Below are positions 1 to 64,000 of a stretch of DNA of 64,000 bases, piece after piece; the stretch's first letter is position 1, and every line of letters starts with the position of its first letter. The notes below the pieces were generated by a model, which saw nothing but the letters and a program-made list of their open reading frames with translations, was not told the origin of the DNA and did no database searches. This DNA is from Oceaniferula flava (lineage in GTDB: Bacteria; Verrucomicrobiota; Verrucomicrobiia; Verrucomicrobiales; Akkermansiaceae): positions 186,001 to 250,000 of the forward strand of contig NZ_JAFBGL010000003.1 of NCBI RefSeq assembly GCF_016811075.1, read 5' to 3'. The translations under genes and the position numbers were made by a program.

Positions 1-551
1 TGATTGTGAATTGCGATAAGGAGGGCGGTTTCCTAGTGTATACCTTTGATAAGACCTCCTCGGGCACGAACTTTTGGATGCGCGACTTCCTCGGCGTGAA
101 ATTCCGCCGCGACGATGACTTCATGACCAAGCGCTACGCCGACATGTGTGTCTCCTTCGCCAAGGAGGGACTGCCCGAAGAAATGGGGGCGGAGGAAAAA
201 TGCCGGGTGGCCAATAATGCCATCGGATACTTCGAAGAACGCGATGAGTTCGACCTCAAGCACTTCCGCGAAGAGGCATTGAAAGAGCCCGAGATCATTG
301 AGAAATTCGATGAGTTCCGTGAGCTCCAAGACGAAGAAGACGGCGCCAAATTGGACGAAACCTTCACCATCGATAAAAAAATCGCCCGCAAAGCCGGCAA
401 CCGCTTCCGCAGCACCATCAAGCTGGATAGTGGCGTGAATATCAGCTTTTCACCTGCCTTCAAGGAGGCCGATGACTCCGTCTTCGAACGCGGCTTCGAC
501 GAGGGGAAGCAGATGAAGTTCGTCAAAGTCTACTACGAGGAAGAGCTTTAA
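1..551 (+). CDS. Nucleoid-associated protein (NA37 family), 5'-truncated by window edge
   Basis: This is the C-terminal ~183 residues of a protein whose frame stays open to base 1, so the gene begins outside the window; the in-frame GTG at base 6 is unlikely to be the real start. The segment FWMRDFL...RDD..TKRYADMC.SF, the acidic middle (PEIIEKFDEF) and the closing IKLD...FERGFDEGKQMKFVKVYYEEE resemble the C-terminal half of the 37-kDa nucleoid-associated family (YejK/NdpA), especially the version common in Bacteroidota. Members are about 330-350 residues and bind the nucleoid; their exact job is unclear. The gene converges on the minus-strand gene at 638. The family call rests on remembered motifs. 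Confidence 0.7.
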   Translation, partial: IVNCDKEGGFLVYTFDKTSSGTNFWMRDFLGVKFRRDDDFMTKRYADMCVSFAKEGLPEEMGAEEKCRVANNAIGYFEERDEFDLKHFREEALKEPEIIEKFDEFRELQDEEDGAKLDETFTIDKKIARKAGNRFRSTIKLDSGVNISFSPAFKEADDSVFERGFDEGKQMKFVKVYYEEEL

Positions 552-637
552 GCTCCACTGCCAGGTGTTCCCGAAGTCAGATGGGCCGTGCGCGCGGAAT
601 CGGCAGGCAGTGATCGATCGTGTGCAAGCTACGCGTG

Positions 638-3600
638 TCACTGCCCGTTCTTGTTCAGCCAAGCGTTGATTTCGTCCCAAGTGAGGTAGAGCAGCATCGG
701 TGACTGAGTTCCCGGAACGCTGTAATCTCCATACGAGTGAGTGTGTTCATGACCGAAGGAGGTAAAAAACAGACCTTTGGGGGTAGGGGTCAAGCTTTTG
801 GAGTTAAGGATAGGCACTTGCATGGATTTTTGACTATCGGGGGTCAAGCTTGAGCTCATGCTGACCATTTCCTCGTTCAGTTGATAGCTGAGTGGGATCG
901 TTCTCGACCCGCTGCCGTCTAGATTGAGGCGGAGTAAGCGAAACTCATTGGGATCTCTCTTGGGATACTTCTGTAGGTTTTCTGGCTCGCGTTTGAGTAA
1001 CCATAAATATCCTTTTGCCACCACAGCGCCTAACAGCTCTCCTTTGAATTCAGGTTTCCCGAAATGATACAGAGGACGCACTTTTTTCAAGGCGGGACTC
1101 AGATTGGCCGCATACGAACGAAAAATCACCTGAGGTTTGTTTTGCGAAGCATCAAAGAGATACATGTAGTCGAGGCGCGGTTTGTTGGCATAGTATCCAT
1201 GGCACCAATAGAGGGTCTTATCTCCGCGTATTTGAGCAATGCCAGCGCCGTGGAGTGATGCCAGTTCTTTACCGCTCTCCAGTTCAACCAAGGGAGACCG
1301 TCCCCCAGACCTATAAAGCAACATCACCGTGTTTCCGGCCTTGTTTTGATAGGCAAAGTGAACACTTCTGGGGTCAAAGCGGTCGATTGGATGAAGTACT
1401 GGGCGCCGGGTGCTAGTAGTGATCCAATCCATGTTTCCTGCCGAATCGGCAAAACCAGCCAGCATCACGGGCGATTTAAGTCCATGGGGGGTCAAGCGCG
1501 AACCAATGAAGAAACCATCCTTAAGGCTCTGGATGTTCCAATAGAAGAGTTTTTTGCTATCTGATCTTGGCGCTTTAATTTCCTTCCACTGCTCGCCGGA
1601 GCTTGCACGTGGGCAGTGGAAAATTCTGCCATCCATGCAGACCATGATGGTCTGTTGGTTGACCGCTAGACTACTAATGAAAAGATTTTCTTTCAATGGA
1701 GGTTTGATGAACCTCTTCACCGCCATGCTCGAGACATCAAGCTCAATGATGCCTTCGCGGACGCGGGGAATAAAAAGAGAGTTACCAGAGGCTATCATTT
1801 CAGCCCCGTAAAGCCGGTTCTTGGAGGTGTCGTTAGGTCTCCAAAATTTGATGGGGAGGGCTCCGGCGATGACGGGTCTGGGGGCGATATATGTTTTATT
1901 GATATTCGGGTAATATTGAATAATCCGCTCCTTGATTTCCTGCAAAGACTTGGCATTGGACGCGTAGTTTTGCTTCCACCGTTTATCTTTTTTAGCCCAT
2001 GCATGATAGTGTGCCATCGACTGAAACAAACGCGCCATGTTAGCCTCTGACAATTCAGTTTCCTCGCCATTCGCATGCAAACACAAATACAATGTCAAGG
2101 TGTTAACATTGCTGATGAAATGTGAAGTCAGCCATTGTCGGCTCTCAAACACGCGAATGTATAATTGCGTTATTCTCGAATAGTAAGCTTTGAACAGGCG
2201 GTCGTCTCCTTTTCGAAATGGGAAGTCCTGAAAAACAGCAAAAACCTTCTGACCTCCAGGGCTCGAGATATACTTGAAGTTTTTCTCCAACAGTGCGCAA
2301 TACTCCATGAGGATTTGCTCTTGTTCTTGCTCGTCTTGAGTCGTTTGAAACGCAAATGCGAGTCCATCCAATTTGTTCACGAGGCGCTTGGATTTCCGTA
2401 GCTCGGCGATGAATTTCTTCCAGGCGTCCTCGCCTCGTCGATTGTCGGTGGATGTCCAGTCGACGAAGCGCCATAGAGTGGGCACGTGGTAGGTTTTCCA
2501 AAATTCTGTGCGGAGCCATGTGGCTGGGCAATCATACCGCAAGGTCAATGAGTCAGGGTTGAGCAGTTGCGTCAGCTCTTTGGCCGCTTGCTGGGGTGTC
2601 TCTGGTATGTAGAGCCGATTGACGAATTCTTTACCAAAATGCTTTTTGAACGCTTGCCCCTTGGCCAGAATGTGCCGTGAGTAGTCCCGCAGGACGCGAG
2701 CTTCTGACGCCAATTCAAGCTGCTGCTGACGGATGCAGATGGCCTGCAAGATTCGCGTGTTGTATCTGAGTTGGGCTCCTAATGGGAACAGCCGGTTTCT
2801 TATGTTCAGCTCTTTTTTGGAAAGCCCTCCGTAATTACCATCGACCATTTCAATGATGCATTGCGATGATCGGATCATCATCTTCACCATGTGTCTAAAT
2901 TCAGCGTCAGGCAGACGATCCAAGCCGTAGAGTTCGTAGGAAGGGACGGTATAGGTCATTCTCGGGTCGATCATGCCAAAGTAAGGTTGCTGGCGTCCTA
3001 ACAGTGTGAAGCCCTTTTGGTATCCCAGAGCGACAGCAGCCTCAAATGCCTGCGCTGACTCTGCGAACATACGGCGACTCAGGAGCCATTCGCCCAATTT
3101 GGCGTATTCCTCGCCTTCCTTGGTAGAATCCCAAACTTCTGTTTGTTGCCCCTTGCTCAAGGTGTGCACCACCTTCGTGACGATGTCTTTGGCAAGTAGG
3201 TTGGGGTTTTTGGTATTCCCGCGAACCTGGATGGTGGTTCCTTTGTCGGCTTGGGCATTTCGAATGCGCAAACTCACCGTCAGGGAGTCTTTGTCGCGAG
3301 TGATTGAGCCATCCACGAGCGCCGCTCCAGTGGATAAGCCAGGAAGCTTTTCATCCGCGATGGATCGCTCAAAGATGAGATCATTCATGCGCCAGCGCTC
3401 AGAGACAACAATATTGGGTTGGTTTGAAAGCTGTTGGGAGATGGCTAAGTTGATCGAGGTGTCGAGTGTTCTGTTAGTCTCAAGAGCCGACCGAAACCCC
3501 ATCAATGAGATCACGGTTGCGGGTTGATCATTTTCTTGCGTCAGACGTTCACAAGGAAAACGGAGCACTTTGGCAGCACGAAGAGTCGTCTGGGCGATTT

Positions 3601-4006
3601 CCTTTTTACTGCCATCAAGAACCAGGGATTTGAGCACCGTGCCGTTTTTCGTGGAGGTTAATCTCACGGTCAGTTTCGGCTGTTTGGCATGACTCTCATC
3701 GAGGCCAAGAATGATCAAAGCGTCTGCCTTGGCCAGCTTGGCCAAGGCGAGCGGGCGCTGCTCGGCGGAGAGCTTTTGAATCGCAGATTCTTCAGCGAGG
3801 CGGATCATTTCGGCACGCTCAACCAGGACATATTTCTCTGATTCGCCCGCCAGAGAAACGCTGAGAAGATCCACCGCATTGGCAATGAAGGGGGCTTGCG
3901 AATCGGAGACAATGGCCACCTTCGGCTGCGCGGCTACCGAGACGACAAGCGTCAGGCAGCACCAGAGGGCAATGAAGACGGGGTGGTGCAAGGAGGTCGG
4001 TTTCAA
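638..4006 (-). CDS. Exported 1122-residue protein: two CsgG-like domains, TPR-like segment, probable C-terminal beta-propeller
   Basis: The protein begins with a signal peptide (hydrophobic run, then VSVAAQ) and should be exported. Residues about 30-155 and 165-290 each look like a divergent CsgG/penicillin-binding-activator-type domain: both carry a 'V(L)VERAEM / VVSERWRM' strand-helix and an 'ADALIILG / GAALVDGSI' strand as in CsgG. Residues about 300-335 (EYAKLGEWLLSRRMFAESAQAFEAAVALG) read like a TPR hairpin. From about 715 to the end, repeats of the type 'LFIPRVREGIIELD' and 'LLRLNLDGSGSRTIPL' suggest a beta-propeller. It is the last of four co-directional exported genes, 11 bp after the CsgG-like gene, so it is probably co-transcribed. 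Function is unknown; an outer-membrane or periplasmic assembly role is inference only. Confidence 0.75.
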   Translation of the reverse strand: MKPTSLHHPVFIALWCCLTLVVSVAAQPKVAIVSDSQAPFIANAVDLLSVSLAGESEKYVLVERAEMIRLAEESAIQKLSAEQRPLALAKLAKADALIILGLDESHAKQPKLTVRLTSTKNGTVLKSLVLDGSKKEIAQTTLRAAKVLRFPCERLTQENDQPATVISLMGFRSALETNRTLDTSINLAISQQLSNQPNIVVSERWRMNDLIFERSIADEKLPGLSTGAALVDGSITRDKDSLTVSLRIRNAQADKGTTIQVRGNTKNPNLLAKDIVTKVVHTLSKGQQTEVWDSTKEGEEYAKLGEWLLSRRMFAESAQAFEAAVALGYQKGFTLLGRQQPYFGMIDPRMTYTVPSYELYGLDRLPDAEFRHMVKMMIRSSQCIIEMVDGNYGGLSKKELNIRNRLFPLGAQLRYNTRILQAICIRQQQLELASEARVLRDYSRHILAKGQAFKKHFGKEFVNRLYIPETPQQAAKELTQLLNPDSLTLRYDCPATWLRTEFWKTYHVPTLWRFVDWTSTDNRRGEDAWKKFIAELRKSKRLVNKLDGLAFAFQTTQDEQEQEQILMEYCALLEKNFKYISSPGGQKVFAVFQDFPFRKGDDRLFKAYYSRITQLYIRVFESRQWLTSHFISNVNTLTLYLCLHANGEETELSEANMARLFQSMAHYHAWAKKDKRWKQNYASNAKSLQEIKERIIQYYPNINKTYIAPRPVIAGALPIKFWRPNDTSKNRLYGAEMIASGNSLFIPRVREGIIELDVSSMAVKRFIKPPLKENLFISSLAVNQQTIMVCMDGRIFHCPRASSGEQWKEIKAPRSDSKKLFYWNIQSLKDGFFIGSRLTPHGLKSPVMLAGFADSAGNMDWITTSTRRPVLHPIDRFDPRSVHFAYQNKAGNTVMLLYRSGGRSPLVELESGKELASLHGAGIAQIRGDKTLYWCHGYYANKPRLDYMYLFDASQNKPQVIFRSYAANLSPALKKVRPLYHFGKPEFKGELLGAVVAKGYLWLLKREPENLQKYPKRDPNEFRLLRLNLDGSGSRTIPLSYQLNEEMVSMSSSLTPDSQKSMQVPILNSKSLTPTPKGLFFTSFGHEHTHSYGDYSVPGTQSPMLLYLTWDEINAWLNKNGQ

Positions 4007-4017
4007 AATCTAAAAAT

Positions 4018-4944
4018 CTATTGAATCAATTCCACCACAATCCACTCGGCAAGCTGAGCACCGGCATGTTGCAGTGCTGTCTTCGCGGCAGTGTTTTCCG
4101 CTGTATCCACCGCTCCGGTGGTGACCCGGTTGACGACTTTCTGATCAGGTGCAGCTTGCTGTTTGAGAATGATTTCGCAGCGAGCGCGGCAGCTGATCAG
4201 GTTACCAACTTGGCTGGCACGTTCGCTGAATGCCTCGCCTGTGAGCGTATAGTCGGCATCCTTCGAGGCGGTCTTGATGACAAAACCCAGCTTCTGCAGG
4301 ATCAAACCAATCTCCGTTTCCACAGCGGGGTCTGGAATCACGCGAGTCAGATGTTTCTCGGGAATCGAGATGTAGACCGAGGGAAGTTTTTTGCCAGCCG
4401 TGAGCTTTTTCAATCGGGCCACTTGCTGCTCGTGGGTTTCGTGCTGCGGAGCCATGTCGGCGGCAGCCTTTTGAATCGAGGTATCCAGGGATTTTGCCAA
4501 ACTTTTGGTCGCCTCTAACCAATTGCCACCTTTGAGCATCGTCTGGGCTGGCAGGCTGCGTCCGGTGGTGACGCTGATGGCTTTGGCGATGCAATAGGTG
4601 GTCTCTCCAGCTTTGAAAACACGACCCGTGATGAGGATCTGGGCTCCCATGAGCTTGCCGAGTGTCGAGGCGGATTTGGAATCGACTGCGCCGCTGATGC
4701 CCAGACCTTGTTCCGATAAAACGGAATCCAGTGAAGCACGTTCCACAAGAACGAATCGTCCGGACATGCCGAGTTGAGCCGACAAAAGCTCCGCGGCAGC
4801 CGCACCTGTATCCTTGGTGGCTGCAGTTTCGGCAAATGGTAAAACACCGACCGAAAAAACAATCGGTTTGGGCGCATTGGTGTCCTGAGCGAAGCAGGGA
4901 AAGACGGGAAGAAGCAGAGTGGCGAGTAGGAATAGGGGTTTCAT
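4018..4944 (-). CDS. CsgG-like exported protein
   Basis: This 308-residue protein has an N-terminal signal peptide ending near CFAQ. A CsgG-type domain follows, with the family's 'VGVLPFAE' strand, 'RFVLVERASLDSVLSEQGLG' and 'LGKLMGAQILITGRV' (about residues 32-115). CsgG forms the outer-membrane curli secretion pore, but most bacterial CsgG relatives have no known substrate. The usual lipobox is not obvious: the Cys in PVFPCFAQ is not in an L-x-[AG]-C context. Residues 180-305 form a second alpha/beta region with no clear family. It sits between the unknown exported gene (7-bp gap) and the 1122-residue CsgG/propeller protein (11-bp gap), pointing to one operon. No curli subunit genes (csgA, csgB) are present. 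Confidence 0.8.
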   Translation of the reverse strand: MKPLFLLATLLLPVFPCFAQDTNAPKPIVFSVGVLPFAETAATKDTGAAAAELLSAQLGMSGRFVLVERASLDSVLSEQGLGISGAVDSKSASTLGKLMGAQILITGRVFKAGETTYCIAKAISVTTGRSLPAQTMLKGGNWLEATKSLAKSLDTSIQKAAADMAPQHETHEQQVARLKKLTAGKKLPSVYISIPEKHLTRVIPDPAVETEIGLILQKLGFVIKTASKDADYTLTGEAFSERASQVGNLISCRARCEIILKQQAAPDQKVVNRVTTGAVDTAENTAAKTALQHAGAQLAEWIVVELIQ

Positions 4945-4951
4945 TAGGAGG

Positions 4952-5677
4952 TCAGGGTAAGAGTTTGAGGTGTTTGAGCAGGAGAGCTTGAGCGGGGGCT
5001 GAGTCGGGAAGCTGATCCAGATAGCCTGGTGGAAGGATGATGGTTTTTAAGTCAGTGTCATTGATGACTTCAATGATGGCGAGCGGGGCGGGGGCTTTGC
5101 GTTCGTACACGAGCACGCCTTTGAACAAATGGTCCGAGGGGTCAGGTTTGGTTTTGGAGAAGGTGTAATGCATGTTGTTGCTCGATGAGGCTGCGGCCTC
5201 AATCCCCTGAGCTTGTGCCCATGAACTCAATTTCTTCAGAGCCGGATCAATGAACACAGCCCCTTGTTGCGAGGACTTGACGATGCTGGCCCAGGCATCA
5301 GCAGGGAGGATTTCCACGATCAGGTTGCCTAGAAGTTTGCCTTCGGAACTTGCCAGGCGGAAAAGCACCTTGCCTCGTTCGGAGTGGGCTGGCATGGCCA
5401 AGTTCAAATCATTCTTTCCCGCCTCAAGTTGAGGCTGATCTCCCTGGTAGGTGAGCGGGGCTACGCTTTGGCCACTGACCTGATAGAGCGCGACTTTGAC
5501 GGGCCCGGGCTGCAGTGCCGTGGCCTGAACGTGCACCGACTTGCCAGCGTGAGCCCATGTGGTGACCGTGGTTTTTCCAGCGGCTTCACCGGCCATGAGC
5601 TGAGGGACCGACAAGCCCTCGGCGGATACATGCAGCGGGAGAAGCGATAGTAACAATGTGCTGATGATGTGTCTCAT
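4952..5677 (-). CDS. Exported protein of unknown function in the CsgG/Lon-like cluster
   Basis: The start is placed at the ATG giving MRHIISTLLLSLLPLHVSAEG, a typical signal peptide; a longer frame upstream adds 32 residues with no export signal and is less likely. The mature ~220-residue protein has a beta-rich first half (VHVQATALQPGPVKVALYQV ... KVLFRLASSEG), suggestive of a DUF4384-like or immunoglobulin-like fold, then an alpha/beta second half. No enzyme motif was recognised. It lies between the secreted Lon-like protease (107 bp upstream, same strand) and the CsgG-like gene (7 bp downstream). Fixed placement in the operon suggests it is a partner, or possibly a substrate, of the neighbouring exported proteins. 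Confidence 0.65.
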   Translation of the reverse strand: MRHIISTLLLSLLPLHVSAEGLSVPQLMAGEAAGKTTVTTWAHAGKSVHVQATALQPGPVKVALYQVSGQSVAPLTYQGDQPQLEAGKNDLNLAMPAHSERGKVLFRLASSEGKLLGNLIVEILPADAWASIVKSSQQGAVFIDPALKKLSSWAQAQGIEAAASSSNNMHYTFSKTKPDPSDHLFKGVLVYERKAPAPLAIIEVINDTDLKTIILPPGYLDQLPDSAPAQALLLKHLKLLP

Positions 5678-5784
5678 GCTCTTCTTTGATGCAACAGAAG
5701 GGGCATGATGGGGAGCCTTTTTTAAGTCAGCATCGCTCGATGGCGGAGCCCATGCCTGGCATCCGCCACACATCGCCGGGCGGA

Positions 5785-6987
5785 CTAGTCCATCAGCTCT
5801 TCACGCACTTCCTCGTTGTTCAACAGGCGGGTGCGTTCGATGTCGGTGGCATTGGCCAGCTGTTGTAGCTCGCGCATCAGCTGCGCGTTGAGTCGATTCC
5901 GCTCGCGGTGGCGCTTGATGAAGCGCGCGACGTTGAGATAACTGTCGGCATACTTGGTGGTGCGCTTGTCCAGTGTTGGACGCAGGCGGGAGATCTCGTA
6001 AACCAGGTCGGTCAGGGTGTCGTCGCCGAGTCCACCTGCGGACATGAAGCTGCCGTCTTTCAGCATGGAAGCGAGCTGGCTGCCGGCATTGTCAATGCCC
6101 TCGATCGACCCCAGCAAGGAGAGTTTTTTCGGGCCTTTTTTCACGCTGTGCAGATACAGCAGGCGGGCGGACAGGTGGTTGGGGGACAGCTGGACGACCT
6201 TGCGCAGGCGTTCACGCACCTTGCTGTTGTAGATGTATTTTTCGTTCTTTTTTAAGACCTGCTGAATCTCGGCGAAGTCATCGAGCGCCTGTTGCGTGGC
6301 TTCTGGCCGTTTCAGCATGGCGAGCGCGTGGGCCTCGTCGAAGCTCTTGAGGGTGAAAATTTGGATGTCGTAGAGAGACTTGATGCCCTTGAGGATGTAA
6401 GCATCGGTGATGCTTTCCTTGTTTTGCTCGGGAATCCCGACGTGGCTGCAGTCCTTACGGATCGCCCCCTTGATTTTGGACGGCACGCCACCCACCGGCT
6501 GAACGGCGCCGGTGGCGGTCATGTCGCCCGTCGCGGCAAAACCCGGATCGATGGCTTTGCCCGAGAGAATGGAATCGACCATGAGAGCACAGACCACCGC
6601 CGCTGAGGGGCCGTCCTTGGGCGAGTATTTGTCGGCAAAGGAAAGCTCCACCCGCATGTCGCTGGGAAGTTTTCCCGCATAGCGCACCCGGATGAACTTA
6701 TCCACCTCCACGGTCGCCTTTTTCATCATATCGCCGACTTCCTGATTGATACCAATCTCGAAGGTGTTCGGTTTTTTGATCACAGTGGCGTTCATCTGCG
6801 ACGCCGCGCCGGCGAATTTACCATTGTCGAGCTGGACCACCAGTAGACCTTTAATCTGGGTTTGCGTTAAATGTTGAGGAGGCTCGGTCGGACTGGCATC
6901 CTGGGCTGTGGTCTTTAGTGCTGTGATCATCAAAGTAGTTGCGACCAAGGCACGGGGGAATTTTTTTATGGAATGTGAAAAAGGCAT
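5785..6987 (-). CDS. Exported Lon-type (S16) protease domain without ATPase
   Basis: This 400-residue protein starts with a signal peptide (ALVATTLMITALKTTAQD) and then carries a Lon proteolytic domain at about residues 40-230. The nucleophile motif is KDGPSAA (Ser128); the partner lysine is in GGVPSK (Lys171). The 43-residue spacing equals that of E. coli Lon Ser679/Lys722. 'ATGDMTATGAVQPVGG' matches Lon 'MTGEITLRGQVLPIGG', and 'HVGIPEQN' matches 'TVLIPFEN'. There is no AAA+ module or N-terminal Lon domain; residues 240-400 are helical and unassigned. Ordinary Lon is cytosolic and ATP-driven, so an exported, intact dyad implies ATP-independent periplasmic cleavage. It is the first gene of the four-gene exported cluster. 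Confidence 0.85.
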   Translation of the reverse strand: MPFSHSIKKFPRALVATTLMITALKTTAQDASPTEPPQHLTQTQIKGLLVVQLDNGKFAGAASQMNATVIKKPNTFEIGINQEVGDMMKKATVEVDKFIRVRYAGKLPSDMRVELSFADKYSPKDGPSAAVVCALMVDSILSGKAIDPGFAATGDMTATGAVQPVGGVPSKIKGAIRKDCSHVGIPEQNKESITDAYILKGIKSLYDIQIFTLKSFDEAHALAMLKRPEATQQALDDFAEIQQVLKKNEKYIYNSKVRERLRKVVQLSPNHLSARLLYLHSVKKGPKKLSLLGSIEGIDNAGSQLASMLKDGSFMSAGGLGDDTLTDLVYEISRLRPTLDKRTTKYADSYLNVARFIKRHRERNRLNAQLMRELQQLANATDIERTRLLNNEEVREELMD

Positions 6988-7340
6988 GATAACGAGGGGC
7001 GTGATTTAGAAACTCTGCAAGCATGCTTAAAGAACCAGGGGAACTATGGAGAAACTGCAGATACCGTCAGAATAGTATAATTGCTTTCCAGCTGGAAGGG
7101 GATTCTCAGACTCTTTTTTGGGTGAAATAGGGAGGTGTTCAGGGTGAAAATGAGCGCCAAAGAAGGTTTTCTGTGAATAAAAGTCACATTTTTTGCGTCT
7201 GAAGGAATTTTTTTCAGCAGATGAAATCTGCGCAAATGCTTGAAGTCGCTTATTTTAAGCGTTTTAAATTTTGGTGGCTTTCAAAATCGATGAAAAAATC
7301 ACTGGCCAAGCGACGGGGTGGGGTGCACACTCCACCCGCA
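6988..7340. promoter_or_regulatory. AT-rich divergent control region between the Lon-like operon and the M15 genes
   Basis: This 353-bp gap separates divergently transcribed genes. It is clearly richer in A and T than the coding DNA on both sides. A 15-bp palindrome, GCAGAT-GAA-ATCTGC, lies at 7217-7231. An in-frame ATG at 7221 would extend the downstream peptidase by 40 residues, but the base composition and the palindrome suggest this stretch is control DNA. No convincing promoter hexamers were fixed by eye. Confidence 0.4.
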
Positions 7341-8009
7341 ATGGGTGAACACATTACGAATAACAGCAACAACGATCTCATGATCGGCGGGGGAATCCCG
7401 CAACACCTCAAGCCGCGACCCTTAACAACGGCTTTTAATCGTAGAAAATTCCTTACCACCGCAGGTATCGCAACTGCCGGTGTGGTCATCGGTGCTCCTA
7501 AGAGTGACGCCGCATTTTTCGGACTGATGGATGATAAACCAGTCCCCGGCATTCCCCACGCATGGGTGCAAGCCAAAGGATCTGATGTAACTCGCTACGC
7601 ACGCTACGTGCAAAGCCTGAATCTACGAAACATCACACCACGCATGGTGCTGGCTCCTCATTTCAAGACCCGTGGCCGTGTGCATAATTCGCTGCCACCC
7701 AAAACGTATTGGAACAACATGGGAGCCACTCTGAAGGTGATCGATGCCATGATCGGCCGCATGGGAGCTCCTCTGCGTGAGATCACTTCCGCCTATCGCA
7801 GCCCTCGCTACAATCGGGCCGTCGGTGGAAAAAGCAGATCTTACCACATGCAGAACCTTGCGCTGGACGTTCAGTTCCGCGGCGTTTCTGCCTCGCACGT
7901 GGCCTACGTGGCGAAGCAGCTCCGTAGTCAAGGTGTGTTCAGAGGTGGTGTCGGACGCTACTCAAGTTTCACCCACATCGATACGCGTGGGACTAACGTC
8001 AGCTGGTAA
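7341..8009 (+). CDS. Tat-exported M15 (YcbK/DUF882-like) peptidase, copy 1
   Basis: The product has a twin-arginine signal (NRRKFLTTAG, Arg34-Arg35) followed by a hydrophobic stretch and an AxA-type cleavage region. The mature part is a Peptidase_M15-like domain of the YcbK/DUF882 group: 'SAYRSPRYN', the metal-ligand pair in 'SYHMQNLALDVQF' (His and Asp) and the distal 'THID' His. Such enzymes cut peptidoglycan cross-links or stem peptides, or serve as related cell-wall hydrolases. I chose the ATG at 7341 because it places the RR motif about 34 residues in and avoids AT-rich, non-coding-like DNA; ATGs at 7221 and 7290 are alternatives. A near-identical fold is encoded directly downstream at 8342, so this looks like a tandem duplication. 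Confidence 0.75.
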   Translation: MGEHITNNSNNDLMIGGGIPQHLKPRPLTTAFNRRKFLTTAGIATAGVVIGAPKSDAAFFGLMDDKPVPGIPHAWVQAKGSDVTRYARYVQSLNLRNITPRMVLAPHFKTRGRVHNSLPPKTYWNNMGATLKVIDAMIGRMGAPLREITSAYRSPRYNRAVGGKSRSYHMQNLALDVQFRGVSASHVAYVAKQLRSQGVFRGGVGRYSSFTHIDTRGTNVSW

Positions 8010-8060
8010 TCATTTTTTCCGAGTGAACTGCTCCCACTGGGCATCACCGCAACGATTTAC

Positions 8061-8094
8061 ATACCCGTTTGCAGCTCTTGCGGACGGGTATTTT
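8061..8094 (+). terminator. Hairpin terminator after M15 copy 1
   Basis: ATACCCGT (8061-8068) pairs with ACGGGTAT (8084-8091), with further pairing toward the loop, and is followed by TTT. It lies 51 bp after the stop of the first M15 gene and looks like an intrinsic terminator, which implies that the second copy has its own promoter. Confidence 0.6.
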
Positions 8095-8341
8095 GCATAT
8101 TATCAGCTAGGAGCTTAGCAGACGGTATGTAACATTGAAAACCGTGCAATTCACTCTGGCCGAAGCCTAACTGGCATGCGCAGTGCTTCATTTCCGATAT
8201 CAACCTCGAACTTGATCTTCAAAAACCTGGAAATGCTAATAAATTTATAGCTCACCTTTCCAAATATTTAAAAGATCTTAACTTTATCGTTGTCAGAGCC
8301 TTAACTGCCTGATATAAGAAATCGAAATTCACAAAAAAAAC
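8095..8341. other. Non-coding spacer between the two M15 genes
   Basis: No supported gene was seen here. The second half is AT-rich and ends in a run of A residues just before the ATG at 8342, consistent with a promoter for the second M15 gene. No repeat or RNA gene was recognised. Confidence 0.4.
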
Positions 8342-8977
8342 ATGAGCCTAACCAACGAAGTCGAGCAGTCAGAGAACAACAAAGATGGGGTGATCTTGGA
8401 CGCTTACGGTCGCAGACGATTCTTAGGAGTCGCGACAGCTGCTACGGCCGGCGTGCTCTGTGCGTCTCAGGATGCAGAGGCCGGTCTTTTTGGTTATTCT
8501 AAGAAACCAGTAGCAGGGATTCCTGATTCTTGGGTCCGACTCAAGGGGACCGATGTCAACCGTTATGCGAATTACGTCAAGAGCCTGAAACTGCGTAATA
8601 TCACGCCACGCATGGTGCTTGCACCTCACTTTAAAACGCGCGGGCGCACTCACAATTCTCTACCACCAAAGAGCCTTTGGAAAAAAATCGGACCCACGCT
8701 CAAAGTCATCGATCGCATGGCCGATGAAATGGGTGCTCCGCTCGAGGCGATCATTTCTGCCTACCGCAGCCCTTATTATAATTACGCCGTTCGCGGTAAA
8801 TCCCGTTCATTGCACATGGCGAACCAAGCTTGTGACGTCATGTTCCGCGGAGTGTCTCCTTCCCATGTGGCTCGCGTGGCAAGATACCTGCGCGAAAAGC
8901 GGAAATTCCAAGGTGGTGTAGGCCGCTACAGCAGCTTCGTCCACGTGGATACTCGAGGCTACAATGCTGATTGGTAA
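8342..8977 (+). CDS. Tat-exported M15 (YcbK/DUF882-like) peptidase, copy 2
   Basis: This 211-residue paralogue of the preceding gene has a Tat signal (YGRRRFLGVATAATAG, arginines 24-26). Its mature domain follows the first copy closely: 'GIPDSWVRLKGTDVNRYANYVKSL', 'ITPRMVLAPHFKTRGR.HNSLPPK', 'SAYRSPYYN', 'SLHMANQACDV' and 'FVHVDTRG' keep the His, Asp and His metal ligands. Divergence is concentrated in the N-terminal leader. A peptidoglycan-directed metallopeptidase exported folded through Tat is the most likely role, since several YcbK-like proteins are Tat substrates. A strong bidirectional terminator follows. Its substrate cannot be read from the sequence. Confidence 0.8.
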   Translation: MSLTNEVEQSENNKDGVILDAYGRRRFLGVATAATAGVLCASQDAEAGLFGYSKKPVAGIPDSWVRLKGTDVNRYANYVKSLKLRNITPRMVLAPHFKTRGRTHNSLPPKSLWKKIGPTLKVIDRMADEMGAPLEAIISAYRSPYYNYAVRGKSRSLHMANQACDVMFRGVSPSHVARVARYLREKRKFQGGVGRYSSFVHVDTRGYNADW

Positions 8978-9033
8978 GTTGCTTGCCAGGCACGGCCATC
9001 ACAATCTGCTTTCTTGTTCGATATCATAACACT

Positions 9034-9074
9034 AAAAAACCGCTGCTAGCGATCATCCTAGCAGCGGTTTTTTT
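9034..9074. terminator. Bidirectional hairpin terminator
   Basis: A perfect 11-bp stem, ACCGCTGCTAG (9039-9049) with CTAGCAGCGGT (9058-9068), is flanked by a run of A on the left and T on the right. It sits between the convergent M15 copy 2 and YceI genes and can end transcription from both sides. Confidence 0.85.
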
Positions 9075-9114
9075 GTGGAAATTGATAGGCCTGTTTGAGG
9101 CGTCTCGTGTTTAC

Positions 9115-9753
9115 TTATTCGGCGGGGGTAGCGTGCAGGTCGAAGCGGATGACCACTTCGTCACGAATCAGGTCGTCTTGCTTACCAGGATACTCAATGC
9201 CGAAGTCGCTGCGCTTGATGAAGAAATCGGCAGTGACTTGAATCTTGTCGTCCGATTGATCCACCTTGATAGGAATCGTCAGTGATTTGGTCACGCCGTG
9301 CAGGTCGAAGTTTCCAGTCAATTCATGCGTAGCGTCTTTGGGGCCAGATTGTTCCTTGAGACCGGTCACTGTGAACGTGCTGGTGGGGTAGGTAGCGACA
9401 TCGAAGAAATCTGTATTCTTCAGGTGAGCGGTGAGTTTTTCGTTGTCGGAGAAGGTGCTGTTGAGATCGATGACCACCTGGTGGCCGGCCTCGGAGAGTT
9501 GTCCGTCTTGAACATAGAAATGCCCATCGAATTTCTCAAAGCCTCCTTCGTGTGAGCCGGTGACCTTGGAGCCGACGAAGGTGATGGATGAGCCCTCTCC
9601 AATGACCCATTTTTGCCCTTGTCCTTGCTCTGTGCTGAGCTTTTTGGCTTCGGAGACTTCGGCTGCGGTGGATGTCTCGGCTGGGTTTTTGCAAGATACG
9701 AGAACGAGCGTGGTGGCGGTTGCTGCGGTGAGGATGGTGGTTGTTAGTTTCAT
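9115..9753 (-). CDS. YceI-family lipoprotein
   Basis: The start is the ATG whose last bases overlap the stop of the DoxX gene (ATGA overlap). The N-terminus ends in LVLVSC, a plausible lipobox with Cys near residue 21, so this 212-residue protein is probably a lipoprotein. The YceI lipocalin-like barrel is recognisable from 'SSITFVGSKVTGSHEGGFEKFDGHF', 'FFDVATYPTSTFTVTGL' and 'THELTGNFDLHGVTKSLTIP'. YceI proteins bind polyisoprenoids or similar amphiphiles. It is the last gene of a four-gene operon with DoxX, a flavin reductase and pirin, which suggests a role in quinone or redox stress. The call is secure; the ligand is unknown. Confidence 0.9.
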   Translation of the reverse strand: MKLTTTILTAATATTLVLVSCKNPAETSTAAEVSEAKKLSTEQGQGQKWVIGEGSSITFVGSKVTGSHEGGFEKFDGHFYVQDGQLSEAGHQVVIDLNSTFSDNEKLTAHLKNTDFFDVATYPTSTFTVTGLKEQSGPKDATHELTGNFDLHGVTKSLTIPIKVDQSDDKIQVTADFFIKRSDFGIEYPGKQDDLIRDEVVIRFDLHATPAE

Positions 9754-10154
9754 GGTTGTTTTGATGTTGAGTTGAGAAGTGCGAGAAATGACTGACGTCC
9801 AGCCCAGAGTAAGTAGGCTGATAAGGCAGCGATAATGATGACCGGAGGTGCAAACACGGCGCCGTGTCCTTTGATGAAGAGATTGATGGCGATGATATTG
9901 ATTACCACAGGGCCGAGAATCAGCAGCCCCCAATTGCGCGATTTAGGGATTACGACCAAGATAGCTCCGAGAATTTCCATCACTTTGAGAAAGTCCAGAT
10001 AGCCGCTCTGGGAGATGGCGGTGAAAAAGGCCACTGTGTGAGGTCCGGATTCGCCTCCGCTGGGCATTTTCAGAAAGTGAAAGAAGTGATTCAATCCAAA
10101 CAAGAGAAAGGCAAGTCCAAGCAGGGCTCCTGCTATGTTGGGAAGCTGTTTCAT
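9750..10154 (-). CDS. DoxX-family membrane protein
   Basis: This 134-residue protein has four predicted membrane segments: 'AGALLGLAFLLFGLNHF', a second spanning the FLKVMEILGAILVVIP region, 'WGLLILGPVVINIIAINLFI' and 'FAPPVIIIAALSAYLLWAG'. The GLNHFFHF start and the mid-chain GAILVVIP motif fit the DoxX/DoxD-like family, whose members work in redox and sulfur metabolism. Its stop overlaps the start of the YceI gene by 4 bp, so the two are translationally coupled. The flavin reductase and pirin genes lie upstream on the same strand. The exact function of DoxX proteins in this setting is not established. Confidence 0.8.
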   Translation of the reverse strand: MKQLPNIAGALLGLAFLLFGLNHFFHFLKMPSGGESGPHTVAFFTAISQSGYLDFLKVMEILGAILVVIPKSRNWGLLILGPVVINIIAINLFIKGHGAVFAPPVIIIAALSAYLLWAGRQSFLALLNSTSKQP

Positions 10155-10175
10155 TGGGTAGCGAATGTTGGTGTT

Positions 10176-10718
10176 CTAGCGAAGCTGGGAAACGAGAGCA
10201 TCCACGGCTTCATTGAGCTGAGAGGCCAGGTCTTCGTCATTTATTCCCTCGGATCCAAAGGTATCATAAAATTGTGGTAGACTGAAGGTCGCTGCGAGTT
10301 CGGCCCCCATCCTCGGAAAGGTGGCTTTTCCTGCCTCCATCACAGTGGCTCCGCCACGGGCTCCCGGTGAACTGCTCAGCAGCAGCATGGGTTTTCCCTG
10401 CCAGACTTTCTGTTCGATCCGCGATGCCCAATCGTAGATGTTCTTAAACGCGGCGGTGTACGAGCCATTGTGCTCGGCGAGCGAGAGGATGATGGCGTCG
10501 TGGGCAGCAATCAGATCGATAAAACGCTGAGCGTCCTTCGGGGGGCCGTTTTCCTTTTCTTCGTCTTCGCTGTAGATCGGGAGATCGAGGTCGCGGAGGG
10601 AGAGCTCAGTGACGTCGGCTTGCTCCAATTGAGAAGCGGCGAGTGCTGCGGCGTGTTTGGCCAGCTGCTGGTTGATGGAGGTGGAGCTGGTAGATGCTCC
10701 GAATGCGAGTAGTTTCAT
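10176..10718 (-). CDS. NADPH-dependent FMN reductase / quinone reductase-like flavoprotein
   Basis: The 180-residue protein has the flavodoxin-like NADPH-dependent FMN reductase fold: N-terminal 'LLAFGASTSSTSINQQLA' (phosphate-binding loop), 'AAHDAIILSLAEHNGSYTAAFKNIYDWASRI' (flavin contact) and 'WQGKPMLLLSSSPGARGG'. Relatives such as ChrR, YieF and azoreductases reduce quinones, flavins or metals with NAD(P)H in the cytosol. It lies between pirin (35-bp gap) and DoxX (21-bp gap) in one operon. The combination with pirin, YceI and a divergent LysR regulator suggests a quinone or electrophile stress response; that is inference. The residue spacing fits the family, and no truncation is visible. 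Confidence 0.85.
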   Translation of the reverse strand: MKLLAFGASTSSTSINQQLAKHAAALAASQLEQADVTELSLRDLDLPIYSEDEEKENGPPKDAQRFIDLIAAHDAIILSLAEHNGSYTAAFKNIYDWASRIEQKVWQGKPMLLLSSSPGARGGATVMEAGKATFPRMGAELAATFSLPQFYDTFGSEGINDEDLASQLNEAVDALVSQLR

Positions 10719-10753
10719 CGGTTGGTTGGTTTTGTTAGGTTTAGTGTGGTGGA

Positions 10754-11470
10754 TTATTCGAGTTCAAAAAGAAGAAATTCACTTTCTTCATCGGCGCGAA
10801 GCCGTAGCGGGGAATGATCGATGGCAACAGCGTCTCCAGCCTGGAGCGTCTGCCCAGCCAGCTGCACGCGGCCTTGGATCATTTGTAACCAGAGGTGCGG
10901 ACGATCGTTGTGCGCTGGGTGCTGCCACAGTGCACCGGCTGACAGTTTTCCCAAACTGATGTCTGCGTGCTGGCGAATCTGGAGCGAGCCGTCTCGACCT
11001 GTGGCCGAGGCTAACAAGGTTAATGGCTCGTTGCTTTTCCGCTCCGCCGGTTTCAGGTCGGCATAGCGTGGTTCGCCACCTGCTTGCTTCGGAGTAAGCC
11101 AGATTTGCAGCAGATGTGCGGCTTCGCTGCCTGGGTTGCGTTCTGCATGCAGCACTCCATCGCCGGCCGACATGTATTGAAATTCACCGGCTTTGATGGT
11201 GCGACCATGCCCCATGGAGTCTTGATGCTCCAATTCCCCCGCGATGAGGTAGGTGAAAATCTCCATGGATTCATGGGGGTGCATTCCGAAACCTTGGCCC
11301 GGTGCAATGATGTCTTCGTTGATGACGCGAAGGCTGCGATAGCCCATCTGCGCCGGATCGTAGTAGTCGGCGAAGGAAAAGGTGTGCCAGGAGTCGAGCC
11401 AGCCGTGCTCGGCGTGCCCGCGGTCACCCGCGCGGCGGATGGTGAGTTTCGAGGTGTTGTTTGTTTTCAT
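10754..11470 (-). CDS. Pirin-family protein (bicupin)
   Basis: The product has 238 residues, the usual size of YhhW-type pirins. Diagnostic sequences are 'RRAGDRGHAEHGWLDSWHTFSFADYYDP', 'FGMHPHESMEIFTYLIAGELEHQDSMG' (two His, then His, and a Glu as metal ligands) and 'GDGVLHAERNP'. Members bind Fe(II) in the N-terminal cupin; E. coli YhhW degrades quercetin, while others act as redox-sensing co-regulators. It is the first gene of the minus-strand operon pirin, flavin reductase, DoxX, YceI, and it is divergent from the LysR-type gene at 11580, which is the likely regulator. No unusual feature was seen. Confidence 0.92.
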   Translation of the reverse strand: MKTNNTSKLTIRRAGDRGHAEHGWLDSWHTFSFADYYDPAQMGYRSLRVINEDIIAPGQGFGMHPHESMEIFTYLIAGELEHQDSMGHGRTIKAGEFQYMSAGDGVLHAERNPGSEAAHLLQIWLTPKQAGGEPRYADLKPAERKSNEPLTLLASATGRDGSLQIRQHADISLGKLSAGALWQHPAHNDRPHLWLQMIQGRVQLAGQTLQAGDAVAIDHSPLRLRADEESEFLLFELE

Positions 11471-11579
11471 GAGCGAACTCTGTCAGAGATTCGCGCTCTT
11501 GGCTAATTCCGTAATTTCATGCTTAGCATGTGATTCTTCTATGCTTGAGTATTCACTTTAGCTGATTAAGATATTAGCC
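11471..11579. promoter_or_regulatory. Divergent pirin/LysR promoter region with a 13-bp palindrome
   Basis: The gap of 109 bp between divergent genes contains CATGCTTAGCATG at 11518-11530, a palindrome around a central T. It has the T-N11-A form of a LysR-type box, so it is a candidate binding site for the product of the adjacent LysR gene, acting on the pirin operon and on its own gene. Confidence 0.5.
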
Positions 11580-12455
11580 GTGAACCTGGAGCATTTGAGA
11601 AACTTCATCGAGGTTGCCGTGGAGATGAACATTTCCTCTGCGGCCAAGCGGCTACGACTGACCCAGCCTGCGCTGAGCCGGCAGATGGCGGTGTTTGAGA
11701 ATGACACTGGTTGGAAGCTGTTTGAGCGGGGCGCGAAATCGATTCGGCTGACGCGCGACGGCGAGGTGGTCGCCCGACTCGGACAGGAGATGCTGGACGG
11801 GGTTGATCGAATCCATGCACAAATGCGCCGTGAGATCGAAGGCGCCACCATCCGCATCGCCTATGCTCCATCCTTGGCGGGAGCCATGCTGAAGTTGGCG
11901 ATTGCGCGATTCACCCAGCTTCATCCGCAGGTGCAGGTTAGTTTGGCCGACTGCAGCACGGAGGAAATGATGGCAGGCCTGGAGCAGGGGAAGTATGACC
12001 TGGTGGTGGGCGTGGTGCATGAGCAAGCCGGCGTCGAATGGCAGGCGCTGCGGCAAGAACGTTTCGTCGTGGCGATGCCCAGCGACCACCCGCTGGCCAA
12101 AAAGCGCAGCATCCATGCGAGCGATCTCGACCAAGCCAAGCTTCTGCTGCTTTCGCGCACTGATTACCCCGGTTACTGGCAGGAGGTGAGTGCTTACTTC
12201 CGAGCCCAGGGGATCAATGCCAAGGTCGCCGGTGAGTTTGACTCCTTATCGAGCATCCAACTGGGAATTGAGGCGAAGATGGGGCTGGCGATGGTGGCCG
12301 CGCGGGCGCAGTTGGGCAAGATGGTGAAGCTGAAAAAACTCGATCCCGAACCTGCGCCGATCTGTGTGGCGGCGGGGAGGCGACTCGCGGTAGCTACCGA
12401 GCCTCACATCGAGGCCTTTCTGGCCGAGCTGAAAGTGGCAGGCGAACTAGCCTAA
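11580..12455 (+). CDS. LysR-family transcriptional regulator
   Basis: The 291-residue product begins at GTG and shows the LysR winged helix-turn-helix at residues 1-60: 'LEHLRNFIEVAVEMNISSAAKRLRLTQPALSRQMAVFE'. A substrate-binding domain follows from about residue 85 ('TIRIAYAPSLAGAMLKLAIARFTQLHPQVQVSL'), with 'DLVVGVVHE' and 'FVVAMPSDHPLA'. Such regulators sense a small molecule and activate a divergent operon, here the pirin, flavin reductase, DoxX, YceI set. The 109-bp intergenic palindrome is a candidate site. Its 3' end overlaps the convergent sufS gene by 9 bp. The effector cannot be inferred. Confidence 0.92.
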   Translation: MNLEHLRNFIEVAVEMNISSAAKRLRLTQPALSRQMAVFENDTGWKLFERGAKSIRLTRDGEVVARLGQEMLDGVDRIHAQMRREIEGATIRIAYAPSLAGAMLKLAIARFTQLHPQVQVSLADCSTEEMMAGLEQGKYDLVVGVVHEQAGVEWQALRQERFVVAMPSDHPLAKKRSIHASDLDQAKLLLLSRTDYPGYWQEVSAYFRAQGINAKVAGEFDSLSSIQLGIEAKMGLAMVAARAQLGKMVKLKKLDPEPAPICVAAGRRLAVATEPHIEAFLAELKVAGELA

Positions 12456-13673
12456 CATCATCGACGCCTTTTTCACCGCCTCGATGAAGAGATCCACCTC
12501 TTCCTCGGTGTTGTATGCGGCGAAGGATGCCCGTGCCGTGCCGGTGATGCCGAAGCGTGCCATCAGTGGCTGACAGCAGTGGTGACCAGTGCGCAGGGCG
12601 ACTCCCATTTGGTCCATCAGCATGCCGAGATCGTAGTGGTGGTGGCTGCCGATGGAAAAGGAAATGACTGAGGCTTTGTTCGGCGTGGTGCCGTAGATGC
12701 GGATGCCGTCGATATCTTGCAGGGCGGCGGTGGCTCGCTCTTGCAGGGTGTTTTCGTGCGCGGCGATGTTTTCCATGCCGAGCGCGTTCATGTAATCAAT
12801 GGCGGCGGCCATGGCGATGGCTCCTTCGATATCCGGAGTGCCCGCTTCGTATTTGAACGGCAGGTCGTTGTAGGTGGTGTGCTCAAAGGTGACTTCCTTG
12901 ATCATCTCTCCACCGCCACGCCAGGGTGGTAGGGTATCCAGGATTTCCTCTTTGCCAAATAACACGCCGATGCCTGTGGGCCCGTAGATTTTGTGGCCGG
13001 AGAAGGCGTAGAAATCGCAACCAAGCTGCTGCACGTCCACATTCAAGTGGGGCATCGCTTGCGCGCCATCGATCAAGACCAGCGCCTCATGCGCTTTGGC
13101 GGCGGCGATGATTTCTTCGATCGGGTTGATCGTGCCGAGTGCGTTCGAGACGTGGTTGACAGCGACCAAACGGACGCTGTCGTCTAACATGTCAGCGTAA
13201 GCCTCCATGTCGACACTGCCGTCGTCGAGCACGGGGATGACTTTCAGGGTCGCGCCGGTGCGCTCGCAGAGCATTTGCCACGGCACGATGTTGGAGTGGT
13301 GTTCCAGACCGGAGATGACCACGGTATCGCCACGACCGATCTTGCCGGAAAGGCTCAGGGTGTTGGAAACCAGGTTGATGGCATCGGTGGTGCCGGAGGT
13401 GAAGATGATTTCGTGCTCATGCCGACTATTCATGTGCCGGGACACGGTGGAGCGTGCTGCCTCGTGCGCAAGCGTGGCCTCCCGTGCAAGCTTGTGAGCG
13501 GCGCGGTGGATGTTGGCATTGATGCGACTGTAATAATCGCGGCTGGCCTCCATCACCTGACGTGGTGTCTGACTGGTAGCGGCGTTATCGAGGTAGACCA
13601 GCGGCCGTCCGTTAATCTCCTGATCGAGGATGGGGAAATCAGCGCGGATGGAATTGGGGTCGAGATGAGGCAT
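12447..13673 (-). CDS. sufS: Cysteine desulfurase, SufS type
   Basis: SufS is a PLP enzyme that moves sulfur from cysteine to a persulfide for Fe-S cluster assembly. The sequence shows 'YLDNAATSQTP', 'SGTTDAIN', the PLP lysine in 'FSGHKIYGPTG' (about Lys228 from this start) and the catalytic cysteine in 'RTGHHCCQPLM' (about Cys366). Length (408 residues) and the start 'MPHLDPNSIRADFPILDQE' fit group II desulfurases. I chose the ATG at 13673 over the in-frame TTG at 13691. No sufB, sufC, sufD or sufE/sufU lies next to it, so the rest of the SUF machinery is elsewhere. Its end overlaps the LysR gene by 9 bp. Confidence 0.93.
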   Translation of the reverse strand: MPHLDPNSIRADFPILDQEINGRPLVYLDNAATSQTPRQVMEASRDYYSRINANIHRAAHKLAREATLAHEAARSTVSRHMNSRHEHEIIFTSGTTDAINLVSNTLSLSGKIGRGDTVVISGLEHHSNIVPWQMLCERTGATLKVIPVLDDGSVDMEAYADMLDDSVRLVAVNHVSNALGTINPIEEIIAAAKAHEALVLIDGAQAMPHLNVDVQQLGCDFYAFSGHKIYGPTGIGVLFGKEEILDTLPPWRGGGEMIKEVTFEHTTYNDLPFKYEAGTPDIEGAIAMAAAIDYMNALGMENIAAHENTLQERATAALQDIDGIRIYGTTPNKASVISFSIGSHHHYDLGMLMDQMGVALRTGHHCCQPLMARFGITGTARASFAAYNTEEEVDLFIEAVKKASMMLG

Positions 13674-13696
13674 GGTAGAGGCGTGAGTCAATGAGC

Positions 13697-15616
13697 TTAC
13701 TCAAAGAGGTGAACGTAGAGGTTTTTCACCGTTTCCGGATTCAGCAGGAAGTAGTTTTCCTCCCCTTCGTTTTCGGCGGAGTAGGGGACGGTGTCGATTT
13801 TTCCAAAGAAGATGAAATTCCCCGGCGTGTGGGCAATCCTGAGAGTTTTCACCACAGGCGGCAGGTTCTCACCATGATCGCCGACACGTTGAACATGAAT
13901 GCGGATCGTGGTGTTCGGGTTTTTCAATGCCTGGGCGGCTTGGCTGTGGAGTGGTCCGAGCCACTTGGTGGTTTCCAGACTTTCGAGATGGCTGAGCAGG
14001 TTGCTGGCGCGGTTGGGGTTGAGACTGCCGGTGGCATCGACGCCGTCGATCTTCGCCTTCCAGAGGTCGCTGAAGTAGTTGTAGTCGAGGTGCACCGCCG
14101 GTTGGCCACGGCGTTCGATGTCGATGGCGGTGACATCCACCTTGGGAATGTGCCAGACGTGGGAGGTGCGCCATTGCCAGGTGTTCACGGCGATTTTACC
14201 CACCGTTTCGGGGCTGATCTGCCAGATGTTGGGGCGCCCCACGATGTGGGCGTAGATGGTTTTCTTATCGGGGCCTCGGCCCATGGCGATGCGCATGCCC
14301 TCGTTGCTAAAGCTAACGAAGCCGAGCTGCAGGAAGGGTTTGTCGAGACCGTAAGGTTTCAGGTCGGTGGCGGCATCGGTGACGAATTTCTCCACCTTGT
14401 CGCGGGTCACTGCCGTCATCAGATCGATCACCGCGTCTTGGTTGGCGGTTTCTTTGCCTGTGCGACGAAGGACTTTCCAAGTGGTCTTGGTCGTGCGTGT
14501 CAGCAGGGTGTCGGAGCGTCCCTGCGGGCGAATGATGATGGTTTTCAGCTGCGGCCCATTGAGGTGGGTCATGGTTTTTGATCGCAGATCGTTCACCCCG
14601 GTCTGCAGCTGGCTCAGTGCTGTGGCGCCAGCCAGTGCCTGGGTGAGGGGTAGGTGGAAAATGGTATCGGGCCGATCGCTCACGGTGGCGAGAGTGGTGG
14701 CCTGTCCCTCGGTGGCGGGGGGAAATACGTGCAGCTTGATATCCTCCTCAGCACCGGCGAAGTGGATGGAGATCTCTCTTGCCTGGGCACTGCTCTCACC
14801 GGCGGTCGGCAGGGTGACACTGGCGCGATCCTCCACCTTCACGGCGGTGAGGCGGGAGATATCGAGGAACAGATCGCTAAGCGCCTTGGGATCCACCCGC
14901 AGCTCGAGTGGCTTGGTGATCCGCCAACCTGATTGCAGGTTCGGACGCGACAGAACAACTTCACCTTCAGGGCTCTGAATGCTGATCCGATCGAGATACT
15001 TCGGGCTGAAATAGAATGGGCGATGGTCGCGGAAGTAGGCGAACTGCTGGTTGAAAAGTCCATGGACGAGAGCGCCGGTGCTCGCCGAGCAGAGGTAGAT
15101 TTTCCGTTTTAACTCACGATCGGCGAGGCGGATGAAGGTGGTGGGGTAGGTTTCCTTGCCGTCCTCGGATTTCACCTGCCAGGCAGCTTTACGGCCGATC
15201 CGGTAATCGCAAACCGTGTTGCCCTGAGCGTCCGACATGGTCACGCGGGTGTGACCGGCGCGGAGACCGAATTCCTTCAGATCGAGGTCGTCACGCGGGA
15301 GCACTTCCTGAACTTCCAGCCCTGCGGTGAACTGGAACAGGGCGGTGACATAGCGGGGATCCACGCGGTCTTCCCACGGAGTTTCACTTTTCCAGACATT
15401 GCCGTCCACCTTGAAGGCGATTTCCTGACCTTCGCTATCGGTCAACTTGATGTGGCGAACCTGGTTCAGCTCCTCAACGTCAAACAGCTTCTCGCCGGGT
15501 GCGGTGCTGGGCGCCCCGAAGATGGCTGCTCGGTATTTACTGCCCGTATGCACGACGGCGAGGCCACCTAGCAGGGTGGCCAGAATAACGAGTAGAATGG
15601 TAGGTGTATAACGCAT
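13697..15616 (-). CDS. DUF4340-domain protein of a GldG-type ABC system
   Basis: The 639-residue protein has a single N-terminal membrane helix (TILLVILATLLGGLAVVH) followed by a large extracytoplasmic region. Its beta-rich repeats ('FDVEELNQVRHIKLTDSEGQEIAFKVDGNVWKSETP', 'ISIQSPEGEVVLSRPNLQSGWRITKPLELRVD', 'LKPYGLDKPFLQLGF') are typical of DUF4340 proteins. In Verrucomicrobiota, Planctomycetota and many Proteobacteria these are encoded after GldF/GldG-like ABC components. Here it follows the GldG-like gene (45-bp gap) and precedes sufS. The function of this set outside gliding bacteria is unknown; links to envelope maintenance are suggested but unproven. Confidence 0.8.
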   Translation of the reverse strand: MRYTPTILLVILATLLGGLAVVHTGSKYRAAIFGAPSTAPGEKLFDVEELNQVRHIKLTDSEGQEIAFKVDGNVWKSETPWEDRVDPRYVTALFQFTAGLEVQEVLPRDDLDLKEFGLRAGHTRVTMSDAQGNTVCDYRIGRKAAWQVKSEDGKETYPTTFIRLADRELKRKIYLCSASTGALVHGLFNQQFAYFRDHRPFYFSPKYLDRISIQSPEGEVVLSRPNLQSGWRITKPLELRVDPKALSDLFLDISRLTAVKVEDRASVTLPTAGESSAQAREISIHFAGAEEDIKLHVFPPATEGQATTLATVSDRPDTIFHLPLTQALAGATALSQLQTGVNDLRSKTMTHLNGPQLKTIIIRPQGRSDTLLTRTTKTTWKVLRRTGKETANQDAVIDLMTAVTRDKVEKFVTDAATDLKPYGLDKPFLQLGFVSFSNEGMRIAMGRGPDKKTIYAHIVGRPNIWQISPETVGKIAVNTWQWRTSHVWHIPKVDVTAIDIERRGQPAVHLDYNYFSDLWKAKIDGVDATGSLNPNRASNLLSHLESLETTKWLGPLHSQAAQALKNPNTTIRIHVQRVGDHGENLPPVVKTLRIAHTPGNFIFFGKIDTVPYSAENEGEENYFLLNPETVKNLYVHLFE

Positions 15617-15661
15617 GATGCGGTGAAATACGAAACCGGAATGAAGTGGCGACGTGCTAGG

Positions 15662-17269
15662 TTAAGCTCGCCTCACATTCCAAACAATCAAGGATGTTAG
15701 TAGCGCGGCGGCGGGGAGGAAGATGAGCACGATCCGACTGATGAAGGTGTTATGCGCGTCCAAGAGGGTGATCTTGTTGCGATGCAACTTGCGCGGACCG
15801 ATGCCGATCAGATCTTCCCGGCCCACCAGCCAGTTGATGCTGGATTTGACAAAATCAGCCTGCTCTGGGCGGGTGTTTTTCAGCGAGAGGAAGTCGGTGT
15901 TGCTGATGACGACCATCTTGGAAACCAGCTGGGCGGTATCGTCTGACGTTGCCTGACCACGGAGCACGGCGGCAGCCAAGTAGAGTGGCGCGGTGTGATC
16001 CTCTTCCTTGTTGAATACCGGGTTTTCTTCTTGGTAGCGGGTTTCTCCCCACCATCCTTCGGAGGCTTGGATCAAGGCGATCGGACGAATCCGGCGGTTC
16101 ATGAGTTGGTCGTCGTTTTCCCGGACTTCGAGGCTGCTGGAGGATCCATCGAAAATGGTCGCTTGGCCACCCAGATCGGCCGTGATTTCCGCACCTCGGG
16201 CGAAGATGGCGCGGACTTTCGACAGCGTTTGCTTGGCCTCGACGCTGATGATCCGGTCGTTCCGTGGCGTGATACCATAGTTGCGCAGGAAGATCCGCAG
16301 GTTGTTCAATTTCACGTTGGGGTCGAGGGTCACTAGAATCGATGATTTCGGACGGTCCCAATACTCGGTGAGAATTTTGATTTCCCGGGTGTCGAGATCA
16401 TACTGAGGGGCGATCAGTGCCAGGCCTTCGGCATCGGCCGGGATGCTGTCGATATCGGTCAGACGGATGGGCACCAGCTGGATATTCTGCTGGGCCAGCA
16501 TGGTGTAGAGCACCTTCCATGGTGGTTCGCCATCGCTGGACTCGAGCGCACTCTTATCGGCAGCGAAGTAGATTTTTCGCGGTGTGCCTTCGATGGCCCC
16601 GATGATCGAGGATGTCACCATGTCCTCATCCTGCCAGGCTGAGATGTAGCGGTTGCGGAATTGGTCCAGCTCTTCGAGGTAGAGGTTCTTGACCAAGAGG
16701 GTGCGCACGTGGGCGGAGAGTTGCTGTTGTTCGGTTTTTTTGACGGCATTTTCCGTCGGGGTGCCATCGACATTGGTGGCGCTGGTGTCCGTGCTTGTAT
16801 CGAGCGCTTGCTCCCGACCATCCACCAGGATCATGTCCTCGATGTAGGGCTGGCCGTAAAGCTGCTCGATTTCCAAGGTGCGATCGGTCTGGCGGGCGGG
16901 ATCGACGAATTCCAAGCTGATCGAGCCACCACTCAGTCGCTTGTATTCATCCAGCAGGTTGCGCATCCGCGAGAAGTGCGGGGAGCCACGGCGGATCACG
17001 GCGATCATCTTGATCGGCGATTGGCGGTCTTTGACCAGCTCACCTTTGATGGTTTTCTCCGTGAAATCGGAGAGGGTGAAGTCCTTGCGCTCGGTGAGGT
17101 CGATGCGTTCGTGTTTGGCGCAGCTGAGGTAGTTCACCGAGATGATCACGATGACAAAGGCGATCACCTGGATGGTCACCAAGATACTGCGTCCGATACG
17201 ACTCACCGGGCGGCGATCGACGGAGGCTTGGGAAGCTGCGGCGGGGTCTGTGGAAGGAGTGTCCGACAT
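15662..17269 (-). CDS. GldG-family ABC-associated protein
   Basis: The 535-residue protein has a membrane helix near residues 27-48 (RSILVTIQVIAFVIVIISVNYL), a long extracytoplasmic part, and a C-terminal helix (IVLIFLPAAALLTSLIVWNVRR). The 'RIDLTERKDFTLSDFTEKTI' sequence after the first helix and 'IKMIAVIRRGSPHFSRMRNLLDEYKRLSGGSISLEFVDPAR' are hallmarks of GldG/ABC_transp_aux. In Flavobacterium, GldG works with GldF and the ATPase GldA. The permease gene is 34 bp upstream and the DUF4340 gene 45 bp downstream, giving a three-gene unit. No ATPase gene adjoins it. Substrate is unknown. Confidence 0.87.
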   Translation of the reverse strand: MSDTPSTDPAAASQASVDRRPVSRIGRSILVTIQVIAFVIVIISVNYLSCAKHERIDLTERKDFTLSDFTEKTIKGELVKDRQSPIKMIAVIRRGSPHFSRMRNLLDEYKRLSGGSISLEFVDPARQTDRTLEIEQLYGQPYIEDMILVDGREQALDTSTDTSATNVDGTPTENAVKKTEQQQLSAHVRTLLVKNLYLEELDQFRNRYISAWQDEDMVTSSIIGAIEGTPRKIYFAADKSALESSDGEPPWKVLYTMLAQQNIQLVPIRLTDIDSIPADAEGLALIAPQYDLDTREIKILTEYWDRPKSSILVTLDPNVKLNNLRIFLRNYGITPRNDRIISVEAKQTLSKVRAIFARGAEITADLGGQATIFDGSSSSLEVRENDDQLMNRRIRPIALIQASEGWWGETRYQEENPVFNKEEDHTAPLYLAAAVLRGQATSDDTAQLVSKMVVISNTDFLSLKNTRPEQADFVKSSINWLVGREDLIGIGPRKLHRNKITLLDAHNTFISRIVLIFLPAAALLTSLIVWNVRRA

Positions 17270-17303
17270 GTTAGGAAAAAACGGGATGGGAAAAGGAAAG
17301 AGG

Positions 17304-18056
17304 TCAGGATTTCCAGCGTCGGAAATCGAGGGTGATGTGCGTCAGGAAGAGGAAGAAGACCGCCATGCTGAGGTAGTAGACGATCGGTCGGGTATCGACC
17401 AAGCCCTTGGCGAAATTCACCAAGTGGTCTTGCACCGAAACGTATTGGAAAATCGGAGCTGCCTTGAATCCCTCACCGATGTAGTAAGGGACAAAACCGA
17501 GGAAAAACAGAATGACCAGAGCGGCAATGGTGATGATGCCGGCGACGATTTGGCTGGAGGTGAGGGTGGACGCCAGGCAACCGATCGCGAGGAAAAAGCT
17601 GCCCATCAGCAGCAGAATCGCGTAGGTGCCGAGGATGTGGCCCATTTCCACAGGTGCCGGACTGCCGGTCACCCAGGCGAAAATTTTCAGCTGCAGAAGA
17701 ATCGGGAGCCAGAGGATGGCGTAGAAGGCGAAGGCGGCGAGATACTTGGAAAAGACCACCTGGGCCGTGGTCACCGGTGCCGTCAACAAGGTCTCAAGGG
17801 TGCCGGTTTTCGATTCCTCGGCAAACAGACGCATGGTCAGCAGCGGGAAAATAAACAGGAAGTAGAACCAAAAATGCGGAGTCTTTAGCGACACCAGCAG
17901 GAAGTTGTCAATCATCGGTCCGTCTTTCATCAGCTCCATGGCGCCAGACATGGAGAAGCCTTGCATCAGGAGGACGAGAGCCAGAACCACCCAGCCAAAC
18001 GGGGTGAGGAAGTAGTTTTTGAATTCCTTACGGAACAAGATGGAAAATACGCGCAT
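17304..18056 (-). CDS. ABC transporter permease, GldF/ABC-2 type
   Basis: The 250-residue membrane protein has six predicted segments, among them 'FGWVVLALVLLMQGFSMSG', 'FYFLFIFPLLTMRLFAEESKTGTLETLLTAPVT', 'FAFYAILWLPILLQLKIF', 'LGTYAILLLMGSFFLAIGCLAST' and 'IVAGIITIAALVILFFLGFVP'. 'RLFAEESKTGTLETLLTAPVTTAQVVFSKYLA' is the characteristic cytoplasmic loop of ABC-2/GldF permeases. It should pair with an ATP-binding subunit, normally encoded just upstream. Here the upstream gene is cytidine deaminase, so the ATPase must be supplied from elsewhere or has been lost. GldG-like and DUF4340 genes follow. Confidence 0.88.
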   Translation of the reverse strand: MRVFSILFRKEFKNYFLTPFGWVVLALVLLMQGFSMSGAMELMKDGPMIDNFLLVSLKTPHFWFYFLFIFPLLTMRLFAEESKTGTLETLLTAPVTTAQVVFSKYLAAFAFYAILWLPILLQLKIFAWVTGSPAPVEMGHILGTYAILLLMGSFFLAIGCLASTLTSSQIVAGIITIAALVILFFLGFVPYYIGEGFKAAPIFQYVSVQDHLVNFAKGLVDTRPIVYYLSMAVFFLFLTHITLDFRRWKS

Positions 18057-18124
18057 GAATAGGGAAGATTCGCTGCACGGGAGATAAGGGAAATCTTGAG
18101 TGTGTGAAAGGGAATTGTGCGTGA

Positions 18125-18508
18125 TTATCCAAGGTTTTCAGGGCCGAAGGCATCGGGCAGCAGCACATCGAGTGTCGTCTCACGCACGAGCCGACCTTTT
18201 TCGTCGCCCAGATAGATTTTTAGGCGAGGATTGAACTCGTTGAGCACTTGCCGACAAGCACCGCAGGGCGAGCCTCCGCCGGGCACTGCAATGGCGATGG
18301 CCGTGAAGGTTTGGACACCCTCGGAGACCGCTTTGAACACCGCTGTGCGCTCGGCGCAGTTGGACAAGCCGTAGGAGGCATTCTCCACATTGCAGCCCGT
18401 AAAAATCTCCCCACTTTCCGCCAACAGAGCCGCTCCTACATGAAACTTGGAATACGGTGCATAAGCCCGCTCCGCCGCATCAGCCGCAATTTTGAGTAAT
18501 TTGTTCAT
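18125..18508 (-). CDS. cdd: Cytidine deaminase
   Basis: This enzyme deaminates cytidine and deoxycytidine to uridine and deoxyuridine in the cytosol. The 127-residue size and the zinc motifs 'CNVENASYGLSNCAERTAVFKAVSEG' (Cys and catalytic Glu) and 'PGGGSPCGACRQVLNEF' (two Cys ligands) identify the short homotetrameric type. I chose the ATG at 18508 (MNKLLKIAADAAERAYAPYSKF) over one seven codons upstream. It is downstream of deoD, deoB and deoA on the same strand; together they form a pyrimidine and purine nucleoside salvage set. A GGAG-type REP hairpin lies between it and deoD. Confidence 0.93.
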   Translation of the reverse strand: MNKLLKIAADAAERAYAPYSKFHVGAALLAESGEIFTGCNVENASYGLSNCAERTAVFKAVSEGVQTFTAIAIAVPGGGSPCGACRQVLNEFNPRLKIYLGDEKGRLVRETTLDVLLPDAFGPENLG

Positions 18509-18516
18509 ATTAGAAT

Positions 18517-18540
18517 GGAGGATGGACATTCCTGTCCATC
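18517..18540 (+). repeat. REP-like hairpin with adjacent GGAG
   Basis: GATGGACATTCCTGTCCATC (18521-18540) is an imperfect palindrome immediately preceded by GGAG at 18517-18520. The same GGACATTCCTGTCC core with adjacent GGAG occurs at 43413-43436 and, inverted, at 43483-43506. It lies between cdd and deoD. Confidence 0.7.
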
Positions 18541-18546
18541 AACATG

Positions 18547-19275
18547 TCAAGCCACACAAGCCCCAGGAGTAATCAGCTTCGTCGCCTCCAGTGCAATTTT
18601 CATCATCTCTTCAAAACTCGACTGCCGCTCCGCCGAAGTCGTCGCCTCGCCAGTGCGGATATGATCGGACACCGTGCAAATCGCCGCCGCATTGGCACCA
18701 TATTCGGTCGCGATCCCATACAGCCCCGCCGCTTCCATTTCCACGCCGAGGATGTTCATCTTCTCCATGGTATCGAACATCGATGGGTTCGGCGTGTAGA
18801 ACAGATCGGCGGAAAACATATTCCCGTTCGTGACCGGCAGCTCTATGGCATCGGCGGCATCGTTCAGTGCCTTGAGCAAGGGCCAGCTGGCAATGGCGGC
18901 GTAGTCGTGACCTTGGAAGCGCTGTCGGTTCACCGCGGAGTCCGTGCAGGCGCCGAGGCCGATCAGCACATCGCGGACTTTTACCTCTTTACTAACAGCT
19001 CCACAGCTGCCCACGCGGATCAGGTTTTTCACGCCATACTCGGTGATCAGTTCCTTGGCGTAAATCGAGATGGAAGGGATTCCCATACCGCTGCCCATGA
19101 CCGAGACCGGGGTGCCCTGATACTTGCCGGTGAAGGCGAACATGTTGCGCACGCTGTTGATTTTTTTGACGTCCGTGAGAAATGTCTCGGCAATGTATTC
19201 GGCGCGGAGTGGATCGCCGGGGAGGAGACAGGTAGGTGCAAATTCGCCAGCTTTGGCTTCGATGTGTGGAGTCAT
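18547..19275 (-). CDS. deoD: Purine-nucleoside phosphorylase, DeoD type
   Basis: The 242-residue product phosphorolyses purine nucleosides to the base and (deoxy)ribose 1-phosphate. It carries '[17 protein letters not shown]' (phosphate site), '[36 protein letters not shown]' and '[30 protein letters not shown]', which includes the MEAA ribose-binding motif and the catalytic Asp in SDH. This is the hexameric E. coli DeoD type, not the trimeric PNP. Its start overlaps the deoB stop by 4 bp (ATGA), giving translational coupling. The ribose phosphate made here feeds phosphopentomutase DeoB. Confidence 0.95.
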
Positions 19276-20504
19276 TTTTCAGTGGGCTGTAGTGAGTGGT
19301 CAGTGAACAGCGATGTGCCGTGTTCAAAAGGGGAGAGGTCGAAAATCCAGGCGATGGTCTGGGCGATGTCGGCGAAGGTCTCGCGGTGGCCGAGGTCGGC
19401 CGGAGCCATGTTTTTCTGATAGAGTAAAATGGGGACGTGCTCGCGCGTGTGGTCGGTTCCTTTCCAAGTAGGGTCGTTGCCGTGGTCTGCAGTTAGGATG
19501 AGGAGGTCGCTGTCGTGCATCTTCTCGAAAAGCGTGGGGAGCTGGCGATCAAATTCTTCCAAGGCTTTGCCGTAGCCCTCTGGATTGCGGCGATGCCCGT
19601 AGACGGCATCGAAGTCGACGAAGTTGGTCATCACAATCGCACGCTCGGGTGCGCGATCCATCGCCGCCAAGGTTTCCTGCCACAGCGCTGGATGACCCGA
19701 TGCCCTAACTTCCTCACTCATGCCCGTGTGGGCGAAGATGTCGCCAATTTTTCCCAAGCCGATCACCGTGCCGCCGGACTCGGTGAGTTTCTGCAACACG
19801 GTGGGTTCAGGAGGTGGCACGGCGTAGTCGTGGCGATTGCCGGTGCGTTGGAAATTGGCGGCGCTGTCGCCGATAAATGGCCGGGCAATAACCCGACCGA
19901 TCTCAAGCTCGTCGAGCAGTTCACGACAAACTTCGCAGAGATGGTAGAGTTTTTCCAAACCGAAGGTTTCCTCGTGGCAGGCGATCTGGAACACGCTGTC
20001 GATCGAGGTGTAGAAGATCGGTTTGCCCGTCCGCATGTGCTCTTCGCCATAGCGGGCAATGATGTCGGTGCCGGATGCGTGGCAGTTTCCTAAGGATCCC
20101 TCAATGCCTGTGCGTTGTTCGATTTGGTCGAGAAGATCTTGCGGGAAACAATCGGGGAGATCAGGGAAATACCCCCAGTCCCAAAGTGCCGGCACTCCGG
20201 TCATTTCCCAGTGGCCGCTTGGGGTGTCTTTGCCCGAGGAAATTTCCTGCGCAGAGGCGTAGCTGCCGATGAGCTCATCCGGTGGGGTCATGCCCACGGG
20301 ATAACATCCGCGACTGTGGTGATAGGCATGGAGCAGACCTAGCGATGCCAGGTTCGGGAGCTCTAGCGGTTTCCCGTTTTTCTGAAAATACTCGGCGATG
20401 TGGCCCAGGGTATCCGCGCCCTCGTCGCCAAAGATGTGGGCGTCCTTGGCCGATCCGATACCGAAGGAATCCAGAACTAACAGAATGACGCGTTGAGTCG
20501 ACAT
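19272..20504 (-). CDS. deoB: Phosphopentomutase
   Basis: DeoB interconverts (deoxy)ribose 1-phosphate and 5-phosphate. The 410-residue protein has the alkaline-phosphatase-superfamily metal motifs: '[17 protein letters not shown]' at the N-terminus, '[15 protein letters not shown]', '[27 protein letters not shown]' and '[29 protein letters not shown]'. The phosphorylated threonine region '[13 protein letters not shown]' is also present. It lies 9 bp after deoA and overlaps deoD. No deoC (deoxyribose-phosphate aldolase) is in the window, so the fate of deoxyribose 5-phosphate is not shown here. Confidence 0.95.
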
Positions 20505-20513
20505 GGGCTAAGC

Positions 20514-21833
20514 TTAGGATTTCGCGGTGAGGGTTTCGTGGATGACAGCTTGCGGCTCGGGTGGAGAATCCGAGACCGTCATCGCGGCGCGCACGGTGGC
20601 GGCAGCGGTTTCCCAGTCGGTCTCTGTCCGAGCATGAACGACCGCGAGAGCTTGGTCGGTTTTCTCTCCCAGCACAATGAACTCGCTGAGCCCAACGGCA
20701 GGATCAATGGCATCTTCCGCCCGCGACCTGCCTCCGCCCATCTGCACCACCGCCATGCCGAGTTGGCGGGTGTCCATGGAGGAGACGTAGCCGCTTTCCT
20801 CGGCGAACACAGGCTTGATGATCGGTGCTGATTGAAGGTGATTATCCGACTTCTCGATGAGATCGCTTGGTCCGCCTAACAAGTGAACCATCTTGCCAAA
20901 GCTTTCAGCCGCCTGACCTGAGTTGAGCGCCTTGTCTAACATTGCGGTCGCGCTGGATTGATCGGGAGCGAGTTTTCCCAATTGAAGAAGTTCTGCGCAG
21001 AGGGTGAAGACGACTTCTTTCAAGCGAAGGTTCTGCGCCTTGCCGGTGAGAAAATCGATGGCCTCACGCACCTCGATGGCATTCCCGGCCGACGACCCCA
21101 GTGGCTGGTTCATGTCGGTGAGGAATGCCGTAGTCCGGACTCCTGCGGCGGTTGCGACGTCGGCGATGCTTTGTGCGAGAGCACGCGAATCTTTGTGAGT
21201 GGGCATGAAGGCACCACTGCCGGTTTTCACATCCATCACCAGGTAATCGAGTCCAGCGGCGAGCTTCTTGGATAAAATGGAAGCAGTGATCAGGGGAATC
21301 GATTCCACCGTTGCGGTGATGTCGCGGGTGGCGTAGAAGCGTTGATCGGCCGGGGCGAGATTGCCGGTTTGACCAATGATGGCCACGCCACAGTCGCGCA
21401 CTGTTTTTCTGAATCGATCGGTGTCGGGAGTCGATTGATAACCGGGTATGGAGTCGAGTTTATCCAGTGTTCCACCAGTGTGGCCGAGGCCCCGACCCGA
21501 AATCATCGGCACATAGCCACCGCAGGCAGCCAGTAGGGGACCGAGCATCAGGGAAACACCATCGCCCACGCCTCCAGTGGAATGTTTGTCGATGATGGGA
21601 CCGTCCAAGTTTTCGGCGTCCCAAGAAAGCACGTCGCCGGTGTCGCGCATCGCGAGGGTGAGGTCGGCCGCTTCCTCTCGGCTCATGCCGTTAAAATACA
21701 CCGCCATACCAAAAGCCGCAATTTGGCCTTCAGAGATGGAGTGATCGGCGATGCCCTGCGCGAAGAATTGAATCTCCTGCTTAGTCAGAGCCAAACCGTC
21801 TCGCTTCTTGCGGATAATTTCCTGTGGTAGCAT
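20514..21833 (-). CDS. deoA: Thymidine phosphorylase
   Basis: The 439-residue product splits thymidine or deoxyuridine with phosphate. Family signatures include '[21 protein letters not shown]' (phosphate and ribose contacts), '[31 protein letters not shown]' and '[15 protein letters not shown]'. Length and the C-terminal domain ([21 protein letters not shown]) fit the DeoA/pyrimidine nucleoside phosphorylase family. It heads the salvage genes deoA-deoB-deoD-cdd and lies 55 bp after nuoN on the same strand. Read-through from the nuo operon is possible, since no clear terminator is visible between them. Confidence 0.94.
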
Positions 21834-21888
21834 TCTTACACACCACCTCTACAGCAGCATCGCGCTCAGGGCAAGATCGCATGAGTGT

Positions 21889-23316
21889 CTACTTCAGCAG
21901 ATCCATAATCGGCTGAGGCCAGATGCCGAAGAGTAGGATGGCGAGGGTGAGCAGCGCCAAGACAGACTTGGTGATGACGGGGACTTCGATGGCTTTTTCA
22001 GTCGTCGGAGCATTCCAATACATCGCTTTCACCACCTTCAGGTAGTAGTAGAAACCTGCGGCCACGCTGACAAAGGCGATGGCGAGCAGCCACCAAGATT
22101 GTCCGGCATTGATTGCAGCGGCGAAGATGAAGAATTTACCCCAGAATCCGGCGGTCAGCGGAATACCTGCCAGTGCGGCCATGGTGATGGTGAGCACAGC
22201 GGCGAGCAGGGGATTGCGCTTGCCGAGGCCGTCGAAGGCGTCGATCAGGTCGCTGTCGTCTTGGTTGCGGACCAAGGCCAGCACGAAGAAGGCGGCGAAG
22301 GTCATCAGCAGGTAAGTGCCGAGGTAGAAGGACACAGCTGAAAAGTCGCGTGAAGCGACTCCCATCAGCAGAAAGCCGGCGTGGGCGATGGATGAGTAGG
22401 CGAGCAGACGCTTGAAGTTCTCTTGCTGCAGCGCGGCCAAGTTTCCGTAAAGTAAAGTCGCACCAGCCATGACGGAGAGGGCCAGAACGACCTCGGAGTT
22501 CGTTGCGGACATCGCGAGAAATGGTCCAAGCACCACCATCATCACTAGGAAACCTGCGGCCTTGGAGGCGACGGAAAGGTAGGCGGTGATCGGTGTCGGT
22601 GCACCTTGATAGACGTCGGGGATCCAGAGTTGCATCGGCGCAGCTCCCACTTTGAAGCCAAGAGCGATCAGGATTAGAGCAATGCCCATCAGCAGGTAGC
22701 TTTGATTAAACTCACCTTTGGCAATGATGTTCGAGAACAGGGTCACTTCGGTGGTTCCCAAAGCTCCGTAGATCCAGGCAATGCCGTAGACCAGAAAGCC
22801 GGTGGAAAGGGCTCCGAGAATGAGGTATTTTACCCCAGCCTCCAGCGATCCGACATTTTTGCGCATGTAAGCGACCATCACGTAGAAGGTGATGGTGACG
22901 AGCTCGAGAGCGACGAAAATAGAAACCAGATCGCGAGCCGAAGCCATCCACATCAGGCCGGCGCAGGCGAATACCGGGAGGCAGAAAAACTCACCGAGAC
23001 CGGAGCTTGAGGTATCGCCCGAGGTGAAGCGTGACAGCACCTTGCGGAAATCCACCGCCATCAAGAGCACAAGAATGGTGCTGACCAGCGCGATGATTTT
23101 GTAGAACAGGGCGACTTGATCGTAATGGTAGAAACGCGACATCCAGTCCGGCACTGAGGCGCAAGTGCAGACAAAACACTGCAGGATAAGAATAAGGGTC
23201 AGTCCAGCGGCGGCGATCAGGCCGAGCTTGGATTTGTTGCCACTGCTGAAAGCCTCGAACATCAGTAAAAAGATGCCGAAACCAACGGTGATGAATTCAA
23301 TGTAATGCGGTTGCAT
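21889..23316 (-). CDS. nuoN: NADH-quinone oxidoreductase subunit N
   Basis: NuoN is one of the three antiporter-like proton-pumping subunits in the membrane arm of complex I. The 475-residue protein has about 14 hydrophobic helices, with the discontinuous-helix lysine region 'SVASKAAGFLVMMVVLGPFLA' and 'YSSIAHAGFLLMGVASRDFSAVSFYLGTYLLMTFAAFFVL'. The C-terminal 'GFWGKFFIFAAAINAGQSWWLLAIAFVSVAAGFYYYLKVVKAMYW' is diagnostic. It is the last nuo gene of the cluster. A 27-bp element of three 9-bp units separates it from nuoM. Confidence 0.96.
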   Translation of the reverse strand: MQPHYIEFITVGFGIFLLMFEAFSSGNKSKLGLIAAAGLTLILILQCFVCTCASVPDWMSRFYHYDQVALFYKIIALVSTILVLLMAVDFRKVLSRFTSGDTSSSGLGEFFCLPVFACAGLMWMASARDLVSIFVALELVTITFYVMVAYMRKNVGSLEAGVKYLILGALSTGFLVYGIAWIYGALGTTEVTLFSNIIAKGEFNQSYLLMGIALILIALGFKVGAAPMQLWIPDVYQGAPTPITAYLSVASKAAGFLVMMVVLGPFLAMSATNSEVVLALSVMAGATLLYGNLAALQQENFKRLLAYSSIAHAGFLLMGVASRDFSAVSFYLGTYLLMTFAAFFVLALVRNQDDSDLIDAFDGLGKRNPLLAAVLTITMAALAGIPLTAGFWGKFFIFAAAINAGQSWWLLAIAFVSVAAGFYYYLKVVKAMYWNAPTTEKAIEVPVITKSVLALLTLAILLFGIWPQPIMDLLK

Positions 23317-23326
23317 GGTGAGAAAA

Positions 23327-23353
23327 ATAGGTCGTATAGGTCCTCTGAGACTT
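23327..23353. repeat. 27-bp element of three 9-bp units (nuoM-nuoN gap)
   Basis: Plus-strand units are ATAGGTCGT, ATAGGTCCT and CTGAGACTT in exact 9-bp register. The element lies in the 45-bp gap just upstream of the nuoN start and belongs to the family described in the findings. Confidence 0.75.
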
Positions 23354-23361
23354 ATCGTGAT

Positions 23362-24774
23362 TTAGAGAAATTGAAGAAGGATCTGCGGATAAATACCCAC
23401 CACTAACAGAGTTGTAGCCAGCAGGTAAGCGGGGATTTTTTCGCAGATGTGGAGGTCGGTGGCGGGCTTGGTGTCGCGCACCAGTGGGCCTTGGAAGATG
23501 TTGCGGTAGGCGCGCAGCATGTAGACAGCACTCAGCACCACACCCCAGAGGGCGATGATGGTGGTCCACTGCACCCAGCCGAGTCCCTCGGCCGGTTTCC
23601 AATCGGCAAAGCCGGCAAAGAATACCATGACTTCACCAGCGAAGTTGGCGAGGCCGGGGAGACCGATCGATGCCATGCCTGCCAGTCCGAAAACAAAAGC
23701 CAGCGCCGGAGCGGTCTTGGCCAGTCCTCCCAGCTCGGCGATTTCCAACGTGCCGGTTTTGCGCTCAATCACTGAGGCCAGTGAGAACAGTAGGGCGATG
23801 GAAATTCCGTGAGCGAACATCAACAGCACTGCAGCTGGCTGGGCGATCTCGTTGCTGCCATTGGCGGAAAGTGCGGCGATGGCGAGGAAGATGTAGCCCA
23901 TGTGCATCACCGAGGAGTTACCGAGCATGAGGTCGAGACGTTTTTGATTCACTGTCACCAGTCCGACCCAGATGATGTTGCCGAGCAGCAGCACACAAAC
24001 CCACGGCAGCCAGTGCGCCATGCCATCGGGTGCCACTACCATACCGACCCGAAGAAGTCCGTAGAGGCCGAATTTTTTCAACACACCCGCGTGCAGCATG
24101 GATACCGGAGCCGGTGCGCTGGCGTAGGCAGGAGCTGCCCAGGAGTGGAGAGGGAAAAGGGAGACCAGGGTGCCGAAGCCGATGATTAACAGCAAGGCGA
24201 CCGCATTCTGATGTTCCGCAGGAATTTCTTGCAGGTCTGAAAAGGCAAAGCCGTCCAGCTGTCCCACCGCCAGCAGGAGGCCGGCGAGGAGCACGATGGA
24301 TCCGAAGGCCAAGTAAATGGTGATTTTCCAGGCAGCCTGTTTGCGTTCACCCGAGCCCAGAATCCCGATCATCAGGAAGGTGGGGATCAGCGCCATCTCG
24401 TGGAAGGCGTAGAAGAAAAAGATATCCGTTGAGATGAATGCGCCAATGGCACCGGCGGCAATCAGCAGGATGCTGGAAAACCACAGCTTGTCACGTCCCT
24501 CAGGGCATTTGCCAGTGAAGACCGCAGCGAAGGTCACCAACACGGAGAGGATGAGCATCACCACGCTCATGCCATCGTAAAGGCCGAGGGAGAGGTTAAT
24601 GTTCGGTTGTTCCAGGACTTGGAAACCTGTGTCCCAAGCGCTGGGATTTGAAACCGCGACGGCTGTCAGGAAAATATTCAGCACCGCAGCACCGAGCGCA
24701 GTGTTCCGTGATGGCGCACCCAGCAGAATGGCCACAGCGGCTAACAGGGGAATGAGGATGAGAGCAAATAACAT
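23362..24774 (-). CDS. nuoM: NADH-quinone oxidoreductase subunit M
   Basis: This antiporter-like membrane subunit of complex I has 470 residues and about 14 helices. Recognisable parts are 'GKCPEGRDKLWFSSILLIAAGAIGAFISTDIFFFYAFHEMALIPTFLMIG' with the conserved TM5 Glu (FHEMALIP), 'PLHSWAAPAYASAPAPVSMLHAGVLKKFGLYGLLRVGM' with the channel Lys, and 'LMLGNSSVMHMGYIFLAIAA'. The protein is a little shorter than E. coli NuoM (509 residues), mostly at the C-terminus. It lies between nuoL and nuoN, each separated by a 9-bp-unit repeat element. Confidence 0.96.
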   Translation of the reverse strand: MLFALILIPLLAAVAILLGAPSRNTALGAAVLNIFLTAVAVSNPSAWDTGFQVLEQPNINLSLGLYDGMSVVMLILSVLVTFAAVFTGKCPEGRDKLWFSSILLIAAGAIGAFISTDIFFFYAFHEMALIPTFLMIGILGSGERKQAAWKITIYLAFGSIVLLAGLLLAVGQLDGFAFSDLQEIPAEHQNAVALLLIIGFGTLVSLFPLHSWAAPAYASAPAPVSMLHAGVLKKFGLYGLLRVGMVVAPDGMAHWLPWVCVLLLGNIIWVGLVTVNQKRLDLMLGNSSVMHMGYIFLAIAALSANGSNEIAQPAAVLLMFAHGISIALLFSLASVIERKTGTLEIAELGGLAKTAPALAFVFGLAGMASIGLPGLANFAGEVMVFFAGFADWKPAEGLGWVQWTTIIALWGVVLSAVYMLRAYRNIFQGPLVRDTKPATDLHICEKIPAYLLATTLLVVGIYPQILLQFL

Positions 24775-24785
24775 GATCGTAAAAA

Positions 24786-24812
24786 ATAGGTCGTAATGGT
24801 CCTATCGGACTT
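24786..24812. repeat. 27-bp element of three 9-bp units (nuoL-nuoM gap)
   Basis: Plus-strand units are ATAGGTCGT, AATGGTCCT and ATCGGACTT in exact 9-bp register. The last unit supplies two bases of the nuoL stop codon. It fills most of the 36-bp gap upstream of the nuoM start. Confidence 0.75.
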
Positions 24813-26619
24813 ATTTGGCAAAAACGGTGAAGTAGATAACAAGCACAGCACCCAGCGCCATCAGGTAGGCGTAGTGAGAGATGCTGCCGTTCTGGGCGAA
24901 GCGGCGGAAGAAGTTGCCCACTCCCTGAGCACTACGTGTGGAGCCTCCGACGAGTAGCACGCCGATGATGAACTCATCGCAGAAGTGAATGATGGCAGCC
25001 ACGGCGTCCTGACCGATGGTGATGATCTTCTGGTAGATCTCATCGAGGTAGAACTTGTTGCGGAAAAGGGGGATGCTCACAGGATCGGAGGTCTTGCCTC
25101 GGTAGAGCACCACGGCAGCGCCCAAACCAAGCACAAAGGCCAGCAGGGAGAATCCGGTCACCTCATTCATTTCAAAAGCAATGTGCGGGTGGAAATCGGC
25201 AGAGGCTGGGATGATTCCTCCGATGAATGGTGAGGCCAGCGCCATCACGGCAAGCAATGCCAGCGGCACCCACATGATGGGAGCAACTTCCTTGGCATCT
25301 TCCGCATGCTGGTGTTTCGCCTCGCCGAAGAAGGCGACGAAGATCAGGCGGAACATGTAGAAGGTGGTCAGCGCGGCGACAAAGACGGCGATGGCGAACA
25401 GCGCCTTATGATCGGTCCAAGCGGCTGCAAGAATACCTTCCTTCGAGAAGAAACCGGACGTTCCAGGAACGGCGGTGAGAGCGAGTGTGCCGATGATGAA
25501 GGTGATGGCGGTGATTTTCATCTTACCAAACAGCCCCCCCATTTTCCAAATGTCCTGTTCGTGGTGGCAGGCGTAGATCACGGCACCGGAGCCGAGGAAG
25601 AGCAGCGCCTTGAACCAGGCGTGGGTGTAGAGGTGGAACATGCCGGCGTTGGGATCGACCAGGCCGATCGCCATGACCATGTAGCCGAGCTGGGAAAGCG
25701 TCGAGTAAGCGAGGATCTTTTTGATGTCGTTCTGCTGCGTCGCCATCAGCGCGGCGACGAGCGAAGTGATCGCACCCACCCAAGCAATAACATCTGGGGC
25801 ATAGCCGAGGATGGCATGTTCATCAACAGTGACACCGAGAGAGAGGAAAAGCCGCGCCATCATGTAAACACCGGCGGCGACCATGGTCGCGGCGTGAATC
25901 AGAGCGGAAACAGGCGTAGGACCTTCCATCGCATCGGGAAGCCAGACGTGCAGTGGCAGCTGAGCGGATTTACCGACCGCACCACAGAAGGCGAGCAGGA
26001 TGGCGGTGCCAGCGAGACAGGTGCCGACCACTCCCAGCGAGGAGCCTTCCATTTCAGAAAAGACCACCGTATCAGTGATCACCCAAAGCATCAGGATGCC
26101 GATCATGAATCCAAAGTCGCCAATGCGGTTGGTGAGGAAGGCCTTCTTGGCTGCATCTGCCGCCGTATCCTTCTGATACCAGTGACCGATCAGTAGGTAA
26201 GAGCTGAGGCCAACGAGTTCCCAGAAGATGAACATCATCGCGAAGTTCGATGCCAGCACGATGCCGGTCATGGAGAACATAAACAGTGAGAGGCAGCCGA
26301 AGTAACGCGCCTTCGCCTCGTCAGTTTTCATATAACCGAGCGAGAAAATGTGCACCAGCATGCCAATGCCGGTCACCACCATCATCATGCCGGTGGCGAG
26401 TTGATCGAGCTCATAGCCGATGCTGAGACTGAACGATCCGGCTTCCACCCACGTCCATGAGTCGGAGGCTTTAGATCCTAACAAGGTGCAGGCGATGATA
26501 AAAGTGATCACCACGCTGATGGTGGACAGCAGCGAGGACGCCATCGCATTGCGCTTGAGGCCAAGCTGAATGATCGCCGCAGAGGCAAAGGGCAGAATGA
26601 AGAGTAACCAGGGATTCAT
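24811..26619 (-). CDS. nuoL: NADH-quinone oxidoreductase subunit L
   Basis: NuoL is the distal proton-pumping subunit of complex I with the long lateral helix. The 602-residue product contains 'MMFIFWELVGLSSYLLIGHWYQKDTAADAAKKAFLTNRIGDFGFMIGI', 'LPLHVWLPDAMEGPTPVSALIHAATMVAAGVYMMARL' and 'KKILAYSTLSQLGYMVMAIGL', all diagnostic. The C-terminus, with 'FRNKFYLDEIYQKIITI' and a final hydrophobic helix, matches the family's lateral-helix region. It is preceded by nuoK and followed by nuoM on the minus strand. Confidence 0.97.
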   Translation of the reverse strand: MNPWLLFILPFASAAIIQLGLKRNAMASSLLSTISVVITFIIACTLLGSKASDSWTWVEAGSFSLSIGYELDQLATGMMMVVTGIGMLVHIFSLGYMKTDEAKARYFGCLSLFMFSMTGIVLASNFAMMFIFWELVGLSSYLLIGHWYQKDTAADAAKKAFLTNRIGDFGFMIGILMLWVITDTVVFSEMEGSSLGVVGTCLAGTAILLAFCGAVGKSAQLPLHVWLPDAMEGPTPVSALIHAATMVAAGVYMMARLFLSLGVTVDEHAILGYAPDVIAWVGAITSLVAALMATQQNDIKKILAYSTLSQLGYMVMAIGLVDPNAGMFHLYTHAWFKALLFLGSGAVIYACHHEQDIWKMGGLFGKMKITAITFIIGTLALTAVPGTSGFFSKEGILAAAWTDHKALFAIAVFVAALTTFYMFRLIFVAFFGEAKHQHAEDAKEVAPIMWVPLALLAVMALASPFIGGIIPASADFHPHIAFEMNEVTGFSLLAFVLGLGAAVVLYRGKTSDPVSIPLFRNKFYLDEIYQKIITIGQDAVAAIIHFCDEFIIGVLLVGGSTRSAQGVGNFFRRFAQNGSISHYAYLMALGAVLVIYFTVFAK

Positions 26620-26628
26620 GGTGAATAG

Positions 26629-26646
26629 ATAGGTCTGATGAGTCGG
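26629..26646. repeat. Two-unit 9-bp element (nuoK-nuoL gap)
   Basis: Plus-strand units ATAGGTCTG and ATGAGTCGG form a shorter member of the same intergenic family, 9 bp upstream of the nuoL start. Confidence 0.55.
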
Positions 26647-26667
26647 GAGGGACTGTTGAGATGGGTG

Positions 26668-26985
26668 TTAGCCTTTGAGGGTGGTCAGTTCATCGGTGTA
26701 AACCGTCTGTCTGGCGCGGTAGAGCGAGACAATGATGGCCAAGCCCACAGCCACCTCGGCAGCGGCCACGGTGATGATAAAGAAGACCAGCATCTGGCCA
26801 TCGTAGTCAGGCAGTCCGTCGACCGATTTGAAACGGGAAAAGGCAACCAGGGTCAGCGACGCGGCAGCCAGCATCAGCTCCAAACACATGAAGATGATGA
26901 TAATATTGCGCCGGATGATCACGCCCGCCAAACCGATGGAAAACAGCAGGCCGGAAATGAAGAGGTATTCGGAAAGAGATGGCAT
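26668..26985 (-). CDS. nuoK: NADH-quinone oxidoreductase subunit K
   Basis: The 105-residue protein is a three-helix membrane subunit of complex I. '[46 protein letters not shown]' contains the conserved TM2 Glu (CLELML), and '[30 protein letters not shown]' holds the TM3 Glu. Both glutamates belong to the central hydrophilic axis for proton transfer. Its size matches the family (about 100 residues). It lies between nuoJ (51-bp gap) and nuoL (48-bp gap). Confidence 0.96.
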
Positions 26986-27036
26986 TGGAGTGAAGAATTG
27001 CGGATTGCAGAATGAATGAGTGACCGAGCAGGGGAG

Positions 27037-27681
27037 TTAAGCGTCTTTCTGGGTTTCGTCGTCCGAGATGGTGCGCACATTGGCTTTCACCGCGACGCGT
27101 GCTGCTGCCGATTTTTTCGAAAGCGTGACACAGCCGACGGTGGCCACGAGCAAGAGCACCGCGATGACTTGCAGCGGGAAGTTGTAATCGGTGAAGAGCT
27201 TCTTCCCGATCAAGTGAGTGTCCGGCAGGCGTCCGGCTTCCAGTTTCTCGCGAATGACGGTGCCTTCTTTGTAAACCAGCTCGCCCTCGGTATCGGTAGC
27301 TTTCAGTGCCTGTTCAAAACCAATCTCAGGTGCCTTCGGTGAGTTTTCCACCGTGGCCAACACACCAGCGAGCTGGATGAGAAGAATGGCTGGGATCGCG
27401 ATGCCTGCGGCAAGAGAGGTGCCTCGCCAGTGGTCTTTATCGCTTTTCTGCAAGTCCATCAGCATGATGATGAAAATGAACAACACCATGATCGCACCGG
27501 CATACACCAGCACTTGTAGGATGCCGACAAAGTAAGCGTTCAGTCCGACAAAGAGCCCAGCCAAACCCACAAAGCTCAGCACCATGGAAAGCGCGCTCGC
27601 CACAGGGTTTCGCATAAATACAACCATCAGGCCACCGGCAACCATCAGCGCGGCGAAGAGATAAAATAGAGGAGAGATCAT
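27037..27681 (-). CDS. nuoJ: NADH-quinone oxidoreductase subunit J
   Basis: This membrane subunit of complex I has 214 residues and five helices. The N-terminal 'FYLFAALMVAGGLMVVFMRNPVASALSMVLSFVGLAGLFVGLNAYFVGILQVLVYAGAIMVLFIFIIMLM' contains TM3 with the pi-bulge region (LVYAGAIMVLF), the strongest family signature. A hydrophilic loop of about 60 residues and a final helix (FPLQVIAVLLLVATVGCVTLS) follow. It is 16 bp after nuoI and before nuoK. Confidence 0.96.
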   Translation of the reverse strand: MISPLFYLFAALMVAGGLMVVFMRNPVASALSMVLSFVGLAGLFVGLNAYFVGILQVLVYAGAIMVLFIFIIMLMDLQKSDKDHWRGTSLAAGIAIPAILLIQLAGVLATVENSPKAPEIGFEQALKATDTEGELVYKEGTVIREKLEAGRLPDTHLIGKKLFTDYNFPLQVIAVLLLVATVGCVTLSKKSAAARVAVKANVRTISDDETQKDA

Positions 27682-27697
27682 TTCTTTGAATTACAAA

Positions 27698-28264
27698 TTA
27701 TTTAATTTCATTCCACTTGTTAACCAAGCCGGTGCGGACGCCGCCGATTTCGTAGAGGCGTTCTTTGTCGTTCACCATATCGGCGCGTGAGAGTCCGGTC
27801 ATGGCGTAGTCTTTACGGAGGAAGATCGCTTGCTCGGGGCAAACTTCTTCGCACATGCCGCAGTAGATGCAGCGGGTCATGTCGATATCGAACTCCTTCG
27901 GACGTTTTTCCACCTTTGCCCAAGGGTCATCGGATTCGATTTCGCCGGGGATGATGGTGATGGCTTTCGGGGGACAGATAAATTCGCAGAGCTGGCAGGA
28001 GACGCAGCGCTCGCGGTCCTGCTCATCGGTGACCAGGGCGGGCACACCGCGGTAGTGCTCCGGTAAGTGATCGTCCCACTTTTGCTCAGGATACTGCATG
28101 GTGACGCCCAGACCGGAGGAGTTCAGGGAATCGGCACCCAAACTTTTTCCGCGCAGCGACCGAATGGCGTGTTTGAAGGTCACAAACATGCCTTTGACGA
28201 TGGAGGGAAAATAAAGTTTCTCCAGAAGCGTGAGTTTGGGGCGTGTAACTTTGATGATTGCCAT
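27698..28264 (-). CDS. nuoI: NADH-quinone oxidoreductase subunit I
   Basis: NuoI carries the N6a and N6b [4Fe-4S] clusters that pass electrons toward N2 near the quinone site. The 188-residue protein has the two ferredoxin motifs 'RCVSCQLCEFICPPKAI' and 'RCIYCGMCEEVCPEQAI', each with CxxCxxCxxxCP spacing. An N-terminal amphipathic segment anchors it to the membrane arm. It starts 8 bp after nuoH. No anomaly was seen. Confidence 0.97.
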   Translation of the reverse strand: MAIIKVTRPKLTLLEKLYFPSIVKGMFVTFKHAIRSLRGKSLGADSLNSSGLGVTMQYPEQKWDDHLPEHYRGVPALVTDEQDRERCVSCQLCEFICPPKAITIIPGEIESDDPWAKVEKRPKEFDIDMTRCIYCGMCEEVCPEQAIFLRKDYAMTGLSRADMVNDKERLYEIGGVRTGLVNKWNEIK

Positions 28265-28272
28265 AGAGAGAG

Positions 28273-29427
28273 TTAGTTAACCAGCATCATGATGCCGGCG
28301 GTGAGGAAGATGTTGACGAGGGCGAGTTCGAAGAAGACGACCCAGCCGAGTTTCATCAGTTGATCGTAACGGAAACGAGGGAGCGTCCAGCGAACCCAGA
28401 TGAAGAAGATGATGAAGGCGATGACCTTGGTGAGGAAGGCTACGAGGTGGACGAGACCACCAAAGGCCCAGTCGGCGACGTGGGCATCAAGGCCGAAACC
28501 GATCGACCAGCCACCGAAAAACAGGGTGACGATCAGCGCGGAGCCGACGATCATGGCGGCGTATTCACCCATGAAGAATAGGGCGAATTTCATCGCGGAG
28601 TATTCCGTGTGATAACCACCAACGAGCTCCGTTTCACACTCAGGAAGGTCAAATGGCATCCGGTTGGTTTCGGCAAAGATTGAGATGGTGAAGACGATGA
28701 AGGAGATGAACAGCGGGATCATCAGCAACCACTGGCCACCGGAGTTCTTCCAGTAATCAGCATCAAAGACAGAGCCGTGTTCGTTCCACAGTGGGAGCAG
28801 CGTCCAGCCACCGTCGGCCTGGCTTTGCACGATGTCGGAGAGGTTCAGCTGGCCGAACACCATCAGCACCGGAATGACGGATAGTCCGAGGGCGATCTCG
28901 TAGGAAATCATCTGCGCACAGGAGCGCACACCGCCGAAGAAGGAGAACTTGTTGTTCGATGACCAACCGGCGAGGGTGATGCCATAGACGGAAAGCGATG
29001 CGATGGCGAACACGAACAGCGGCCCGACGTCGATATCCGCAATCACCAGCTTCACCTGCTCGCCAAAGACGGTGATGGAGCTGCCGAAGGGGACCACGCA
29101 GAGAGTTAGCAGTGCCGGCACGATGGTCAGCACGGGCGCGATCCAGAAGAAAAATTTCCGCACGTGCGACGGTGTGTGTTCTTCTTTGAGGAAAAATTTC
29201 AGACCGTCCGCCAGTGGTTGCAGCAGGCCGGAGAAGTGCAGATCCTTTTTAAAACCAAACAGAGTCAGCGGAATGCCGGTCCGGTTCGGGCCGACACGAT
29301 CCTGAATGATCGCGGAAACACGACGCTCTGCATACACCGAATACGCCACCATCGGAAGGGTGAGCATGAAGGTGAATGTGACAATCTTGATGAGAGTCGT
29401 TAGGACGAGAATGAGAGTTGGGTCCAT
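28273..29427 (-). CDS. nuoH: NADH-quinone oxidoreductase subunit H
   Basis: NuoH forms most of the quinone-access channel of complex I. The 384-residue protein has eight or more helices and the signatures 'AYSVYAERRVSAIIQDRVGPNRTG', 'LADGLKFFLKEEHTPS', 'SNNKFSFFGGVRSCAQMISYEIALGLSVIPVL' and 'ETNRMPFDLPECETELVGGYHTEYSAMKFALFFMGEYAAM'. The last of these holds the acidic loop lining the quinone cavity. Length is slightly above the E. coli protein (325) because of an enlarged loop near residues 225-260. It lies between nuoG and nuoI. Confidence 0.97.
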   Translation of the reverse strand: MDPTLILVLTTLIKIVTFTFMLTLPMVAYSVYAERRVSAIIQDRVGPNRTGIPLTLFGFKKDLHFSGLLQPLADGLKFFLKEEHTPSHVRKFFFWIAPVLTIVPALLTLCVVPFGSSITVFGEQVKLVIADIDVGPLFVFAIASLSVYGITLAGWSSNNKFSFFGGVRSCAQMISYEIALGLSVIPVLMVFGQLNLSDIVQSQADGGWTLLPLWNEHGSVFDADYWKNSGGQWLLMIPLFISFIVFTISIFAETNRMPFDLPECETELVGGYHTEYSAMKFALFFMGEYAAMIVGSALIVTLFFGGWSIGFGLDAHVADWAFGGLVHLVAFLTKVIAFIIFFIWVRWTLPRFRYDQLMKLGWVVFFELALVNIFLTAGIMMLVN

Positions 29428-29435
29428 GATTGGAG

Positions 29436-29462
29436 TTAGGTCTTAAGAGTCTGATAGGACTG
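29436..29462. repeat. 27-bp element of three 9-bp units (nuoG-nuoH gap)
   Basis: Plus-strand units are TTAGGTCTT, AAGAGTCTG and ATAGGACTG in exact 9-bp register, filling the 40-bp gap upstream of the nuoH start. Confidence 0.75.
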
Positions 29463-29467
29463 ATGAA

Positions 29468-31219
29468 TTAGCCGACGATTTCACCGTTTGCTTTGCGCTC
29501 GGCTTCGCGTTGCACCAGTGGGATGCTAACGCCGGTTTCAGTGACAAGGTCACCCAGGTCGCTGATTGCCGTGATGTGCTTGCCTTCGAACTCAGGGATG
29601 CTGGTGGCGAGGACTTTGGAGAGGGCGTCGATGCTTTGCGGGGCTTCCGAGCTGGCTTCGCCGGAGAGTTCCAGCACCAGGTCGCGGATGATTTCCCAAT
29701 CGCTGCGGGCATCGCCGGGAGGCACGCAGGCGGCGTTGAGCTTTTGCAATCGACCTGTGACGTTGACCATGCTGCCGCGTTTTTCGGCTGGTCCGGCACC
29801 GGGGAACACGATGTCACTTGCCTGGGCGGTGGCATTGGCGCTGTGGTGGATGGAAACCAGCAGTTCGAGCGCGTTGAGGTCGTCTTGAGTGAAGCCGGCT
29901 TCTTCGAGCAGGTTTTCCGAGGCGACCACAATGGCTTTGATGCTGCCGTTGCTGACTCCCACGCGGATACCGTCGAGTTTTCCGGTCGGGTATTCGTCCT
30001 GCAGCACCAGCTTGGCGCCGGTGGTGTTAGGGTTGCGATCCGAGGAGATCAGCATGTCATCGGACTCCTTTTCGCGGGCGACGATGCTGAGGTTCTCAGT
30101 GCCGAGTTCGGCAGCGAGTGCGCGCATCATGAAGAGTTCTTCGTTGGTCTGCTTACCGGAGGCGATCACGGCGACCTCTGAGGCGTCGAATTGTTTCAGC
30201 GCATCGGCCGAGGCCTCGAGCGCATTCTCCCAGCAGGTTTCTTCGTGAATCCCGTCGGCCTTGATCAGGCAGGCGGTGAGACGATCTTCATCGGTGGGAC
30301 AGATGTAGTTCAGACGATGCGAATCCGGCATCCAGCAGGAGTTCACCTCGTCGTTCTGACGTGGGGTGATACGGAAGATCTTGTTTCCGCGGGTCCAGAC
30401 GGTGATGTTCGCGCCGGTGCCGCAGTTGGTGTCGATGCTGCTGGTTTCCTTGAGGAACCAGGTGCGCATTTGGAAACGGAAATCGTTCGAAGTCAGGGCT
30501 CCCACCGGGCAGAGGTCCACGGTGTTCAGGCCGTAGTTGTTCGTCAGTTCCTTGCCGGGGAAAATCCCCACGGTGGTGTGCGTGCCACGCTCGGAGAAAC
30601 CTAACACCGGCTCATCGGCGACTTCATCCATGAAACGGATACAGCGTGAGCACATGATGCAGCGCTCGTCATCGAGGCGGATGCGGGGGCCGATTTTGAC
30701 ATTCTTCGGCTTCTTGATTTTGTCTTCCTTGAAGCGTGATTGGCCTTTGCCGTAACCGACGGAGAACTCCTGCAGTCGGCATTCGCCAGCCTGGTCGCAG
30801 ATTGGGCAGTCGAGCGGGTGGTTGATGAGAAGGAACTCCATCACGCCTTCACGGCATTTTTCCACCAGTTCACCCTGGGTGCGGATGCCCATGTTCTCGC
30901 CGACCGTGTTGGCGCAGGCGATGACCGGACGAGGCATCCAGCCGATTTCTTGGAATCCATCGTCGCCATACTTCGGCTCTTCGCCGGGAGCGGGGCGGGG
31001 CGGCATGCCCATTTGCACCAGACACATCCGACAGTTTCCTGGTGAGGAAAGCTTCGGGTGGTAGCAGTAGTGCGGCACTTCCTTTTCTGCGATCTTGCAG
31101 GCTTCGATCATGCGCGTGCCACGCGGCACCTGAATCCAGTGGCCATCGATCTGCACGTTAACCAGGCCCTTTTCAGCGGCGAGGTCTTTGGGAAGTTGTG
31201 TAGTGTTAGAATCACTCAT
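29468..31219 (-). CDS. nuoG: NADH-quinone oxidoreductase subunit G (short form)
   Basis: NuoG is the Fe-S rich subunit of the peripheral arm. The 583-residue product has the [2Fe-2S] motif 'PHYCYHPKLSSPGNCRMCLV', the His-Cys3 motif 'HPLDCPICDQAGEC' for N5, and 'RCIMCSRC...CPVGA' for N4. After that, 'SSIDTNCGTGANITVWTRGNK' keeps a single Cys, so the extra N7 cluster of E. coli NuoG is absent, as in mitochondria. The molybdopterin-like C-terminal domain is reduced: many NuoG proteins are 680-900 residues. It lies between nuoF and nuoH. Confidence 0.94.
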   Translation of the reverse strand: MSDSNTTQLPKDLAAEKGLVNVQIDGHWIQVPRGTRMIEACKIAEKEVPHYCYHPKLSSPGNCRMCLVQMGMPPRPAPGEEPKYGDDGFQEIGWMPRPVIACANTVGENMGIRTQGELVEKCREGVMEFLLINHPLDCPICDQAGECRLQEFSVGYGKGQSRFKEDKIKKPKNVKIGPRIRLDDERCIMCSRCIRFMDEVADEPVLGFSERGTHTTVGIFPGKELTNNYGLNTVDLCPVGALTSNDFRFQMRTWFLKETSSIDTNCGTGANITVWTRGNKIFRITPRQNDEVNSCWMPDSHRLNYICPTDEDRLTACLIKADGIHEETCWENALEASADALKQFDASEVAVIASGKQTNEELFMMRALAAELGTENLSIVAREKESDDMLISSDRNPNTTGAKLVLQDEYPTGKLDGIRVGVSNGSIKAIVVASENLLEEAGFTQDDLNALELLVSIHHSANATAQASDIVFPGAGPAEKRGSMVNVTGRLQKLNAACVPPGDARSDWEIIRDLVLELSGEASSEAPQSIDALSKVLATSIPEFEGKHITAISDLGDLVTETGVSIPLVQREAERKANGEIVG

Positions 31220-31225
31220 GATAAT

Positions 31226-31243
31226 ATAGGTCCTCGAGGACTC
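31226..31243. repeat. Two-unit 9-bp element (nuoF-nuoG gap)
   Basis: Plus-strand units ATAGGTCCT and CGAGGACTC together form a near-palindrome around TCGA. It fills the 25-bp gap upstream of the nuoG start. Confidence 0.6.
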
Positions 31244-31244
31244 A

Positions 31245-32639
31245 TTATTGGCTGATGTATTTAAGCTGCTTCTGAGCTTCTTCTGAAAGGTATTCGTTTT
31301 CTTCTGAGGTTTCAGAAGTGAGTTCGTCGCGGAACTTGGAGATCATCGCTTCGACGGGCCACGAGGAGGCTTCGCCGAAGGCGCAGACGGTGCGACCATC
31401 GATCTGATAGGCGACGTCTTCCAAGGTTTGCACGTCCTCGGGGGTGGCTTTTCCTTCAACGATGCGGTCGGAAATCTTGCGCATCCACATGGATCCCTCA
31501 CGGCACGGTGTGCACTGGCCACAGGATTCGTGGGCGTAGAAGTGGTTGATGTTATTGAGCACCCAAGACATTTTCCGGGAGTCGTCCATGACGATCACAC
31601 CACCGGAGCCGGCCATCGATCCGCAGGCGGCAATGGTGTCGAAGTCCATGGGGATGTCGAAAAAGGAGAGCTCCTTGGCGTCGTCGCCTTTGCCGATTTT
31701 AAAAGTCTCATCGCAGCGTAGGATCTTGGCGGATGATCCGCCGGGGATGCAGGCTTTGAAGGTGCGACCGTCTTTCGGTCCGCCGCAAACATCGTTGAGC
31801 AGCTCGCCCATGGTGATTTTTCCAACCTCCACTTCGTAGTAGCCGGGTTTCTTGACGTCGCCGGAGACGCAGAGGATGCGGGTGCCGGTGTTGCGGGCAA
31901 CTCCCAGCTTGGCGTATTCCTCGCCGCCCATCTCGATGATGTGTTTGACGTGGCAGAGAGACTCGACGTTGTTGACGATGGTCGGGGCCATGTAAAGGCC
32001 GAGTGCCGCAGGGAAATAGGGAGGTTTGATCCGTGGGTAGGGGCGTTTGCCTTCGAGCGATTCGATCAAGCCGGTCTCTTCACCGCAGATGTAGGCACCG
32101 GCGCCGCGATGCACGTAGATTTCCAGATCAAAACCGGAACCGAGCACGTCCTTACCAACAAAGCCCTTTTCGCGCGCTTCCTCGATGGCTTTTTCCATCA
32201 GGATCGCCGCCTCGGGGAATTCCTCGCGCATGTAGATGTAGGCGGTGTGGGCACCCACCGCGAAGCAGGAGATGATCATGCCCTCGAGCAGTTGATGCGG
32301 ATCCTGGTGCACAATGTAGCGATCCTTGAAGGTCCCTGGCTCGGATTCATCGCAGTTGCAAATGAGATAAACTGGCTTGGTGTTGTTAGGTGGAATAAAT
32401 CCCCACTTCACACCCGTCGGGAAACCGGCACCGCCACGGCCGCGCAGTCCGGATGCCTTCACCTCATTGGTGATGGCGATGGGCTCCATGGTGATGGCTT
32501 TTTTCAGTTGCTCATAGCCGCCGTTGTTGAGATAGCAGTCGATGGACGGATCCCAGCCAACACGATCGATGTTCTTGAAGATCAGGCGATGCTCGCGTGG
32601 ATCAGGCTCTTTGCCGGGGAGATATTGGATAGAGGACAT
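31245..32639 (-). CDS. nuoF: NADH-quinone oxidoreductase subunit F
   Basis: NuoF binds NADH, FMN and the N3 [4Fe-4S] cluster. The 464-residue protein carries the glycine-rich NADH/FMN loop '[19 protein letters not shown]', '[36 protein letters not shown]' in slightly variant form, and the cluster motif '[16 protein letters not shown]' with a distal Cys (TVCAFGE). All ligands are present. Together with NuoE and NuoG it forms the NADH-dehydrogenase module, so this complex should use NADH directly. Confidence 0.97.
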   Translation of the reverse strand: [464 protein letters not shown]

Positions 32640-32640
32640 G

Positions 32641-32667
32641 ATAGGTCGTATGGGTCGTATAGGTCCT
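32641..32667. repeat. 27-bp element of three 9-bp units (nuoE-nuoF gap)
   Basis: Plus-strand units are ATAGGTCGT, ATGGGTCGT and ATAGGTCCT, the clearest member of the family. It starts one base upstream of the nuoF start codon and fills nearly all of the 32-bp gap, so it overlaps where a ribosome binding site would lie. Confidence 0.85.
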
Positions 32668-32671
32668 ATGA

Positions 32672-33205
32672 TTACGCCTGGTAGCGGTTGAGGAGTTCTT
32701 CAGCTTTTTCGGGTGCCACAGCTTCGTGAAAATCATCGTTCACCAAGCAGACGGGGCCGGTGCCGCAAGATGCGAGGCACTCGGCGAATTCGACCGACCA
32801 CTTGCCGCAGGGTGAAACCGCGATCGGATTGTGGTGCGAGTCGCTGTTCGAGCGATCGATTCCGGTCAGTTCACAAATGCGGTCCATCAGCTCGGCAGAG
32901 CCGGCCATGGCGCAGGAAAGGGTGCGGCAAACGCGGAAGTGAAACTTGCCGGGTGCGTGCTCACGCAGACCGGGGTAGAAGGAAACCACTTCGTAAACCT
33001 GCATCGGCTCAAGTCCCAGCTTCTGGGCAACCCACTCGGTGGCCTCCTTGCTGATGAATCCAAAGTTGTGTTGGATGATGTGCAGCAGCGGTAGCACGGC
33101 GGAACGTTTTTGATCGTCCGGATAGTGGCTGATGCGCTCGTCTGCCTGCGCCTCAATCTCAGGTGAGGCGGCGAAGGGTGGGAAAGTGGTAGTGGCGGTG
33201 TCCAT
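32672..33205 (-). CDS. nuoE: NADH-quinone oxidoreductase subunit E
   Basis: NuoE has a thioredoxin-like fold with the N1a [2Fe-2S] cluster. The 177-residue protein shows the helical N-terminus 'LPLLHIIQHNFGFISKEATEWVAQKLGLEPMQVYEVVSFYPGLR', then 'FRVCRTLSCAMAGSAEL' (first cysteine pair) and 'FAECLASCGTGPVCLVND' (second pair). All four ligands are present. It lies between nuoD (65-bp gap, with loosely repeated CAGAATTT words) and nuoF. Confidence 0.95.
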   Translation of the reverse strand: MDTATTTFPPFAASPEIEAQADERISHYPDDQKRSAVLPLLHIIQHNFGFISKEATEWVAQKLGLEPMQVYEVVSFYPGLREHAPGKFHFRVCRTLSCAMAGSAELMDRICELTGIDRSNSDSHHNPIAVSPCGKWSVEFAECLASCGTGPVCLVNDDFHEAVAPEKAEELLNRYQA

Positions 33206-33270
33206 TTTTTAGACAAAATTAACAGAATTTTTCAGAATTTCGCTGGGGATGATAAAGCTGAGGCAATGAC

Positions 33271-34551
33271 CTACCTGTCACACTCACCCATGACGAAGTC
33301 GAGGGAGCCTAGGATGGCTGGCACGTCGGAGACCATGTGGCCGGGCATCATGTGGGCGAGGATGGAGAGGTTGACGAAGGACGGGGAACGGATCTTCATC
33401 CGGTGCGGCACACCGCCGCCTTTGGAGTTGATGTAGAAGCCAAGTTCACCTTTCGGGTTTTCCGCGCCGAAGTAGACTTCACCAGCGGGAGCATCGATGC
33501 CTTGGGTGGCGACGATGAAGTGGTGGATCAGCTCTTCCATGCTGGTCAGCACTTTGTCCTTGGCGGGCAGCAGGTTTTTGTTGTCGGCGATGTTCACCGG
33601 GCCGTCGGGCAGGGTGGCGAGCACTTGGCGGATGATCTTGATCGACTGACGCATCTCCTCCATACGGACGAGATAGCGATCGTAGGAGTCGCCCTTTTCA
33701 CCCACGGGGATATCGAACTCATACTGCTCGTAGCCGAGGTAGGGGTTGTCCTTACGCAGGTCACGGGTGATGCCGGAGCCTCGCAGGTTCGGGCCGGTCA
33801 GTCCCCAGGAAATGGCGTCCTTGGCAGAGATGGTGCCGACGTCGCACATGCGGGTCATGTAGATCTTGTTGCGATCGAGCAGTTTGGAAATCTCGTCGAT
33901 GCTGGTGGAGCACTCGTCGAGGAATTTTTCCAGCTGGCCGATGAAGCCGTCCGGCATGTCGCGGATTTGGCCACCGACCCGGGTGTAGGACGTGGTGAAA
34001 CGGGCACCCGTCAGCTGTTCGCAGAGGTTGTAGGTTTTTTCACGCTCGGTGAAGGTGTAGAGGAAAACGGTCATGGCTCCGACGTCCATCGCGCAGACAC
34101 CGACTCCCAACATGTGCGATGCAATCCGAGAAAGCTCGCAGCAAATCACGCGCACGGCCTGACCACGTGGTGGCAGCTCCCAGCCCATGAGTTTTTCAAC
34201 AGCACAGGCGTAGGCGACGTTGTTGGCCAGCGGCGCAAGGTAATCTAGACGATCGGTGTAGGGCACAAACTGATTGTAGTGCATGTTTTCCGCGATCTTC
34301 TCATCACCGCGGTGCAGGTAGCCGACATCCGGATCGCACTTGGTCACGATCTCACCATCAAGCTCCATCACCAGGCGCAGCACACCGTGGGTGGCGGGGT
34401 GGGATGGTCCCATGTTCAAAACCATCTTTTCACCCAGTAAATCCTGGGCTTCAGCCTGGTAATCGCCGTCGGCATGAGAGGACTGGTTGGGGTCGAGCCC
34501 GGCCTGGATTTTGGCCGCGGTGTCGGGTGCCTTGTATTCGGTTTGCTTCAT
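33271..34551 (-). CDS. nuoD: NADH-quinone oxidoreductase subunit D
   Basis: NuoD forms much of the quinone-binding site with NuoB. The ATG at 34551 (MKQTEYKAPDTAAKI) is preferred to one 11 codons upstream. Signatures include 'MVLNMGPSHPATHGVLRLVMELDGEIV', 'DVGYLHRGDEKIAENMHYNQFVPYTDRLDYLAPLANN' and the C-terminal 'ILGSLDFVMGECDR'; the His in PSHPATHG binds the quinone headgroup. It is a separate nuoD, not a nuoCD fusion. It is the first gene of this nuo run: nuoA, nuoB and nuoC are not in the window, and a divergent unrelated gene lies upstream. Confidence 0.96.
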   Translation of the reverse strand: MKQTEYKAPDTAAKIQAGLDPNQSSHADGDYQAEAQDLLGEKMVLNMGPSHPATHGVLRLVMELDGEIVTKCDPDVGYLHRGDEKIAENMHYNQFVPYTDRLDYLAPLANNVAYACAVEKLMGWELPPRGQAVRVICCELSRIASHMLGVGVCAMDVGAMTVFLYTFTEREKTYNLCEQLTGARFTTSYTRVGGQIRDMPDGFIGQLEKFLDECSTSIDEISKLLDRNKIYMTRMCDVGTISAKDAISWGLTGPNLRGSGITRDLRKDNPYLGYEQYEFDIPVGEKGDSYDRYLVRMEEMRQSIKIIRQVLATLPDGPVNIADNKNLLPAKDKVLTSMEELIHHFIVATQGIDAPAGEVYFGAENPKGELGFYINSKGGGVPHRMKIRSPSFVNLSILAHMMPGHMVSDVPAILGSLDFVMGECDR

Positions 34552-34602
34552 GAGATTTCGCCAAGACCTAGGTGCCGTAATCATGCCCGATGAGCAAGGA
34601 GA

Positions 34603-34620
34603 TTGTGAAATTTTTCACAA
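34603..34620. promoter_or_regulatory. CRP/FNR-type palindromic operator upstream of nuoD
   Basis: TTGTGAAATTTTTCACAA has perfect 8-bp arms around TT and contains TGTGA-N6-TCACA, the E. coli CRP consensus half-site arrangement. It lies 51 bp upstream of the nuoD start and 64 bp upstream of the divergent gene at 34685, so it could control either. That a CRP/FNR-family protein binds it is inference. Confidence 0.6.
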
Positions 34621-34684
34621 GCGCAATTCTTTCCCTCAAAATGATCGCTGGTAACGGCCTGAAAATCGCTCTATCCATTGAAGG

Positions 34685-35473
34685 GTGAAAGGATTTTTGA
34701 TATTCAGCGCGCTTATTTGCTTTGGTTTGGGCTTTGTTCTGGCTGAAAAACCACTCAAGCAAGAAAAGCTTGAGTTCGAGGGGGTGAAATACCGGGTCGT
34801 CAAGGTGCCGGCAAAGCGTTTGCGGCTGGCGTGGAAAGGGGCGGACGGTAAACCGATGCGCAGCTTCGATCTCGTGCAGAAGCATTACTCCGGTCAGAAG
34901 CGCAAGGTAGTTTTCATGGCTAATGCCGGGATTTTCGAACCCGGCGGTATTCCCAGTGGCCTGCACGTGCAAGGAGGTAAGCTTCTGAGGCCATTGAATT
35001 TGAAACCAGGGAAGGGGAACTTTTTCCTCAAGCCGAATGGAGTTTTCGCCGTGCACTTGGGCCAAGCGGAGATCATGCCTTCTTCACAGTACTCGGCGTA
35101 TGTTCGCCGCCATAAGAAGGGGCCACACGCTTATCCTATCCGGCTGGCCTTGCAGTCCGGGCCATTGCTCTTGCATCAGGGAAACATACACCCTGCATTT
35201 AACCGCGGATCGAAATCTCGGCTGCACCGGAATGGGGTGGGGGTGGATCGGCAGGGGCGTGTCGTGTTTGCCATCACGGAATTCCACGCAGGCCGCGAGG
35301 GCGAGGTGAATTTGCACGGACTCGCTCGTTTTTTTCTCCATTTGGGATGCCAGAACGCCCTCTTCCTCGATGGTGATTTGTCGCAAATGGTGGTGAACCC
35401 CAAAGAGAAAACGGAGAGTAATCTCTTCGGGGCGATGTTAGTGGTTACTGAACCGGTGGTGCTGGGGGAGTGA
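34685..35473 (+). CDS. Phosphodiester glycosidase (NAGPA/DUF2233)-like secreted protein
   Basis: The 262-residue product starts at GTG with a signal peptide (FLIFSALICFGLGFVLA). The NAGPA-like domain is recognisable by 'VVFMANAGIFEPGGIPSGLHVQGGKLLRPLN', 'YPIRLALQSGPLLL', 'RNGVGVDRQGRVVFAITE' and 'NALFLDGDLSQMVV'. Related bacterial proteins are phosphodiester glycosidases or bind cell-wall glycans; the lysosomal relative uncovers mannose-6-phosphate. It lies opposite nuoD and overlaps the convergent CreD-like gene by 29 bp. A second, more divergent family member is at 51591. Substrate is unknown. Confidence 0.82.
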   Translation: MKGFLIFSALICFGLGFVLAEKPLKQEKLEFEGVKYRVVKVPAKRLRLAWKGADGKPMRSFDLVQKHYSGQKRKVVFMANAGIFEPGGIPSGLHVQGGKLLRPLNLKPGKGNFFLKPNGVFAVHLGQAEIMPSSQYSAYVRRHKKGPHAYPIRLALQSGPLLLHQGNIHPAFNRGSKSRLHRNGVGVDRQGRVVFAITEFHAGREGEVNLHGLARFFLHLGCQNALFLDGDLSQMVVNPKEKTESNLFGAMLVVTEPVVLGE

Positions 35474-36680
35474 CGGCGCGGCGGCGGGGTTTGGTGGCGA
35501 AGATGTCGGCCCAGTCGATTTTCGCGGTGTAGATCATCAGCAACGCCAGGGTGGCGATGGCTCCGATGGTGATGGTCAGGCCGCTCAGTCCATCGAAGAA
35601 AAAGCTGTAACTGAACAGCACGAGGTAGGCGAACTGGGCGGGTAGGGCGATTTTCAACATCGAGGATCCAGCCGCCGCTCGCACGTAGCTGCCGACCAGA
35701 ACCAGCGAGACCACCGAGGCGATGACGAAGGAGATGTGCAGCGACAGCAGGTCCACGAGGTAGGCGAACAGGATCTGGAAGGCGAAAAATCCGGCGGCGA
35801 GGAAGAAGTAATTCATCGGGTGCAGGTGGATGCCCTTGACCGCGCCGAGGATGAGCAGGACGGCGAAGAAAAACAGCAGCGAGACCGGCGCAAAGAAACT
35901 CATCCGTGCGGCCACGGGGCCTGGGTTCAGCACCTTGGGCATGTCCATGCCTACGTCTTGCGGGTGGATCACGTCTGGGTAGTTCCACTCGAGCTTCCAG
36001 CTGTCGGCCGTCTCGCCCGGTCCTCGATCGGTCGGTGAACTGGCTCCATCCGGAAAGTCGATGTCGGCGAAGCTGGTATCCATTTCCAAGTGGAAATTGC
36101 TGATCCGATCGATCTCGCCGAGCCGATACACCCAGCGATCGATTCCCCGGCTCTGATAGGCAATCTTCAGCTGAACCTCAGCTCCGGCGGGGATGGTCGT
36201 GGCTTCTTCGATGACACCTCCGCGCGGTGTTTGCTGCTGGCTTTTCTTCTCGCCCAGGGTGAACTCGAAGTCATTGAAGCTGCTGTTTTCCGAGGGCAGG
36301 GGGAAGGAGATGTAAACGGTCTGCTCGATCGGTGTGGGGTTCGGGATGGTGTAGATGGCGGTGAAGTCCGCGTTGTAGGTCCGGTTCCATGCGAGTCCTT
36401 TTTTCTTGGGGTCGAAGTCGAGCTTGATGGCGATATCGCTGGCGGTGGGCTGGATGTATTTCCTGCCGGATTTCCCCGTCGGCGAGAGATACCAAACCGA
36501 TGGGTGCGCCTGTCCTTGCGCGGGGCCCCAGAGCTCGGCCACGCTTTTGGCATTGCTGGAATCGGTGCGACCAGTTCGCGCAGTGAGGGTGCCGGCGAGG
36601 ATCATCCAGGCGACGGTGGCGCCGCCGAGGATGAAGCCGATGGCGAGGATGTGTTTGAAGCTGATGCTGTTCGTTTTCAT
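35445..36680 (-). CDS. CreD-like inner membrane protein
   Basis: The 411-residue protein has one N-terminal helix (ILAIGFILGGATVAWMILAGTL), a large extracytoplasmic beta-rich domain (about residues 50-250), and at least five C-terminal helices starting at 'SFFAPVSLLFFFAVLLILGAV'. The end, 'LPAQFAYLVLFSYSFFFDGLSGLTITIGAIATLALLMIYTAKIDW', matches the CreD/CbrA-type arrangement. CreD in E. coli is an inner membrane protein of the CreBC regulon with no defined biochemical role. Here there is no creBC; the gene follows a 546-residue secreted protein by 20 bp, suggesting a two-gene operon. Confidence 0.7.
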   Translation of the reverse strand: MKTNSISFKHILAIGFILGGATVAWMILAGTLTARTGRTDSSNAKSVAELWGPAQGQAHPSVWYLSPTGKSGRKYIQPTASDIAIKLDFDPKKKGLAWNRTYNADFTAIYTIPNPTPIEQTVYISFPLPSENSSFNDFEFTLGEKKSQQQTPRGGVIEEATTIPAGAEVQLKIAYQSRGIDRWVYRLGEIDRISNFHLEMDTSFADIDFPDGASSPTDRGPGETADSWKLEWNYPDVIHPQDVGMDMPKVLNPGPVAARMSFFAPVSLLFFFAVLLILGAVKGIHLHPMNYFFLAAGFFAFQILFAYLVDLLSLHISFVIASVVSLVLVGSYVRAAAGSSMLKIALPAQFAYLVLFSYSFFFDGLSGLTITIGAIATLALLMIYTAKIDWADIFATKPRRRAVTPPAPPVQ

Positions 36681-36700
36681 GATTTGTTAGAGGGTTTGAG

Positions 36701-38341
36701 TTACTTGCTTTGCTTGCGGTAGAAGATATCGACCTGCGCCGCCTGATTGCGGCAGAGTCGTTTGACCAGAGTGATGGCACGGCCCGATTGCTTCCCGTTG
36801 GAGAAGGTCAGATTGCCATCCACGGCGCTGGCTTCGTAGGCTTCGGGTAGCGTGATCAGCCAGTGCTGCTCGTGGATGAACAAGGGCGTGGCGGGCAGCG
36901 CGAGTGAGAGCTTGCCACGGATCGGCTGCACCTTTTCCAGCTTCGAGGTGAACGAGAGCTTGATTTCGCTGGTAGCTTTGCTGGCCGACTGTTTGGCCGG
37001 CAGGCTGAGCTGCAGCGAGCCGTCGCTGAGCACGATGGGATTCGCCGCGCGGCCGTCGATCTGACATGTTAGGATCTCGCTGTCGGCAGGTAGGGTGAAC
37101 GACCAGAGCTTCGGGTCGCGGTGGGAAATCGTCAGCGCTCCCTCGGTGAGCGTGGATCCATCGGGCACGATTTGGGTTTTGAAAAGGGCGGTTTTGATCG
37201 TCGCGGTCGCCGCCTGGATCTGGGTGAGACGCTTGCCGGTGAAGCTGATGTTTTGCGCCTTCGGCAATTTCACGATTAGGGGGATGCCCTCCGACTTCAT
37301 CCAATCGGCCGCCATACTGGCTTCGATCTGCGGCATCGGCTCAGTCGGGGTAAGCTGGAATTCGGCCGGGGTGACAATGGCGAGCTGGCCGCGCGTTTCC
37401 CCATCGTTGGCAAGCCGAGGGATGTTCAGCGTCCAGGTTTCGTCTGGATCGGGCAGGGGCAGTGAGTAGTGCAGGATGAGTCGACGGCGATTGATGCCAT
37501 GGCTTTTCCACTGGAGTTTGATCTGCTGCATACTGGTCTCCGTCCACCCGGATAAGTCAGGGCCCTCGCAGGAAATGACGCGGGCATTTTTCGGCAACTG
37601 CAGCTCGGCCATGGTGGCGGCGTCGCCTTCCTTGGCATTGAGCTGGAGGTGGGCTTCGGCCTGGAGCTCGTTGTTCTTCGCGACGTAGAGCACCCGGGAG
37701 TCGGCCGACCACGTCGAGGCAATGGTCTCGGTTTTCCGACTCGCTGCAATTCTAACATTTCCACCGCCGGATGGCAGAACGTAGCCACCATCGCCCAACG
37801 CCTCCGCTCCCTGCACTTGGTATCCCTCGGCCGAAACCAAGTTTAGTCTCCCCGCCGCAGCGGCGACCGTTTCCAGACTAAAACTCCCATCGGGAAGAGC
37901 CGGCACGAACATCGTAACCGTCACACTGTGCTCTCCAGCTCCGTGGGTGAGTAGGGCCAGCTTTCCATCGTTAGGTGTTAGGACGCTGCTTGCCGGTTCG
38001 ATGGATGCGATTGAATACCGTCCGCTGACCAAGGGCAGGGAGCTCCAGCCATCGGCAAACGTGGTGACAGAAAAGGTTGCCGTGACCTTGGCGGAAGATT
38101 TTGCACTGAGGTCAAACTGGTAGGCTGCGGATCGAATTGTGGCCGCTACCGGCGGGGCGGGCTTCTCCGTGTACTCCTTGGTTTTCAAATCCGCGATCAG
38201 CTGGCGAAGATTCTGATAGGAGAGATTCAGCTCGGCCTTGCCAGAGGTGAGTGCCGTCTCGGCCGGAGGCGCCGCGGACAAAGGGATCGCTGCCGAAGTG
38301 AGAGCAACGGCTAAGAGGACAAGGGTGGTGGTTCGTTTCAT
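36701..38341 (-). CDS. Secreted protein of unknown function paired with the CreD-like gene
   Basis: The 546-residue product has a signal peptide (LVLLAVALTSAAIPLSAAPPAE) and a long beta-rich mature chain without membrane helices. Repeated features such as 'GRYSIASIEPASSVLTPNDGKLALLTHGAGEHSVTVTMFVPA' and 'INRRRLILHYSLPLPDPDETWTLNIPRL' resemble the extracytoplasmic domains that describe strand-rich 'inner membrane CreD-like' partners. No catalytic motif is visible. It lies 20 bp upstream of the CreD-like gene on the same strand, so the two probably act together at the envelope. The family is not recognised with confidence. Confidence 0.6.
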   Translation of the reverse strand: MKRTTTLVLLAVALTSAAIPLSAAPPAETALTSGKAELNLSYQNLRQLIADLKTKEYTEKPAPPVAATIRSAAYQFDLSAKSSAKVTATFSVTTFADGWSSLPLVSGRYSIASIEPASSVLTPNDGKLALLTHGAGEHSVTVTMFVPALPDGSFSLETVAAAAGRLNLVSAEGYQVQGAEALGDGGYVLPSGGGNVRIAASRKTETIASTWSADSRVLYVAKNNELQAEAHLQLNAKEGDAATMAELQLPKNARVISCEGPDLSGWTETSMQQIKLQWKSHGINRRRLILHYSLPLPDPDETWTLNIPRLANDGETRGQLAIVTPAEFQLTPTEPMPQIEASMAADWMKSEGIPLIVKLPKAQNISFTGKRLTQIQAATATIKTALFKTQIVPDGSTLTEGALTISHRDPKLWSFTLPADSEILTCQIDGRAANPIVLSDGSLQLSLPAKQSASKATSEIKLSFTSKLEKVQPIRGKLSLALPATPLFIHEQHWLITLPEAYEASAVDGNLTFSNGKQSGRAITLVKRLCRNQAAQVDIFYRKQSK

Positions 38342-38411
38342 GACACTGCCAAGCTGGCAGCGCCATGTGAAATCCTGATGAAGCGAAGGTGAAAATTCTT
38401 AGAAGCTTTAA

Positions 38412-38596
38412 GGAGTGCGGAGATCTTAATCACCGCTTTAGATTCTAGAGCGAGGCCTTTCTCCCTCCGACACGGAATCGCCCTCAACCGCCTTTCTCCA
38501 AAGAACAGCAATGAACCTCGATGGTCACACAAGCTGCACAGCAAGCCTCACCCTCACCGGAGTATCAAAAGCGGTGATTTGCAATCTCCGCACTCC
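38412..38596. mobile_element. MITE-like element with 28/29-bp terminal inverted repeats
   Basis: The left arm (38412-38439, beginning GGAGTGCGGAGAT and ending CACCGCTTT) is repeated inverted at 38568-38596 (beginning AAAGCGGTGATT and ending CTCCGCACTCC), with only a short mismatched or indel patch in the middle of the arms. The weaker similarity continues inward for about 20 bp. The 128-bp centre has no open frame of note. The total is 185 bp, fitting a non-autonomous inverted-repeat element or a large REP-type pair. No target-site duplication was obvious. Confidence 0.6.
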
Positions 38597-38606
38597 GAAA
38601 GAGATG

Positions 38607-40007
38607 CTAGTTCTTACTGCGTAAATGGTAATCGTCACGGGTGAAATATTTCTCCCAGTCCATCTTCCAGCCCGACCACTCAAGCTGTAGTGGCAGCTCT
38701 TCGTAGGAATAGGAGCCTCTGAGGAATTGCCCGTCACGTGTGAGTTCGAAGCGCACCTTGCCGCTGCGTTTTTCTCCCTGCCAAGACCCCTCGAGACCGT
38801 AGGAGGATTCCTTCAGCGAGAGCTTGCGATCCGCGCAGTGGCCGGACCACTTGCCATCACTTTTTTTGGTAAGTGTGAGCGGACCGTAGAAGGTTTCCCA
38901 TTTCCCCGCCAAGTTCTCGTAAGTTGCGTGCGCGATGAGGTTGGTCTTGTCGAATGTTAGCTCCGAAAGCTGCACGCGATGTTGTAAACGGGTTTCGTTG
39001 TTCGTGTCTTTGATTGCCAGCGTGATGGTCGGGTCTTTGGCTTCCCAATCGATATCCACCATCGCAAAATTCGCCCCACCGTAACCGGGGCCCACCCTGC
39101 GGCGGGTGCGGGCGGCTCCGAGTGGCACGTTCAGCGAGCTGCTGGTGAAATCGACCAAGGAGTAGCAGTTTTCAGGATCCATCACATTGAGCTCGGCACT
39201 GTGAATATCACCACTCAGAAAAACAACACCCTCCGCCCGATGCTTCACGATCAAATCCACCAAGCGTTGCTGCTCGCGAGGGAGGTTATTCCAGGCCTCA
39301 TAGCCTGTGTGATGCGCGGCGAACTGAATGCTCGTGCCGATCAGGCGAATGCGGGCCGGTTTCTGAAGCTCTCCTTCTAACCACTTCCACTGAGCATCGC
39401 CTAACATGGTCTTCTCTGGCGACTCGTCAGGTGTCCAGCGTCCCATGGGACGGTAGGGCGGTTTTCCATCAATGCGTTTCAGTTCCGATCGGAAATAGCG
39501 AGTATCTAACAAAATTAACTGCACCCGCTTGTCTCCCTCGCCAAAGTAGTAGCTGGTATAGACCCCCTCGCGCTTTCGCCGTGGACTATCGGGTCGCTCA
39601 TCGAAGAACTCGAGGAAAAGTTGCTCGGACTCCTTGCGCTCCGGATACTCACTGCCGGCATCATTCCAGCCGTAGTCGTGGTCGTCCCAAGTCGCTAGAA
39701 CCGGACAGCTGGCCGCGAGTTGACGGTAGCCAGTGGTTGCCCCCAGCTCGGCGTATTTCTTTTTCATCACGCCCATGTCATGGGTATCGGCATAGATGTT
39801 ATCGCCAAGCCACAGCCAGAGTTGTGGTTTGTTAGAAACGATCGGCTGCCAGTGTTTCTGCGAGTGCGACGATTTCCAACAGGAGCCAAAGGCAAAATGA
39901 CTCAGCGTGATGCGGGGGTTATCGTTAGGCAATGTCTGATGATGGAGTTCCTCGGCAAGGAGGGGAGTGCAGCAGAAAAGTAAACTTAGAAAAATCCGGA
40001 TTATCAT
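38607..40007 (-). CDS. PhoD-like phosphatase (alkaline phosphatase D family), secreted
   Basis: The chosen ATG at 40007 gives a signal peptide (MIIRIFLSLLFCCTPLLAEE); an upstream start adds 14 residues and breaks it. The metallophosphoesterase core shows 'FAFGSCWK', 'LWLWLGDNIYAD', 'VLATWDDHDYGWNDAG', 'VQLILLDTRYFRSE', 'IRLIGTSIQFAAHHTGYEAW' and 'VVFLSGDIHSAELN', as in PhoD/YbaK-like phosphodiesterases. The C-terminal ~130 residues form an extra domain with 'GKWSGHCADRKLSLKESSYGLEGSWQGEKRSGKVRFELTRDG', perhaps binding substrate. No Pho-regulon genes adjoin it. Substrate could be phosphate esters or wall polymers. Confidence 0.85.
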   Translation of the reverse strand: MIIRIFLSLLFCCTPLLAEELHHQTLPNDNPRITLSHFAFGSCWKSSHSQKHWQPIVSNKPQLWLWLGDNIYADTHDMGVMKKKYAELGATTGYRQLAASCPVLATWDDHDYGWNDAGSEYPERKESEQLFLEFFDERPDSPRRKREGVYTSYYFGEGDKRVQLILLDTRYFRSELKRIDGKPPYRPMGRWTPDESPEKTMLGDAQWKWLEGELQKPARIRLIGTSIQFAAHHTGYEAWNNLPREQQRLVDLIVKHRAEGVVFLSGDIHSAELNVMDPENCYSLVDFTSSSLNVPLGAARTRRRVGPGYGGANFAMVDIDWEAKDPTITLAIKDTNNETRLQHRVQLSELTFDKTNLIAHATYENLAGKWETFYGPLTLTKKSDGKWSGHCADRKLSLKESSYGLEGSWQGEKRSGKVRFELTRDGQFLRGSYSYEELPLQLEWSGWKMDWEKYFTRDDYHLRSKN

Positions 40008-40133
40008 AGAGGTAAGCACTTGGTATTGAACCGACCATAGAACCACCATCGTCGACTGGAAAGATCATATCTTCTGAGCGGTTAAATGAGATCACCGAAG
40101 AAAGTCAAAAAAGACACTTGTAAAAATCTGTAT

Positions 40134-40151
40134 TTTCAGTAATTACTGAAA
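40134..40151. promoter_or_regulatory. Perfect 18-bp palindrome overlapping the regulator's translation start region
   Basis: TTTCAGTAATTACTGAAA is a perfect palindrome ending three bases before the ATG at 40155. A related site lies at 40736-40753 before the next gene. It is the probable autoregulatory operator of the MarR/GbsR-type regulator; binding would block both promoter and ribosome access. Confidence 0.75.
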
Positions 40152-40154
40152 GAG

Positions 40155-40688
40155 ATGAAGGGCAACACGGAAAACACCACCCCAAAGCTCGATGAAGTCC
40201 GCGATGGATTCATCGCCCAGTGGGGAGCCTTTGGCAGCCAATGGGGGATCAACCGCACCATGGCCCAGATCCATGCCCTCCTCATGACCGGCACCGATGC
40301 CTTGAGCACCGATGAAGTCATGGAAAAGCTCACCATCAGCCGCGGCAATGCCCACACCAACCTCAAGGAACTGGTGAGCTGGGGCCTGGTCCGTATCATC
40401 GTTAGGAAAGGGGAGCGTAAAGAATTCTTCGAGGCCGAAAAGGATGTCTGGAAGATCTTCACCATCATCCTGCGCGAACGCCAACGCCGCGAGATCGACC
40501 CCGCTTTGGAGCTTCTGCGCGATTGCCAACAGGAGACTAAAGACCTCAAGGGCACCGAGGCCGAAGCCTTCCGCAACCAGGTAAAAGAATTGGAGCAATT
40601 CGTCAGCTTCGCCCGCAACGTCGGCGGCAAAGTCGGCAAGCTCTCCTACGGCCCTGCGATGAAACTCGCAGCCAAAGTCCTGGGCTAA
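40155..40688 (+). CDS. MarR/GbsR-type transcriptional regulator
   Basis: The 177-residue protein has a winged helix-turn-helix of the GbsR/MarR type: 'WGINRTMAQIHALLMTGTDALSTDEVMEKLTISRGNAHTNLKELVSWGLVRIIVRKGERKEFFEAEKDVWKIF', about residues 25-97. A helical dimerisation tail follows. GbsR relatives repress membrane or osmolyte genes. The start is the ATG at 40155, directly after a perfect palindrome, which leaves little room for a normal ribosome binding site; a leaderless mRNA is possible. A matching palindrome precedes DUF2071 at 40773, so it probably represses itself and the downstream cluster. The ligand is unknown. Confidence 0.85.
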   Translation: MKGNTENTTPKLDEVRDGFIAQWGAFGSQWGINRTMAQIHALLMTGTDALSTDEVMEKLTISRGNAHTNLKELVSWGLVRIIVRKGERKEFFEAEKDVWKIFTIILRERQRREIDPALELLRDCQQETKDLKGTEAEAFRNQVKELEQFVSFARNVGGKVGKLSYGPAMKLAAKVLG

Positions 40689-40735
40689 TCCTATTGCCCG
40701 CCCGAACCCAACACCCGAATCCGCATAAAACAAAC

Positions 40736-40753
40736 TTTCAGTATTTTCTGAAA
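40736..40753. promoter_or_regulatory. Second operator copy upstream of DUF2071
   Basis: TTTCAGTATTTTCTGAAA keeps the TTTCAG...CTGAAA arms of the palindrome at 40134 with the same 18-bp length. It lies 19 bp upstream of the start at 40773. The 84-bp gap after the regulator suggests a separate promoter controlled by the same protein. Confidence 0.72.
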
Positions 40754-40772
40754 ATACAAACTTCACCGACTC

Positions 40773-41480
40773 ATGAAACCCTTCATCAATGTTCACTGGA
40801 AAAACCTGCTGGTAGTCAACTACCGCGTGGACCCGGCTGCGCTTGGCTTATTGGAAGACGAGTTACCTGTTGGCACGGAACTCGACGGTTTTCACGGCGA
40901 GCACTACGTCAGCGTGGTCGCCTTCCAATTTCAAAAGACCCGCATTCTCGGCATCCCCATGCCGTTTTACCGCGACTTCGCCGAGATCAACCTACGCTTC
41001 TACGTGCGTCGCAAAGTGGACGGGGCATGGCGACGCGGGGTGGTATTCGTCAAAGAGATCGTGCCCTGCCGACTCCCGGCCATGGTCGCTAACAAAATCT
41101 TCAAAGAAAACTTCCACATCCGCGCACTGACATGCGGCAGCGATGACAAAACTCTCAACTACCAATGGATCGACGGGGGAGAGCTGCAACAGCTGGAAAT
41201 CGATCGCAACACCCAACTCGAAACGCCCGCCCCCGGCAGCCTTACCGAGCACATCATCGATCACTACTGGGCCTATAAAAAGATCAACGACACCACCACC
41301 GGCGAATTCCAAGTCACCCACCGCGCCTGGCAAACCCACCCCTGTCCAGCCGCCCGCATCGACCTCAACATCGCCCAAGTCTACGGCCAACAATGGGCCA
41401 ATGCCCTCACCCCAGTCAGCACCTTCTACGCCGACGGCAGCCAAGTCCAAGTCACCAAACCCAAAAAGCTAAGAAACTAA
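40773..41480 (+). CDS. DUF2071 (YqjF-like) protein
   Basis: The 235-residue product matches DUF2071: 'INVHWKNLLVVNYRVDPAALGLLEDELPVGTELDGFHGEHYVSVVAFQF', 'ILGIPMPFYRDFAEINLRFYVRR' and 'GVVFVKEIVPCRLPAMVANKIFKENFH', with an acetoacetate-decarboxylase-like fold suspected for the family. B. subtilis YqjF is the best-known member and is of unknown activity. The gene starts 19 bp after a TTTCAG...CTGAAA operator and is followed by two 9-bp-unit repeat elements and then the DCC gene. It is often found with TIGR01777 and DCC proteins, as here. It is cytosolic by sequence. Confidence 0.85.
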   Translation: MKPFINVHWKNLLVVNYRVDPAALGLLEDELPVGTELDGFHGEHYVSVVAFQFQKTRILGIPMPFYRDFAEINLRFYVRRKVDGAWRRGVVFVKEIVPCRLPAMVANKIFKENFHIRALTCGSDDKTLNYQWIDGGELQQLEIDRNTQLETPAPGSLTEHIIDHYWAYKKINDTTTGEFQVTHRAWQTHPCPAARIDLNIAQVYGQQWANALTPVSTFYADGSQVQVTKPKKLRN

Positions 41481-41483
41481 CAA

Positions 41484-41510
41484 CCTTCCGTAAATTCCGT
41501 CCCTTCCGTG
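41484..41510. repeat. 27-bp element of three 9-bp units
   Basis: Units are CCTTCCGTA, AATTCCGTC and CCTTCCGTG in exact 9-bp register, beginning four bases after the DUF2071 stop. The sequence differs from the nuo elements, but the architecture is the same. Confidence 0.7.
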
Positions 41511-41541
41511 GTTCCCAAAATGAACTAACAACCCAAGCAAA

Positions 41542-41568
41542 AATTCGCCCAATTCGCAAGATTCGCGG
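41542..41568. repeat. 27-bp element of three 9-bp units
   Basis: Units are AATTCGCCC, AATTCGCAA and GATTCGCGG in exact 9-bp register. It lies 31 bp after the previous element and 22 bp before the DCC gene start. Confidence 0.7.
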
Positions 41569-41590
41569 TCAAAACTAGAAACCCAACCCC

Positions 41591-42058
41591 ATGAAAATAC
41601 CACCTAACATCCAAACCATCGAAGTCTACTACGACGGCCGCTGCGGCATGTGCTGCACCTTCCACGAGTGGGTCAACCAGCAGACACGCGCCTTCCCAGT
41701 GCGGTTCATCGCCTACCAAGACCCACAAGCTGAGGAGTGGTTCCCGGGCGTCAACGCACTCGAACCCGAGCGTGAAATGATCGTGCGCACTCACGACCAC
41801 CAACTCTATCGCGGAGCCGAAGGCTGGGTGCTCTGTCTGCTCAGTTGCGAAAAATACCAAGGTATCGCCCGCCGCATCGCCAGCCCCACACTACTACCGT
41901 TCGCTGAGAAAACCTGCCACGCCCTGGCCGCTCGCCGACACAAACTCAGCAAGATTTTCTTCCGCAAAAAAGACCAAGAGGTCGCCGCCGAACTGCACCG
42001 CATGCCCACGGACGAATGCACTGAAGCCTGCAACAACATTCCTGATGGGCTGATCTAA
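41591..42058 (+). CDS. DCC-family thiol oxidoreductase-like protein (DUF393)
   Basis: The 155-residue protein has the DCC signature 'VYYDGRCGMCCTFHEWV', with DGxCxxC at residues 15-21 (Cys18 and Cys21) followed by another Cys at 22. 'GAEGWVLCLLSCEKYQGIARRIASPTLLPFAEKTCHALAARRHKLS' matches the family's second half. The DCC group has a thioredoxin-like fold and is thought to be a thiol-disulfide oxidoreductase, but activity is largely untested. It lies between DUF2071 and a run of small membrane proteins in the regulator-controlled cluster. Confidence 0.85.
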   Translation: MKIPPNIQTIEVYYDGRCGMCCTFHEWVNQQTRAFPVRFIAYQDPQAEEWFPGVNALEPEREMIVRTHDHQLYRGAEGWVLCLLSCEKYQGIARRIASPTLLPFAEKTCHALAARRHKLSKIFFRKKDQEVAAELHRMPTDECTEACNNIPDGLI

Positions 42059-42089
42059 TGATCGACATTCAGAAACTAGAATTAAGACA

Positions 42090-42482
42090 ATGAAAACAAC
42101 AAGTAAAGTAGCCGCTAGTTTTTTAGCCATGGCTTTGGGGTGGATCGTTATGATGATCATTCTCACCGTGTTTATGTTGGCCTCAGCTCCAGCATGGAGC
42201 AGTCTAGGTGATTTAACTATCATTGGCATCTATTCATTTTTCGTGGTGCTAGGAGCTTGGTTTATAGTCTGCCTGCCTCTTTACATATTGATTCCGAACA
42301 ATTGCTTCCTGTTTGAGTGGTATGTTGGCGGGCCTATCGGTGCCTGCGTCGGATTCTTAGCCGGTTATTTGCTGATTGGACATATTGGCTTCTGCTGTCT
42401 CGCCATGACTGTTGGTGGGGTTGCTGGTGGTATTGGCCGACTCTTCATCGAAGACCCTGGCTACAAAGCGCCTCAAATTTAA
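42090..42482 (+). CDS. Small membrane protein, unknown
   Basis: The 130-residue product has three or four hydrophobic helices ('ASFLAMALGWIVMMIILTVFMLASAP', 'LTIIGIYSFFVVLGAWFIVCLPLYILIP', 'GPIGACVGFLAGYLLIG', 'GFCCLAMTVGGVAGGIGRLF'). No family was recognised. Codon use is more AT-leaning than in the flanking genes (for example TTATTTGCTG and ATTGGC runs), which hints at a different history. It lies 31 bp after the DCC gene and 38 bp before the next membrane gene, on the same strand. Confidence 0.6.
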   Translation: MKTTSKVAASFLAMALGWIVMMIILTVFMLASAPAWSSLGDLTIIGIYSFFVVLGAWFIVCLPLYILIPNNCFLFEWYVGGPIGACVGFLAGYLLIGHIGFCCLAMTVGGVAGGIGRLFIEDPGYKAPQI

Positions 42483-42520
42483 ACCTAACAAATTTATGAT
42501 AATCACTAACTAACAATACC

Positions 42521-42925
42521 ATGAACTACACCGTCATTACCTACATCGCCTACCTTGTCATCGCCGTTCCGCTCACCATTTGGGTGGCGAAGACACTGCA
42601 TAAAAATGGGCGAGTCTTCCTGCTCAAGAGCATGAACAACGATGAAAACCTCGCCGACAGCGTCAATCACCTGTTGGTGGTGGGCTTCTATCTGGTGAAC
42701 CTCGGATTTGTCTCGCTCTACCTGAAACTCGAGAGTCGCGTGGAAAACATCAGCGGCATCTTCGAAGCCCTCAGCGCCAAGCTCGGCGTGGTCATGCTGG
42801 TCCTTGGTGGCATGCACTTTTTCAACATCTACCTGTTCTCACGCCTGGGGCGGAAAAACTGCGACACCGCACCCACTACGCCACCCGCCTACGCCGGGTG
42901 GAACAAAGAAGTAAATCCAAAGTAG
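42521..42925 (+). CDS. Membrane protein of unknown function in the TIGR01777 cluster
   Basis: The 134-residue product has three membrane helices: 'VITYIAYLVIAVPLTIWVAKTLH', 'VNHLLVVGFYLVNLGFVSLYLKL' and 'KLGVVMLVLGGMHFFNIYLFSRL'. The 'AKTLHKNGRVFLL' segment after the first helix is strongly conserved-looking in character, but no named family was recognised. The C-terminal tail (TPPAYAGWNKEV) is encoded over a hairpin, CCACCCG...CGGGTGG at 42881-42901, so the tail may come from a repeat insertion at the gene end. A BIME-like repeat follows directly. Confidence 0.65.
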   Translation: MNYTVITYIAYLVIAVPLTIWVAKTLHKNGRVFLLKSMNNDENLADSVNHLLVVGFYLVNLGFVSLYLKLESRVENISGIFEALSAKLGVVMLVLGGMHFFNIYLFSRLGRKNCDTAPTTPPAYAGWNKEVNPK

Positions 42926-43018
42926 GGTAGGTTTGTAACCTGCCGACAACCCAAGGAATAATCATCCTCAGCTCAAATTATTCACCAAACCAGCCGACAG
43001 CTTACAAAGTTGTCCTAC
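42922..43018. repeat. REP/BIME pair with adjacent GTAG tetranucleotides
   Basis: The left hairpin is GTAG followed by GGTAGGTT-TGT-AACCTGCC (42922-42944). The right one is the inverted form, GACAGCTT-ACA-AAGTTGTC followed by CTAC (42996-43018). Each stem has one G-T wobble. The arrangement, two inverted hairpins each with GTAG on the outer side, is that of a BIME. It lies between two membrane-protein genes. Confidence 0.7.
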
Positions 43019-43022
43019 CACC

Positions 43023-43412
43023 ATGACCATCTACGCCATCCAATTTGCAGGCATCATCCTGCTCTGCATCACCTCGGCCAATTTTTTTGCCCCGAAGAAA
43101 ATGCGCTGGTCGGTGAACCTCGCCAAAACCGAACCAGTGTTCCGGCAGGTCTTCATTGTCCACTGTGTCTTCTTGTTAGGATGCGTGCTGGCCATGGCGC
43201 TGGCTTGTCTCATCCTGCCTCATCAGCTCCTGACCGAGCCGTTGGGTCGGGTGCTGCTGGCATTCATGGCGCTGTTTTGGACGGCGCGGGTGCTGGTGCA
43301 GTTCTTCTACTACGAGCGCAGCATCAAGCGTGAGTTTCCAGTTTTCAACGTGCTCTTTAGCGTCGCCTTTATTTACTTAGCAGTCTGCTTCTCATTTCTG
43401 AGTCTGACCTAA
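43023..43412 (+). CDS. Four-helix membrane protein, paralogue A
   Basis: The 129-residue product has four helices: 'YAIQFAGIILLCITSANFFAP', 'FIVHCVFLLGCVLAMALACLIL', 'LLAFMALFWTARVLVQFFYY' and 'FNVLFSVAFIYLAVCFSFLSL'. It shares layout and motifs with the product of 43513 (RQ(V/L)F near residue 40, 'WTxRxxxQFF' in helix 3), so the two are probably diverged paralogues. No named family was recognised. It lies between repeat-filled gaps but keeps the same strand as the MBOAT and TIGR01777 genes downstream, which suggests a shared process. Confidence 0.7.
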   Translation: MTIYAIQFAGIILLCITSANFFAPKKMRWSVNLAKTEPVFRQVFIVHCVFLLGCVLAMALACLILPHQLLTEPLGRVLLAFMALFWTARVLVQFFYYERSIKREFPVFNVLFSVAFIYLAVCFSFLSLT

Positions 43413-43506
43413 GGAGTCCGGACATTCCTGTCCGGAGTCAACCCCAGCCCTCAACCTAAGTTTGATTAATCCCTAGTTTGTCGGCGGACAGGAATGTCCG
43501 CCCTCC
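43413..43506. repeat. Inverted pair of GGAG-type REP hairpins
   Basis: GGAG (43413-43416) is directly followed by the hairpin TCCGGACATTCCTGTCCGGA (43417-43436). The inverted copy GGCGGACAGGAATGTCCGCC (43483-43502) is followed by CTCC (43503-43506). Both share the core found at 18521-18540. The pair fills the 100-bp gap before the gene at 43513. Confidence 0.75.
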
Positions 43507-43512
43507 CTAACC

Positions 43513-43938
43513 ATGAAAATAGAAATACTCACCATTGCCGTCATGCTCGCAGGAGTCGGGCAGCTCATCCTCGTCGTGGCCAGTGCCGTGATTCCTCGTT
43601 GCCTCGATTGGAAAGGTCCGCTGGGAGCTCTTCCCAAGCTCATGCGGCAGTTGTTCTGGACCTACGCCGGATACATCCTCGGCATGCATCTGTTCTTCGG
43701 TGTGATGTCGACTTTCGGCAGCGGGCTCTTGCTCGATGGCACGCCACAAGCAGCCATTCTCTGCGGGCTGATGATGACCTGGTGGACAGTGAGGATCGGG
43801 CTGCAGTTCTTTTGCTTTGATCGCAAGGGGATTCCACAAACGCGATTCAACCTGCTGGCCGAGGCTCTGTTAGTCTGTCTGTTTCTCTTCCTCGCAATGA
43901 CTTACGCCGGAGCTCTTTATTTTAACCTCACCACATGA
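43513..43938 (+). CDS. Four-helix membrane protein, paralogue B
   Basis: The 141-residue product has four helices: 'ILTIAVMLAGVGQLILVVASAVIP', 'FWTYAGYILGMHLFFGVMSTF', 'AAILCGLMMTWWTVRIGLQFFCF' and 'LLAEALLVCLFLFLAMTYAGALYF'. It mirrors paralogue A at 43023 in helix order and in the 'WTVRIGLQFF' / 'WTARVLVQFF' motif. Its stop overlaps the start of the MBOAT gene by 4 bp (ATGA), indicating translational coupling and probably a shared membrane complex with that acyltransferase. Function is unknown. Confidence 0.72.
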   Translation: MKIEILTIAVMLAGVGQLILVVASAVIPRCLDWKGPLGALPKLMRQLFWTYAGYILGMHLFFGVMSTFGSGLLLDGTPQAAILCGLMMTWWTVRIGLQFFCFDRKGIPQTRFNLLAEALLVCLFLFLAMTYAGALYFNLTT

Positions 43939-44816
43939 TCCACACTCTTTACAGCGTTCTGTTAGCAATCAGCTTCCTCGCTCTCACGCGGGTGCTAGCC
44001 AAGCGTTACGTGCTCTGGCCGGGTATGCTGGTGGTGCTGGCTGTGGTGAACTACCTTCACTTCACCGATCCACCCTTCGCGCGAATGGTCGTCATCTGCT
44101 CGGTCTTGTTGATTTGCATGAAGGGGATCGTGCTCGCCGAGTGGGGCGGGCGACTCACCTGGCCGCGCTGGTTCGCGTTTACCTTCCTTTGGTTCGGCAT
44201 GGAACCGCCCCCTTTTGCAGCGAAGCCAAGAAAGCTAAGATGGAAAACGGATGCCGTGATTGGTGGCTGCTGCCTGTTAGTCGGGCTGAGTCTCAGCATC
44301 ATTGTGGCGCATTGGGAGACCGACTCGATCCTCGTCCTCTTTGTGCCCTTAAGCATCGGGTTCCACTACGGAGTGTTACGACTGCTCACTGCCTTCTGGC
44401 GCCTACAAGGAATTGCTGTCCGCCCATTGTTCCGCAATCCATTGCTGAGTCAAGGACTGGGCGATTTCTGGGCGAAACGGTGGAACCTGTCGTTTTCCCA
44501 AATGATGGCCAGGGCCGTGCAGCGTCCGCTGGTTTTAAGGCTGGGAAAACGCCCGGCACTATTCGCCGTTTTCCTCGCCTCCGGATTACTGCACGAGCTC
44601 GCCATCACGGTGCCAGTGCAGAGTGGCTACGGACTGCCGACGCTGTATTTCGTCCTCCACGGTGGGTTTGTCATGATCGAGAAACCTGCATGGCCGCTGT
44701 GGCTGAGACGGGCACTGGCACTCCTCCTCGTTGCCGCACCTTTGCCGATTCTTTTCCCTCCCGTGTTCACCCAAGAGGTGATCCGGTTCACGCTGAACCA
44801 TCTCCAAATTTTCTAA
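43935..44816 (+). CDS. MBOAT / wax synthase-like membrane acyltransferase
   Basis: The 293-residue membrane protein has about eight helices. The signature 'DFWAKRWNLSFSQMMARAVQRPL' (Phe178-Trp-Ala-Lys-Arg-Trp-Asn184) and the catalytic-type 'LASGLLHELAIT' (His220-Glu221) match the MBOAT_2/wax synthase-like group, which moves acyl chains onto alcohols or lipids. It is smaller than typical MBOATs of 350-500 residues, but both motifs are intact. It is translationally coupled to paralogue B and 14 bp upstream of the first TIGR01777 gene. An acyl-transfer step on an envelope or storage lipid is a reasonable inference; the substrate is unknown. Confidence 0.8.
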   Translation: MIHTLYSVLLAISFLALTRVLAKRYVLWPGMLVVLAVVNYLHFTDPPFARMVVICSVLLICMKGIVLAEWGGRLTWPRWFAFTFLWFGMEPPPFAAKPRKLRWKTDAVIGGCCLLVGLSLSIIVAHWETDSILVLFVPLSIGFHYGVLRLLTAFWRLQGIAVRPLFRNPLLSQGLGDFWAKRWNLSFSQMMARAVQRPLVLRLGKRPALFAVFLASGLLHELAITVPVQSGYGLPTLYFVLHGGFVMIEKPAWPLWLRRALALLLVAAPLPILFPPVFTQEVIRFTLNHLQIF

Positions 44817-44830
44817 CCTCACTAACAATC

Positions 44831-45739
44831 ATGAAAAAACTGATCATCGCCGGTGCCAATGGCTTTTTGGCACGTTATCTCACTCGTTATTTTACGGAGC
44901 GCGGCTGGGTCGTGGTCGGCCTGGCGCGTCATCGTGACGGCATGGGCCCTCAATGCCGCTACGTCCACTGGGATGGGGCATCGCTGGGGGACTGGGCGGA
45001 TGAAATCGATGGTGCCGATGTGCTGGTAAACCTCGCAGGCCGCTCCGTGAACTGCCGATACAACAAGGCCAACAAACGCGCCATCATCGACTCGCGCGTC
45101 AACAGCACCCGAGTGATCGGCGAAGCGATAGCCAACTGCGCCCAGCCACCGGAGCTGTGGATCAACTCCAGCACTGCCACGATCTACCGCCATGCCGAAG
45201 ACCGACCGCAGAGTGACAGCGGGGAAATTGGCCAAGGGTTCTCGGTGGAGGTGGCCAAGGCCTGGGAAGAGGCATTTTTTAGCGCTCATGTGCCGGGTCG
45301 CGTGCGCAAGCTTGCCATCCGCACCTCGATGGTGCTCGCGGACGAGCCTGGCACCGTTTACCGCTATCTCTATCAGCTGGCACGTTTCGGCCTGGGCGGC
45401 AAGGTGGGCAGTGGCCGACAGATGGTCAGCTGGATTCACATTCACGACTTCTGCCGGGCGATCGATTGGTTGATCGAGCACGACGAAATCTCAGGCCCGG
45501 TCAACGTCACCTCACCTGACCCACTGTGCAACGCCGAGCTGATGCGACGATTTCGCCGACACAGCGGCACTGCCATCGGGTTGCCCGCGACGAAGTGGAT
45601 GGCTGAGATCGGTGCTTTCCTTTTACGCACCGAAACCGAGTTGATTCTGAAAAGCCGCTGGGTGGTTCCCACGAGGTTGTTAGAACATGGTTTTGTGTTC
45701 AAACATCCGGAGATGGAGCCGTGGAACTGGCAGAAATAG
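44831..45739 (+). CDS. TIGR01777-family epimerase-like protein, copy 1
   Basis: The start is the ATG at 44831 (MKKLIIAGANGFLARYL); the frame upstream is open but out of register with the MBOAT gene and not coding. The 302-residue product is an extended SDR protein: 'GANGFLARYLTRYFTERGW' (NAD(P)-binding), 'DVLVNLAGRSVNCRYNKANKRAIIDSRVNSTRVIGEAI', 'LWINSSTATIYRH', 'RTSMVLADEPGTVYRYLYQLARFGLGGKVGSGRQMVSWIHIHDFCRAIDWLI' and 'GPVNVTSPDP' define TIGR01777 (YfcH/SulA-like). Reaction is unknown. A close paralogue follows at 45776. Confidence 0.88.
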   Translation: MKKLIIAGANGFLARYLTRYFTERGWVVVGLARHRDGMGPQCRYVHWDGASLGDWADEIDGADVLVNLAGRSVNCRYNKANKRAIIDSRVNSTRVIGEAIANCAQPPELWINSSTATIYRHAEDRPQSDSGEIGQGFSVEVAKAWEEAFFSAHVPGRVRKLAIRTSMVLADEPGTVYRYLYQLARFGLGGKVGSGRQMVSWIHIHDFCRAIDWLIEHDEISGPVNVTSPDPLCNAELMRRFRRHSGTAIGLPATKWMAEIGAFLLRTETELILKSRWVVPTRLLEHGFVFKHPEMEPWNWQK

Positions 45740-45775
45740 CCTGTGTTTCTGTGATTCTAAGCTATCGTGACCGTT

Positions 45776-46678
45776 ATGAAGAAGCTACTCGTCGCCGGCG
45801 CCAATGGTTTTTTAGCCAAGCAGATCAGCGGCTACTTTGCGCAGCTGGGGTGGAGCGTGTCCGGCCTGGCTCGGCGCGAGGGAGGACTGCATCCGGAGTG
45901 CCGCTACGTGCACTGGGACGGGAAGTCGTTAGGCGACTGGACAAGCTCCATCGACGACTGCGATGTGCTGATCAACATGGTCGGCCGATCGATCAACTGT
46001 CGCCACACCGAGGAAAACAAGCAGCAGATCCTGCAATCCAGGTTGCAGAGCACGGCGGTGTTAGGTCGTGCCGTGGCGCAAAGCGAAACCCCGCCCAGTT
46101 TATGGATCAACGGCAGCGCGGCGGGGATCTATCAAGAGTCTTATGATCAAGCGATGGATGAAAGCGGGGCTGAGGGCGAGGGCTTTATCGCTGATGTCGT
46201 GAAGCAGTGGGAGGCAGAATTTTTCAAGGCCGAGATCGCGTCGAGCGTGCGCCGTGTGGCACTGCGCACCACCATGGTCCTGGCCGACACGCCAGACAAT
46301 CCCTACCGCTACCTACAGACGCTGGCGAAGACCGGATTGGGCGGCAAGGTGGGCAATGGCCGACAAATGGTGAGCTGGGTGCACATCGATGACGTGCCGC
46401 GTGTGGTGCAGCACATCATCGATCACGAAGATCTAACTGGTCCAGTCAACATGGCCGCCCCCGAAGCGGTGACCAATGCCGAAATGATGCGCCGTTTTCG
46501 CCAACAAGCAGGCATGCCCATCGGATTGCCAGCACCAGCATGCGCGGTGAAGATCGGAGCCTCGGTCATCGGCACCGCACCGGAGCTGATTCTGCAAAGC
46601 AGCTGGGTGGAGCCGGGGAAATTGTTGGGCAGCGGTTTTACTTTCACCCAGCCAAAGATGGCGCTGGGAGAATGGTAG
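45776..46678 (+). CDS. TIGR01777-family epimerase-like protein, copy 2
   Basis: This 300-residue paralogue of the preceding gene begins MKKLLVAGANGFLAKQI; a GTG three codons upstream is an alternative. It keeps all family blocks: 'DCDVLINMVGRSINCRHTEENKQQILQSRLQSTAVLGRAV', 'LWINGSAAGIYQE', 'RTTMVLADTPDNPYRYLQTLAKTGLGGKVGNGRQMVSWVHIDDV' and 'GPVNMAAPEAVTNAEMMRRFRQQAGMPIGLPAP'. The high similarity to copy 1 indicates tandem duplication. It is the last gene of the plus-strand cluster and ends 2 bp from the convergent vapC. Confidence 0.88.
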   Translation: MKKLLVAGANGFLAKQISGYFAQLGWSVSGLARREGGLHPECRYVHWDGKSLGDWTSSIDDCDVLINMVGRSINCRHTEENKQQILQSRLQSTAVLGRAVAQSETPPSLWINGSAAGIYQESYDQAMDESGAEGEGFIADVVKQWEAEFFKAEIASSVRRVALRTTMVLADTPDNPYRYLQTLAKTGLGGKVGNGRQMVSWVHIDDVPRVVQHIIDHEDLTGPVNMAAPEAVTNAEMMRRFRQQAGMPIGLPAPACAVKIGASVIGTAPELILQSSWVEPGKLLGSGFTFTQPKMALGEW

Positions 46679-46679
46679 C

Positions 46680-47048
46680 CTACGGCTTGTAGCAGACTCC
46701 GAACTGTTCTGCTGCGGTGGCGAGGCGTTTATCATCGGTCCATAACAAGGTGTCCTCGCTAGCGATTACGGAGGCAAGTATCGCAAGATCATTCCACTGC
46801 AGCCCCTTGCCCCAGAGTTGATTTTCCTCGATCAGGTGATGAGTTTCCGCGTAGCTGGCCGCTCGGACTGTGGGGAAGGCGCGAAGATCGATGAGTGTTT
46901 GTTTTCGCTGAGGTAGATTTCCCACGGAGAGCTCGCCGATCACGAGCGGGTGGATGGATAGAAAATCATACTCGATGAGCGAGGTCAGCACTGGCTTGCC
47001 ATCGCGGAAGTATTGGCACCAGATGTTGGTGTCTGCGAGCACAGTCAT
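46680..47048 (-). CDS. vapC: VapC-type PIN-domain toxin
   Basis: The 122-residue PIN protein has the acidic metal-binding set: Asp6 (LADTNIW), Glu39 (IGELSVG), Asp87 (QWNDLAIL) and Asp105 (WTDDKRLA). VapC toxins are endoribonucleases, often cutting initiator tRNA or rRNA. The gene lies 2 bp after the antitoxin gene, as usual for vapBC pairs, and converges with the TIGR01777 copy 2 gene. Intact motifs suggest a functional toxin. Target RNA cannot be read from the sequence. Confidence 0.88.
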   Translation of the reverse strand: MTVLADTNIWCQYFRDGKPVLTSLIEYDFLSIHPLVIGELSVGNLPQRKQTLIDLRAFPTVRAASYAETHHLIEENQLWGKGLQWNDLAILASVIASEDTLLWTDDKRLATAAEQFGVCYKP

Positions 47049-47050
47049 GG

Positions 47051-47281
47051 CTATTTTTTATACTTAACTTCGTCCTCTGCCACCATACCGACTGTGCGGG
47101 AATCTCTGCCGGGGATAGCGAAATCGGGAGTTCCGCCGGAGAGTTTTAAAATGCGTTTCTTGCTCTCTGCTGCGATCAGCATTTCGAGTGCCTTGGTGAC
47201 CAAGCTGGATGCATTTTCGTCTCCGATGAGAGCTGCTGCTCTGTCAAATAAGCTGTCATCTAATGTAATCGTTGTTCTCAT
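47051..47281 (-). CDS. vapB: VapB-type antitoxin
   Basis: The 76-residue protein starts 'MRTTITLDDSLFDRAAALIG', the ribbon-helix-helix-like opening of the type II VapB family, and includes 'SLVTKALEMLIAAESKKRILKLSG'. The C-terminal 'MVAEDEVKYKK' would thread into VapC. It precedes vapC by 2 bp and should neutralise it and autoregulate the operon. Flanking genes are unrelated, so the pair is a small accessory insertion between the TIGR01777 and tatD genes. Confidence 0.85.
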   Translation of the reverse strand: MRTTITLDDSLFDRAAALIGDENASSLVTKALEMLIAAESKKRILKLSGGTPDFAIPGRDSRTVGMVAEDEVKYKK

Positions 47282-47317
47282 GAACCAAAAATAACATCAA
47301 TGATGATTATGTCAACA

Positions 47318-48076
47318 TCACGTGGTGAAGAAGCGATCAAAGTTGCTGGAAATCAATGATGTATCGAGATGTTCAGATGCCGCTTTAGTGATCGAAACCA
47401 GGTTCGCCGGGTGGTTGAGGTCGTGGGGCAGTGGGTGCGTGGTGATGTGTTCCGGCGGTAGCATATCGGGGGCGTCGGTTTCCATCAGCAGGCGATCGTT
47501 GGGCACGGAGCGGAAGGCATCGAGCACCTTGGCTTTGCGTTCTTGTAGGAAATACCCGGAGAAGGAAAAGTAAGACCCGAGCGCTGCAAGGAGAGGTATA
47601 AGTTCGGCTGAGCCTCCGTAGGAGTGGAGGAGAAAACCGCGTTCTGGCAGTCTGTTGGACTCCAGAATTTCAATGAGTGGGCCCCAGGCTTTGAGGCAGT
47701 GGATGGAGAGCGGGAGGTTGCGTTCGGTGGCGATCTCTAACTGCGCCGTGAAGATCTCGGTTTGCAAATCCAGATCGTAGTCCTTGATCCAGCGGTCCAG
47801 CCCACACTCGCCGAGGCAGGCGTTGGGGGTGGTGTCGAGAAAGTGTAGCAGCTGCGAGTGCCAGTCGGCGGTCGGCTTTTTCCACGGATGCAGACCGAAG
47901 GAGGGGATGATCAGGTCAGGATACTGCGCGGCGAGTTCGGCGACCATCGGCCAGTCCGCTGGGCAGGTGCCATTGACCACGCAGCGGGTAATGCCGGCTG
48001 CTAACATCTCGGCCACCACTCGATCGCGGACGGTATCGAATCGCGCATCTTGAAGGTGGAGGTGGGCATCGGTCAC
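47318..48076 (-). CDS. TatD-family metal-dependent hydrolase
   Basis: The 252-residue protein shows the TatD motifs: 'MTDAHLHLQD' (His5 and His7), 'LGECGLDRW' (Glu), 'PLSIHCLKAWGPL' (His), 'LLHSYGG' (His) and 'LLMETDAPDM' (Asp). Members are TIM-barrel metal enzymes with 3'-5' DNA exonuclease or other hydrolase activity. It overlaps the mnmH stop by 4 bp (ATGA), so the two are co-translated. It is slightly shorter than E. coli TatD/YcfH, but all ligands are present. Confidence 0.88.
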   Translation of the reverse strand: MTDAHLHLQDARFDTVRDRVVAEMLAAGITRCVVNGTCPADWPMVAELAAQYPDLIIPSFGLHPWKKPTADWHSQLLHFLDTTPNACLGECGLDRWIKDYDLDLQTEIFTAQLEIATERNLPLSIHCLKAWGPLIEILESNRLPERGFLLHSYGGSAELIPLLAALGSYFSFSGYFLQERKAKVLDAFRSVPNDRLLMETDAPDMLPPEHITTHPLPHDLNHPANLVSITKAASEHLDTSLISSNFDRFFTT

Positions 48077-49131
48077 TGGCTCTGGGCGATGAGTTTCTGA
48101 GCCGCGAGCTGCAACTGCTCGGGAGTGAAATCGGTCAGCTCGAGAGTGGTCGATGGAGCAGGGTAGTTCGATTTCTCATCACCGGCACGGCGGTAGACGA
48201 GGTCGTAGTGGTCTTTCAACACGGAGGCGACAAATTCCTGCCATTTCCCCGCGTCCACTTGCTCATGCCAGGCGGTGACTTGCTCGTGACCACGCAGCTT
48301 GGTGAGTCGGCTCAGCAAGGGTTTCAGCAGCTCGGGTCGCTCGGTGAAGTGCGGGTAGTCATCGAGCAGAAACTCAGCGCGCTGGTCGATGGGGAGTTTG
48401 ATCTCCACCACGCGGCCCGTGCCCAGCTTTTTCCAAAGCGGGGGCGGGCAGTGAATGCGACCGATCCGATTGCTCTCGGCTTCGGTGAAGACAGGTTGGC
48501 TGAGATCAAATTGGGAAACCGTCTGCCACAGCGAGCTCTCGAAATGTTTCTGGCTGGGCTGTTCGGTTTCCGGTGCCAGTCCCAGCACCGAGCCTCGGTG
48601 GTTCGCCAGACCTTCCAGATCGAGCACCTGGGCACTGGCTTTTTGCAAAGTGTGGAGCAGGCGAGTCTTAGCCACTCCGGTCGGGCCGGAGAGCACGGTC
48701 AGCTGGAAGCCGGGTGTCGCAAAAATGCGCTCAAGGTCCTCGGTGATGAACTTCCGGAATGTTTTGTAGCCACCCTCGATGATGCGCGCCCGCCAGCCGA
48801 CGGATCTGAGAATGTAGGCCAGCGAGTTCGAGCGCATGCCACCGCGCCAGCAGTAGACCAGCGGGGTGTAGTTCTTGTCTTTCGATGCGAGGGGCCCCGA
48901 CAGATGTTTGGCGGCGTTCGCGGCGATCAATGCCGCCCCCAGCCTGCGAGCGGCGAAGGGGTCCTGCTTGTAGAGGGTGCCCACCTGCTTGCGCTCGTCG
49001 TCATCCAGCACCGGAAGATTAATGGCGCCGGGCAGGTGGTCTTCAGCATACTCTCCGGGCGCCCGCACATCGATGATCTCGGAAAATTCACCGAGGTCGT
49101 GGGGCAGGGAGATGGTTTCGACATGTTTCAT
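48073..49131 (-). CDS. mnmH: tRNA 2-selenouridine/geranyl-2-thiouridine synthase
   Basis: MnmH (SelU/YbbB) replaces sulfur with selenium in the wobble uridine of some tRNAs through a geranylated intermediate. The 352-residue protein has an N-terminal rhodanese domain with catalytic Cys94 ('LVYCWRGGMRSNSLAYIL') and 'RARIIEGGYKTFR'. A P-loop domain follows, with 'LSGPTGVAKTRLL' (about 149-158) and 'GSVLGL'. Length matches the family (about 350-370). No selD is in the window. tatD is coupled downstream and a small membrane protein gene lies 21 bp upstream. Confidence 0.93.
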   Translation of the reverse strand: MKHVETISLPHDLGEFSEIIDVRAPGEYAEDHLPGAINLPVLDDDERKQVGTLYKQDPFAARRLGAALIAANAAKHLSGPLASKDKNYTPLVYCWRGGMRSNSLAYILRSVGWRARIIEGGYKTFRKFITEDLERIFATPGFQLTVLSGPTGVAKTRLLHTLQKASAQVLDLEGLANHRGSVLGLAPETEQPSQKHFESSLWQTVSQFDLSQPVFTEAESNRIGRIHCPPPLWKKLGTGRVVEIKLPIDQRAEFLLDDYPHFTERPELLKPLLSRLTKLRGHEQVTAWHEQVDAGKWQEFVASVLKDHYDLVYRRAGDEKSNYPAPSTTLELTDFTPEQLQLAAQKLIAQSQ

Positions 49132-49152
49132 GACGAAACGAGAGGGGAGGGG

Positions 49153-49545
49153 TTATTCCGCCTGAGCGGCTGCGGGTTGATTGCCGAGAGCTGGCTTGTT
49201 GAATGCCAGATAAGCACTGGCTGCACCGAGAGCGATGATCAGAACCCATGCGGCTGCGCCTTTGACGATACGGCGTTTGGCCAAGACCATAGCACCGCCG
49301 AAGACGACCCAGATCACGACTTTCAGAATTAACCATGTGGGGAAGGCCGATCCGTAGGCCACTGTGTAAGCATCTTTCATCTTCGCCTGCATGCCGAAGC
49401 CGCCGAATAAGATGAGGAGCAAACCAATGCCGTGACCGATGGCCGCAGCCTTGGTGGATTTCTCGCCGGTGAAGAGCGAGCCAAATGCAAACATCAGGGT
49501 GAAGAGTCCGATGAAGTGGATGAGACGGTAGATTTCGTAGTTCAT
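49153..49545 (-). CDS. Small membrane protein, unknown
   Basis: The 130-residue product has four hydrophobic helices: 'RLIHFIGLFTLMFAFGSLF', 'GHGIGLLLILFGGFGM', 'WLILKVVIWVVFGGAMVLAK' and 'AAWVLIIALGAASAYLAF'. The 'IHFIGLFTLMFAFGSLFT' start resembles small haem- or DoxX-like membrane proteins, but no family is certain. It lies between the TPM-domain gene (15-bp gap) and mnmH (21-bp gap) on the same strand, so all are probably co-transcribed. Confidence 0.7.
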   Translation of the reverse strand: MNYEIYRLIHFIGLFTLMFAFGSLFTGEKSTKAAAIGHGIGLLLILFGGFGMQAKMKDAYTVAYGSAFPTWLILKVVIWVVFGGAMVLAKRRIVKGAAAWVLIIALGAASAYLAFNKPALGNQPAAAQAE

Positions 49546-49560
49546 GATGGGTGGATAGTG

Positions 49561-50145
49561 TTAAAATTCTTTGGTAACGACTTTTTCCTCAAGGTCAATA
49601 CCGAGGGTGTCATTAAATCCGGAGCAGACACCTTCCATGAGGTGATCGAGCCCTTGGATGACGGTGAGGATGGCCTGCGCGTATTGACCTCCGGCGAGGC
49701 TGGGCTGGGCTTTTTCCAGGGTGTGATCGAGCGCCTTCATCGGCAGGAATGGCTCCAGGCCGTAGCCGACGATCAGGCCGATGGTGCCGTGTTTGGCATC
49801 GATCCCCAGCAGGATATCGTGGTTTCTTCCGCCTTTCGACTCGCTGGCGCAGAAATCCCCCTGGTTAAACAGCCAGAAAAGGTGGGTGGCGATGGGGAAT
49901 TTGGGCGCGAAGTGGGAGAGCAGCACGTGCATGTTCACCTGCGGAAATTTGCGACCGATCTCAGTCAGGGCGCGATTGATTTTTTGTCCGTCTCCCTTTT
50001 CCAGCACCCCGAGGTTATCGGTCAGTCCGCGCACGGTCCGAGGCAGTGGCCCCAGCAGGCTGTTCGCGGTATGCAGCGACAGCAGACAGGAGGGACACTC
50101 CTTGATGGTTTCCGTAAGTGGTGCGCGACAATAGGGGCACTGCAT
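49561..50145 (-). CDS. Zinc-ribbon plus TPM-domain protein
   Basis: The 194-residue protein begins with a zinc ribbon 'MQCPYCRAPLTETIKECPSCLLS' (two CxxC pairs) and continues with a TPM domain (TLP18.3/Psb32/MOLO-1): 'RALTEIGRKFPQVNMHVLLSHF' and 'GTIGLIVGYGLEPFLPMKALDHTLEKAQPSLAGGQYAQAILTVIQGLDHLM'. TPM domains in bacteria are linked to membrane protein quality control and phosphatase-like activity, mostly as exported proteins; this one lacks a signal peptide and membrane helix. It heads the operon with the small membrane gene, mnmH and tatD. Confidence 0.78.
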   Translation of the reverse strand: MQCPYCRAPLTETIKECPSCLLSLHTANSLLGPLPRTVRGLTDNLGVLEKGDGQKINRALTEIGRKFPQVNMHVLLSHFAPKFPIATHLFWLFNQGDFCASESKGGRNHDILLGIDAKHGTIGLIVGYGLEPFLPMKALDHTLEKAQPSLAGGQYAQAILTVIQGLDHLMEGVCSGFNDTLGIDLEEKVVTKEF

Positions 50146-50254
50146 GCGGCGGACTATACACAGAGGCTGAACAGGTCGGAAGTCTTAAAAGTTAGAGCGA
50201 TCGCTTTTCAGTTTTCAGTGTTGGCAATGGCGGCAAAACGTGGGAGGAAGGGGC

Positions 50255-51001
50255 ATGGCACGTTTTACAGACAAAGTTGCAGTAGTGACCGGCGCAGGTC
50301 GGGGGATCGGATCAGAAATCGCCAAAGCATTTGCTGCCGAGGGTGGCAAGGTGGCGGTGGTGAGTCGTAGCGAAGGAAGCTGCGGCGCCGCAGCCGATGC
50401 GATCAATGCCGAGTTCCCGGATTCCGCCAAAGCCTACGCGGTCGATGTGGCGGACCACGATGCGGTACAGGCACTCGGAAAACAAATCATCGCCGACTTC
50501 GGAACCGTCAATATCCTAGTCAACAATGCTGGTGTCACCCGCGACGGCCTGATGATGCGGATGAAAGACGAGGACTGGGACACGGTGTTAGACACCAACC
50601 TCAAGGGCGCCTTCAACACCGTCAAAGCCTTCCAGCGCACGCTGATGAAAGCCACCGACCCACGAATCATCAACATCAGCTCGGTCATCGGATTGATCGG
50701 AAATGCCGGCCAGGTGAACTACGCGGCCTCCAAAGCAGGGCTGATCGGGTTTTCCAAATCCGTCGCCCGTGAGCTCGCTGGCCGCAAGGTCACTTGTAAC
50801 GCGATCGCTCCCGGCTTCATTGTCACCGACATGACCGACGAACTCAGCGATGCGCAAAAAGAGGGGATCGTGGGAAATATTCCGCTGAAATCCATGGGTC
50901 AGACCGAAGACATCGCCAAGCTGGTGCTTTTCCTCGCCAGCGCAGACGCCAGCTACATCACCGGTCAGGTCATCGCTTGCGACGGTGGGATGACGATGTA
51001 A
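50255..51001 (+). CDS. fabG: 3-oxoacyl-[acyl-carrier-protein] reductase
   Basis: The 248-residue SDR enzyme reduces 3-oxoacyl-ACP with NADPH in fatty acid elongation. It shows the nucleotide motif 'TGAGRGIG' (12-19), 'NNAGVTRDGLMMRM' and the catalytic set Ser143, Tyr156, Lys160 in 'INISSVIGLIGNAGQVNYAASKAG'. The C-terminal 'ITGQVIACDGGMTM' is typical of FabG. I chose the ATG at 50255 (MARFTDKVAVV), preceded by GGAGGAAGGGG, a strong ribosome binding site. It stands apart from other fab genes in this window. Confidence 0.93.
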   Translation: MARFTDKVAVVTGAGRGIGSEIAKAFAAEGGKVAVVSRSEGSCGAAADAINAEFPDSAKAYAVDVADHDAVQALGKQIIADFGTVNILVNNAGVTRDGLMMRMKDEDWDTVLDTNLKGAFNTVKAFQRTLMKATDPRIINISSVIGLIGNAGQVNYAASKAGLIGFSKSVARELAGRKVTCNAIAPGFIVTDMTDELSDAQKEGIVGNIPLKSMGQTEDIAKLVLFLASADASYITGQVIACDGGMTM

Positions 51002-51063
51002 TCGGCGGAAATACCAAGTTTTAAGTTATAAACTCCAAACGACAGCACCCAAGCGTCCGCCCG

Positions 51064-51531
51064 ATGAACCTGCTGATCATTCGCCATGCCAAGGCCGAGG
51101 GCTTTGCCATGGATGATTCTTCTCGGAACCTCACCGAGAAGGGGCGGGAGCAAGCGCGGCGCGTGGGGGAGTTTTTGAAAGCGCGCGGGCTGCAGCCGGA
51201 TGTCACTCTGGCCAGCCCTTATGCGCGTGCTCGGCAGACAGCGGAGATTTTTTGTGAATCGGCCGGGGTGCAAGCCCCATTGATCGAGCCCTGGTTAGCC
51301 TGCGGCATGTCGCCATCCTTGGCGATGAGTGAGCTTCAGGCCTATAACGATTTCGGCACCGTGGCCATCTGTGGGCACAATCCGGATTTCTCCTACCTCG
51401 CCGAGTGGTTGTTAGGTAGCCAGGCCGGCGGGATTCACGTCGGCAAGGCGTCGGTGATTCTTTTTTTCAACGTTCGCCCGCCGAGTCAGGGCGGCTATCT
51501 GGAAATGATGCAGCCGGTTTCGCTGCTGTAA
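51064..51531 (+). CDS. sixA: Phosphohistidine phosphatase SixA
   Basis: The 155-residue protein has the histidine phosphatase RHG-type start 'LLIIRHAKAEG' with catalytic His8, 'RNLTEKGREQARRVGEFLKARGLQPDVTLASPYARARQTAEIF', and the second histidine in 'VAICGHNPDFSYLAEWLL'. This is the SixA branch, which dephosphorylates phosphohistidine on HPt domains such as ArcB, or components of the nitrogen PTS. It lies 62 bp after fabG on the same strand. Which histidine kinase it acts on here is unknown. Confidence 0.9.
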   Translation: MNLLIIRHAKAEGFAMDDSSRNLTEKGREQARRVGEFLKARGLQPDVTLASPYARARQTAEIFCESAGVQAPLIEPWLACGMSPSLAMSELQAYNDFGTVAICGHNPDFSYLAEWLLGSQAGGIHVGKASVILFFNVRPPSQGGYLEMMQPVSLL

Positions 51532-51590
51532 ACGTGCCACTGATGGGGTGTTTGTTCGAGACTAGGGTGGCGTTTTTTGACGGTCCCTTT

Positions 51591-52460
51591 TCAACGGTTG
51601 ATGAGCACGAGGTAGTTTCTCACCGGCTTGTTGAGGAAGCCACGGTGGGTTTTTCCGCCGCCGCGCACGCCGGATCCTACCCAGAGGTCGGACGACCTGC
51701 CGCCGTCGAGATTGACTGCCGTTTTGATCTTAAATCCAGCTGGTGAGTTGCCGGCGAGCGCTTTGGCGAGTTGGTCGAGCGTGCAGGCGCTGGTGTAGCC
51801 GATCGCCCAGTGGTTTTGCCCGTCCCAAGCGATGAAACTGCGGGTGCGACTACTTTTTTTCGACAGTCCGGTGACAGAGCGGGAGTTTTCCACCAGCATC
51901 GGGCCGGTCTGCAGAAGATTGTAGGCATTCCAGCTGTTGGCAGTCTTTTGGTAGGTTTCGCGTCGGACGATAGAGGCGCGGCTCTGGTTGGAAATGAACA
52001 CTCCGGCACCTAACGATGAGCGGTTCAGGTGGCCGCGGCGGGTGCTTGTTTCCACGAGCAGACCGAGCGGTTTTCCCTCGGGGGTGAAAAAGCCACCATT
52101 GATCGCTGCCAGTCCTCCGTAAGTGGCAGCGGCACCTTGGGCGGTGGTCCAGCGGCTACCAAGTCCATTCGGTTGATCGGCCACGCGGAGTTGCTGGCGT
52201 CGATTGTCAAAGCTGACCAGGGAAAGCGTCACTCCGTTCGAGCTGCTGCGATGGTAGGCGAGGGGGAGCCGGCTCTGCGTCGGTGCCGGCGGCGGGGAGA
52301 CGGGCGCAACGATCGCTGGCTTCGAGGTGGTCGATGGCAGCGCAGCACTCGGTGCCGCGCTGGCGGGAGCGATCATCTGCGGCGGCACGGTGGCCGGCGG
52401 CTGCACCTGAGAGCAGGCGGAGATCAGCAGGAGAGAGGGGAGTGCGAGGTAGCGAAGCAT
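51591..52460 (-). CDS. Phosphodiester glycosidase-family lipoprotein
   Basis: The 289-residue protein starts with a lipobox (LLLISAC, Cys16), so it is a lipoprotein, then a Pro/Ala/Ser-rich linker to about residue 65. The NAGPA-like domain follows: 'AINGGFFTPEGKPLGLLVE', 'AGVFISNQSRASIV', 'AYNLLQTGPMLVENSRSV', 'RSFIAWDGQNHWAIGYTSACTLDQLAKAL' and 'AVNLDGGRSSDLWVGSG'. The GGFF and NLDGG blocks are the family core. It is a second family member in this window (the other is at 34685). It lies next to sahR, 14 bp downstream on the same strand. Confidence 0.82.
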   Translation of the reverse strand: MLRYLALPSLLLISACSQVQPPATVPPQMIAPASAAPSAALPSTTSKPAIVAPVSPPPAPTQSRLPLAYHRSSSNGVTLSLVSFDNRRQQLRVADQPNGLGSRWTTAQGAAATYGGLAAINGGFFTPEGKPLGLLVETSTRRGHLNRSSLGAGVFISNQSRASIVRRETYQKTANSWNAYNLLQTGPMLVENSRSVTGLSKKSSRTRSFIAWDGQNHWAIGYTSACTLDQLAKALAGNSPAGFKIKTAVNLDGGRSSDLWVGSGVRGGGKTHRGFLNKPVRNYLVLINR

Positions 52461-52474
52461 GGCTCGAGCGTGAC

Positions 52475-53389
52475 CTATTTCGTCGCCGTGGCAAGCAGGG
52501 TTTGGAAATGGGGTGCCTCGCTTTCTTTGTCGACGATGGTGGTTTCGATCTCCTTGAACCCCGCTTTTTCCATCATCTTGTAGATCTCGACTTCGGAAAA
52601 TCCGAGCCAGGTATCGTAGTAAAGCTCACGCGCTTGTTCGAAGCTGTGCTGGAGAAGATCCAAGATCACCAGCTTGCCGCCGGTGGCGAGAATGCGGTGG
52701 GCAGAGTCGAGCGCGCGCTGCGGGTGTTCGGCGTGGTGCAGCGCTTGGGAGAAGATGGCGAGGTCGACGGTGTTGTCATCGATCGGTGGGTTCTCGATGT
52801 CACCGAGTCGGTAATCCAGCTGGCTCAGGCCGTGCTGCTTCGCCAAGTTCTGACCAAACTCCACCATCTTCGGCGAGTTGTCCACGGCGATGACCTGTTC
52901 CGCGCACGGTGCCAGCAGCTGCGCTAGGGTGCCTTCTCCGGCGCCGAGGTCGGCGACCACCTTGTAGTTGAGTATTTTAAGCATCGCCTCGGCCAGAGAT
53001 TTCCAGGATCGCCCCGGCACGTAGCTTTTGCCAAATTTCCCCGCCAGGTCATCGAAATACGCCCGGGTCTTGTCGCGGCGCTTGCGCAGAATGTGGGCGA
53101 GCGTTTGGGAGTCGGCAGCGACCTCGGGAATCTCGGCGGCGGCTTGGCGGGCGACTTCCATCAGGGCGGTGGGGGCCTCGATGGTGTAGACGTTATTTTT
53201 TCCAGACCGAGAGCTCGTAACCAGTCCCTCCTGCCTGAGCTGGGAAAGCTGGGTGGAAATACGACTCTGTCCCATGCCCAGGATTTCCTGCAGCTCGGCC
53301 ACGTTCAGCGACTCATCGGCCAGCAGGAGTAAGATGCGGATGCGTGTGGGGTCTGAGAGGAGTTTTAAGGATTTAAGAATTGACGGCAT
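52475..53389 (-). CDS. sahR: ArsR-type regulator fused to a SAM-binding methyltransferase-like domain (SahR-like)
   Basis: Residues 1-75 form an ArsR winged helix: 'LKSLKLLSDPTRIRILLLLADESLNVAELQEILGMGQSRISTQLSQLRQEGLV'. Residues about 140-300 form a class I methyltransferase-like domain with motif I 'VVADLGAGEGTLAQLL' (144-159), 'VIAVDNSPKMVEF' and 'LAIFSQALHHAEHPQRAL'. This architecture is that of SahR, the SAH-sensing regulator of the methionine cycle described in Proteobacteria. It is divergent from metK-ahcY, and the 63-bp gap holds a palindrome, so regulation of these genes is very likely. That it senses SAH here is inferred from the fold and location. Confidence 0.82.
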   Translation of the reverse strand: MPSILKSLKLLSDPTRIRILLLLADESLNVAELQEILGMGQSRISTQLSQLRQEGLVTSSRSGKNNVYTIEAPTALMEVARQAAAEIPEVAADSQTLAHILRKRRDKTRAYFDDLAGKFGKSYVPGRSWKSLAEAMLKILNYKVVADLGAGEGTLAQLLAPCAEQVIAVDNSPKMVEFGQNLAKQHGLSQLDYRLGDIENPPIDDNTVDLAIFSQALHHAEHPQRALDSAHRILATGGKLVILDLLQHSFEQARELYYDTWLGFSEVEIYKMMEKAGFKEIETTIVDKESEAPHFQTLLATATK

Positions 53390-53419
53390 AGGGATATGGG
53401 TTAATTAAACGCATCAACG

Positions 53420-53437
53420 TATCGAGATTTCTTGATA
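53420..53437. promoter_or_regulatory. SahR-type operator between sahR and metK
   Basis: TATCGAG-ATTT-CTTGATA is an 18-bp inverted repeat with one mismatch, 15 bp upstream of the metK start and 30 bp upstream of the sahR start. Its ATC(A/G)AG...CTTGAT form and position between an ArsR-methyltransferase regulator and the SAM-cycle genes make it the probable SahR binding site. The 63-bp gap is too small for a SAM riboswitch. Confidence 0.68.
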
Positions 53438-53452
53438 TAACATACGAATCCA

Positions 53453-54646
53453 ATGAGCAAGACATTCATATTCTCCTCCGAATCCGTCACTGAAGGCCAC
53501 CCAGACAAAGTCTGTGATACCGTCTCAGATGCCGTTCTCGACGCCTGCTTGGAGCAGGATATTAACAGCCGCGTAGCATGCGAGACATTTGTGAAAGACA
53601 ACGTCGTCGGCCTCGCCGGTGAGATCACCACTCAGGCGAAGTTCGATTACGGAACCTTGGTGAAAAACACGCTCAAGGAGATCGGCTACGATGCCGATTA
53701 CGCCAAGGACACTGATTACTCCTACACCTGTAAGTTCGAAAAAGGAGCCTTCTTGATGAACATGCTCGGTCAGCAGTCGCCAGACATCGCCCAAGGCGTG
53801 GACGCCGCGGCTGCCGCCGATAAGGACACCGATGAGCAAGGTGCCGGCGACCAAGGCATCATGTTCGGCTACGCCACCAACGATACCAAGGCACTGATGC
53901 CTGCTCCGATTCACTACTCCCACCAGCTTGGTCTGGAACTGACCCGTCTGCGCAAGGACCGCGTGCACACCTGGCTGCGCCCCGATTCCAAGACCCAGGT
54001 CAGCATCGAATACGTCGATGGCAAACCGAACCGTTTTACCTCCATCGTCATCTCCACCATGCACGCCAAGGAGATTTCCACCCAGGAAATCCGCGAGCTG
54101 CTGAAAAAGGATCTCATCGAAAAACATCTCCCCGGCAACCTGCTGACACCGGAAACCGACATTCTGATCAACCCGACCGGACTGTTTGTCATCGGTGGCC
54201 CTGAGGGCGACGCCGGACTCACCGGACGGAAAATCATTGTCGATACCTACGGAGGCATGGGCCGCCACGGTGGTGGTGCTTTTTCCGGAAAAGATCCGTC
54301 CAAGGTCGACCGCTCCGCCGCCTACATGTGTCGTTGGGTGGCCAAGAATATCGTCGCCGCCGGATTCGCCAACGAGTGTGAACTCCAGCTGGCCTACGCC
54401 ATCGGGCACCCGCACCCGGTCAGCATCAACGTCAACACCCACGGCACAGGTGAGGTTTCTGAGGAAAAAATCCTCGCTGCGGTGAAGGAGGTCTTCTCCT
54501 TCAAGCCAGCCGACATCGTCGCGCAGCTCGACCTACTCCGCCCGATCTACGGCAAATCCACCAACTACGGTCACTTCGGCCGCGAAGACGCTGGTCTTCC
54601 ATGGGAAGAGACTAATAAAGTGGAAGCCCTGAAAGCAGCCTTGTAA
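53453..54646 (+). CDS. metK: S-adenosylmethionine synthetase
   Basis: MetK makes SAM from methionine and ATP. The 397-residue product has all family blocks: '[30 protein letters not shown]' (methionine and ATP site), '[30 protein letters not shown]', '[45 protein letters not shown]' (P-loop-like and catalytic loop) and the C-terminal '[13 protein letters not shown]'. It starts at ATG 53453, directly downstream of the operator. ahcY follows after 55 bp, with a 9-bp-unit element in the gap, so SAM synthesis and SAH removal are co-expressed. Confidence 0.97.
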
Positions 54647-54648
54647 AA

Positions 54649-54679
54649 GATCCGTCCGATCAGACGGATCAGACCGATC
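54649..54679. repeat. 9-bp-unit element (metK-ahcY gap)
   Basis: Units are GATCCGTCC, GATCAGACG and GATCAGACC followed by GATC, in exact 9-bp register. The whole is nearly palindromic (AAGATC...GATCTT). On the reverse strand it reads GATCGGTCT, close to the nuo units. It lies three bases after the metK stop. Confidence 0.75.
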
Positions 54680-54701
54680 TTAAAAACAAACCAATCAAAA
54701 A

Positions 54702-56144
54702 ATGAGCACTACAACACTAGAAAAAACAGCCGACTACAAAGTCGCCGACATCTCCCTCGCCGACTTCGGTCGTAAGGAAATCGACATCGCAGAGCACGAA
54801 ATGCCCGGTCTGATGCAGACCCGCGCCAAGTATGGTCCGGAAAAACCACTGCAAGGCGTCCGCATCATGGGCTCCCTGCACATGACCATCCAGACCGCCG
54901 TCCTCATCGAGACCCTCGTGGACCTCGGAGCCGACGTTCGCTGGGTATCCTGCAACATCTTCTCCACCCAGGACCACGCCGCAGCAGCCATCGCCAAGTC
55001 CGGCGTGCCTGTGTTCGCTTGGAAAGGCGAGACCCTCGAGGAATACTGGTGGTGCACATGGCAGGCGCTTCAGTTCCCGAACGAAGGAGGCGAGCCTCTT
55101 GGCCCCGAGCTCATCGTGGACGACGGCGGAGACGCCACTCTTTTGATCCACAAAGGATACGAAATGGAAAACGGCTCCGACTGGGTCAACCAACCTGCCG
55201 GCAGCGATGAAGAGCAGGTCATCAAAAACCTTCTCAAGAAAATCGGCGCCGAGCAGCCTGGCGTATTTGCAACCATCGTTAAGGACTGGAAGGGTGTTTC
55301 CGAGGAAACCACCACCGGTGTGCACCGTCTCTACGAGATGGCCAAGAACGGCACTCTGTTAGTTCCTGCGATCAACGTCAACGACTCCGTCACCAAGTCC
55401 AAGTTCGATAACCTCTACGGTTGTCGTGAGTCTCTCGTCGATGGCATCAAGCGTGCCACCGACGTCATGATCTCCGGCAAGGTCGCCGTGGTCTGCGGTT
55501 ACGGCGACGTCGGCAAAGGCTGCGCCCAGGCCCTCCGCGGTCAAGGTGCCCAAGTTGTGGTCACTGAAGTCGATCCCATCTGTGCGCTGCAAGCCGCCAT
55601 GGAAGGCTACCGCGTGCTCACCGTCGAAGACACCCTCGGCTGGGGCGACATTTATGTCACCACCACCGGCAACTACGACATCATCCGCTTCGAGCACATG
55701 GAGAAGATGAAGGACCAGGCGATCGTCTGTAACATCGGTCACTTCGATAACGAGATCCAGATGGCTCAGCTCGATAAAGCTGAAGGCGTCACCAAGCTCA
55801 ACATCAAGCCACAGGTGGACAAATACACGTTCCCAACAGGCAACAGTCTCTACATGCTGGCCGAAGGTCGTCTCGTCAACCTCGGCTGCGCTACTGGTCA
55901 CCCAAGCTTCGTCATGTCGAACTCGTTCGCCAACCAGACGCTCGCCCAGATCGATCTTTGGAAAAACAAAGACACCTATAAGGCAGGTGAAGTGAAAGTG
56001 CTGCCAAAACACCTCGACGAAGAAGTCGCCCGACTCCATCTCGAGAAAATCGGCTGCAAGCTCACCAAACTCACCGAAGAGCAAGCCGCCTACATCGGCG
56101 TCAGCCCCGAAGGCCCTTACAAGCCTGAGCACTACAGGTATTAA
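54702..56144 (+). CDS. ahcY: Adenosylhomocysteinase
   Basis: AhcY hydrolyses SAH to adenosine and homocysteine, relieving product inhibition of methyltransferases. The 480-residue protein has '[23 protein letters not shown]', the NAD-binding '[32 protein letters not shown]', '[11 protein letters not shown]' and the C-terminal '[10 protein letters not shown]' that reaches into the partner's NAD site. It includes the ~40-residue insertion ([37 protein letters not shown]) found in the longer bacterial form. It follows metK and ends in a strong terminator. Confidence 0.97.
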
Positions 56145-56180
56145 GTTTTAATTCCCCAATTGGGAATACCCAAACCTTTC

Positions 56181-56218
56181 AGCCCCGTGTCGTTTTCTAA
56201 CGGCACGGGGCTTTTTTT
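56181..56218 (+). terminator. Rho-independent terminator of metK-ahcY
   Basis: AGCCCCGTG pairs with CACGGGGCT (9-bp stem plus further pairing) and is followed by seven T residues at 56212-56218. It ends the metK-ahcY operon 37 bp after the ahcY stop. Confidence 0.92.
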
Positions 56219-56347
56219 GAGTGAGTATGTGGGGGGTGGATATAAGTCAACCAACAGCACACAGCGTCGATCGTGGCGTGTCATACTGTCATGAAAGCCC
56301 GTCATCCATGCTGGTCGTGTTAGTTTCAGAGTGCTAAAAAATGGCGG

Positions 56348-57091
56348 ATGAAGACAAAAAATATCGCACTCGTTCTTGTTGCCCTGGGGTTCAGTCACGC
56401 CATTGCCGGGGAAATTGATCCCAGCCAGGAGCCGTGGTTAGGTAAATACCAGAAGCAGGAGAATGCTCCGAAGCCGGAGGAAATGCTGCTGAACACCGAT
56501 CCAGAACCGGAGCTCAAAGAGGGCTTTGAGAATATGGTCAAAGACGACACCCTGAACAACTGGGTGCTCAAAGGCGGTGAGTCCAAATTCACCGCCAAGG
56601 ACGGCGTGGTCACGGGCGTTTGCACTCCGGGCGAAGCCAGCACCTATCTCAGCACGAAGAAAGATTACAGTGACTTCATCTTCACCTGCGAAATGAAGTG
56701 GGAGGTGGACATCAATTCCGGTGTCATGTTCCGTGCCAAGTCCGGCGAAAAACACGCTGTCTTCGGCCCGCAGGTCGAGATGGAGGGCGTCGAAAGCACT
56801 CGTGGCTGGTCGGGCGGAATCTACGGGCAAAGCTGCGGCGGCTACTGGTATCCACTTTGGCTCAAAGCTCACGACAAAGCCCGCAAAGCGCTGAACAAGG
56901 AGGGGTGGAATCGTGTCACCATCTACGCCAAGGGCAACACGGTGAAGACCTGGGTCAACGGCGTCCCGGCAGCTCACTGGGTAGGTGATGGCACCTACAA
57001 CAAAGGTTACTTCGGCCTGCAAATCCACCACGCCCCCAAAGGCAAAGTCCTCTGGCGCGGTATCAAGGTGAAGGAGCTCACTGGGAAGTAG
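56348..57091 (+). CDS. Secreted DUF1080 (3-keto-disaccharide hydrolase-like) protein
   Basis: The 247-residue protein has a signal peptide (IALVLVALGFSHAIAGE) and a concanavalin-like DUF1080 domain: 'LNNWVLKGGESKFTAKDGVVTGVCTPGEASTYLSTKKDYSDFIFTCEMKWEVDINSGVMFRAKSGEK', 'GPQVEMEGVE', 'WNRVTIYAKGNTVKTWVNGVPAAHWVGDGTYNKGYFGLQIHHAPKGKVLWRGIKVKEL'. DUF1080 proteins are abundant in Verrucomicrobiota and Planctomycetota; some hydrolyse 3-keto-glucosides. The gene converges with the HAD hydrolase and overlaps it by 14 bp. Its sugar substrate is unknown. Confidence 0.9.
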   Translation: MKTKNIALVLVALGFSHAIAGEIDPSQEPWLGKYQKQENAPKPEEMLLNTDPEPELKEGFENMVKDDTLNNWVLKGGESKFTAKDGVVTGVCTPGEASTYLSTKKDYSDFIFTCEMKWEVDINSGVMFRAKSGEKHAVFGPQVEMEGVESTRGWSGGIYGQSCGGYWYPLWLKAHDKARKALNKEGWNRVTIYAKGNTVKTWVNGVPAAHWVGDGTYNKGYFGLQIHHAPKGKVLWRGIKVKELTGK

Positions 57092-57752
57092 ACGCGGCCG
57101 TCAACCAATCGGCGACGCCTTGTACGTTCTTAAACTCGGGGATCCATGCGAGATCCTCGGGGAGATCGCTGGTGAACTCACAGCGCAGGCGCACGGGGTG
57201 GGCGCCGGAATCGATGGCGGCGTGCTGGTTGTAAATGCGGTCGTCCACGAGGATGGTTTCACCCGGATCGAGCTGGTATTTTTGATAACACTCACGCAGT
57301 CGGTCGACCTTCGCCGTGTCGTGCATGAACTCGCCGTGCTGCACGCACTCGATGGTGAGAAAATCGGTCACCGGAGCCAGGACCTCATTGAGATAGGCGG
57401 TCTTGGCTTCCACATCGAAGGTGGCCGACATTGTGAATTGGCGGTAGCCCGCTTCGTTCAATCGTTTCAAGGTTTCGATCACCCCCGGGTAGAGTGGTCG
57501 GTTGCGGAAGAATGATTGATCGGCACAAAAGTCGCGATCCATCTCCGCGCCCAACTCAGGATGCGTCTTCAACTCCAGCGCACCATACTCCGGCAAGATG
57601 GGGAGGACCTCCGGCAGCTGCTCCCATTTCAGGTCCCCATAGCGGTCGCGGTAGTTGGGGTGGCCGGTGAGGAAATGGAAATAGGCGTAATTCAGATCCG
57701 CCAAGACGCCGTCGACGTCCCAGAAGATGTTTTTGATGGATGCTGGATTCAT
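57078..57752 (-). CDS. HAD-superfamily hydrolase
   Basis: The ATG at 57752 gives 'MNPASIKNIFWDVDGVLADL', with the HAD nucleophile and acid/base pair Asp12 and Asp14. 'TMSATFDVEAKTAYLNEVLAPV' (motif II/III region) and 'GETILVDDRIYNQHAAIDSG' (motif IV acidic pair) complete the fold. A cap of about 75 residues separates motif I from the rest (residues 20-95). Such proteins are phosphatases or phosphoglucomutase-like enzymes. The 224-residue length fits the family. It overlaps the convergent DUF1080 gene and has no clear operon partner. Confidence 0.85.
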   Translation of the reverse strand: MNPASIKNIFWDVDGVLADLNYAYFHFLTGHPNYRDRYGDLKWEQLPEVLPILPEYGALELKTHPELGAEMDRDFCADQSFFRNRPLYPGVIETLKRLNEAGYRQFTMSATFDVEAKTAYLNEVLAPVTDFLTIECVQHGEFMHDTAKVDRLRECYQKYQLDPGETILVDDRIYNQHAAIDSGAHPVRLRCEFTSDLPEDLAWIPEFKNVQGVADWLTAASTSQ

Positions 57753-57932
57753 GAGCAGGGGAGGAAAGCGCTGGTTTATCGCCAATTGGATGGATTGGAA
57801 AGGATAACTGCTGGCGGTGCCTGATTGGAGTCGGGGTGATGGGGGAGGTCGATCGCCCTACGGAGAGTCTGTCTTGCGAGGAAAGGCGGATCGTTTGCTT
57901 TCCTATGGCGGCGTTCCGTGAATACTCACGCC

Positions 57933-58163
57933 ATGAGCAACGACCCGCTGCACGGCATCACCCTCGAACGTATGTTAACGGAGTTAGTGGACGAGTATGG
58001 CTGGGACGATCTCGCCTTTAGGATTCGGATCAACTGTTTCAAAAACGACCCCAGCATCAAATCCAGCCTCAAGTTCCTACGCCGCACCGACTGGGCAAGG
58101 AACAAGGTGGAAATCCTCTACAAACAATTCCTAGGCCTCAAAGACCCCGAGCGCAGGATTTAA
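57933..58163 (+). CDS. VF530-family (DUF2132) DNA-binding-like protein
   Basis: The 76-residue protein '[67 protein letters not shown]' is a full-length VF530 (DUF2132) protein, named from Vibrio fischeri and predicted to bind DNA. I chose the ATG at 57933; an ATG five codons upstream is less likely. A REP unit begins two bases after the stop. Role is unknown. Confidence 0.88.
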
Positions 58164-58165
58164 GC

Positions 58166-58305
58166 TAGGGCAGATTGGCCCAATCTGCCGGATGGTGCCG
58201 GGATGTGGTTGCAGGGGGAAGGCGGTGGCTGAAGTTGTTGGGGGCCGTTGATTCCAGCCGAGGTGAATGCCTTCGATCCGGACGATTGGGCCAATCGTCC
58301 CTACC
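58166..58305. repeat. BIME unit 1 (REP pair) before the RAYT gene
   Basis: The left hairpin GGCAGATTG-GCC-CAATCTGCC and the right hairpin GGACGATTG-GGC-CAATCGTCC face each other over ~140 bp. The right hairpin is followed by CTAC (GTAG on the other strand); the left is preceded by CTAG in this copy instead of GTAG. Confidence 0.85.
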
Positions 58306-58396
58306 TAGCGTATTTGGCGGAGCGATACTTTCAGCCGAATTTACCGTTTGCGTCATCGTGATTCAGCGGACGGCTAGGATCTAGGTGTTATGCCGG
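58306..58396. repeat. Spacer inside the upstream direct repeat
   Basis: This 91-bp spacer between BIME units 1 and 2 is clearly similar to the spacer at 59171-59261, so the duplication covers the whole block and not just the hairpins. It contains no gene. Confidence 0.7.
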
Positions 58397-58536
58397 TAGG
58401 GCAGATTGGCCCAATCTGCCGGATGGCGCCGGGGATGTTGTTGCTAGGGCAGACGGTGGCTGAACCTGTCAGGTGCCGTTCAGTCCTGCCGAGACGAACG
58501 CCTCCGATCCGGACGATTGGGCCAACCGTCCCTACC
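58397..58536. repeat. BIME unit 2 (REP pair) before the RAYT gene
   Basis: GTAG directly precedes the left hairpin GGCAGATTG-GCC-CAATCTGCC, and the right hairpin GGACGATTG-GGC-CAACCGTCC with CTAC closes the unit. Together with unit 1 and the spacer it forms the upstream ~370-bp repeat. Confidence 0.85.
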
Positions 58537-58590
58537 GGGTCGTGGCGTTTTCTCGACATGGAGAAGCTCTTGGTATAAATTGTCCAATCG

Positions 58591-59034
58591 ATGAAACCCG
58601 TGCGGAAAAAGCTCAGCCATGAGACACCATTCTGGGTATCGGGTGTCTTTCCTGAGTGTTTTTTTATCACCGTTTGCACCCGACCACGAGGTGTCAACCA
58701 GTTGGCGAACAAGGTGATTTGGAATGGATTGGTCGAGACCGTTCAGGTTCGGAATGAACGTAAGATTTGGGACTGTCGATTGCTGTTAGCCATGCCCGAT
58801 CACCTGCATGCGCTGATTTTGTTTGAAGGTGAGAAACGGATGGTCGATGTCATCAAAGACTGGAAGCGGTGGACGGCGAGAACATTGAAACTTAACTGGC
58901 AAAATGGTTTCTTCGATCATCGCTTGCGCAATCAGGATTCCGCCGAACAAAAACGAGATTATATTCTCGAGAACCCCGTCCGAGCAGGCCTGTGCACCCG
59001 TCCAGAAGATTGGCCCTACGTGCAGATCTGGTAG
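58591..59034 (+). CDS. REP-associated tyrosine transposase (RAYT)
   Basis: The 147-residue protein is a Y1 HUH-type single-strand transposase of the REP-associated group. It has 'FFITVCTRPRG', the HUH motif 'LAMPDHLHALILF', and the catalytic tyrosine segment 'EQKRDYILENPVRAGLC'. RAYTs bind REP hairpins with an adjacent GTAG and are thought to have spread them. Here the gene sits between two ~370-bp direct repeats, each with two inverted REP pairs carrying GTAG. Its TAG stop (59032-59034) is the first three bases of the downstream repeat. It is full-length, so probably active or recently active. Confidence 0.92.
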   Translation: MKPVRKKLSHETPFWVSGVFPECFFITVCTRPRGVNQLANKVIWNGLVETVQVRNERKIWDCRLLLAMPDHLHALILFEGEKRMVDVIKDWKRWTARTLKLNWQNGFFDHRLRNQDSAEQKRDYILENPVRAGLCTRPEDWPYVQIW

Positions 59035-59170
59035 GGCAGATTGGCTCAATCTGCCGGATGGCGGCAGGGATGTTGTTGCTGGGCAGATGGGGGTTGAAGC
59101 TGTTGGGTGCCGTAGAGTCCTGTCGAGGTGAATGTCTTCGATCCGGACGATTGAGCCAATCGTCCCTACC
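59032..59170. repeat. BIME unit 3 (REP pair) after the RAYT gene
   Basis: GTAG plus GGCAGATTG-GCT-CAATCTGCC on the left, GGACGATTG-AGC-CAATCGTCC plus CTAC on the right. The loop changes (GCC to GCT, GGC to AGC) leave the stems intact. The first three bases form the RAYT stop codon. Confidence 0.85.
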
Positions 59171-59261
59171 ATTGCGTATTTCGCCGGATGATATTTTCAC
59201 CCTAATTCACCATTTGCATCATCTGATCCAGCGGAAGGGCAGGATCTAGGTCTTGCGCTGG
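59171..59261. repeat. Spacer inside the downstream direct repeat
   Basis: This 91-bp spacer has the same length as the one at 58306-58396 and shares blocks such as GCGTATTT and AGGATCTAGGT, confirming a block duplication. No gene was seen. Confidence 0.7.
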
Positions 59262-59401
59262 TAGGGCAGATTGGCCCAATCTGCCGGATGGCGGCGGGGA
59301 TGTGGTTGCTGGGGCAGATGGGGGTTGAAGTTGTTGGGTGCCGTAAAGCCCTGCCGAGGTGAATGCCTTCGATCCGGACGATTGCGGCCAGTTGTCCCTA
59401 G
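59262..59401. repeat. BIME unit 4 (REP pair), right hairpin degraded
   Basis: The left hairpin with GTAG is intact. The right one reads GGACGATTGCGGCCAGTTGTCC followed by CTAG, so its stem is disturbed. It ends directly at the stop codon of the RND pump gene (59402). Confidence 0.8.
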
Positions 59402-62400
59402 CTATTCTTCCGCGTGTTGAGGCTCGGTTTTCATGCCGAAGAGTTTGCGGAAGAAATTCTTCACGTCTTCGGTAGCGAGGTAGGCGCAGGGGATGAGGAA
59501 GAGGGTGATGAAGGTGGCAAACATGATGCCGAAGGCCAACGACACGGCCATCGGGATAAGGAACTGAGCCTGGATGGAGCGCTCGAAAATCAACGGCATT
59601 AAGCCTGCGAAGGTGGTGAGCGAGGTCAGCAGGATAGGGCGGAAGCGGGCCGATCCGGAATGGATTACGGCATCGTAGGGCGAGTCGCCCTCGCGGCGTC
59701 TGACGTTGGTGAAATCGACCATCACCAGCGAATCGTTGACCACCACACCGGTGAGTGCCAGCAAACCGAAGAAGCTGAGGAACGACGGGGTAATGTCCAT
59801 GACCACGTGACCAAAGAAAGCACCCACCGCGCCAAAGGGAATAGCTAACAGCACGAAGATCGGCTGGGTGATCGATTTGAAGGGAATGGCTAACAGCGAG
59901 AACAGCACAAAGACTAACAGTCCACCCGTGACCCAGATGCGGTTCTGGTTTTCCTTAGTTTCTGCCAAAGCTCCCTCGTATTTCCAGCTGTTGCCAGGAT
60001 GCTCGCGGACGATGTCGTCGACCATCGGGGTGAGCTTTTCCGCCAACTTGTTGATATTGACACTGCGGCTCTCGCGGTTGGTCGAAATGGTGTAAATGCG
60101 GGAGCCGTCTTTGCGCACGATCCGTGGAGGGGAGGATCCCCGGGTGATTTTGGCTACCTGGTTCATGCTGACACTGGAGCCGTTGGGAAGGCTGATACGG
60201 AGATCGTCCAGGGTGTGTAGTGATTCACGTTCCTCCTCGGGGAATCGGACCACCACCTTGACGCTGTCTTCACCGCGCTGTAGCCGCTGGGCTTCGTCGC
60301 CGTGGAATGCGCGGCGCACCTGCCGGGCGAGAAGTTCTTGGGTTAGGCCGAGCTCACGACCGTAGGGGAGCAGGGTGATTTGGAATTCGTCCTGCTCCTG
60401 CTCGATGCTCGTCCATGCGCGGCGAAGGCCTTCCTGATTGCTCAGCAGGTCTTGAATTTCTTGGGCAACTTCGGCCATCTCATTGGTATCGTGGCCACGG
60501 AGTTCGATCTCGATATCGGTGCTGTCACCCATCATACGACCGCCTGAGCTTTCGGTGCGGATGTAAAAAGATTGTGAGCCTTGAATGGTGCCTACCATCT
60601 CACGCCAGGCATCGGCGATTTCCTGGTTTTTTGGTCCAGGGTGTTTGCGTTTACTCGGCGGAGTGATTTCCACCAGCACATAACCTTCACGCTCATCGGT
60701 GCCGTTGCGGGTCGGTTTACCACCGGTGGTGGTCATGATGTTGCCAATCAAGGTCGGGCCGTCATCACCATCGGTGAAGATTTTCCTCAGGTCGTAGGCT
60801 GCCTGCTCGATGCGCTTCACTTGCTCATCTGTCTGCTCGAAGGCACTGCCTTCTTCCATGCGCAGGCGGGCGCTGATGTAATAGCGATCGACCGATGGGA
60901 TGGACTCAAAACCCATCACCCCGCTGGCGACAAAGCCAACGCAGCCAAAGGCCACGGCCAGGAAAATCGACAAGGTGATGTAGCGATAGAGCACTGCCTT
61001 GGCTAACATCGGCTGATAGATGCTCTCGATGAACCAGTCCAGACCGGCGGAAGCTCCGCGTTGAATTCGCGTAATTACGCCATTGCCGGTGCGGTTGATT
61101 TTGATGTGTCGGAGGTGACAGGGCAGGATGAACTTGGACTCGATCAGTGAGAACAGCAGCACGGGGATGACCACGTAGGGGATCTGCTTGGCTAGCTCTC
61201 CCAGCCAGCCATCGAAGAAGGCGAGGGGAATGAAGGCTACGACGGTGGTGAGCACCCCGAAGGTGACCGGCACCGCAATTTCCTTCGCTCCGGTGACTGT
61301 CGCCTCGAGCGGGGCCATGCCGAGCTTCAGTTTGGAATAGATGTGTTCACTGGTGACAATAGCATCATCCACCACAATACCGAGCACGATGATGAAGCCG
61401 AAGATGCTCATGATGTTAGCGGTGACATCCATGGCAGGCATGAAGATCAGGCCACCGGCGAAACTGATGGGGATGCCGACCACCACCCAGAAGGCGAGTG
61501 ACAAGCGAAGGAACACACCGAGCAGAATGAATACCAGGATACTGCCCTGCAGTAAGTTCCAGAAGAGAGTGGAAATGCGGCCTCGCAGGCTAACGGAATC
61601 ATCATCCCAAGTGGCCAAGGTGACTCCTTCAGGGAAGCGTGTGTGGGCGTTGTCCACGTATTCATGGACCATGTCAGAAATGGTGAGAGCGCTTTCATCG
61701 CCGAGACGTTTCACCTCGGCTAGCACGCAGCGCTTGCCATTGAGACGGGTGATTTTTTTATCTTCGTCAAAGTTGTCGCGCACATGGGCGATGTCTCCGA
61801 GGGTGATCTGGGCACCATTTTTTCGGGAAACGATGATCTTTTCAAAGGCGGTGCGATCGAGCGCCTGATTCGTCGAGCGCAGCAGCACGCGGCTGGATTT
61901 CGAGTTGATCGAACCTGCGGAGAGGTCGAGCGAGTTTTGGCGAATGGCTGCGGAGAGGTCGCTGATTTCCAAGCCGTAATCGTGAAGGGTATCACGGTTC
62001 ACCTCGATGGAGATCTCATGGTTGCGGCCGCCGATGATATCCACTTTGGAAATTCCCGGTAGCGAAGTGAGATCATCGCGGACTTGGCGGGCGGCTGTTA
62101 GGAGGTCTTTTTCCGACATGTCACCAGAGATCACCACGGAGATGACCTCCATCCAGTTGGCGGTATCTGGGATGCGCACCTGGGGGCGTTCCATCTCGTC
62201 CGGGAAGGTATTGATGCTATCGATACGCGACTCGATCTCCGCGCGGAGCTTGTCCATATCGATACCATCTTCGGTCTCGATGGTGAATTCCGCACTGTTA
62301 CGGCGGGCGTCCGAGCGGATCGCCTTGATCTCGGCGATGCCCTCCAGTGAGGACTCAATCGGCAGAATAATCTTCTGCTCCACCTCATTGGGTGTTCCGC

Positions 62401-62554
62401 CGGGAAGCGGGATATTGACTCGGATATACGACGGCTGATAGGTGGGTGTCACCTCCGTCGGGATCTTGAACATGACCGCGTAGATGCCTGCCAAGAGAAT
62501 GGCGAGCATCAGGAAATTGGAGGCGTAGCTGTTACGGGCGAACCAGCGGATCAT
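59402..62554 (-). CDS. RND-family efflux pump inner membrane subunit
   Basis: The 1050-residue protein is a complete AcrB/MexB-like RND transporter with 12 helices. N-terminal 'NSYASNFLMLAILLAGIYAVMFKIPTEVTPTY', the proton-relay helix 4 pair in 'GIVVDDAIVTSEHIYSKL', and the closing 'FGLLALTGVVVNDSLVMVDFTNVRRREG' and 'RPILLTSLTTFAGLMPLIFERSIQAQFLIPMAVSLAFGIMFATFITLFLIPCAYL' are diagnostic. It resembles the hydrophobe/amphiphile branch (HAE) rather than the metal pumps, which carry Met-rich channels. It follows the fusion protein gene (58-bp gap) and precedes the repeat block. Substrate is not predictable. Confidence 0.95.
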   Translation of the reverse strand: MIRWFARNSYASNFLMLAILLAGIYAVMFKIPTEVTPTYQPSYIRVNIPLPGGTPNEVEQKIILPIESSLEGIAEIKAIRSDARRNSAEFTIETEDGIDMDKLRAEIESRIDSINTFPDEMERPQVRIPDTANWMEVISVVISGDMSEKDLLTAARQVRDDLTSLPGISKVDIIGGRNHEISIEVNRDTLHDYGLEISDLSAAIRQNSLDLSAGSINSKSSRVLLRSTNQALDRTAFEKIIVSRKNGAQITLGDIAHVRDNFDEDKKITRLNGKRCVLAEVKRLGDESALTISDMVHEYVDNAHTRFPEGVTLATWDDDSVSLRGRISTLFWNLLQGSILVFILLGVFLRLSLAFWVVVGIPISFAGGLIFMPAMDVTANIMSIFGFIIVLGIVVDDAIVTSEHIYSKLKLGMAPLEATVTGAKEIAVPVTFGVLTTVVAFIPLAFFDGWLGELAKQIPYVVIPVLLFSLIESKFILPCHLRHIKINRTGNGVITRIQRGASAGLDWFIESIYQPMLAKAVLYRYITLSIFLAVAFGCVGFVASGVMGFESIPSVDRYYISARLRMEEGSAFEQTDEQVKRIEQAAYDLRKIFTDGDDGPTLIGNIMTTTGGKPTRNGTDEREGYVLVEITPPSKRKHPGPKNQEIADAWREMVGTIQGSQSFYIRTESSGGRMMGDSTDIEIELRGHDTNEMAEVAQEIQDLLSNQEGLRRAWTSIEQEQDEFQITLLPYGRELGLTQELLARQVRRAFHGDEAQRLQRGEDSVKVVVRFPEEERESLHTLDDLRISLPNGSSVSMNQVAKITRGSSPPRIVRKDGSRIYTISTNRESRSVNINKLAEKLTPMVDDIVREHPGNSWKYEGALAETKENQNRIWVTGGLLVFVLFSLLAIPFKSITQPIFVLLAIPFGAVGAFFGHVVMDITPSFLSFFGLLALTGVVVNDSLVMVDFTNVRRREGDSPYDAVIHSGSARFRPILLTSLTTFAGLMPLIFERSIQAQFLIPMAVSLAFGIMFATFITLFLIPCAYLATEDVKNFFRKLFGMKTEPQHAEE

Positions 62555-62612
62555 GATTTGAAGTTAAATCGGAGAATGGGTGTGAGTAATCAAGGACGAG
62601 AGCTGGTGAGCG

Positions 62613-63908
62613 TTATCGTCTGCGAGGTGGGCGGCTGGTGGGTTTGTCGATCTGGGCAGCAGCATCACTCTGAGCCTTGGAAGGGTCGGGGGTGATTTCT
62701 ACCGGAGCACCTTCTGGGGCATAGGGGAGGTGGCTGATGGCTAATTGGTCGCCGGGTTGGACGGTGTCTCGGAAAATGATGTCGTCTTGGGTCGACCAAA
62801 TAGGCTCGATATCCAGGTGGACGATCTTGCCCTCACGGATGACGATGATTTCATTGAGATCGCTGAGGTGCTCGCGTGACACGGTGTAAACGTCCTTGAG
62901 CACATGCGCGGGGATGGCTGCCCGAACCGGCTGCCCGATGTAGAGTGCTGGCGTGTCCGCCTTTAGACCAAATGGATCCTGGATGCGGGCGATGACGAAG
63001 ATCTGTCGAGAGTCGGCGTCCAGCTCACCCTCGGCGCGGATGATGCGGGCTTTCCATGACTGGCTGGTGGAGTGGGATGCCACGATTGAGGTGAGCGTGA
63101 TTTCCTTCGCCTCGGCGGAGTGTTCTGTGAGTGGTTTGTTCGGTGGGCTGTAGAACTCGAGATCGCGTGTGGTGATGGGCAGGCGGACCTCGGCGATATC
63201 GGTGGTGAAAATCTCACCCAGCGTGGTGTTCGATCCAACTTGCTGGCCAATGCCGACCGTGCGAAGTCGCACCCGACCATTATAAGGTGCTTTCACCTTG
63301 GTGCGGCTCAGGTTTCGTTCGGCACGTTCCAGAGCGGCTTGGGCAGATGTGACGTCGGCTTCGGTCTGGCGTAGCTGTGGTTTGCGCAGCACCAGATCAC
63401 TTGGCGTGTCATCGAACCCGGCGTCCTTCCAGTTTAGTAGTGCCTGTTTGGCGCGAGCCTGCTCTTGAGCGTATAATGATTCAGCCCGTGCGAGCTGTGC
63501 TTTGGCGGACTCGATTTCGGTTAAGTAGTCGGCAGTATCAATTTCCACCAGCACGTCTCCTTTTTGGAAAAAGGCACCGTCTTCGAACTTGGGAGAGATT
63601 TTCATCACACGTCCGCCTACTTGGGCAGTCAGGGCGGTGTTGTGGTGGGCGCGGATGTCACCCTGGGTGTAGACCTCCACGGTATAGTCTTCTTTTTCCA
63701 GTGGCAGGACCTTGGTTTTGATCGATGGTGCTTTGCCTGAGCGGCGGGAGCCTCCACGGTTGCCTTTGCCACGCGACGATGACTTGCTGTCCTCGGCCGT
63801 CTCATCACGGCTGAAGGCATTGGTTTTACAGCCTTTCAGAGAGTTGAAAGCCAGAAATCCGGCACCTAACACGAGCAGGGCGATAACAAGATGGATGATT
63901 TTGCGCAT
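62613..63908 (-). CDS. RND efflux membrane fusion protein
   Basis: The 431-residue periplasmic adaptor starts with a hydrophobic anchor (LVIALLVLGAGFLAFNSLKGC). It contains the lipoyl-like segment 'HNTALTAQVGGRVMKISPKFEDGAFFQKGDVLVEIDTADYLTEIESAKAQLARAESLYAQEQARAKQALL', a coiled-coil hairpin to about residue 210, and barrel motifs 'VKAPYNGRVRLRTVGIGQQVGSNTTLGEIF' and 'QPVRAAIPAHVLKDVYTVSREHL'. A Ser/Gly/Lys/Arg-rich stretch (residues 40-60) and a Pro/Arg C-terminus are unusual additions. It lies between the outer-membrane gene and the pump on the minus strand. Confidence 0.94.
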   Translation of the reverse strand: MRKIIHLVIALLVLGAGFLAFNSLKGCKTNAFSRDETAEDSKSSSRGKGNRGGSRRSGKAPSIKTKVLPLEKEDYTVEVYTQGDIRAHHNTALTAQVGGRVMKISPKFEDGAFFQKGDVLVEIDTADYLTEIESAKAQLARAESLYAQEQARAKQALLNWKDAGFDDTPSDLVLRKPQLRQTEADVTSAQAALERAERNLSRTKVKAPYNGRVRLRTVGIGQQVGSNTTLGEIFTTDIAEVRLPITTRDLEFYSPPNKPLTEHSAEAKEITLTSIVASHSTSQSWKARIIRAEGELDADSRQIFVIARIQDPFGLKADTPALYIGQPVRAAIPAHVLKDVYTVSREHLSDLNEIIVIREGKIVHLDIEPIWSTQDDIIFRDTVQPGDQLAISHLPYAPEGAPVEITPDPSKAQSDAAAQIDKPTSRPPRRR

Positions 63909-63911
63909 GTT

Positions 63912-64000
63912 TTATTTCGTGGATGATGGCTGGGTGGTGAAGTCACCTCCCAGTGCGAGATAGAGGTTGATACGGTTCTGAATTCGCTGGTTCTGCAAAT
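63912..64000 (-). CDS. Outer-membrane efflux protein (TolC/NodT family), partial
   Basis: The minus-strand frame ending at the TAA at 63912-63914 reads ...LQNQRIQNRINLYLALGGDF then TTQPSSTK. The 'NRINLYLALGGDF' ending is typical of NodT/OprM-type outer-membrane factors ('RVDLYRALGGGW'). Only the last ~28 codons are in the window. It lies 3 bp upstream of the fusion protein gene, so the operon is OMF, MFP, RND. Confidence 0.82.
   Translation of the reverse strand, partial: LQNQRIQNRINLYLALGGDFTTQPSSTK

Follow-up and report, generated by a model that had tools for sequence, protein, structure and literature searches.

MBOAT proteins, whose Asn and His residues are catalytic, include DGAT1 and ACAT (SOAT), which transfer acyl chains from acyl-CoA to lipid alcohols, and bacterial MBOATs are known in surface O-acylation. 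The TIGR01777 proteins, YfcH and ThyD among them, have to our knowledge no settled activity; their profile also matched in our controls, E. coli and B. subtilis. Regulators of the GbsR family (GbsR, OpuAR, CudC and CydE) combine a winged-helix MarR-like head with what we take to be the family pattern, WGxNR...IHALL and GERK, and exert local control over neighbouring osmolyte or cydAB genes. According to the part of the source available to us, choline is bound by GbsR, CydE responds to sulfate, and a Bacteroidetes sub-group of the family has no consistent neighbourhood (PMC6207618).

Here, we analysed a 64,000-nucleotide stretch of the Oceaniferula flava genome (the window), in which positions 40155-46678 carry a set of genes related to these systems. 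Its regulator (REG) has the MarR-like head and both parts of the GbsR pattern and would likewise control its neighbours, but it adjoins lipid-type genes instead of osmolyte or cydAB genes and scores below the curated cut-offs. Its MBOAT has the fold of DGAT1/ACAT, with Asn and His in matching motifs, yet it is shorter (293 aa vs 355-421 in solved DGAT1 chains), only about 13% identical, and linked to a 4-helix partner encoded by its own gene and to a regulator at the locus. We found no difference between the two TIGR01777 proteins, both above the family cut-off, and YfcH/ThyD. The reading that we favour, and consider fairly probable, is a self-regulated lipid-modification cassette whose acyl step is performed by a two-subunit MBOAT.

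Gene content of the cassette

Gene calls and Pfam/NCBIfam profiles confirmed the gene set reported in the initial annotation. Ten genes on the plus strand were indeed found, except that the regulator is one of the ten and does not precede them as an eleventh. The features are as follows.

40134..40151, no strand: operator-like palindrome TTTCAGTAATTACTGAAA (18-bp), zero-mismatch, 3 bp upstream of the regulator start codon
40155..40688, plus strand: GbsR/MarR-like regulator (REG), 177 aa; MarR_2 24.2 bits vs cut-off 27 and CudC 55 vs 218, both below cut-off
40736..40753, no strand: second operator-like palindrome TTTCAGTATTTTCTGAAA, a near copy, 19 bp upstream of DUF2071
40773..41480, plus strand: DUF2071 protein (ADC-like fold family), 235 aa, an occasional member; PF09844 155.4 bits vs cut-off 27
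41591..42058, plus strand: DCC1-like thiol-disulfide oxidoreductase, 155 aa, with DGRCGMC (DxxCxxC); PF04134 43.9 bits vs cut-off 27.8
42090..42482, plus strand: small membrane protein TM1, 130 aa, probably lineage-specific; no family match
42521..42925, plus strand: small membrane protein TM2, 134 aa, recurring by alignment and locus counts, with no named family
43023..43412, plus strand: 4-helix membrane protein TM3, paralogue of TM4 by the TM4-family model
43513..43938, plus strand: 4-helix membrane protein TM4, MBOAT partner by adjacency and fusions (AF2 model)
43935..44816, plus strand: MBOAT_2 acyltransferase, 293 aa, with N184 and H220 (AF2 model); PF13813 40.3 bits vs cut-off 25
44831..45739, plus strand: atypical SDR protein 1 of TIGR01777 (SDR1), 302 aa; 236.5 bits vs cut-off 207.35
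45776..46678, plus strand: atypical SDR protein 2 of TIGR01777 (SDR2), 300 aa; 229 bits vs cut-off 207.35

Since ORFs were called mechanically, starts and some overlaps are approximate. The start of SDR1 was corrected to ATG 44831, and ATG 45776 is the more likely start of SDR2. A 541-aa ORF at 44114-45739 was rejected as a gene, being another frame that runs through the MBOAT gene.

The protein types of the cassette are already known, with the exception of the small membrane families, and the four small membrane proteins matched nothing in Pfam, NCBIfam or PHROGs. TM3 and TM4 had been described as paired 4-helix proteins, and they are homologous: the TM4-family model found TM3 at E 1.6e-20, with 22% identity. 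We refer to this family as TM34; hhalign showed no relation to DoxX_3 or to TM2, and kinship with either was set aside. The AF2 model of TM4 (pLDDT 96.4) matched helix bundles of unrelated kinds at Z up to 10.5. A known fold was not assigned from these matches. No PDB entry matched at E 0.001 or better, and the rows of the sigma-2 receptor (Z about 8), which lie below the threshold that the tool sets for helical bundles, were discarded too. TM1 had no match in 24 relative loci; TM2 occurred in 14/80 scanned loci (best 80 of 124) and in 15/45 operator loci.

A GbsR-like regulator with a conserved operator pattern

CudC was the best NCBIfam match of REG, and despite its sub-cut-off scores REG may act like a GbsR-type regulator. 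Orthologues were found in 16/24 relative loci, in 18 of the 80 scanned loci (those kept as best among 124 confirmed stretches) and in 10/12 MBOAT loci of a phylum sample. The relative, recurrence and operator locus sets share organisms and contigs, and their counts are not independent.

TTTCAGTAATTACTGAAA and TTTCAGTATTTTCTGAAA were the only zero-mismatch operator sites in the genome, which led us to reject a large regulon there; with up to 2 mismatches, 11 operator matches were counted vs 13 for the control, i.e. no more than in the control. Across genomes, the pattern gave 60 sites in 45/142 genomes (own genome counted), and the reversed control gave 0 in all. Outside the own genome, a cassette-type gene adjoined 48/58 sites, and 10/58 sites had none alongside; for positions drawn at random from these loci, the share with such a neighbour was 9.9%. 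Related palindromes lie next to the regulator gene in loci from Bacteroidota (four) and Planctomycetota (two). The exact motif was not found beside this gene in L031, L041, L029/L052 (where the contig is cut) or the seven f2/f4 loci. These data support the dedicated regulator proposed initially, both by the sites in the own genome and by conservation in relatives, and the cassette is apparently self-regulated. The initial annotation had seen neither the operator nor the separation of the acyltransferase and its partner from the rest.

The genes behind the operator bear on two other explanations; neighbours were annotated with Pfam as chosen proteins, not as whole loci. DUF2071 lies downstream of the operator in L169 and L174, and PEMT-DCC fusions do so in L172, in L176 and, as BLAST supports, in L192. 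The latter, together with CudC as best match and the choline binding of GbsR, would fit an osmolyte or choline module, in which the regulator senses choline or betaine like its Bacillus relatives and a choline-type lipid is the substrate of the enzymes. We regard this as highly improbable: REG lies far under the CudC cut-off, no Opu, bet or gbs gene was recognised among the annotated neighbours, and CydE, a relative, answers to sulfate.

Some clusters of photolyase, SDR and fatty-acid-modifying genes are LitR/ChrR-controlled. They resemble the cassette in that SDR, lipid-modifying and unknown proteins are grouped under regulation, but their regulator family and enzymes are others, and the part of the source available to us does not name MBOAT, DCC or TIGR01777 (PMC9758184). 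In the same partial source, light-induced Pseudomonas clusters combine a furan-fatty-acid enzyme with photolyase and an SDR. The cassette could accordingly belong to a light- or oxidant-stress regulon and repair or cap membrane lipids that have been oxidised, the acyltransferase being one of its effectors. In L173 the same operator is followed by genes for an SDR, an SDR-DUF2867 protein and a DPRP protein related to photolyases, DoxX_3 is present in the f2/f4 cassettes, the cassette has a DCC thiol protein, and a putative DCC protein stands beside phytyl ester synthases in a plant plastoglobule table, as far as the source was available (PMC12587418). Against it, only 1/58 operator sites was photolyase-linked (chosen neighbours being annotated, not all 58), no photolyase occurred among nine Bacteroidota neighbour proteins, and no photoreceptor was recognised among the annotated proteins. 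We hold this explanation to be unlikely. Our literature search returned nothing joining photolyase and DUF2867.

An MBOAT paired with a 4-helix membrane protein

The PF13813 score places the acyltransferase in the MBOAT_2 family. Its FW..RWN and HE motifs, said to be intact, proved to be under strong conservation: F178, W179, W183, N184, H220 and E221 were invariant and R182 nearly so in 39 MBOAT sequences, the window's included. The AF2 model (pLDDT 95.8) fitted DGAT1 best (Z 20.5, 276 residues, 3.8 A), and the 26 entries that the fold search placed at Z 14.5-20.5 are MBOATs without exception, 6bug included, the next row being at Z 6.6. From this fold and a weak, partial sequence match, transfer from acyl-CoA to a lipid alcohol, as by DGAT1/ACAT, is plausible. 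The lipid acceptor proposed initially is likewise plausible: the fold fit stands, and the acceptor is what we infer from it.

Alternatively, the MBOAT might export acyl groups onto an envelope polymer in the manner of DltB/AlgI, with TM4 as helper. Some bacterial MBOATs have that role, and DltB was among the fold matches (Z 16.5, Foldseek E 5e-4), where the ACAT/SOAT rows (Z 14.5 to 18.1) straddle it. Yet DGAT1 structures scored highest (Z 19.0-20.5) and were the sole PDB sequence matches (67 positions, E 1e-5), no DltD/AlgX-type protein was recognised among the ten window proteins, and the phylum scan set this subfamily (E below 1e-60) apart from other matches (best 4e-10). Surface O-acylation thus appears very unlikely. 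Three weak MBOAT matches (E 3e-5 to 2e-4) had been left out before counting.

The coupling of the MBOAT to a small membrane protein, suggested initially, is supported. TM4 and the MBOAT gene share 4 bases at the MBOAT start, a TM34 gene lies within 150 bp of the MBOAT or overlaps it in 74/80 related loci (best 80 of 124), the pairing occurs in 23/24 relative loci, and the two are fused as one protein in L129 and L233 (in the latter at 7906-9285, minus strand). In the 288-genome phylum sample, TM34 was present in 12/12 MBOAT genomes vs 8/276 others (Fisher p 2e-16, kinship ignored); in one genome, G019, the TM34 gene reads through one TGA. Five of the 8 genomes with TM34 but not this MBOAT were inspected: three had no cassette gene near TM34, and in two its neighbours included DUF2071, together with REG or with SDR. 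DUF2071 accompanies TM34 in L236 and L240. The occurrence in these 8/276 genomes indicates that TM34 is not only an MBOAT subunit. On these genomic grounds, MBOAT and TM34 (here TM4) form a near-inseparable pair, and an acyl step by a two-subunit MBOAT is the best reading.

A recurring core and its additions

The initial annotation would have been undermined by a neighbourhood confined to one genome. As a matter of fact, it turns up repeatedly in Verrucomicrobiota and at four loci from Bacteroidota; one carrier of the cassette is the cultured relative Rubritalea profundi (L057). A chance neighbourhood was rejected on that recurrence, and the 60 operator sites, against 0 in the reversed control, also place the arrangement beyond chance. 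Among the best 80 of 124 loci, the 35 from Verrucomicrobiota had REG in 12, DCC in 26, SDR in 15 and DUF2071 in 0. The 45 others mostly had MBOAT-TM34 without the rest (REG 6/45, SDR 4/45, TM2 2/45, DUF2071 1/45, DCC 0/45), and these profile-based counts are lower bounds because Pfam finds a DCC in L120 that the profile missed. In the phylum sample, 7/12 MBOAT loci had SDR. Some congeners retain only regulator-DCC-TIGR01777 at this site, so that acyltransferase plus partner amount to an addition to a core under regulation. By gene content, regulator, DCC, TM2 and TIGR01777 genes form a recurring core, to which MBOAT-TM34 has been added in many, not all, genomes.

DUF2071, assumed to belong to the set, is no regular member, being found in only 5/24 relative loci and 1/80 scanned loci (best 80 of 124). 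In the part of the source available to us, the ADC lysine is not conserved in this family (PMC4520260). DCC occurred in 13/24 relative loci, and D15, C18, C21 and C143 were invariant in 12 sequences; a redox role is plausible from D15, C18 and C21. Under DCC names, the literature gave one transcript with a DUF393 gene in one paper, as far as its text was available. Both tandem TIGR01777 proteins exceeded the cut-off, and they are the only two such genes in the genome. Across 15 cassette members G8 and G11 were invariant and no YxxxK pair, the catalytic pair of classical and extended SDR oxidoreductases, was conserved, which gives no support to the redox role assigned to them in the classical SDR sense. 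Our searches found nothing joining TIGR01777 and DUF2071, and nothing on Verrucomicrobi, wax ester and MBOAT.

Proposed function

The initial interpretation therefore holds for the neighbourhood and the regulator, is plausible for the lipid acceptor and the DCC redox step, and is not supported for classical SDR redox or for DUF2071 as a regular member. In the lipid-modification cassette that we favour, the regulator would repress its own gene and the operon and release DNA on binding a small effector. The MBOAT-TM4 complex would acylate a hydroxyl group on a lipid-like acceptor; Asn184 and His220 would lie in the reaction chamber, and TM4 would make up part of the enzyme. A lipophilic intermediate may be bound by DUF2071 and, in relatives, by SRPBCC proteins, DCC may serve thiol-redox upkeep, and the TIGR01777 proteins may bind NAD(P) without classical SDR catalysis. 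Since the MBOAT is almost always paired with a small membrane protein in a recurrent cassette, the cassette probably makes an acylated lipid. More tentatively, and with somewhat less than even confidence, we suggest an operator-controlled lipid remodelling that crosses phyla, with an obligate pair of MBOAT and new 4-helix subunit and an acylated lipid undescribed in bacteria.

DUF2071, DCC, TIGR01777 and TM34, families without settled activity, thereby gain one testable setting with a defined operator, and a membrane acyltransferase gains a candidate obligate subunit. Natural presence/absence pairs are available at one chromosomal site, and the acylated product, once known, could help fix the role of TIGR01777.

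Architecture of the cassette

The cassette spans 40155-46678 and its ten genes all lie on the plus strand, in the order GbsR/MarR-like regulator (REG), DUF2071, DCC1-like thiol-disulfide oxidoreductase (DCC), the small membrane proteins TM1 to TM4, MBOAT acyltransferase and two TIGR01777 proteins (SDR). DUF2071, DCC, MBOAT_2 and both TIGR01777 proteins exceeded curated family cut-offs, the regulator scored under them, and TM1-TM4 had no family match in Pfam, NCBIfam or PHROGs. TM3 and TM4 belong to one 4-helix membrane family (TM34), and the TM4 and MBOAT genes overlap by 4 bases. In the genome (3.95 Mb, 51 contigs) there are three DUF2071 genes and two TIGR01777 genes over cut-off, the latter both within the cassette. 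Its nearest relatives in the genome scan carry the names Akkermansiaceae and Verrucomicrobiales. Downstream, a PIN gene lies on the minus strand, as do TatD and the gene for a rhodanese-domain protein interpreted as MnmH.

38607-40049, minus strand: PhoD-like phosphatase, upstream flank, facing the regulator
40134-40151: operator-like palindrome TTTCAGTAATTACTGAAA, ending 3 bp ahead of the regulator start
40736-40753: operator-like palindrome TTTCAGTATTTTCTGAAA, ending 19 bp ahead of DUF2071
46680-47048, minus strand: PIN-domain gene immediately behind the cassette (PF01850, 23.7 bits vs 23.6; VapC-like by eye)

Incidentally, TM1 (42090-42482, plus strand) sits in the lowest-G+C 2-kb block from 10001 onward (0.512, 42001-44000). 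REP-like elements separate some TM genes: GGACAGGAATGTCCG forms an inverted pair between TM3 and TM4 (43419-43433, minus; 43486-43500, plus), a third copy with one mismatch lies at 18523-18537 (minus), giving 3 copies against 0.10 expected, and a similar pair was seen by eye between TM2 and TM3 (42925-43022).

MBOAT and TM34 form a near-inseparable pair

The window MBOAT matched in 26 of 98 genomes, its own included (three weak matches were discarded), and the loci of 24 other genomes with a match were retrieved. A TM34-type gene adjoined MBOAT in 23 of these 24, the exception being L042; TM1 had no relative in any. We then used the MBOAT alignment to scan a species-level genome collection. 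The best 80 of 124 confirmed stretches came from Verrucomicrobiota, Planctomycetota, Paenibacillus/Cohnella, Bacteroidota and Nannocystis, with other groups represented by single records. In 74 of these 80, TM34 overlapped MBOAT or lay within 150 bp. Four of the remaining six start less than 300 bases from a contig end, in L108 MBOAT is split and TM34 lies 534 bp off, and L129 has both fused in a single frame. The same fusion occurs in L233 (MBOAT 14-314, TM34 324-457). An ORF called mechanically in L069 (2657-3292, plus) matches DCC in part and also TM34, which may reflect a DCC-TM34 fusion or read-through of an over-long start.

Among 288 evenly drawn Verrucomicrobiota genomes, 12 carried the MBOAT subfamily at E <1e-60, the next match being 4e-10. 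TM34 was present in all 12 vs 8 of the 276 others (Fisher p 2e-16, relatedness ignored); in G019 its reading frame runs across a single stop codon. For six of these 12 the locus was newly retrieved: REG preceded MBOAT in all six, SDR was found in five, and TM34 overlapped or lay within 50 bp in four, at ~380 bp in L234 and fused in L233. Five of the eight genomes with TM34 and without this MBOAT were inspected: L236 reads REG-TM34-DUF2071, L240 reads DUF2071-TM34-SDR, and three had no cassette gene.

A separable core recurs across genomes

The initial annotation had proposed that these genes may form a pathway, and the neighbourhood does recur. The 24 relative loci contained REG (16), DCC (13), SDR (12) and DUF2071 (5), and the 12 MBOAT loci of the phylum sample REG (10) and SDR (7). 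Among the best 80 of 124, the 35 Verrucomicrobiota loci held REG 12, DCC 26, SDR 15, TM2 12 and DUF2071 0, and the other 45 REG 6, SDR 4, TM2 2, DUF2071 1 and DCC 0. These scan counts, made with in-house profiles, are lower bounds: DCC is detected by Pfam in L120, and some of the loci are short. On a Planctomycetota contig (L098, 11153-12445, plus), a YndJ-like protein (PF14158) lies near REG, TM34 and MBOAT.

TatD and rhodanese-domain genes mark the same chromosomal site in congeners. There, L179 and L212 carry REG-DCC-SDR, L028 carries a version including TM3-TM4-MBOAT, and L181 carries REG-DCC-TM2-SDR-SDR-PIN, with a 75% identical PIN gene and, on the opposite side, a PhoD-like homologue, both in positions equivalent to those in the window. 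Thus, gain or loss of the TM34-MBOAT pair has left regulator, DCC and TIGR01777 in place. The pair is an add-on to a separable core.

A conserved operator-like palindrome

Genome-wide, TTTCAGTANNTNCTGAAA was matched with zero mismatches only at the TTTCAGTAATTACTGAAA and TTTCAGTATTTTCTGAAA sites; with up to 2 mismatches there was no excess over the reversed control in this genome (11 vs 13). Besides the window, we assembled 34 regulator loci (16 relatives and 18 from the genome scan, some contigs counted twice). A TTTCAG...CTGAAA-type palindrome before or after the regulator is listed in 17. Variants occur in Bacteroidota (L094, L109, L115, L120) and Planctomycetota (L098, L110). The type is absent from 11: L029 and L052 (one contig cut near the regulator), L031, L041, and seven f2/f4 loci, some bearing other palindromes at that place.

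Across 142 genomes, TTTCAGWAWWTWCTGAAA gave 60 sites by our own count in 45, own genome included, and its reversed control none. All 58 sites outside our genome were examined, and a cassette-type gene adjoined 48 of them (REG 26, DCC 10, TM2 4, SDR 3, DUF2071 2, SRPBCC 2, TM34 1); for random positions within these loci the share was 9.9%. A looser pattern matched at 1 to 4 places in each of four Bacteroidota genomes, at least one at the cassette; its reversed control matched once in two of the four.

Ten sites had no adjoining cassette-type gene (L171, L175, L172, L176, L192, L173, L180, L183, L196, L203). The L171 site lies at a TetR gene facing a weakly sigma-like gene, L175 is its sibling, and that of L180 is at a contig end. 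In L172, L176 and L192 the operator stands before genes for a membrane protein that matched no family and for a PEMT-like protein with a fused DCC domain (BLAST support only in L192), a second operon type under this operator. In L173 (6130-9885) it precedes an SDR, an SDR-DUF2867 protein and a photolyase-related DPRP protein. In L169 and L174, DUF2071 follows the operator and is separate from the cassette. In L184, a fatty-acid desaturase gene (4847-5737, plus) adjoins a DCC-REG pair with operator.

Structure models and possible function

The MBOAT model (pLDDT 95.8) resembled human DGAT1 (Z 20.5 over 276 residues, 3.8 A), ACAT/SOAT (Z 14.5 to 18.1), DltB (Z 16.5) and PORCN (Z 16.1 to 16.3); the top row beyond the superfamily had Z 6.6. 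TM4 was modelled as a confident four-helix bundle (pLDDT 96.4) with no distinctive PDB match, and TM34 proteins share W91, R94 and Q98. The TIGR01777 proteins retain the nucleotide-binding glycines, and YxxxK is absent from the conserved positions of their alignment. DxxCxxC and one further cysteine are conserved in DCC proteins. SRPBCC genes of relatives had weak to moderate Pfam matches; a 309-aa L176 protein looked SRPBCC-like by eye only.

The regulator would repress and then release on an effector, MBOAT may move an acyl group onto a lipid-like acceptor, DUF2071 and SRPBCC proteins could bind lipid, and DCC might provide thiol upkeep. Family-name literature searches found no publication joining the cassette families. 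Three papers describe DUF2071 as an ADC-like fold without the Schiff-base lysine (PMC4520260), light-induced clusters in Pseudomonas (PMC9758184), and a putative plastoglobule DCC protein listed beside phytyl ester synthases (PMC12587418), the last a loose lead. According to PMC6207618, a Bacteroidetes sub-group of the GbsR family has no consistent neighbourhood; the cassette supplies one for some of its members.
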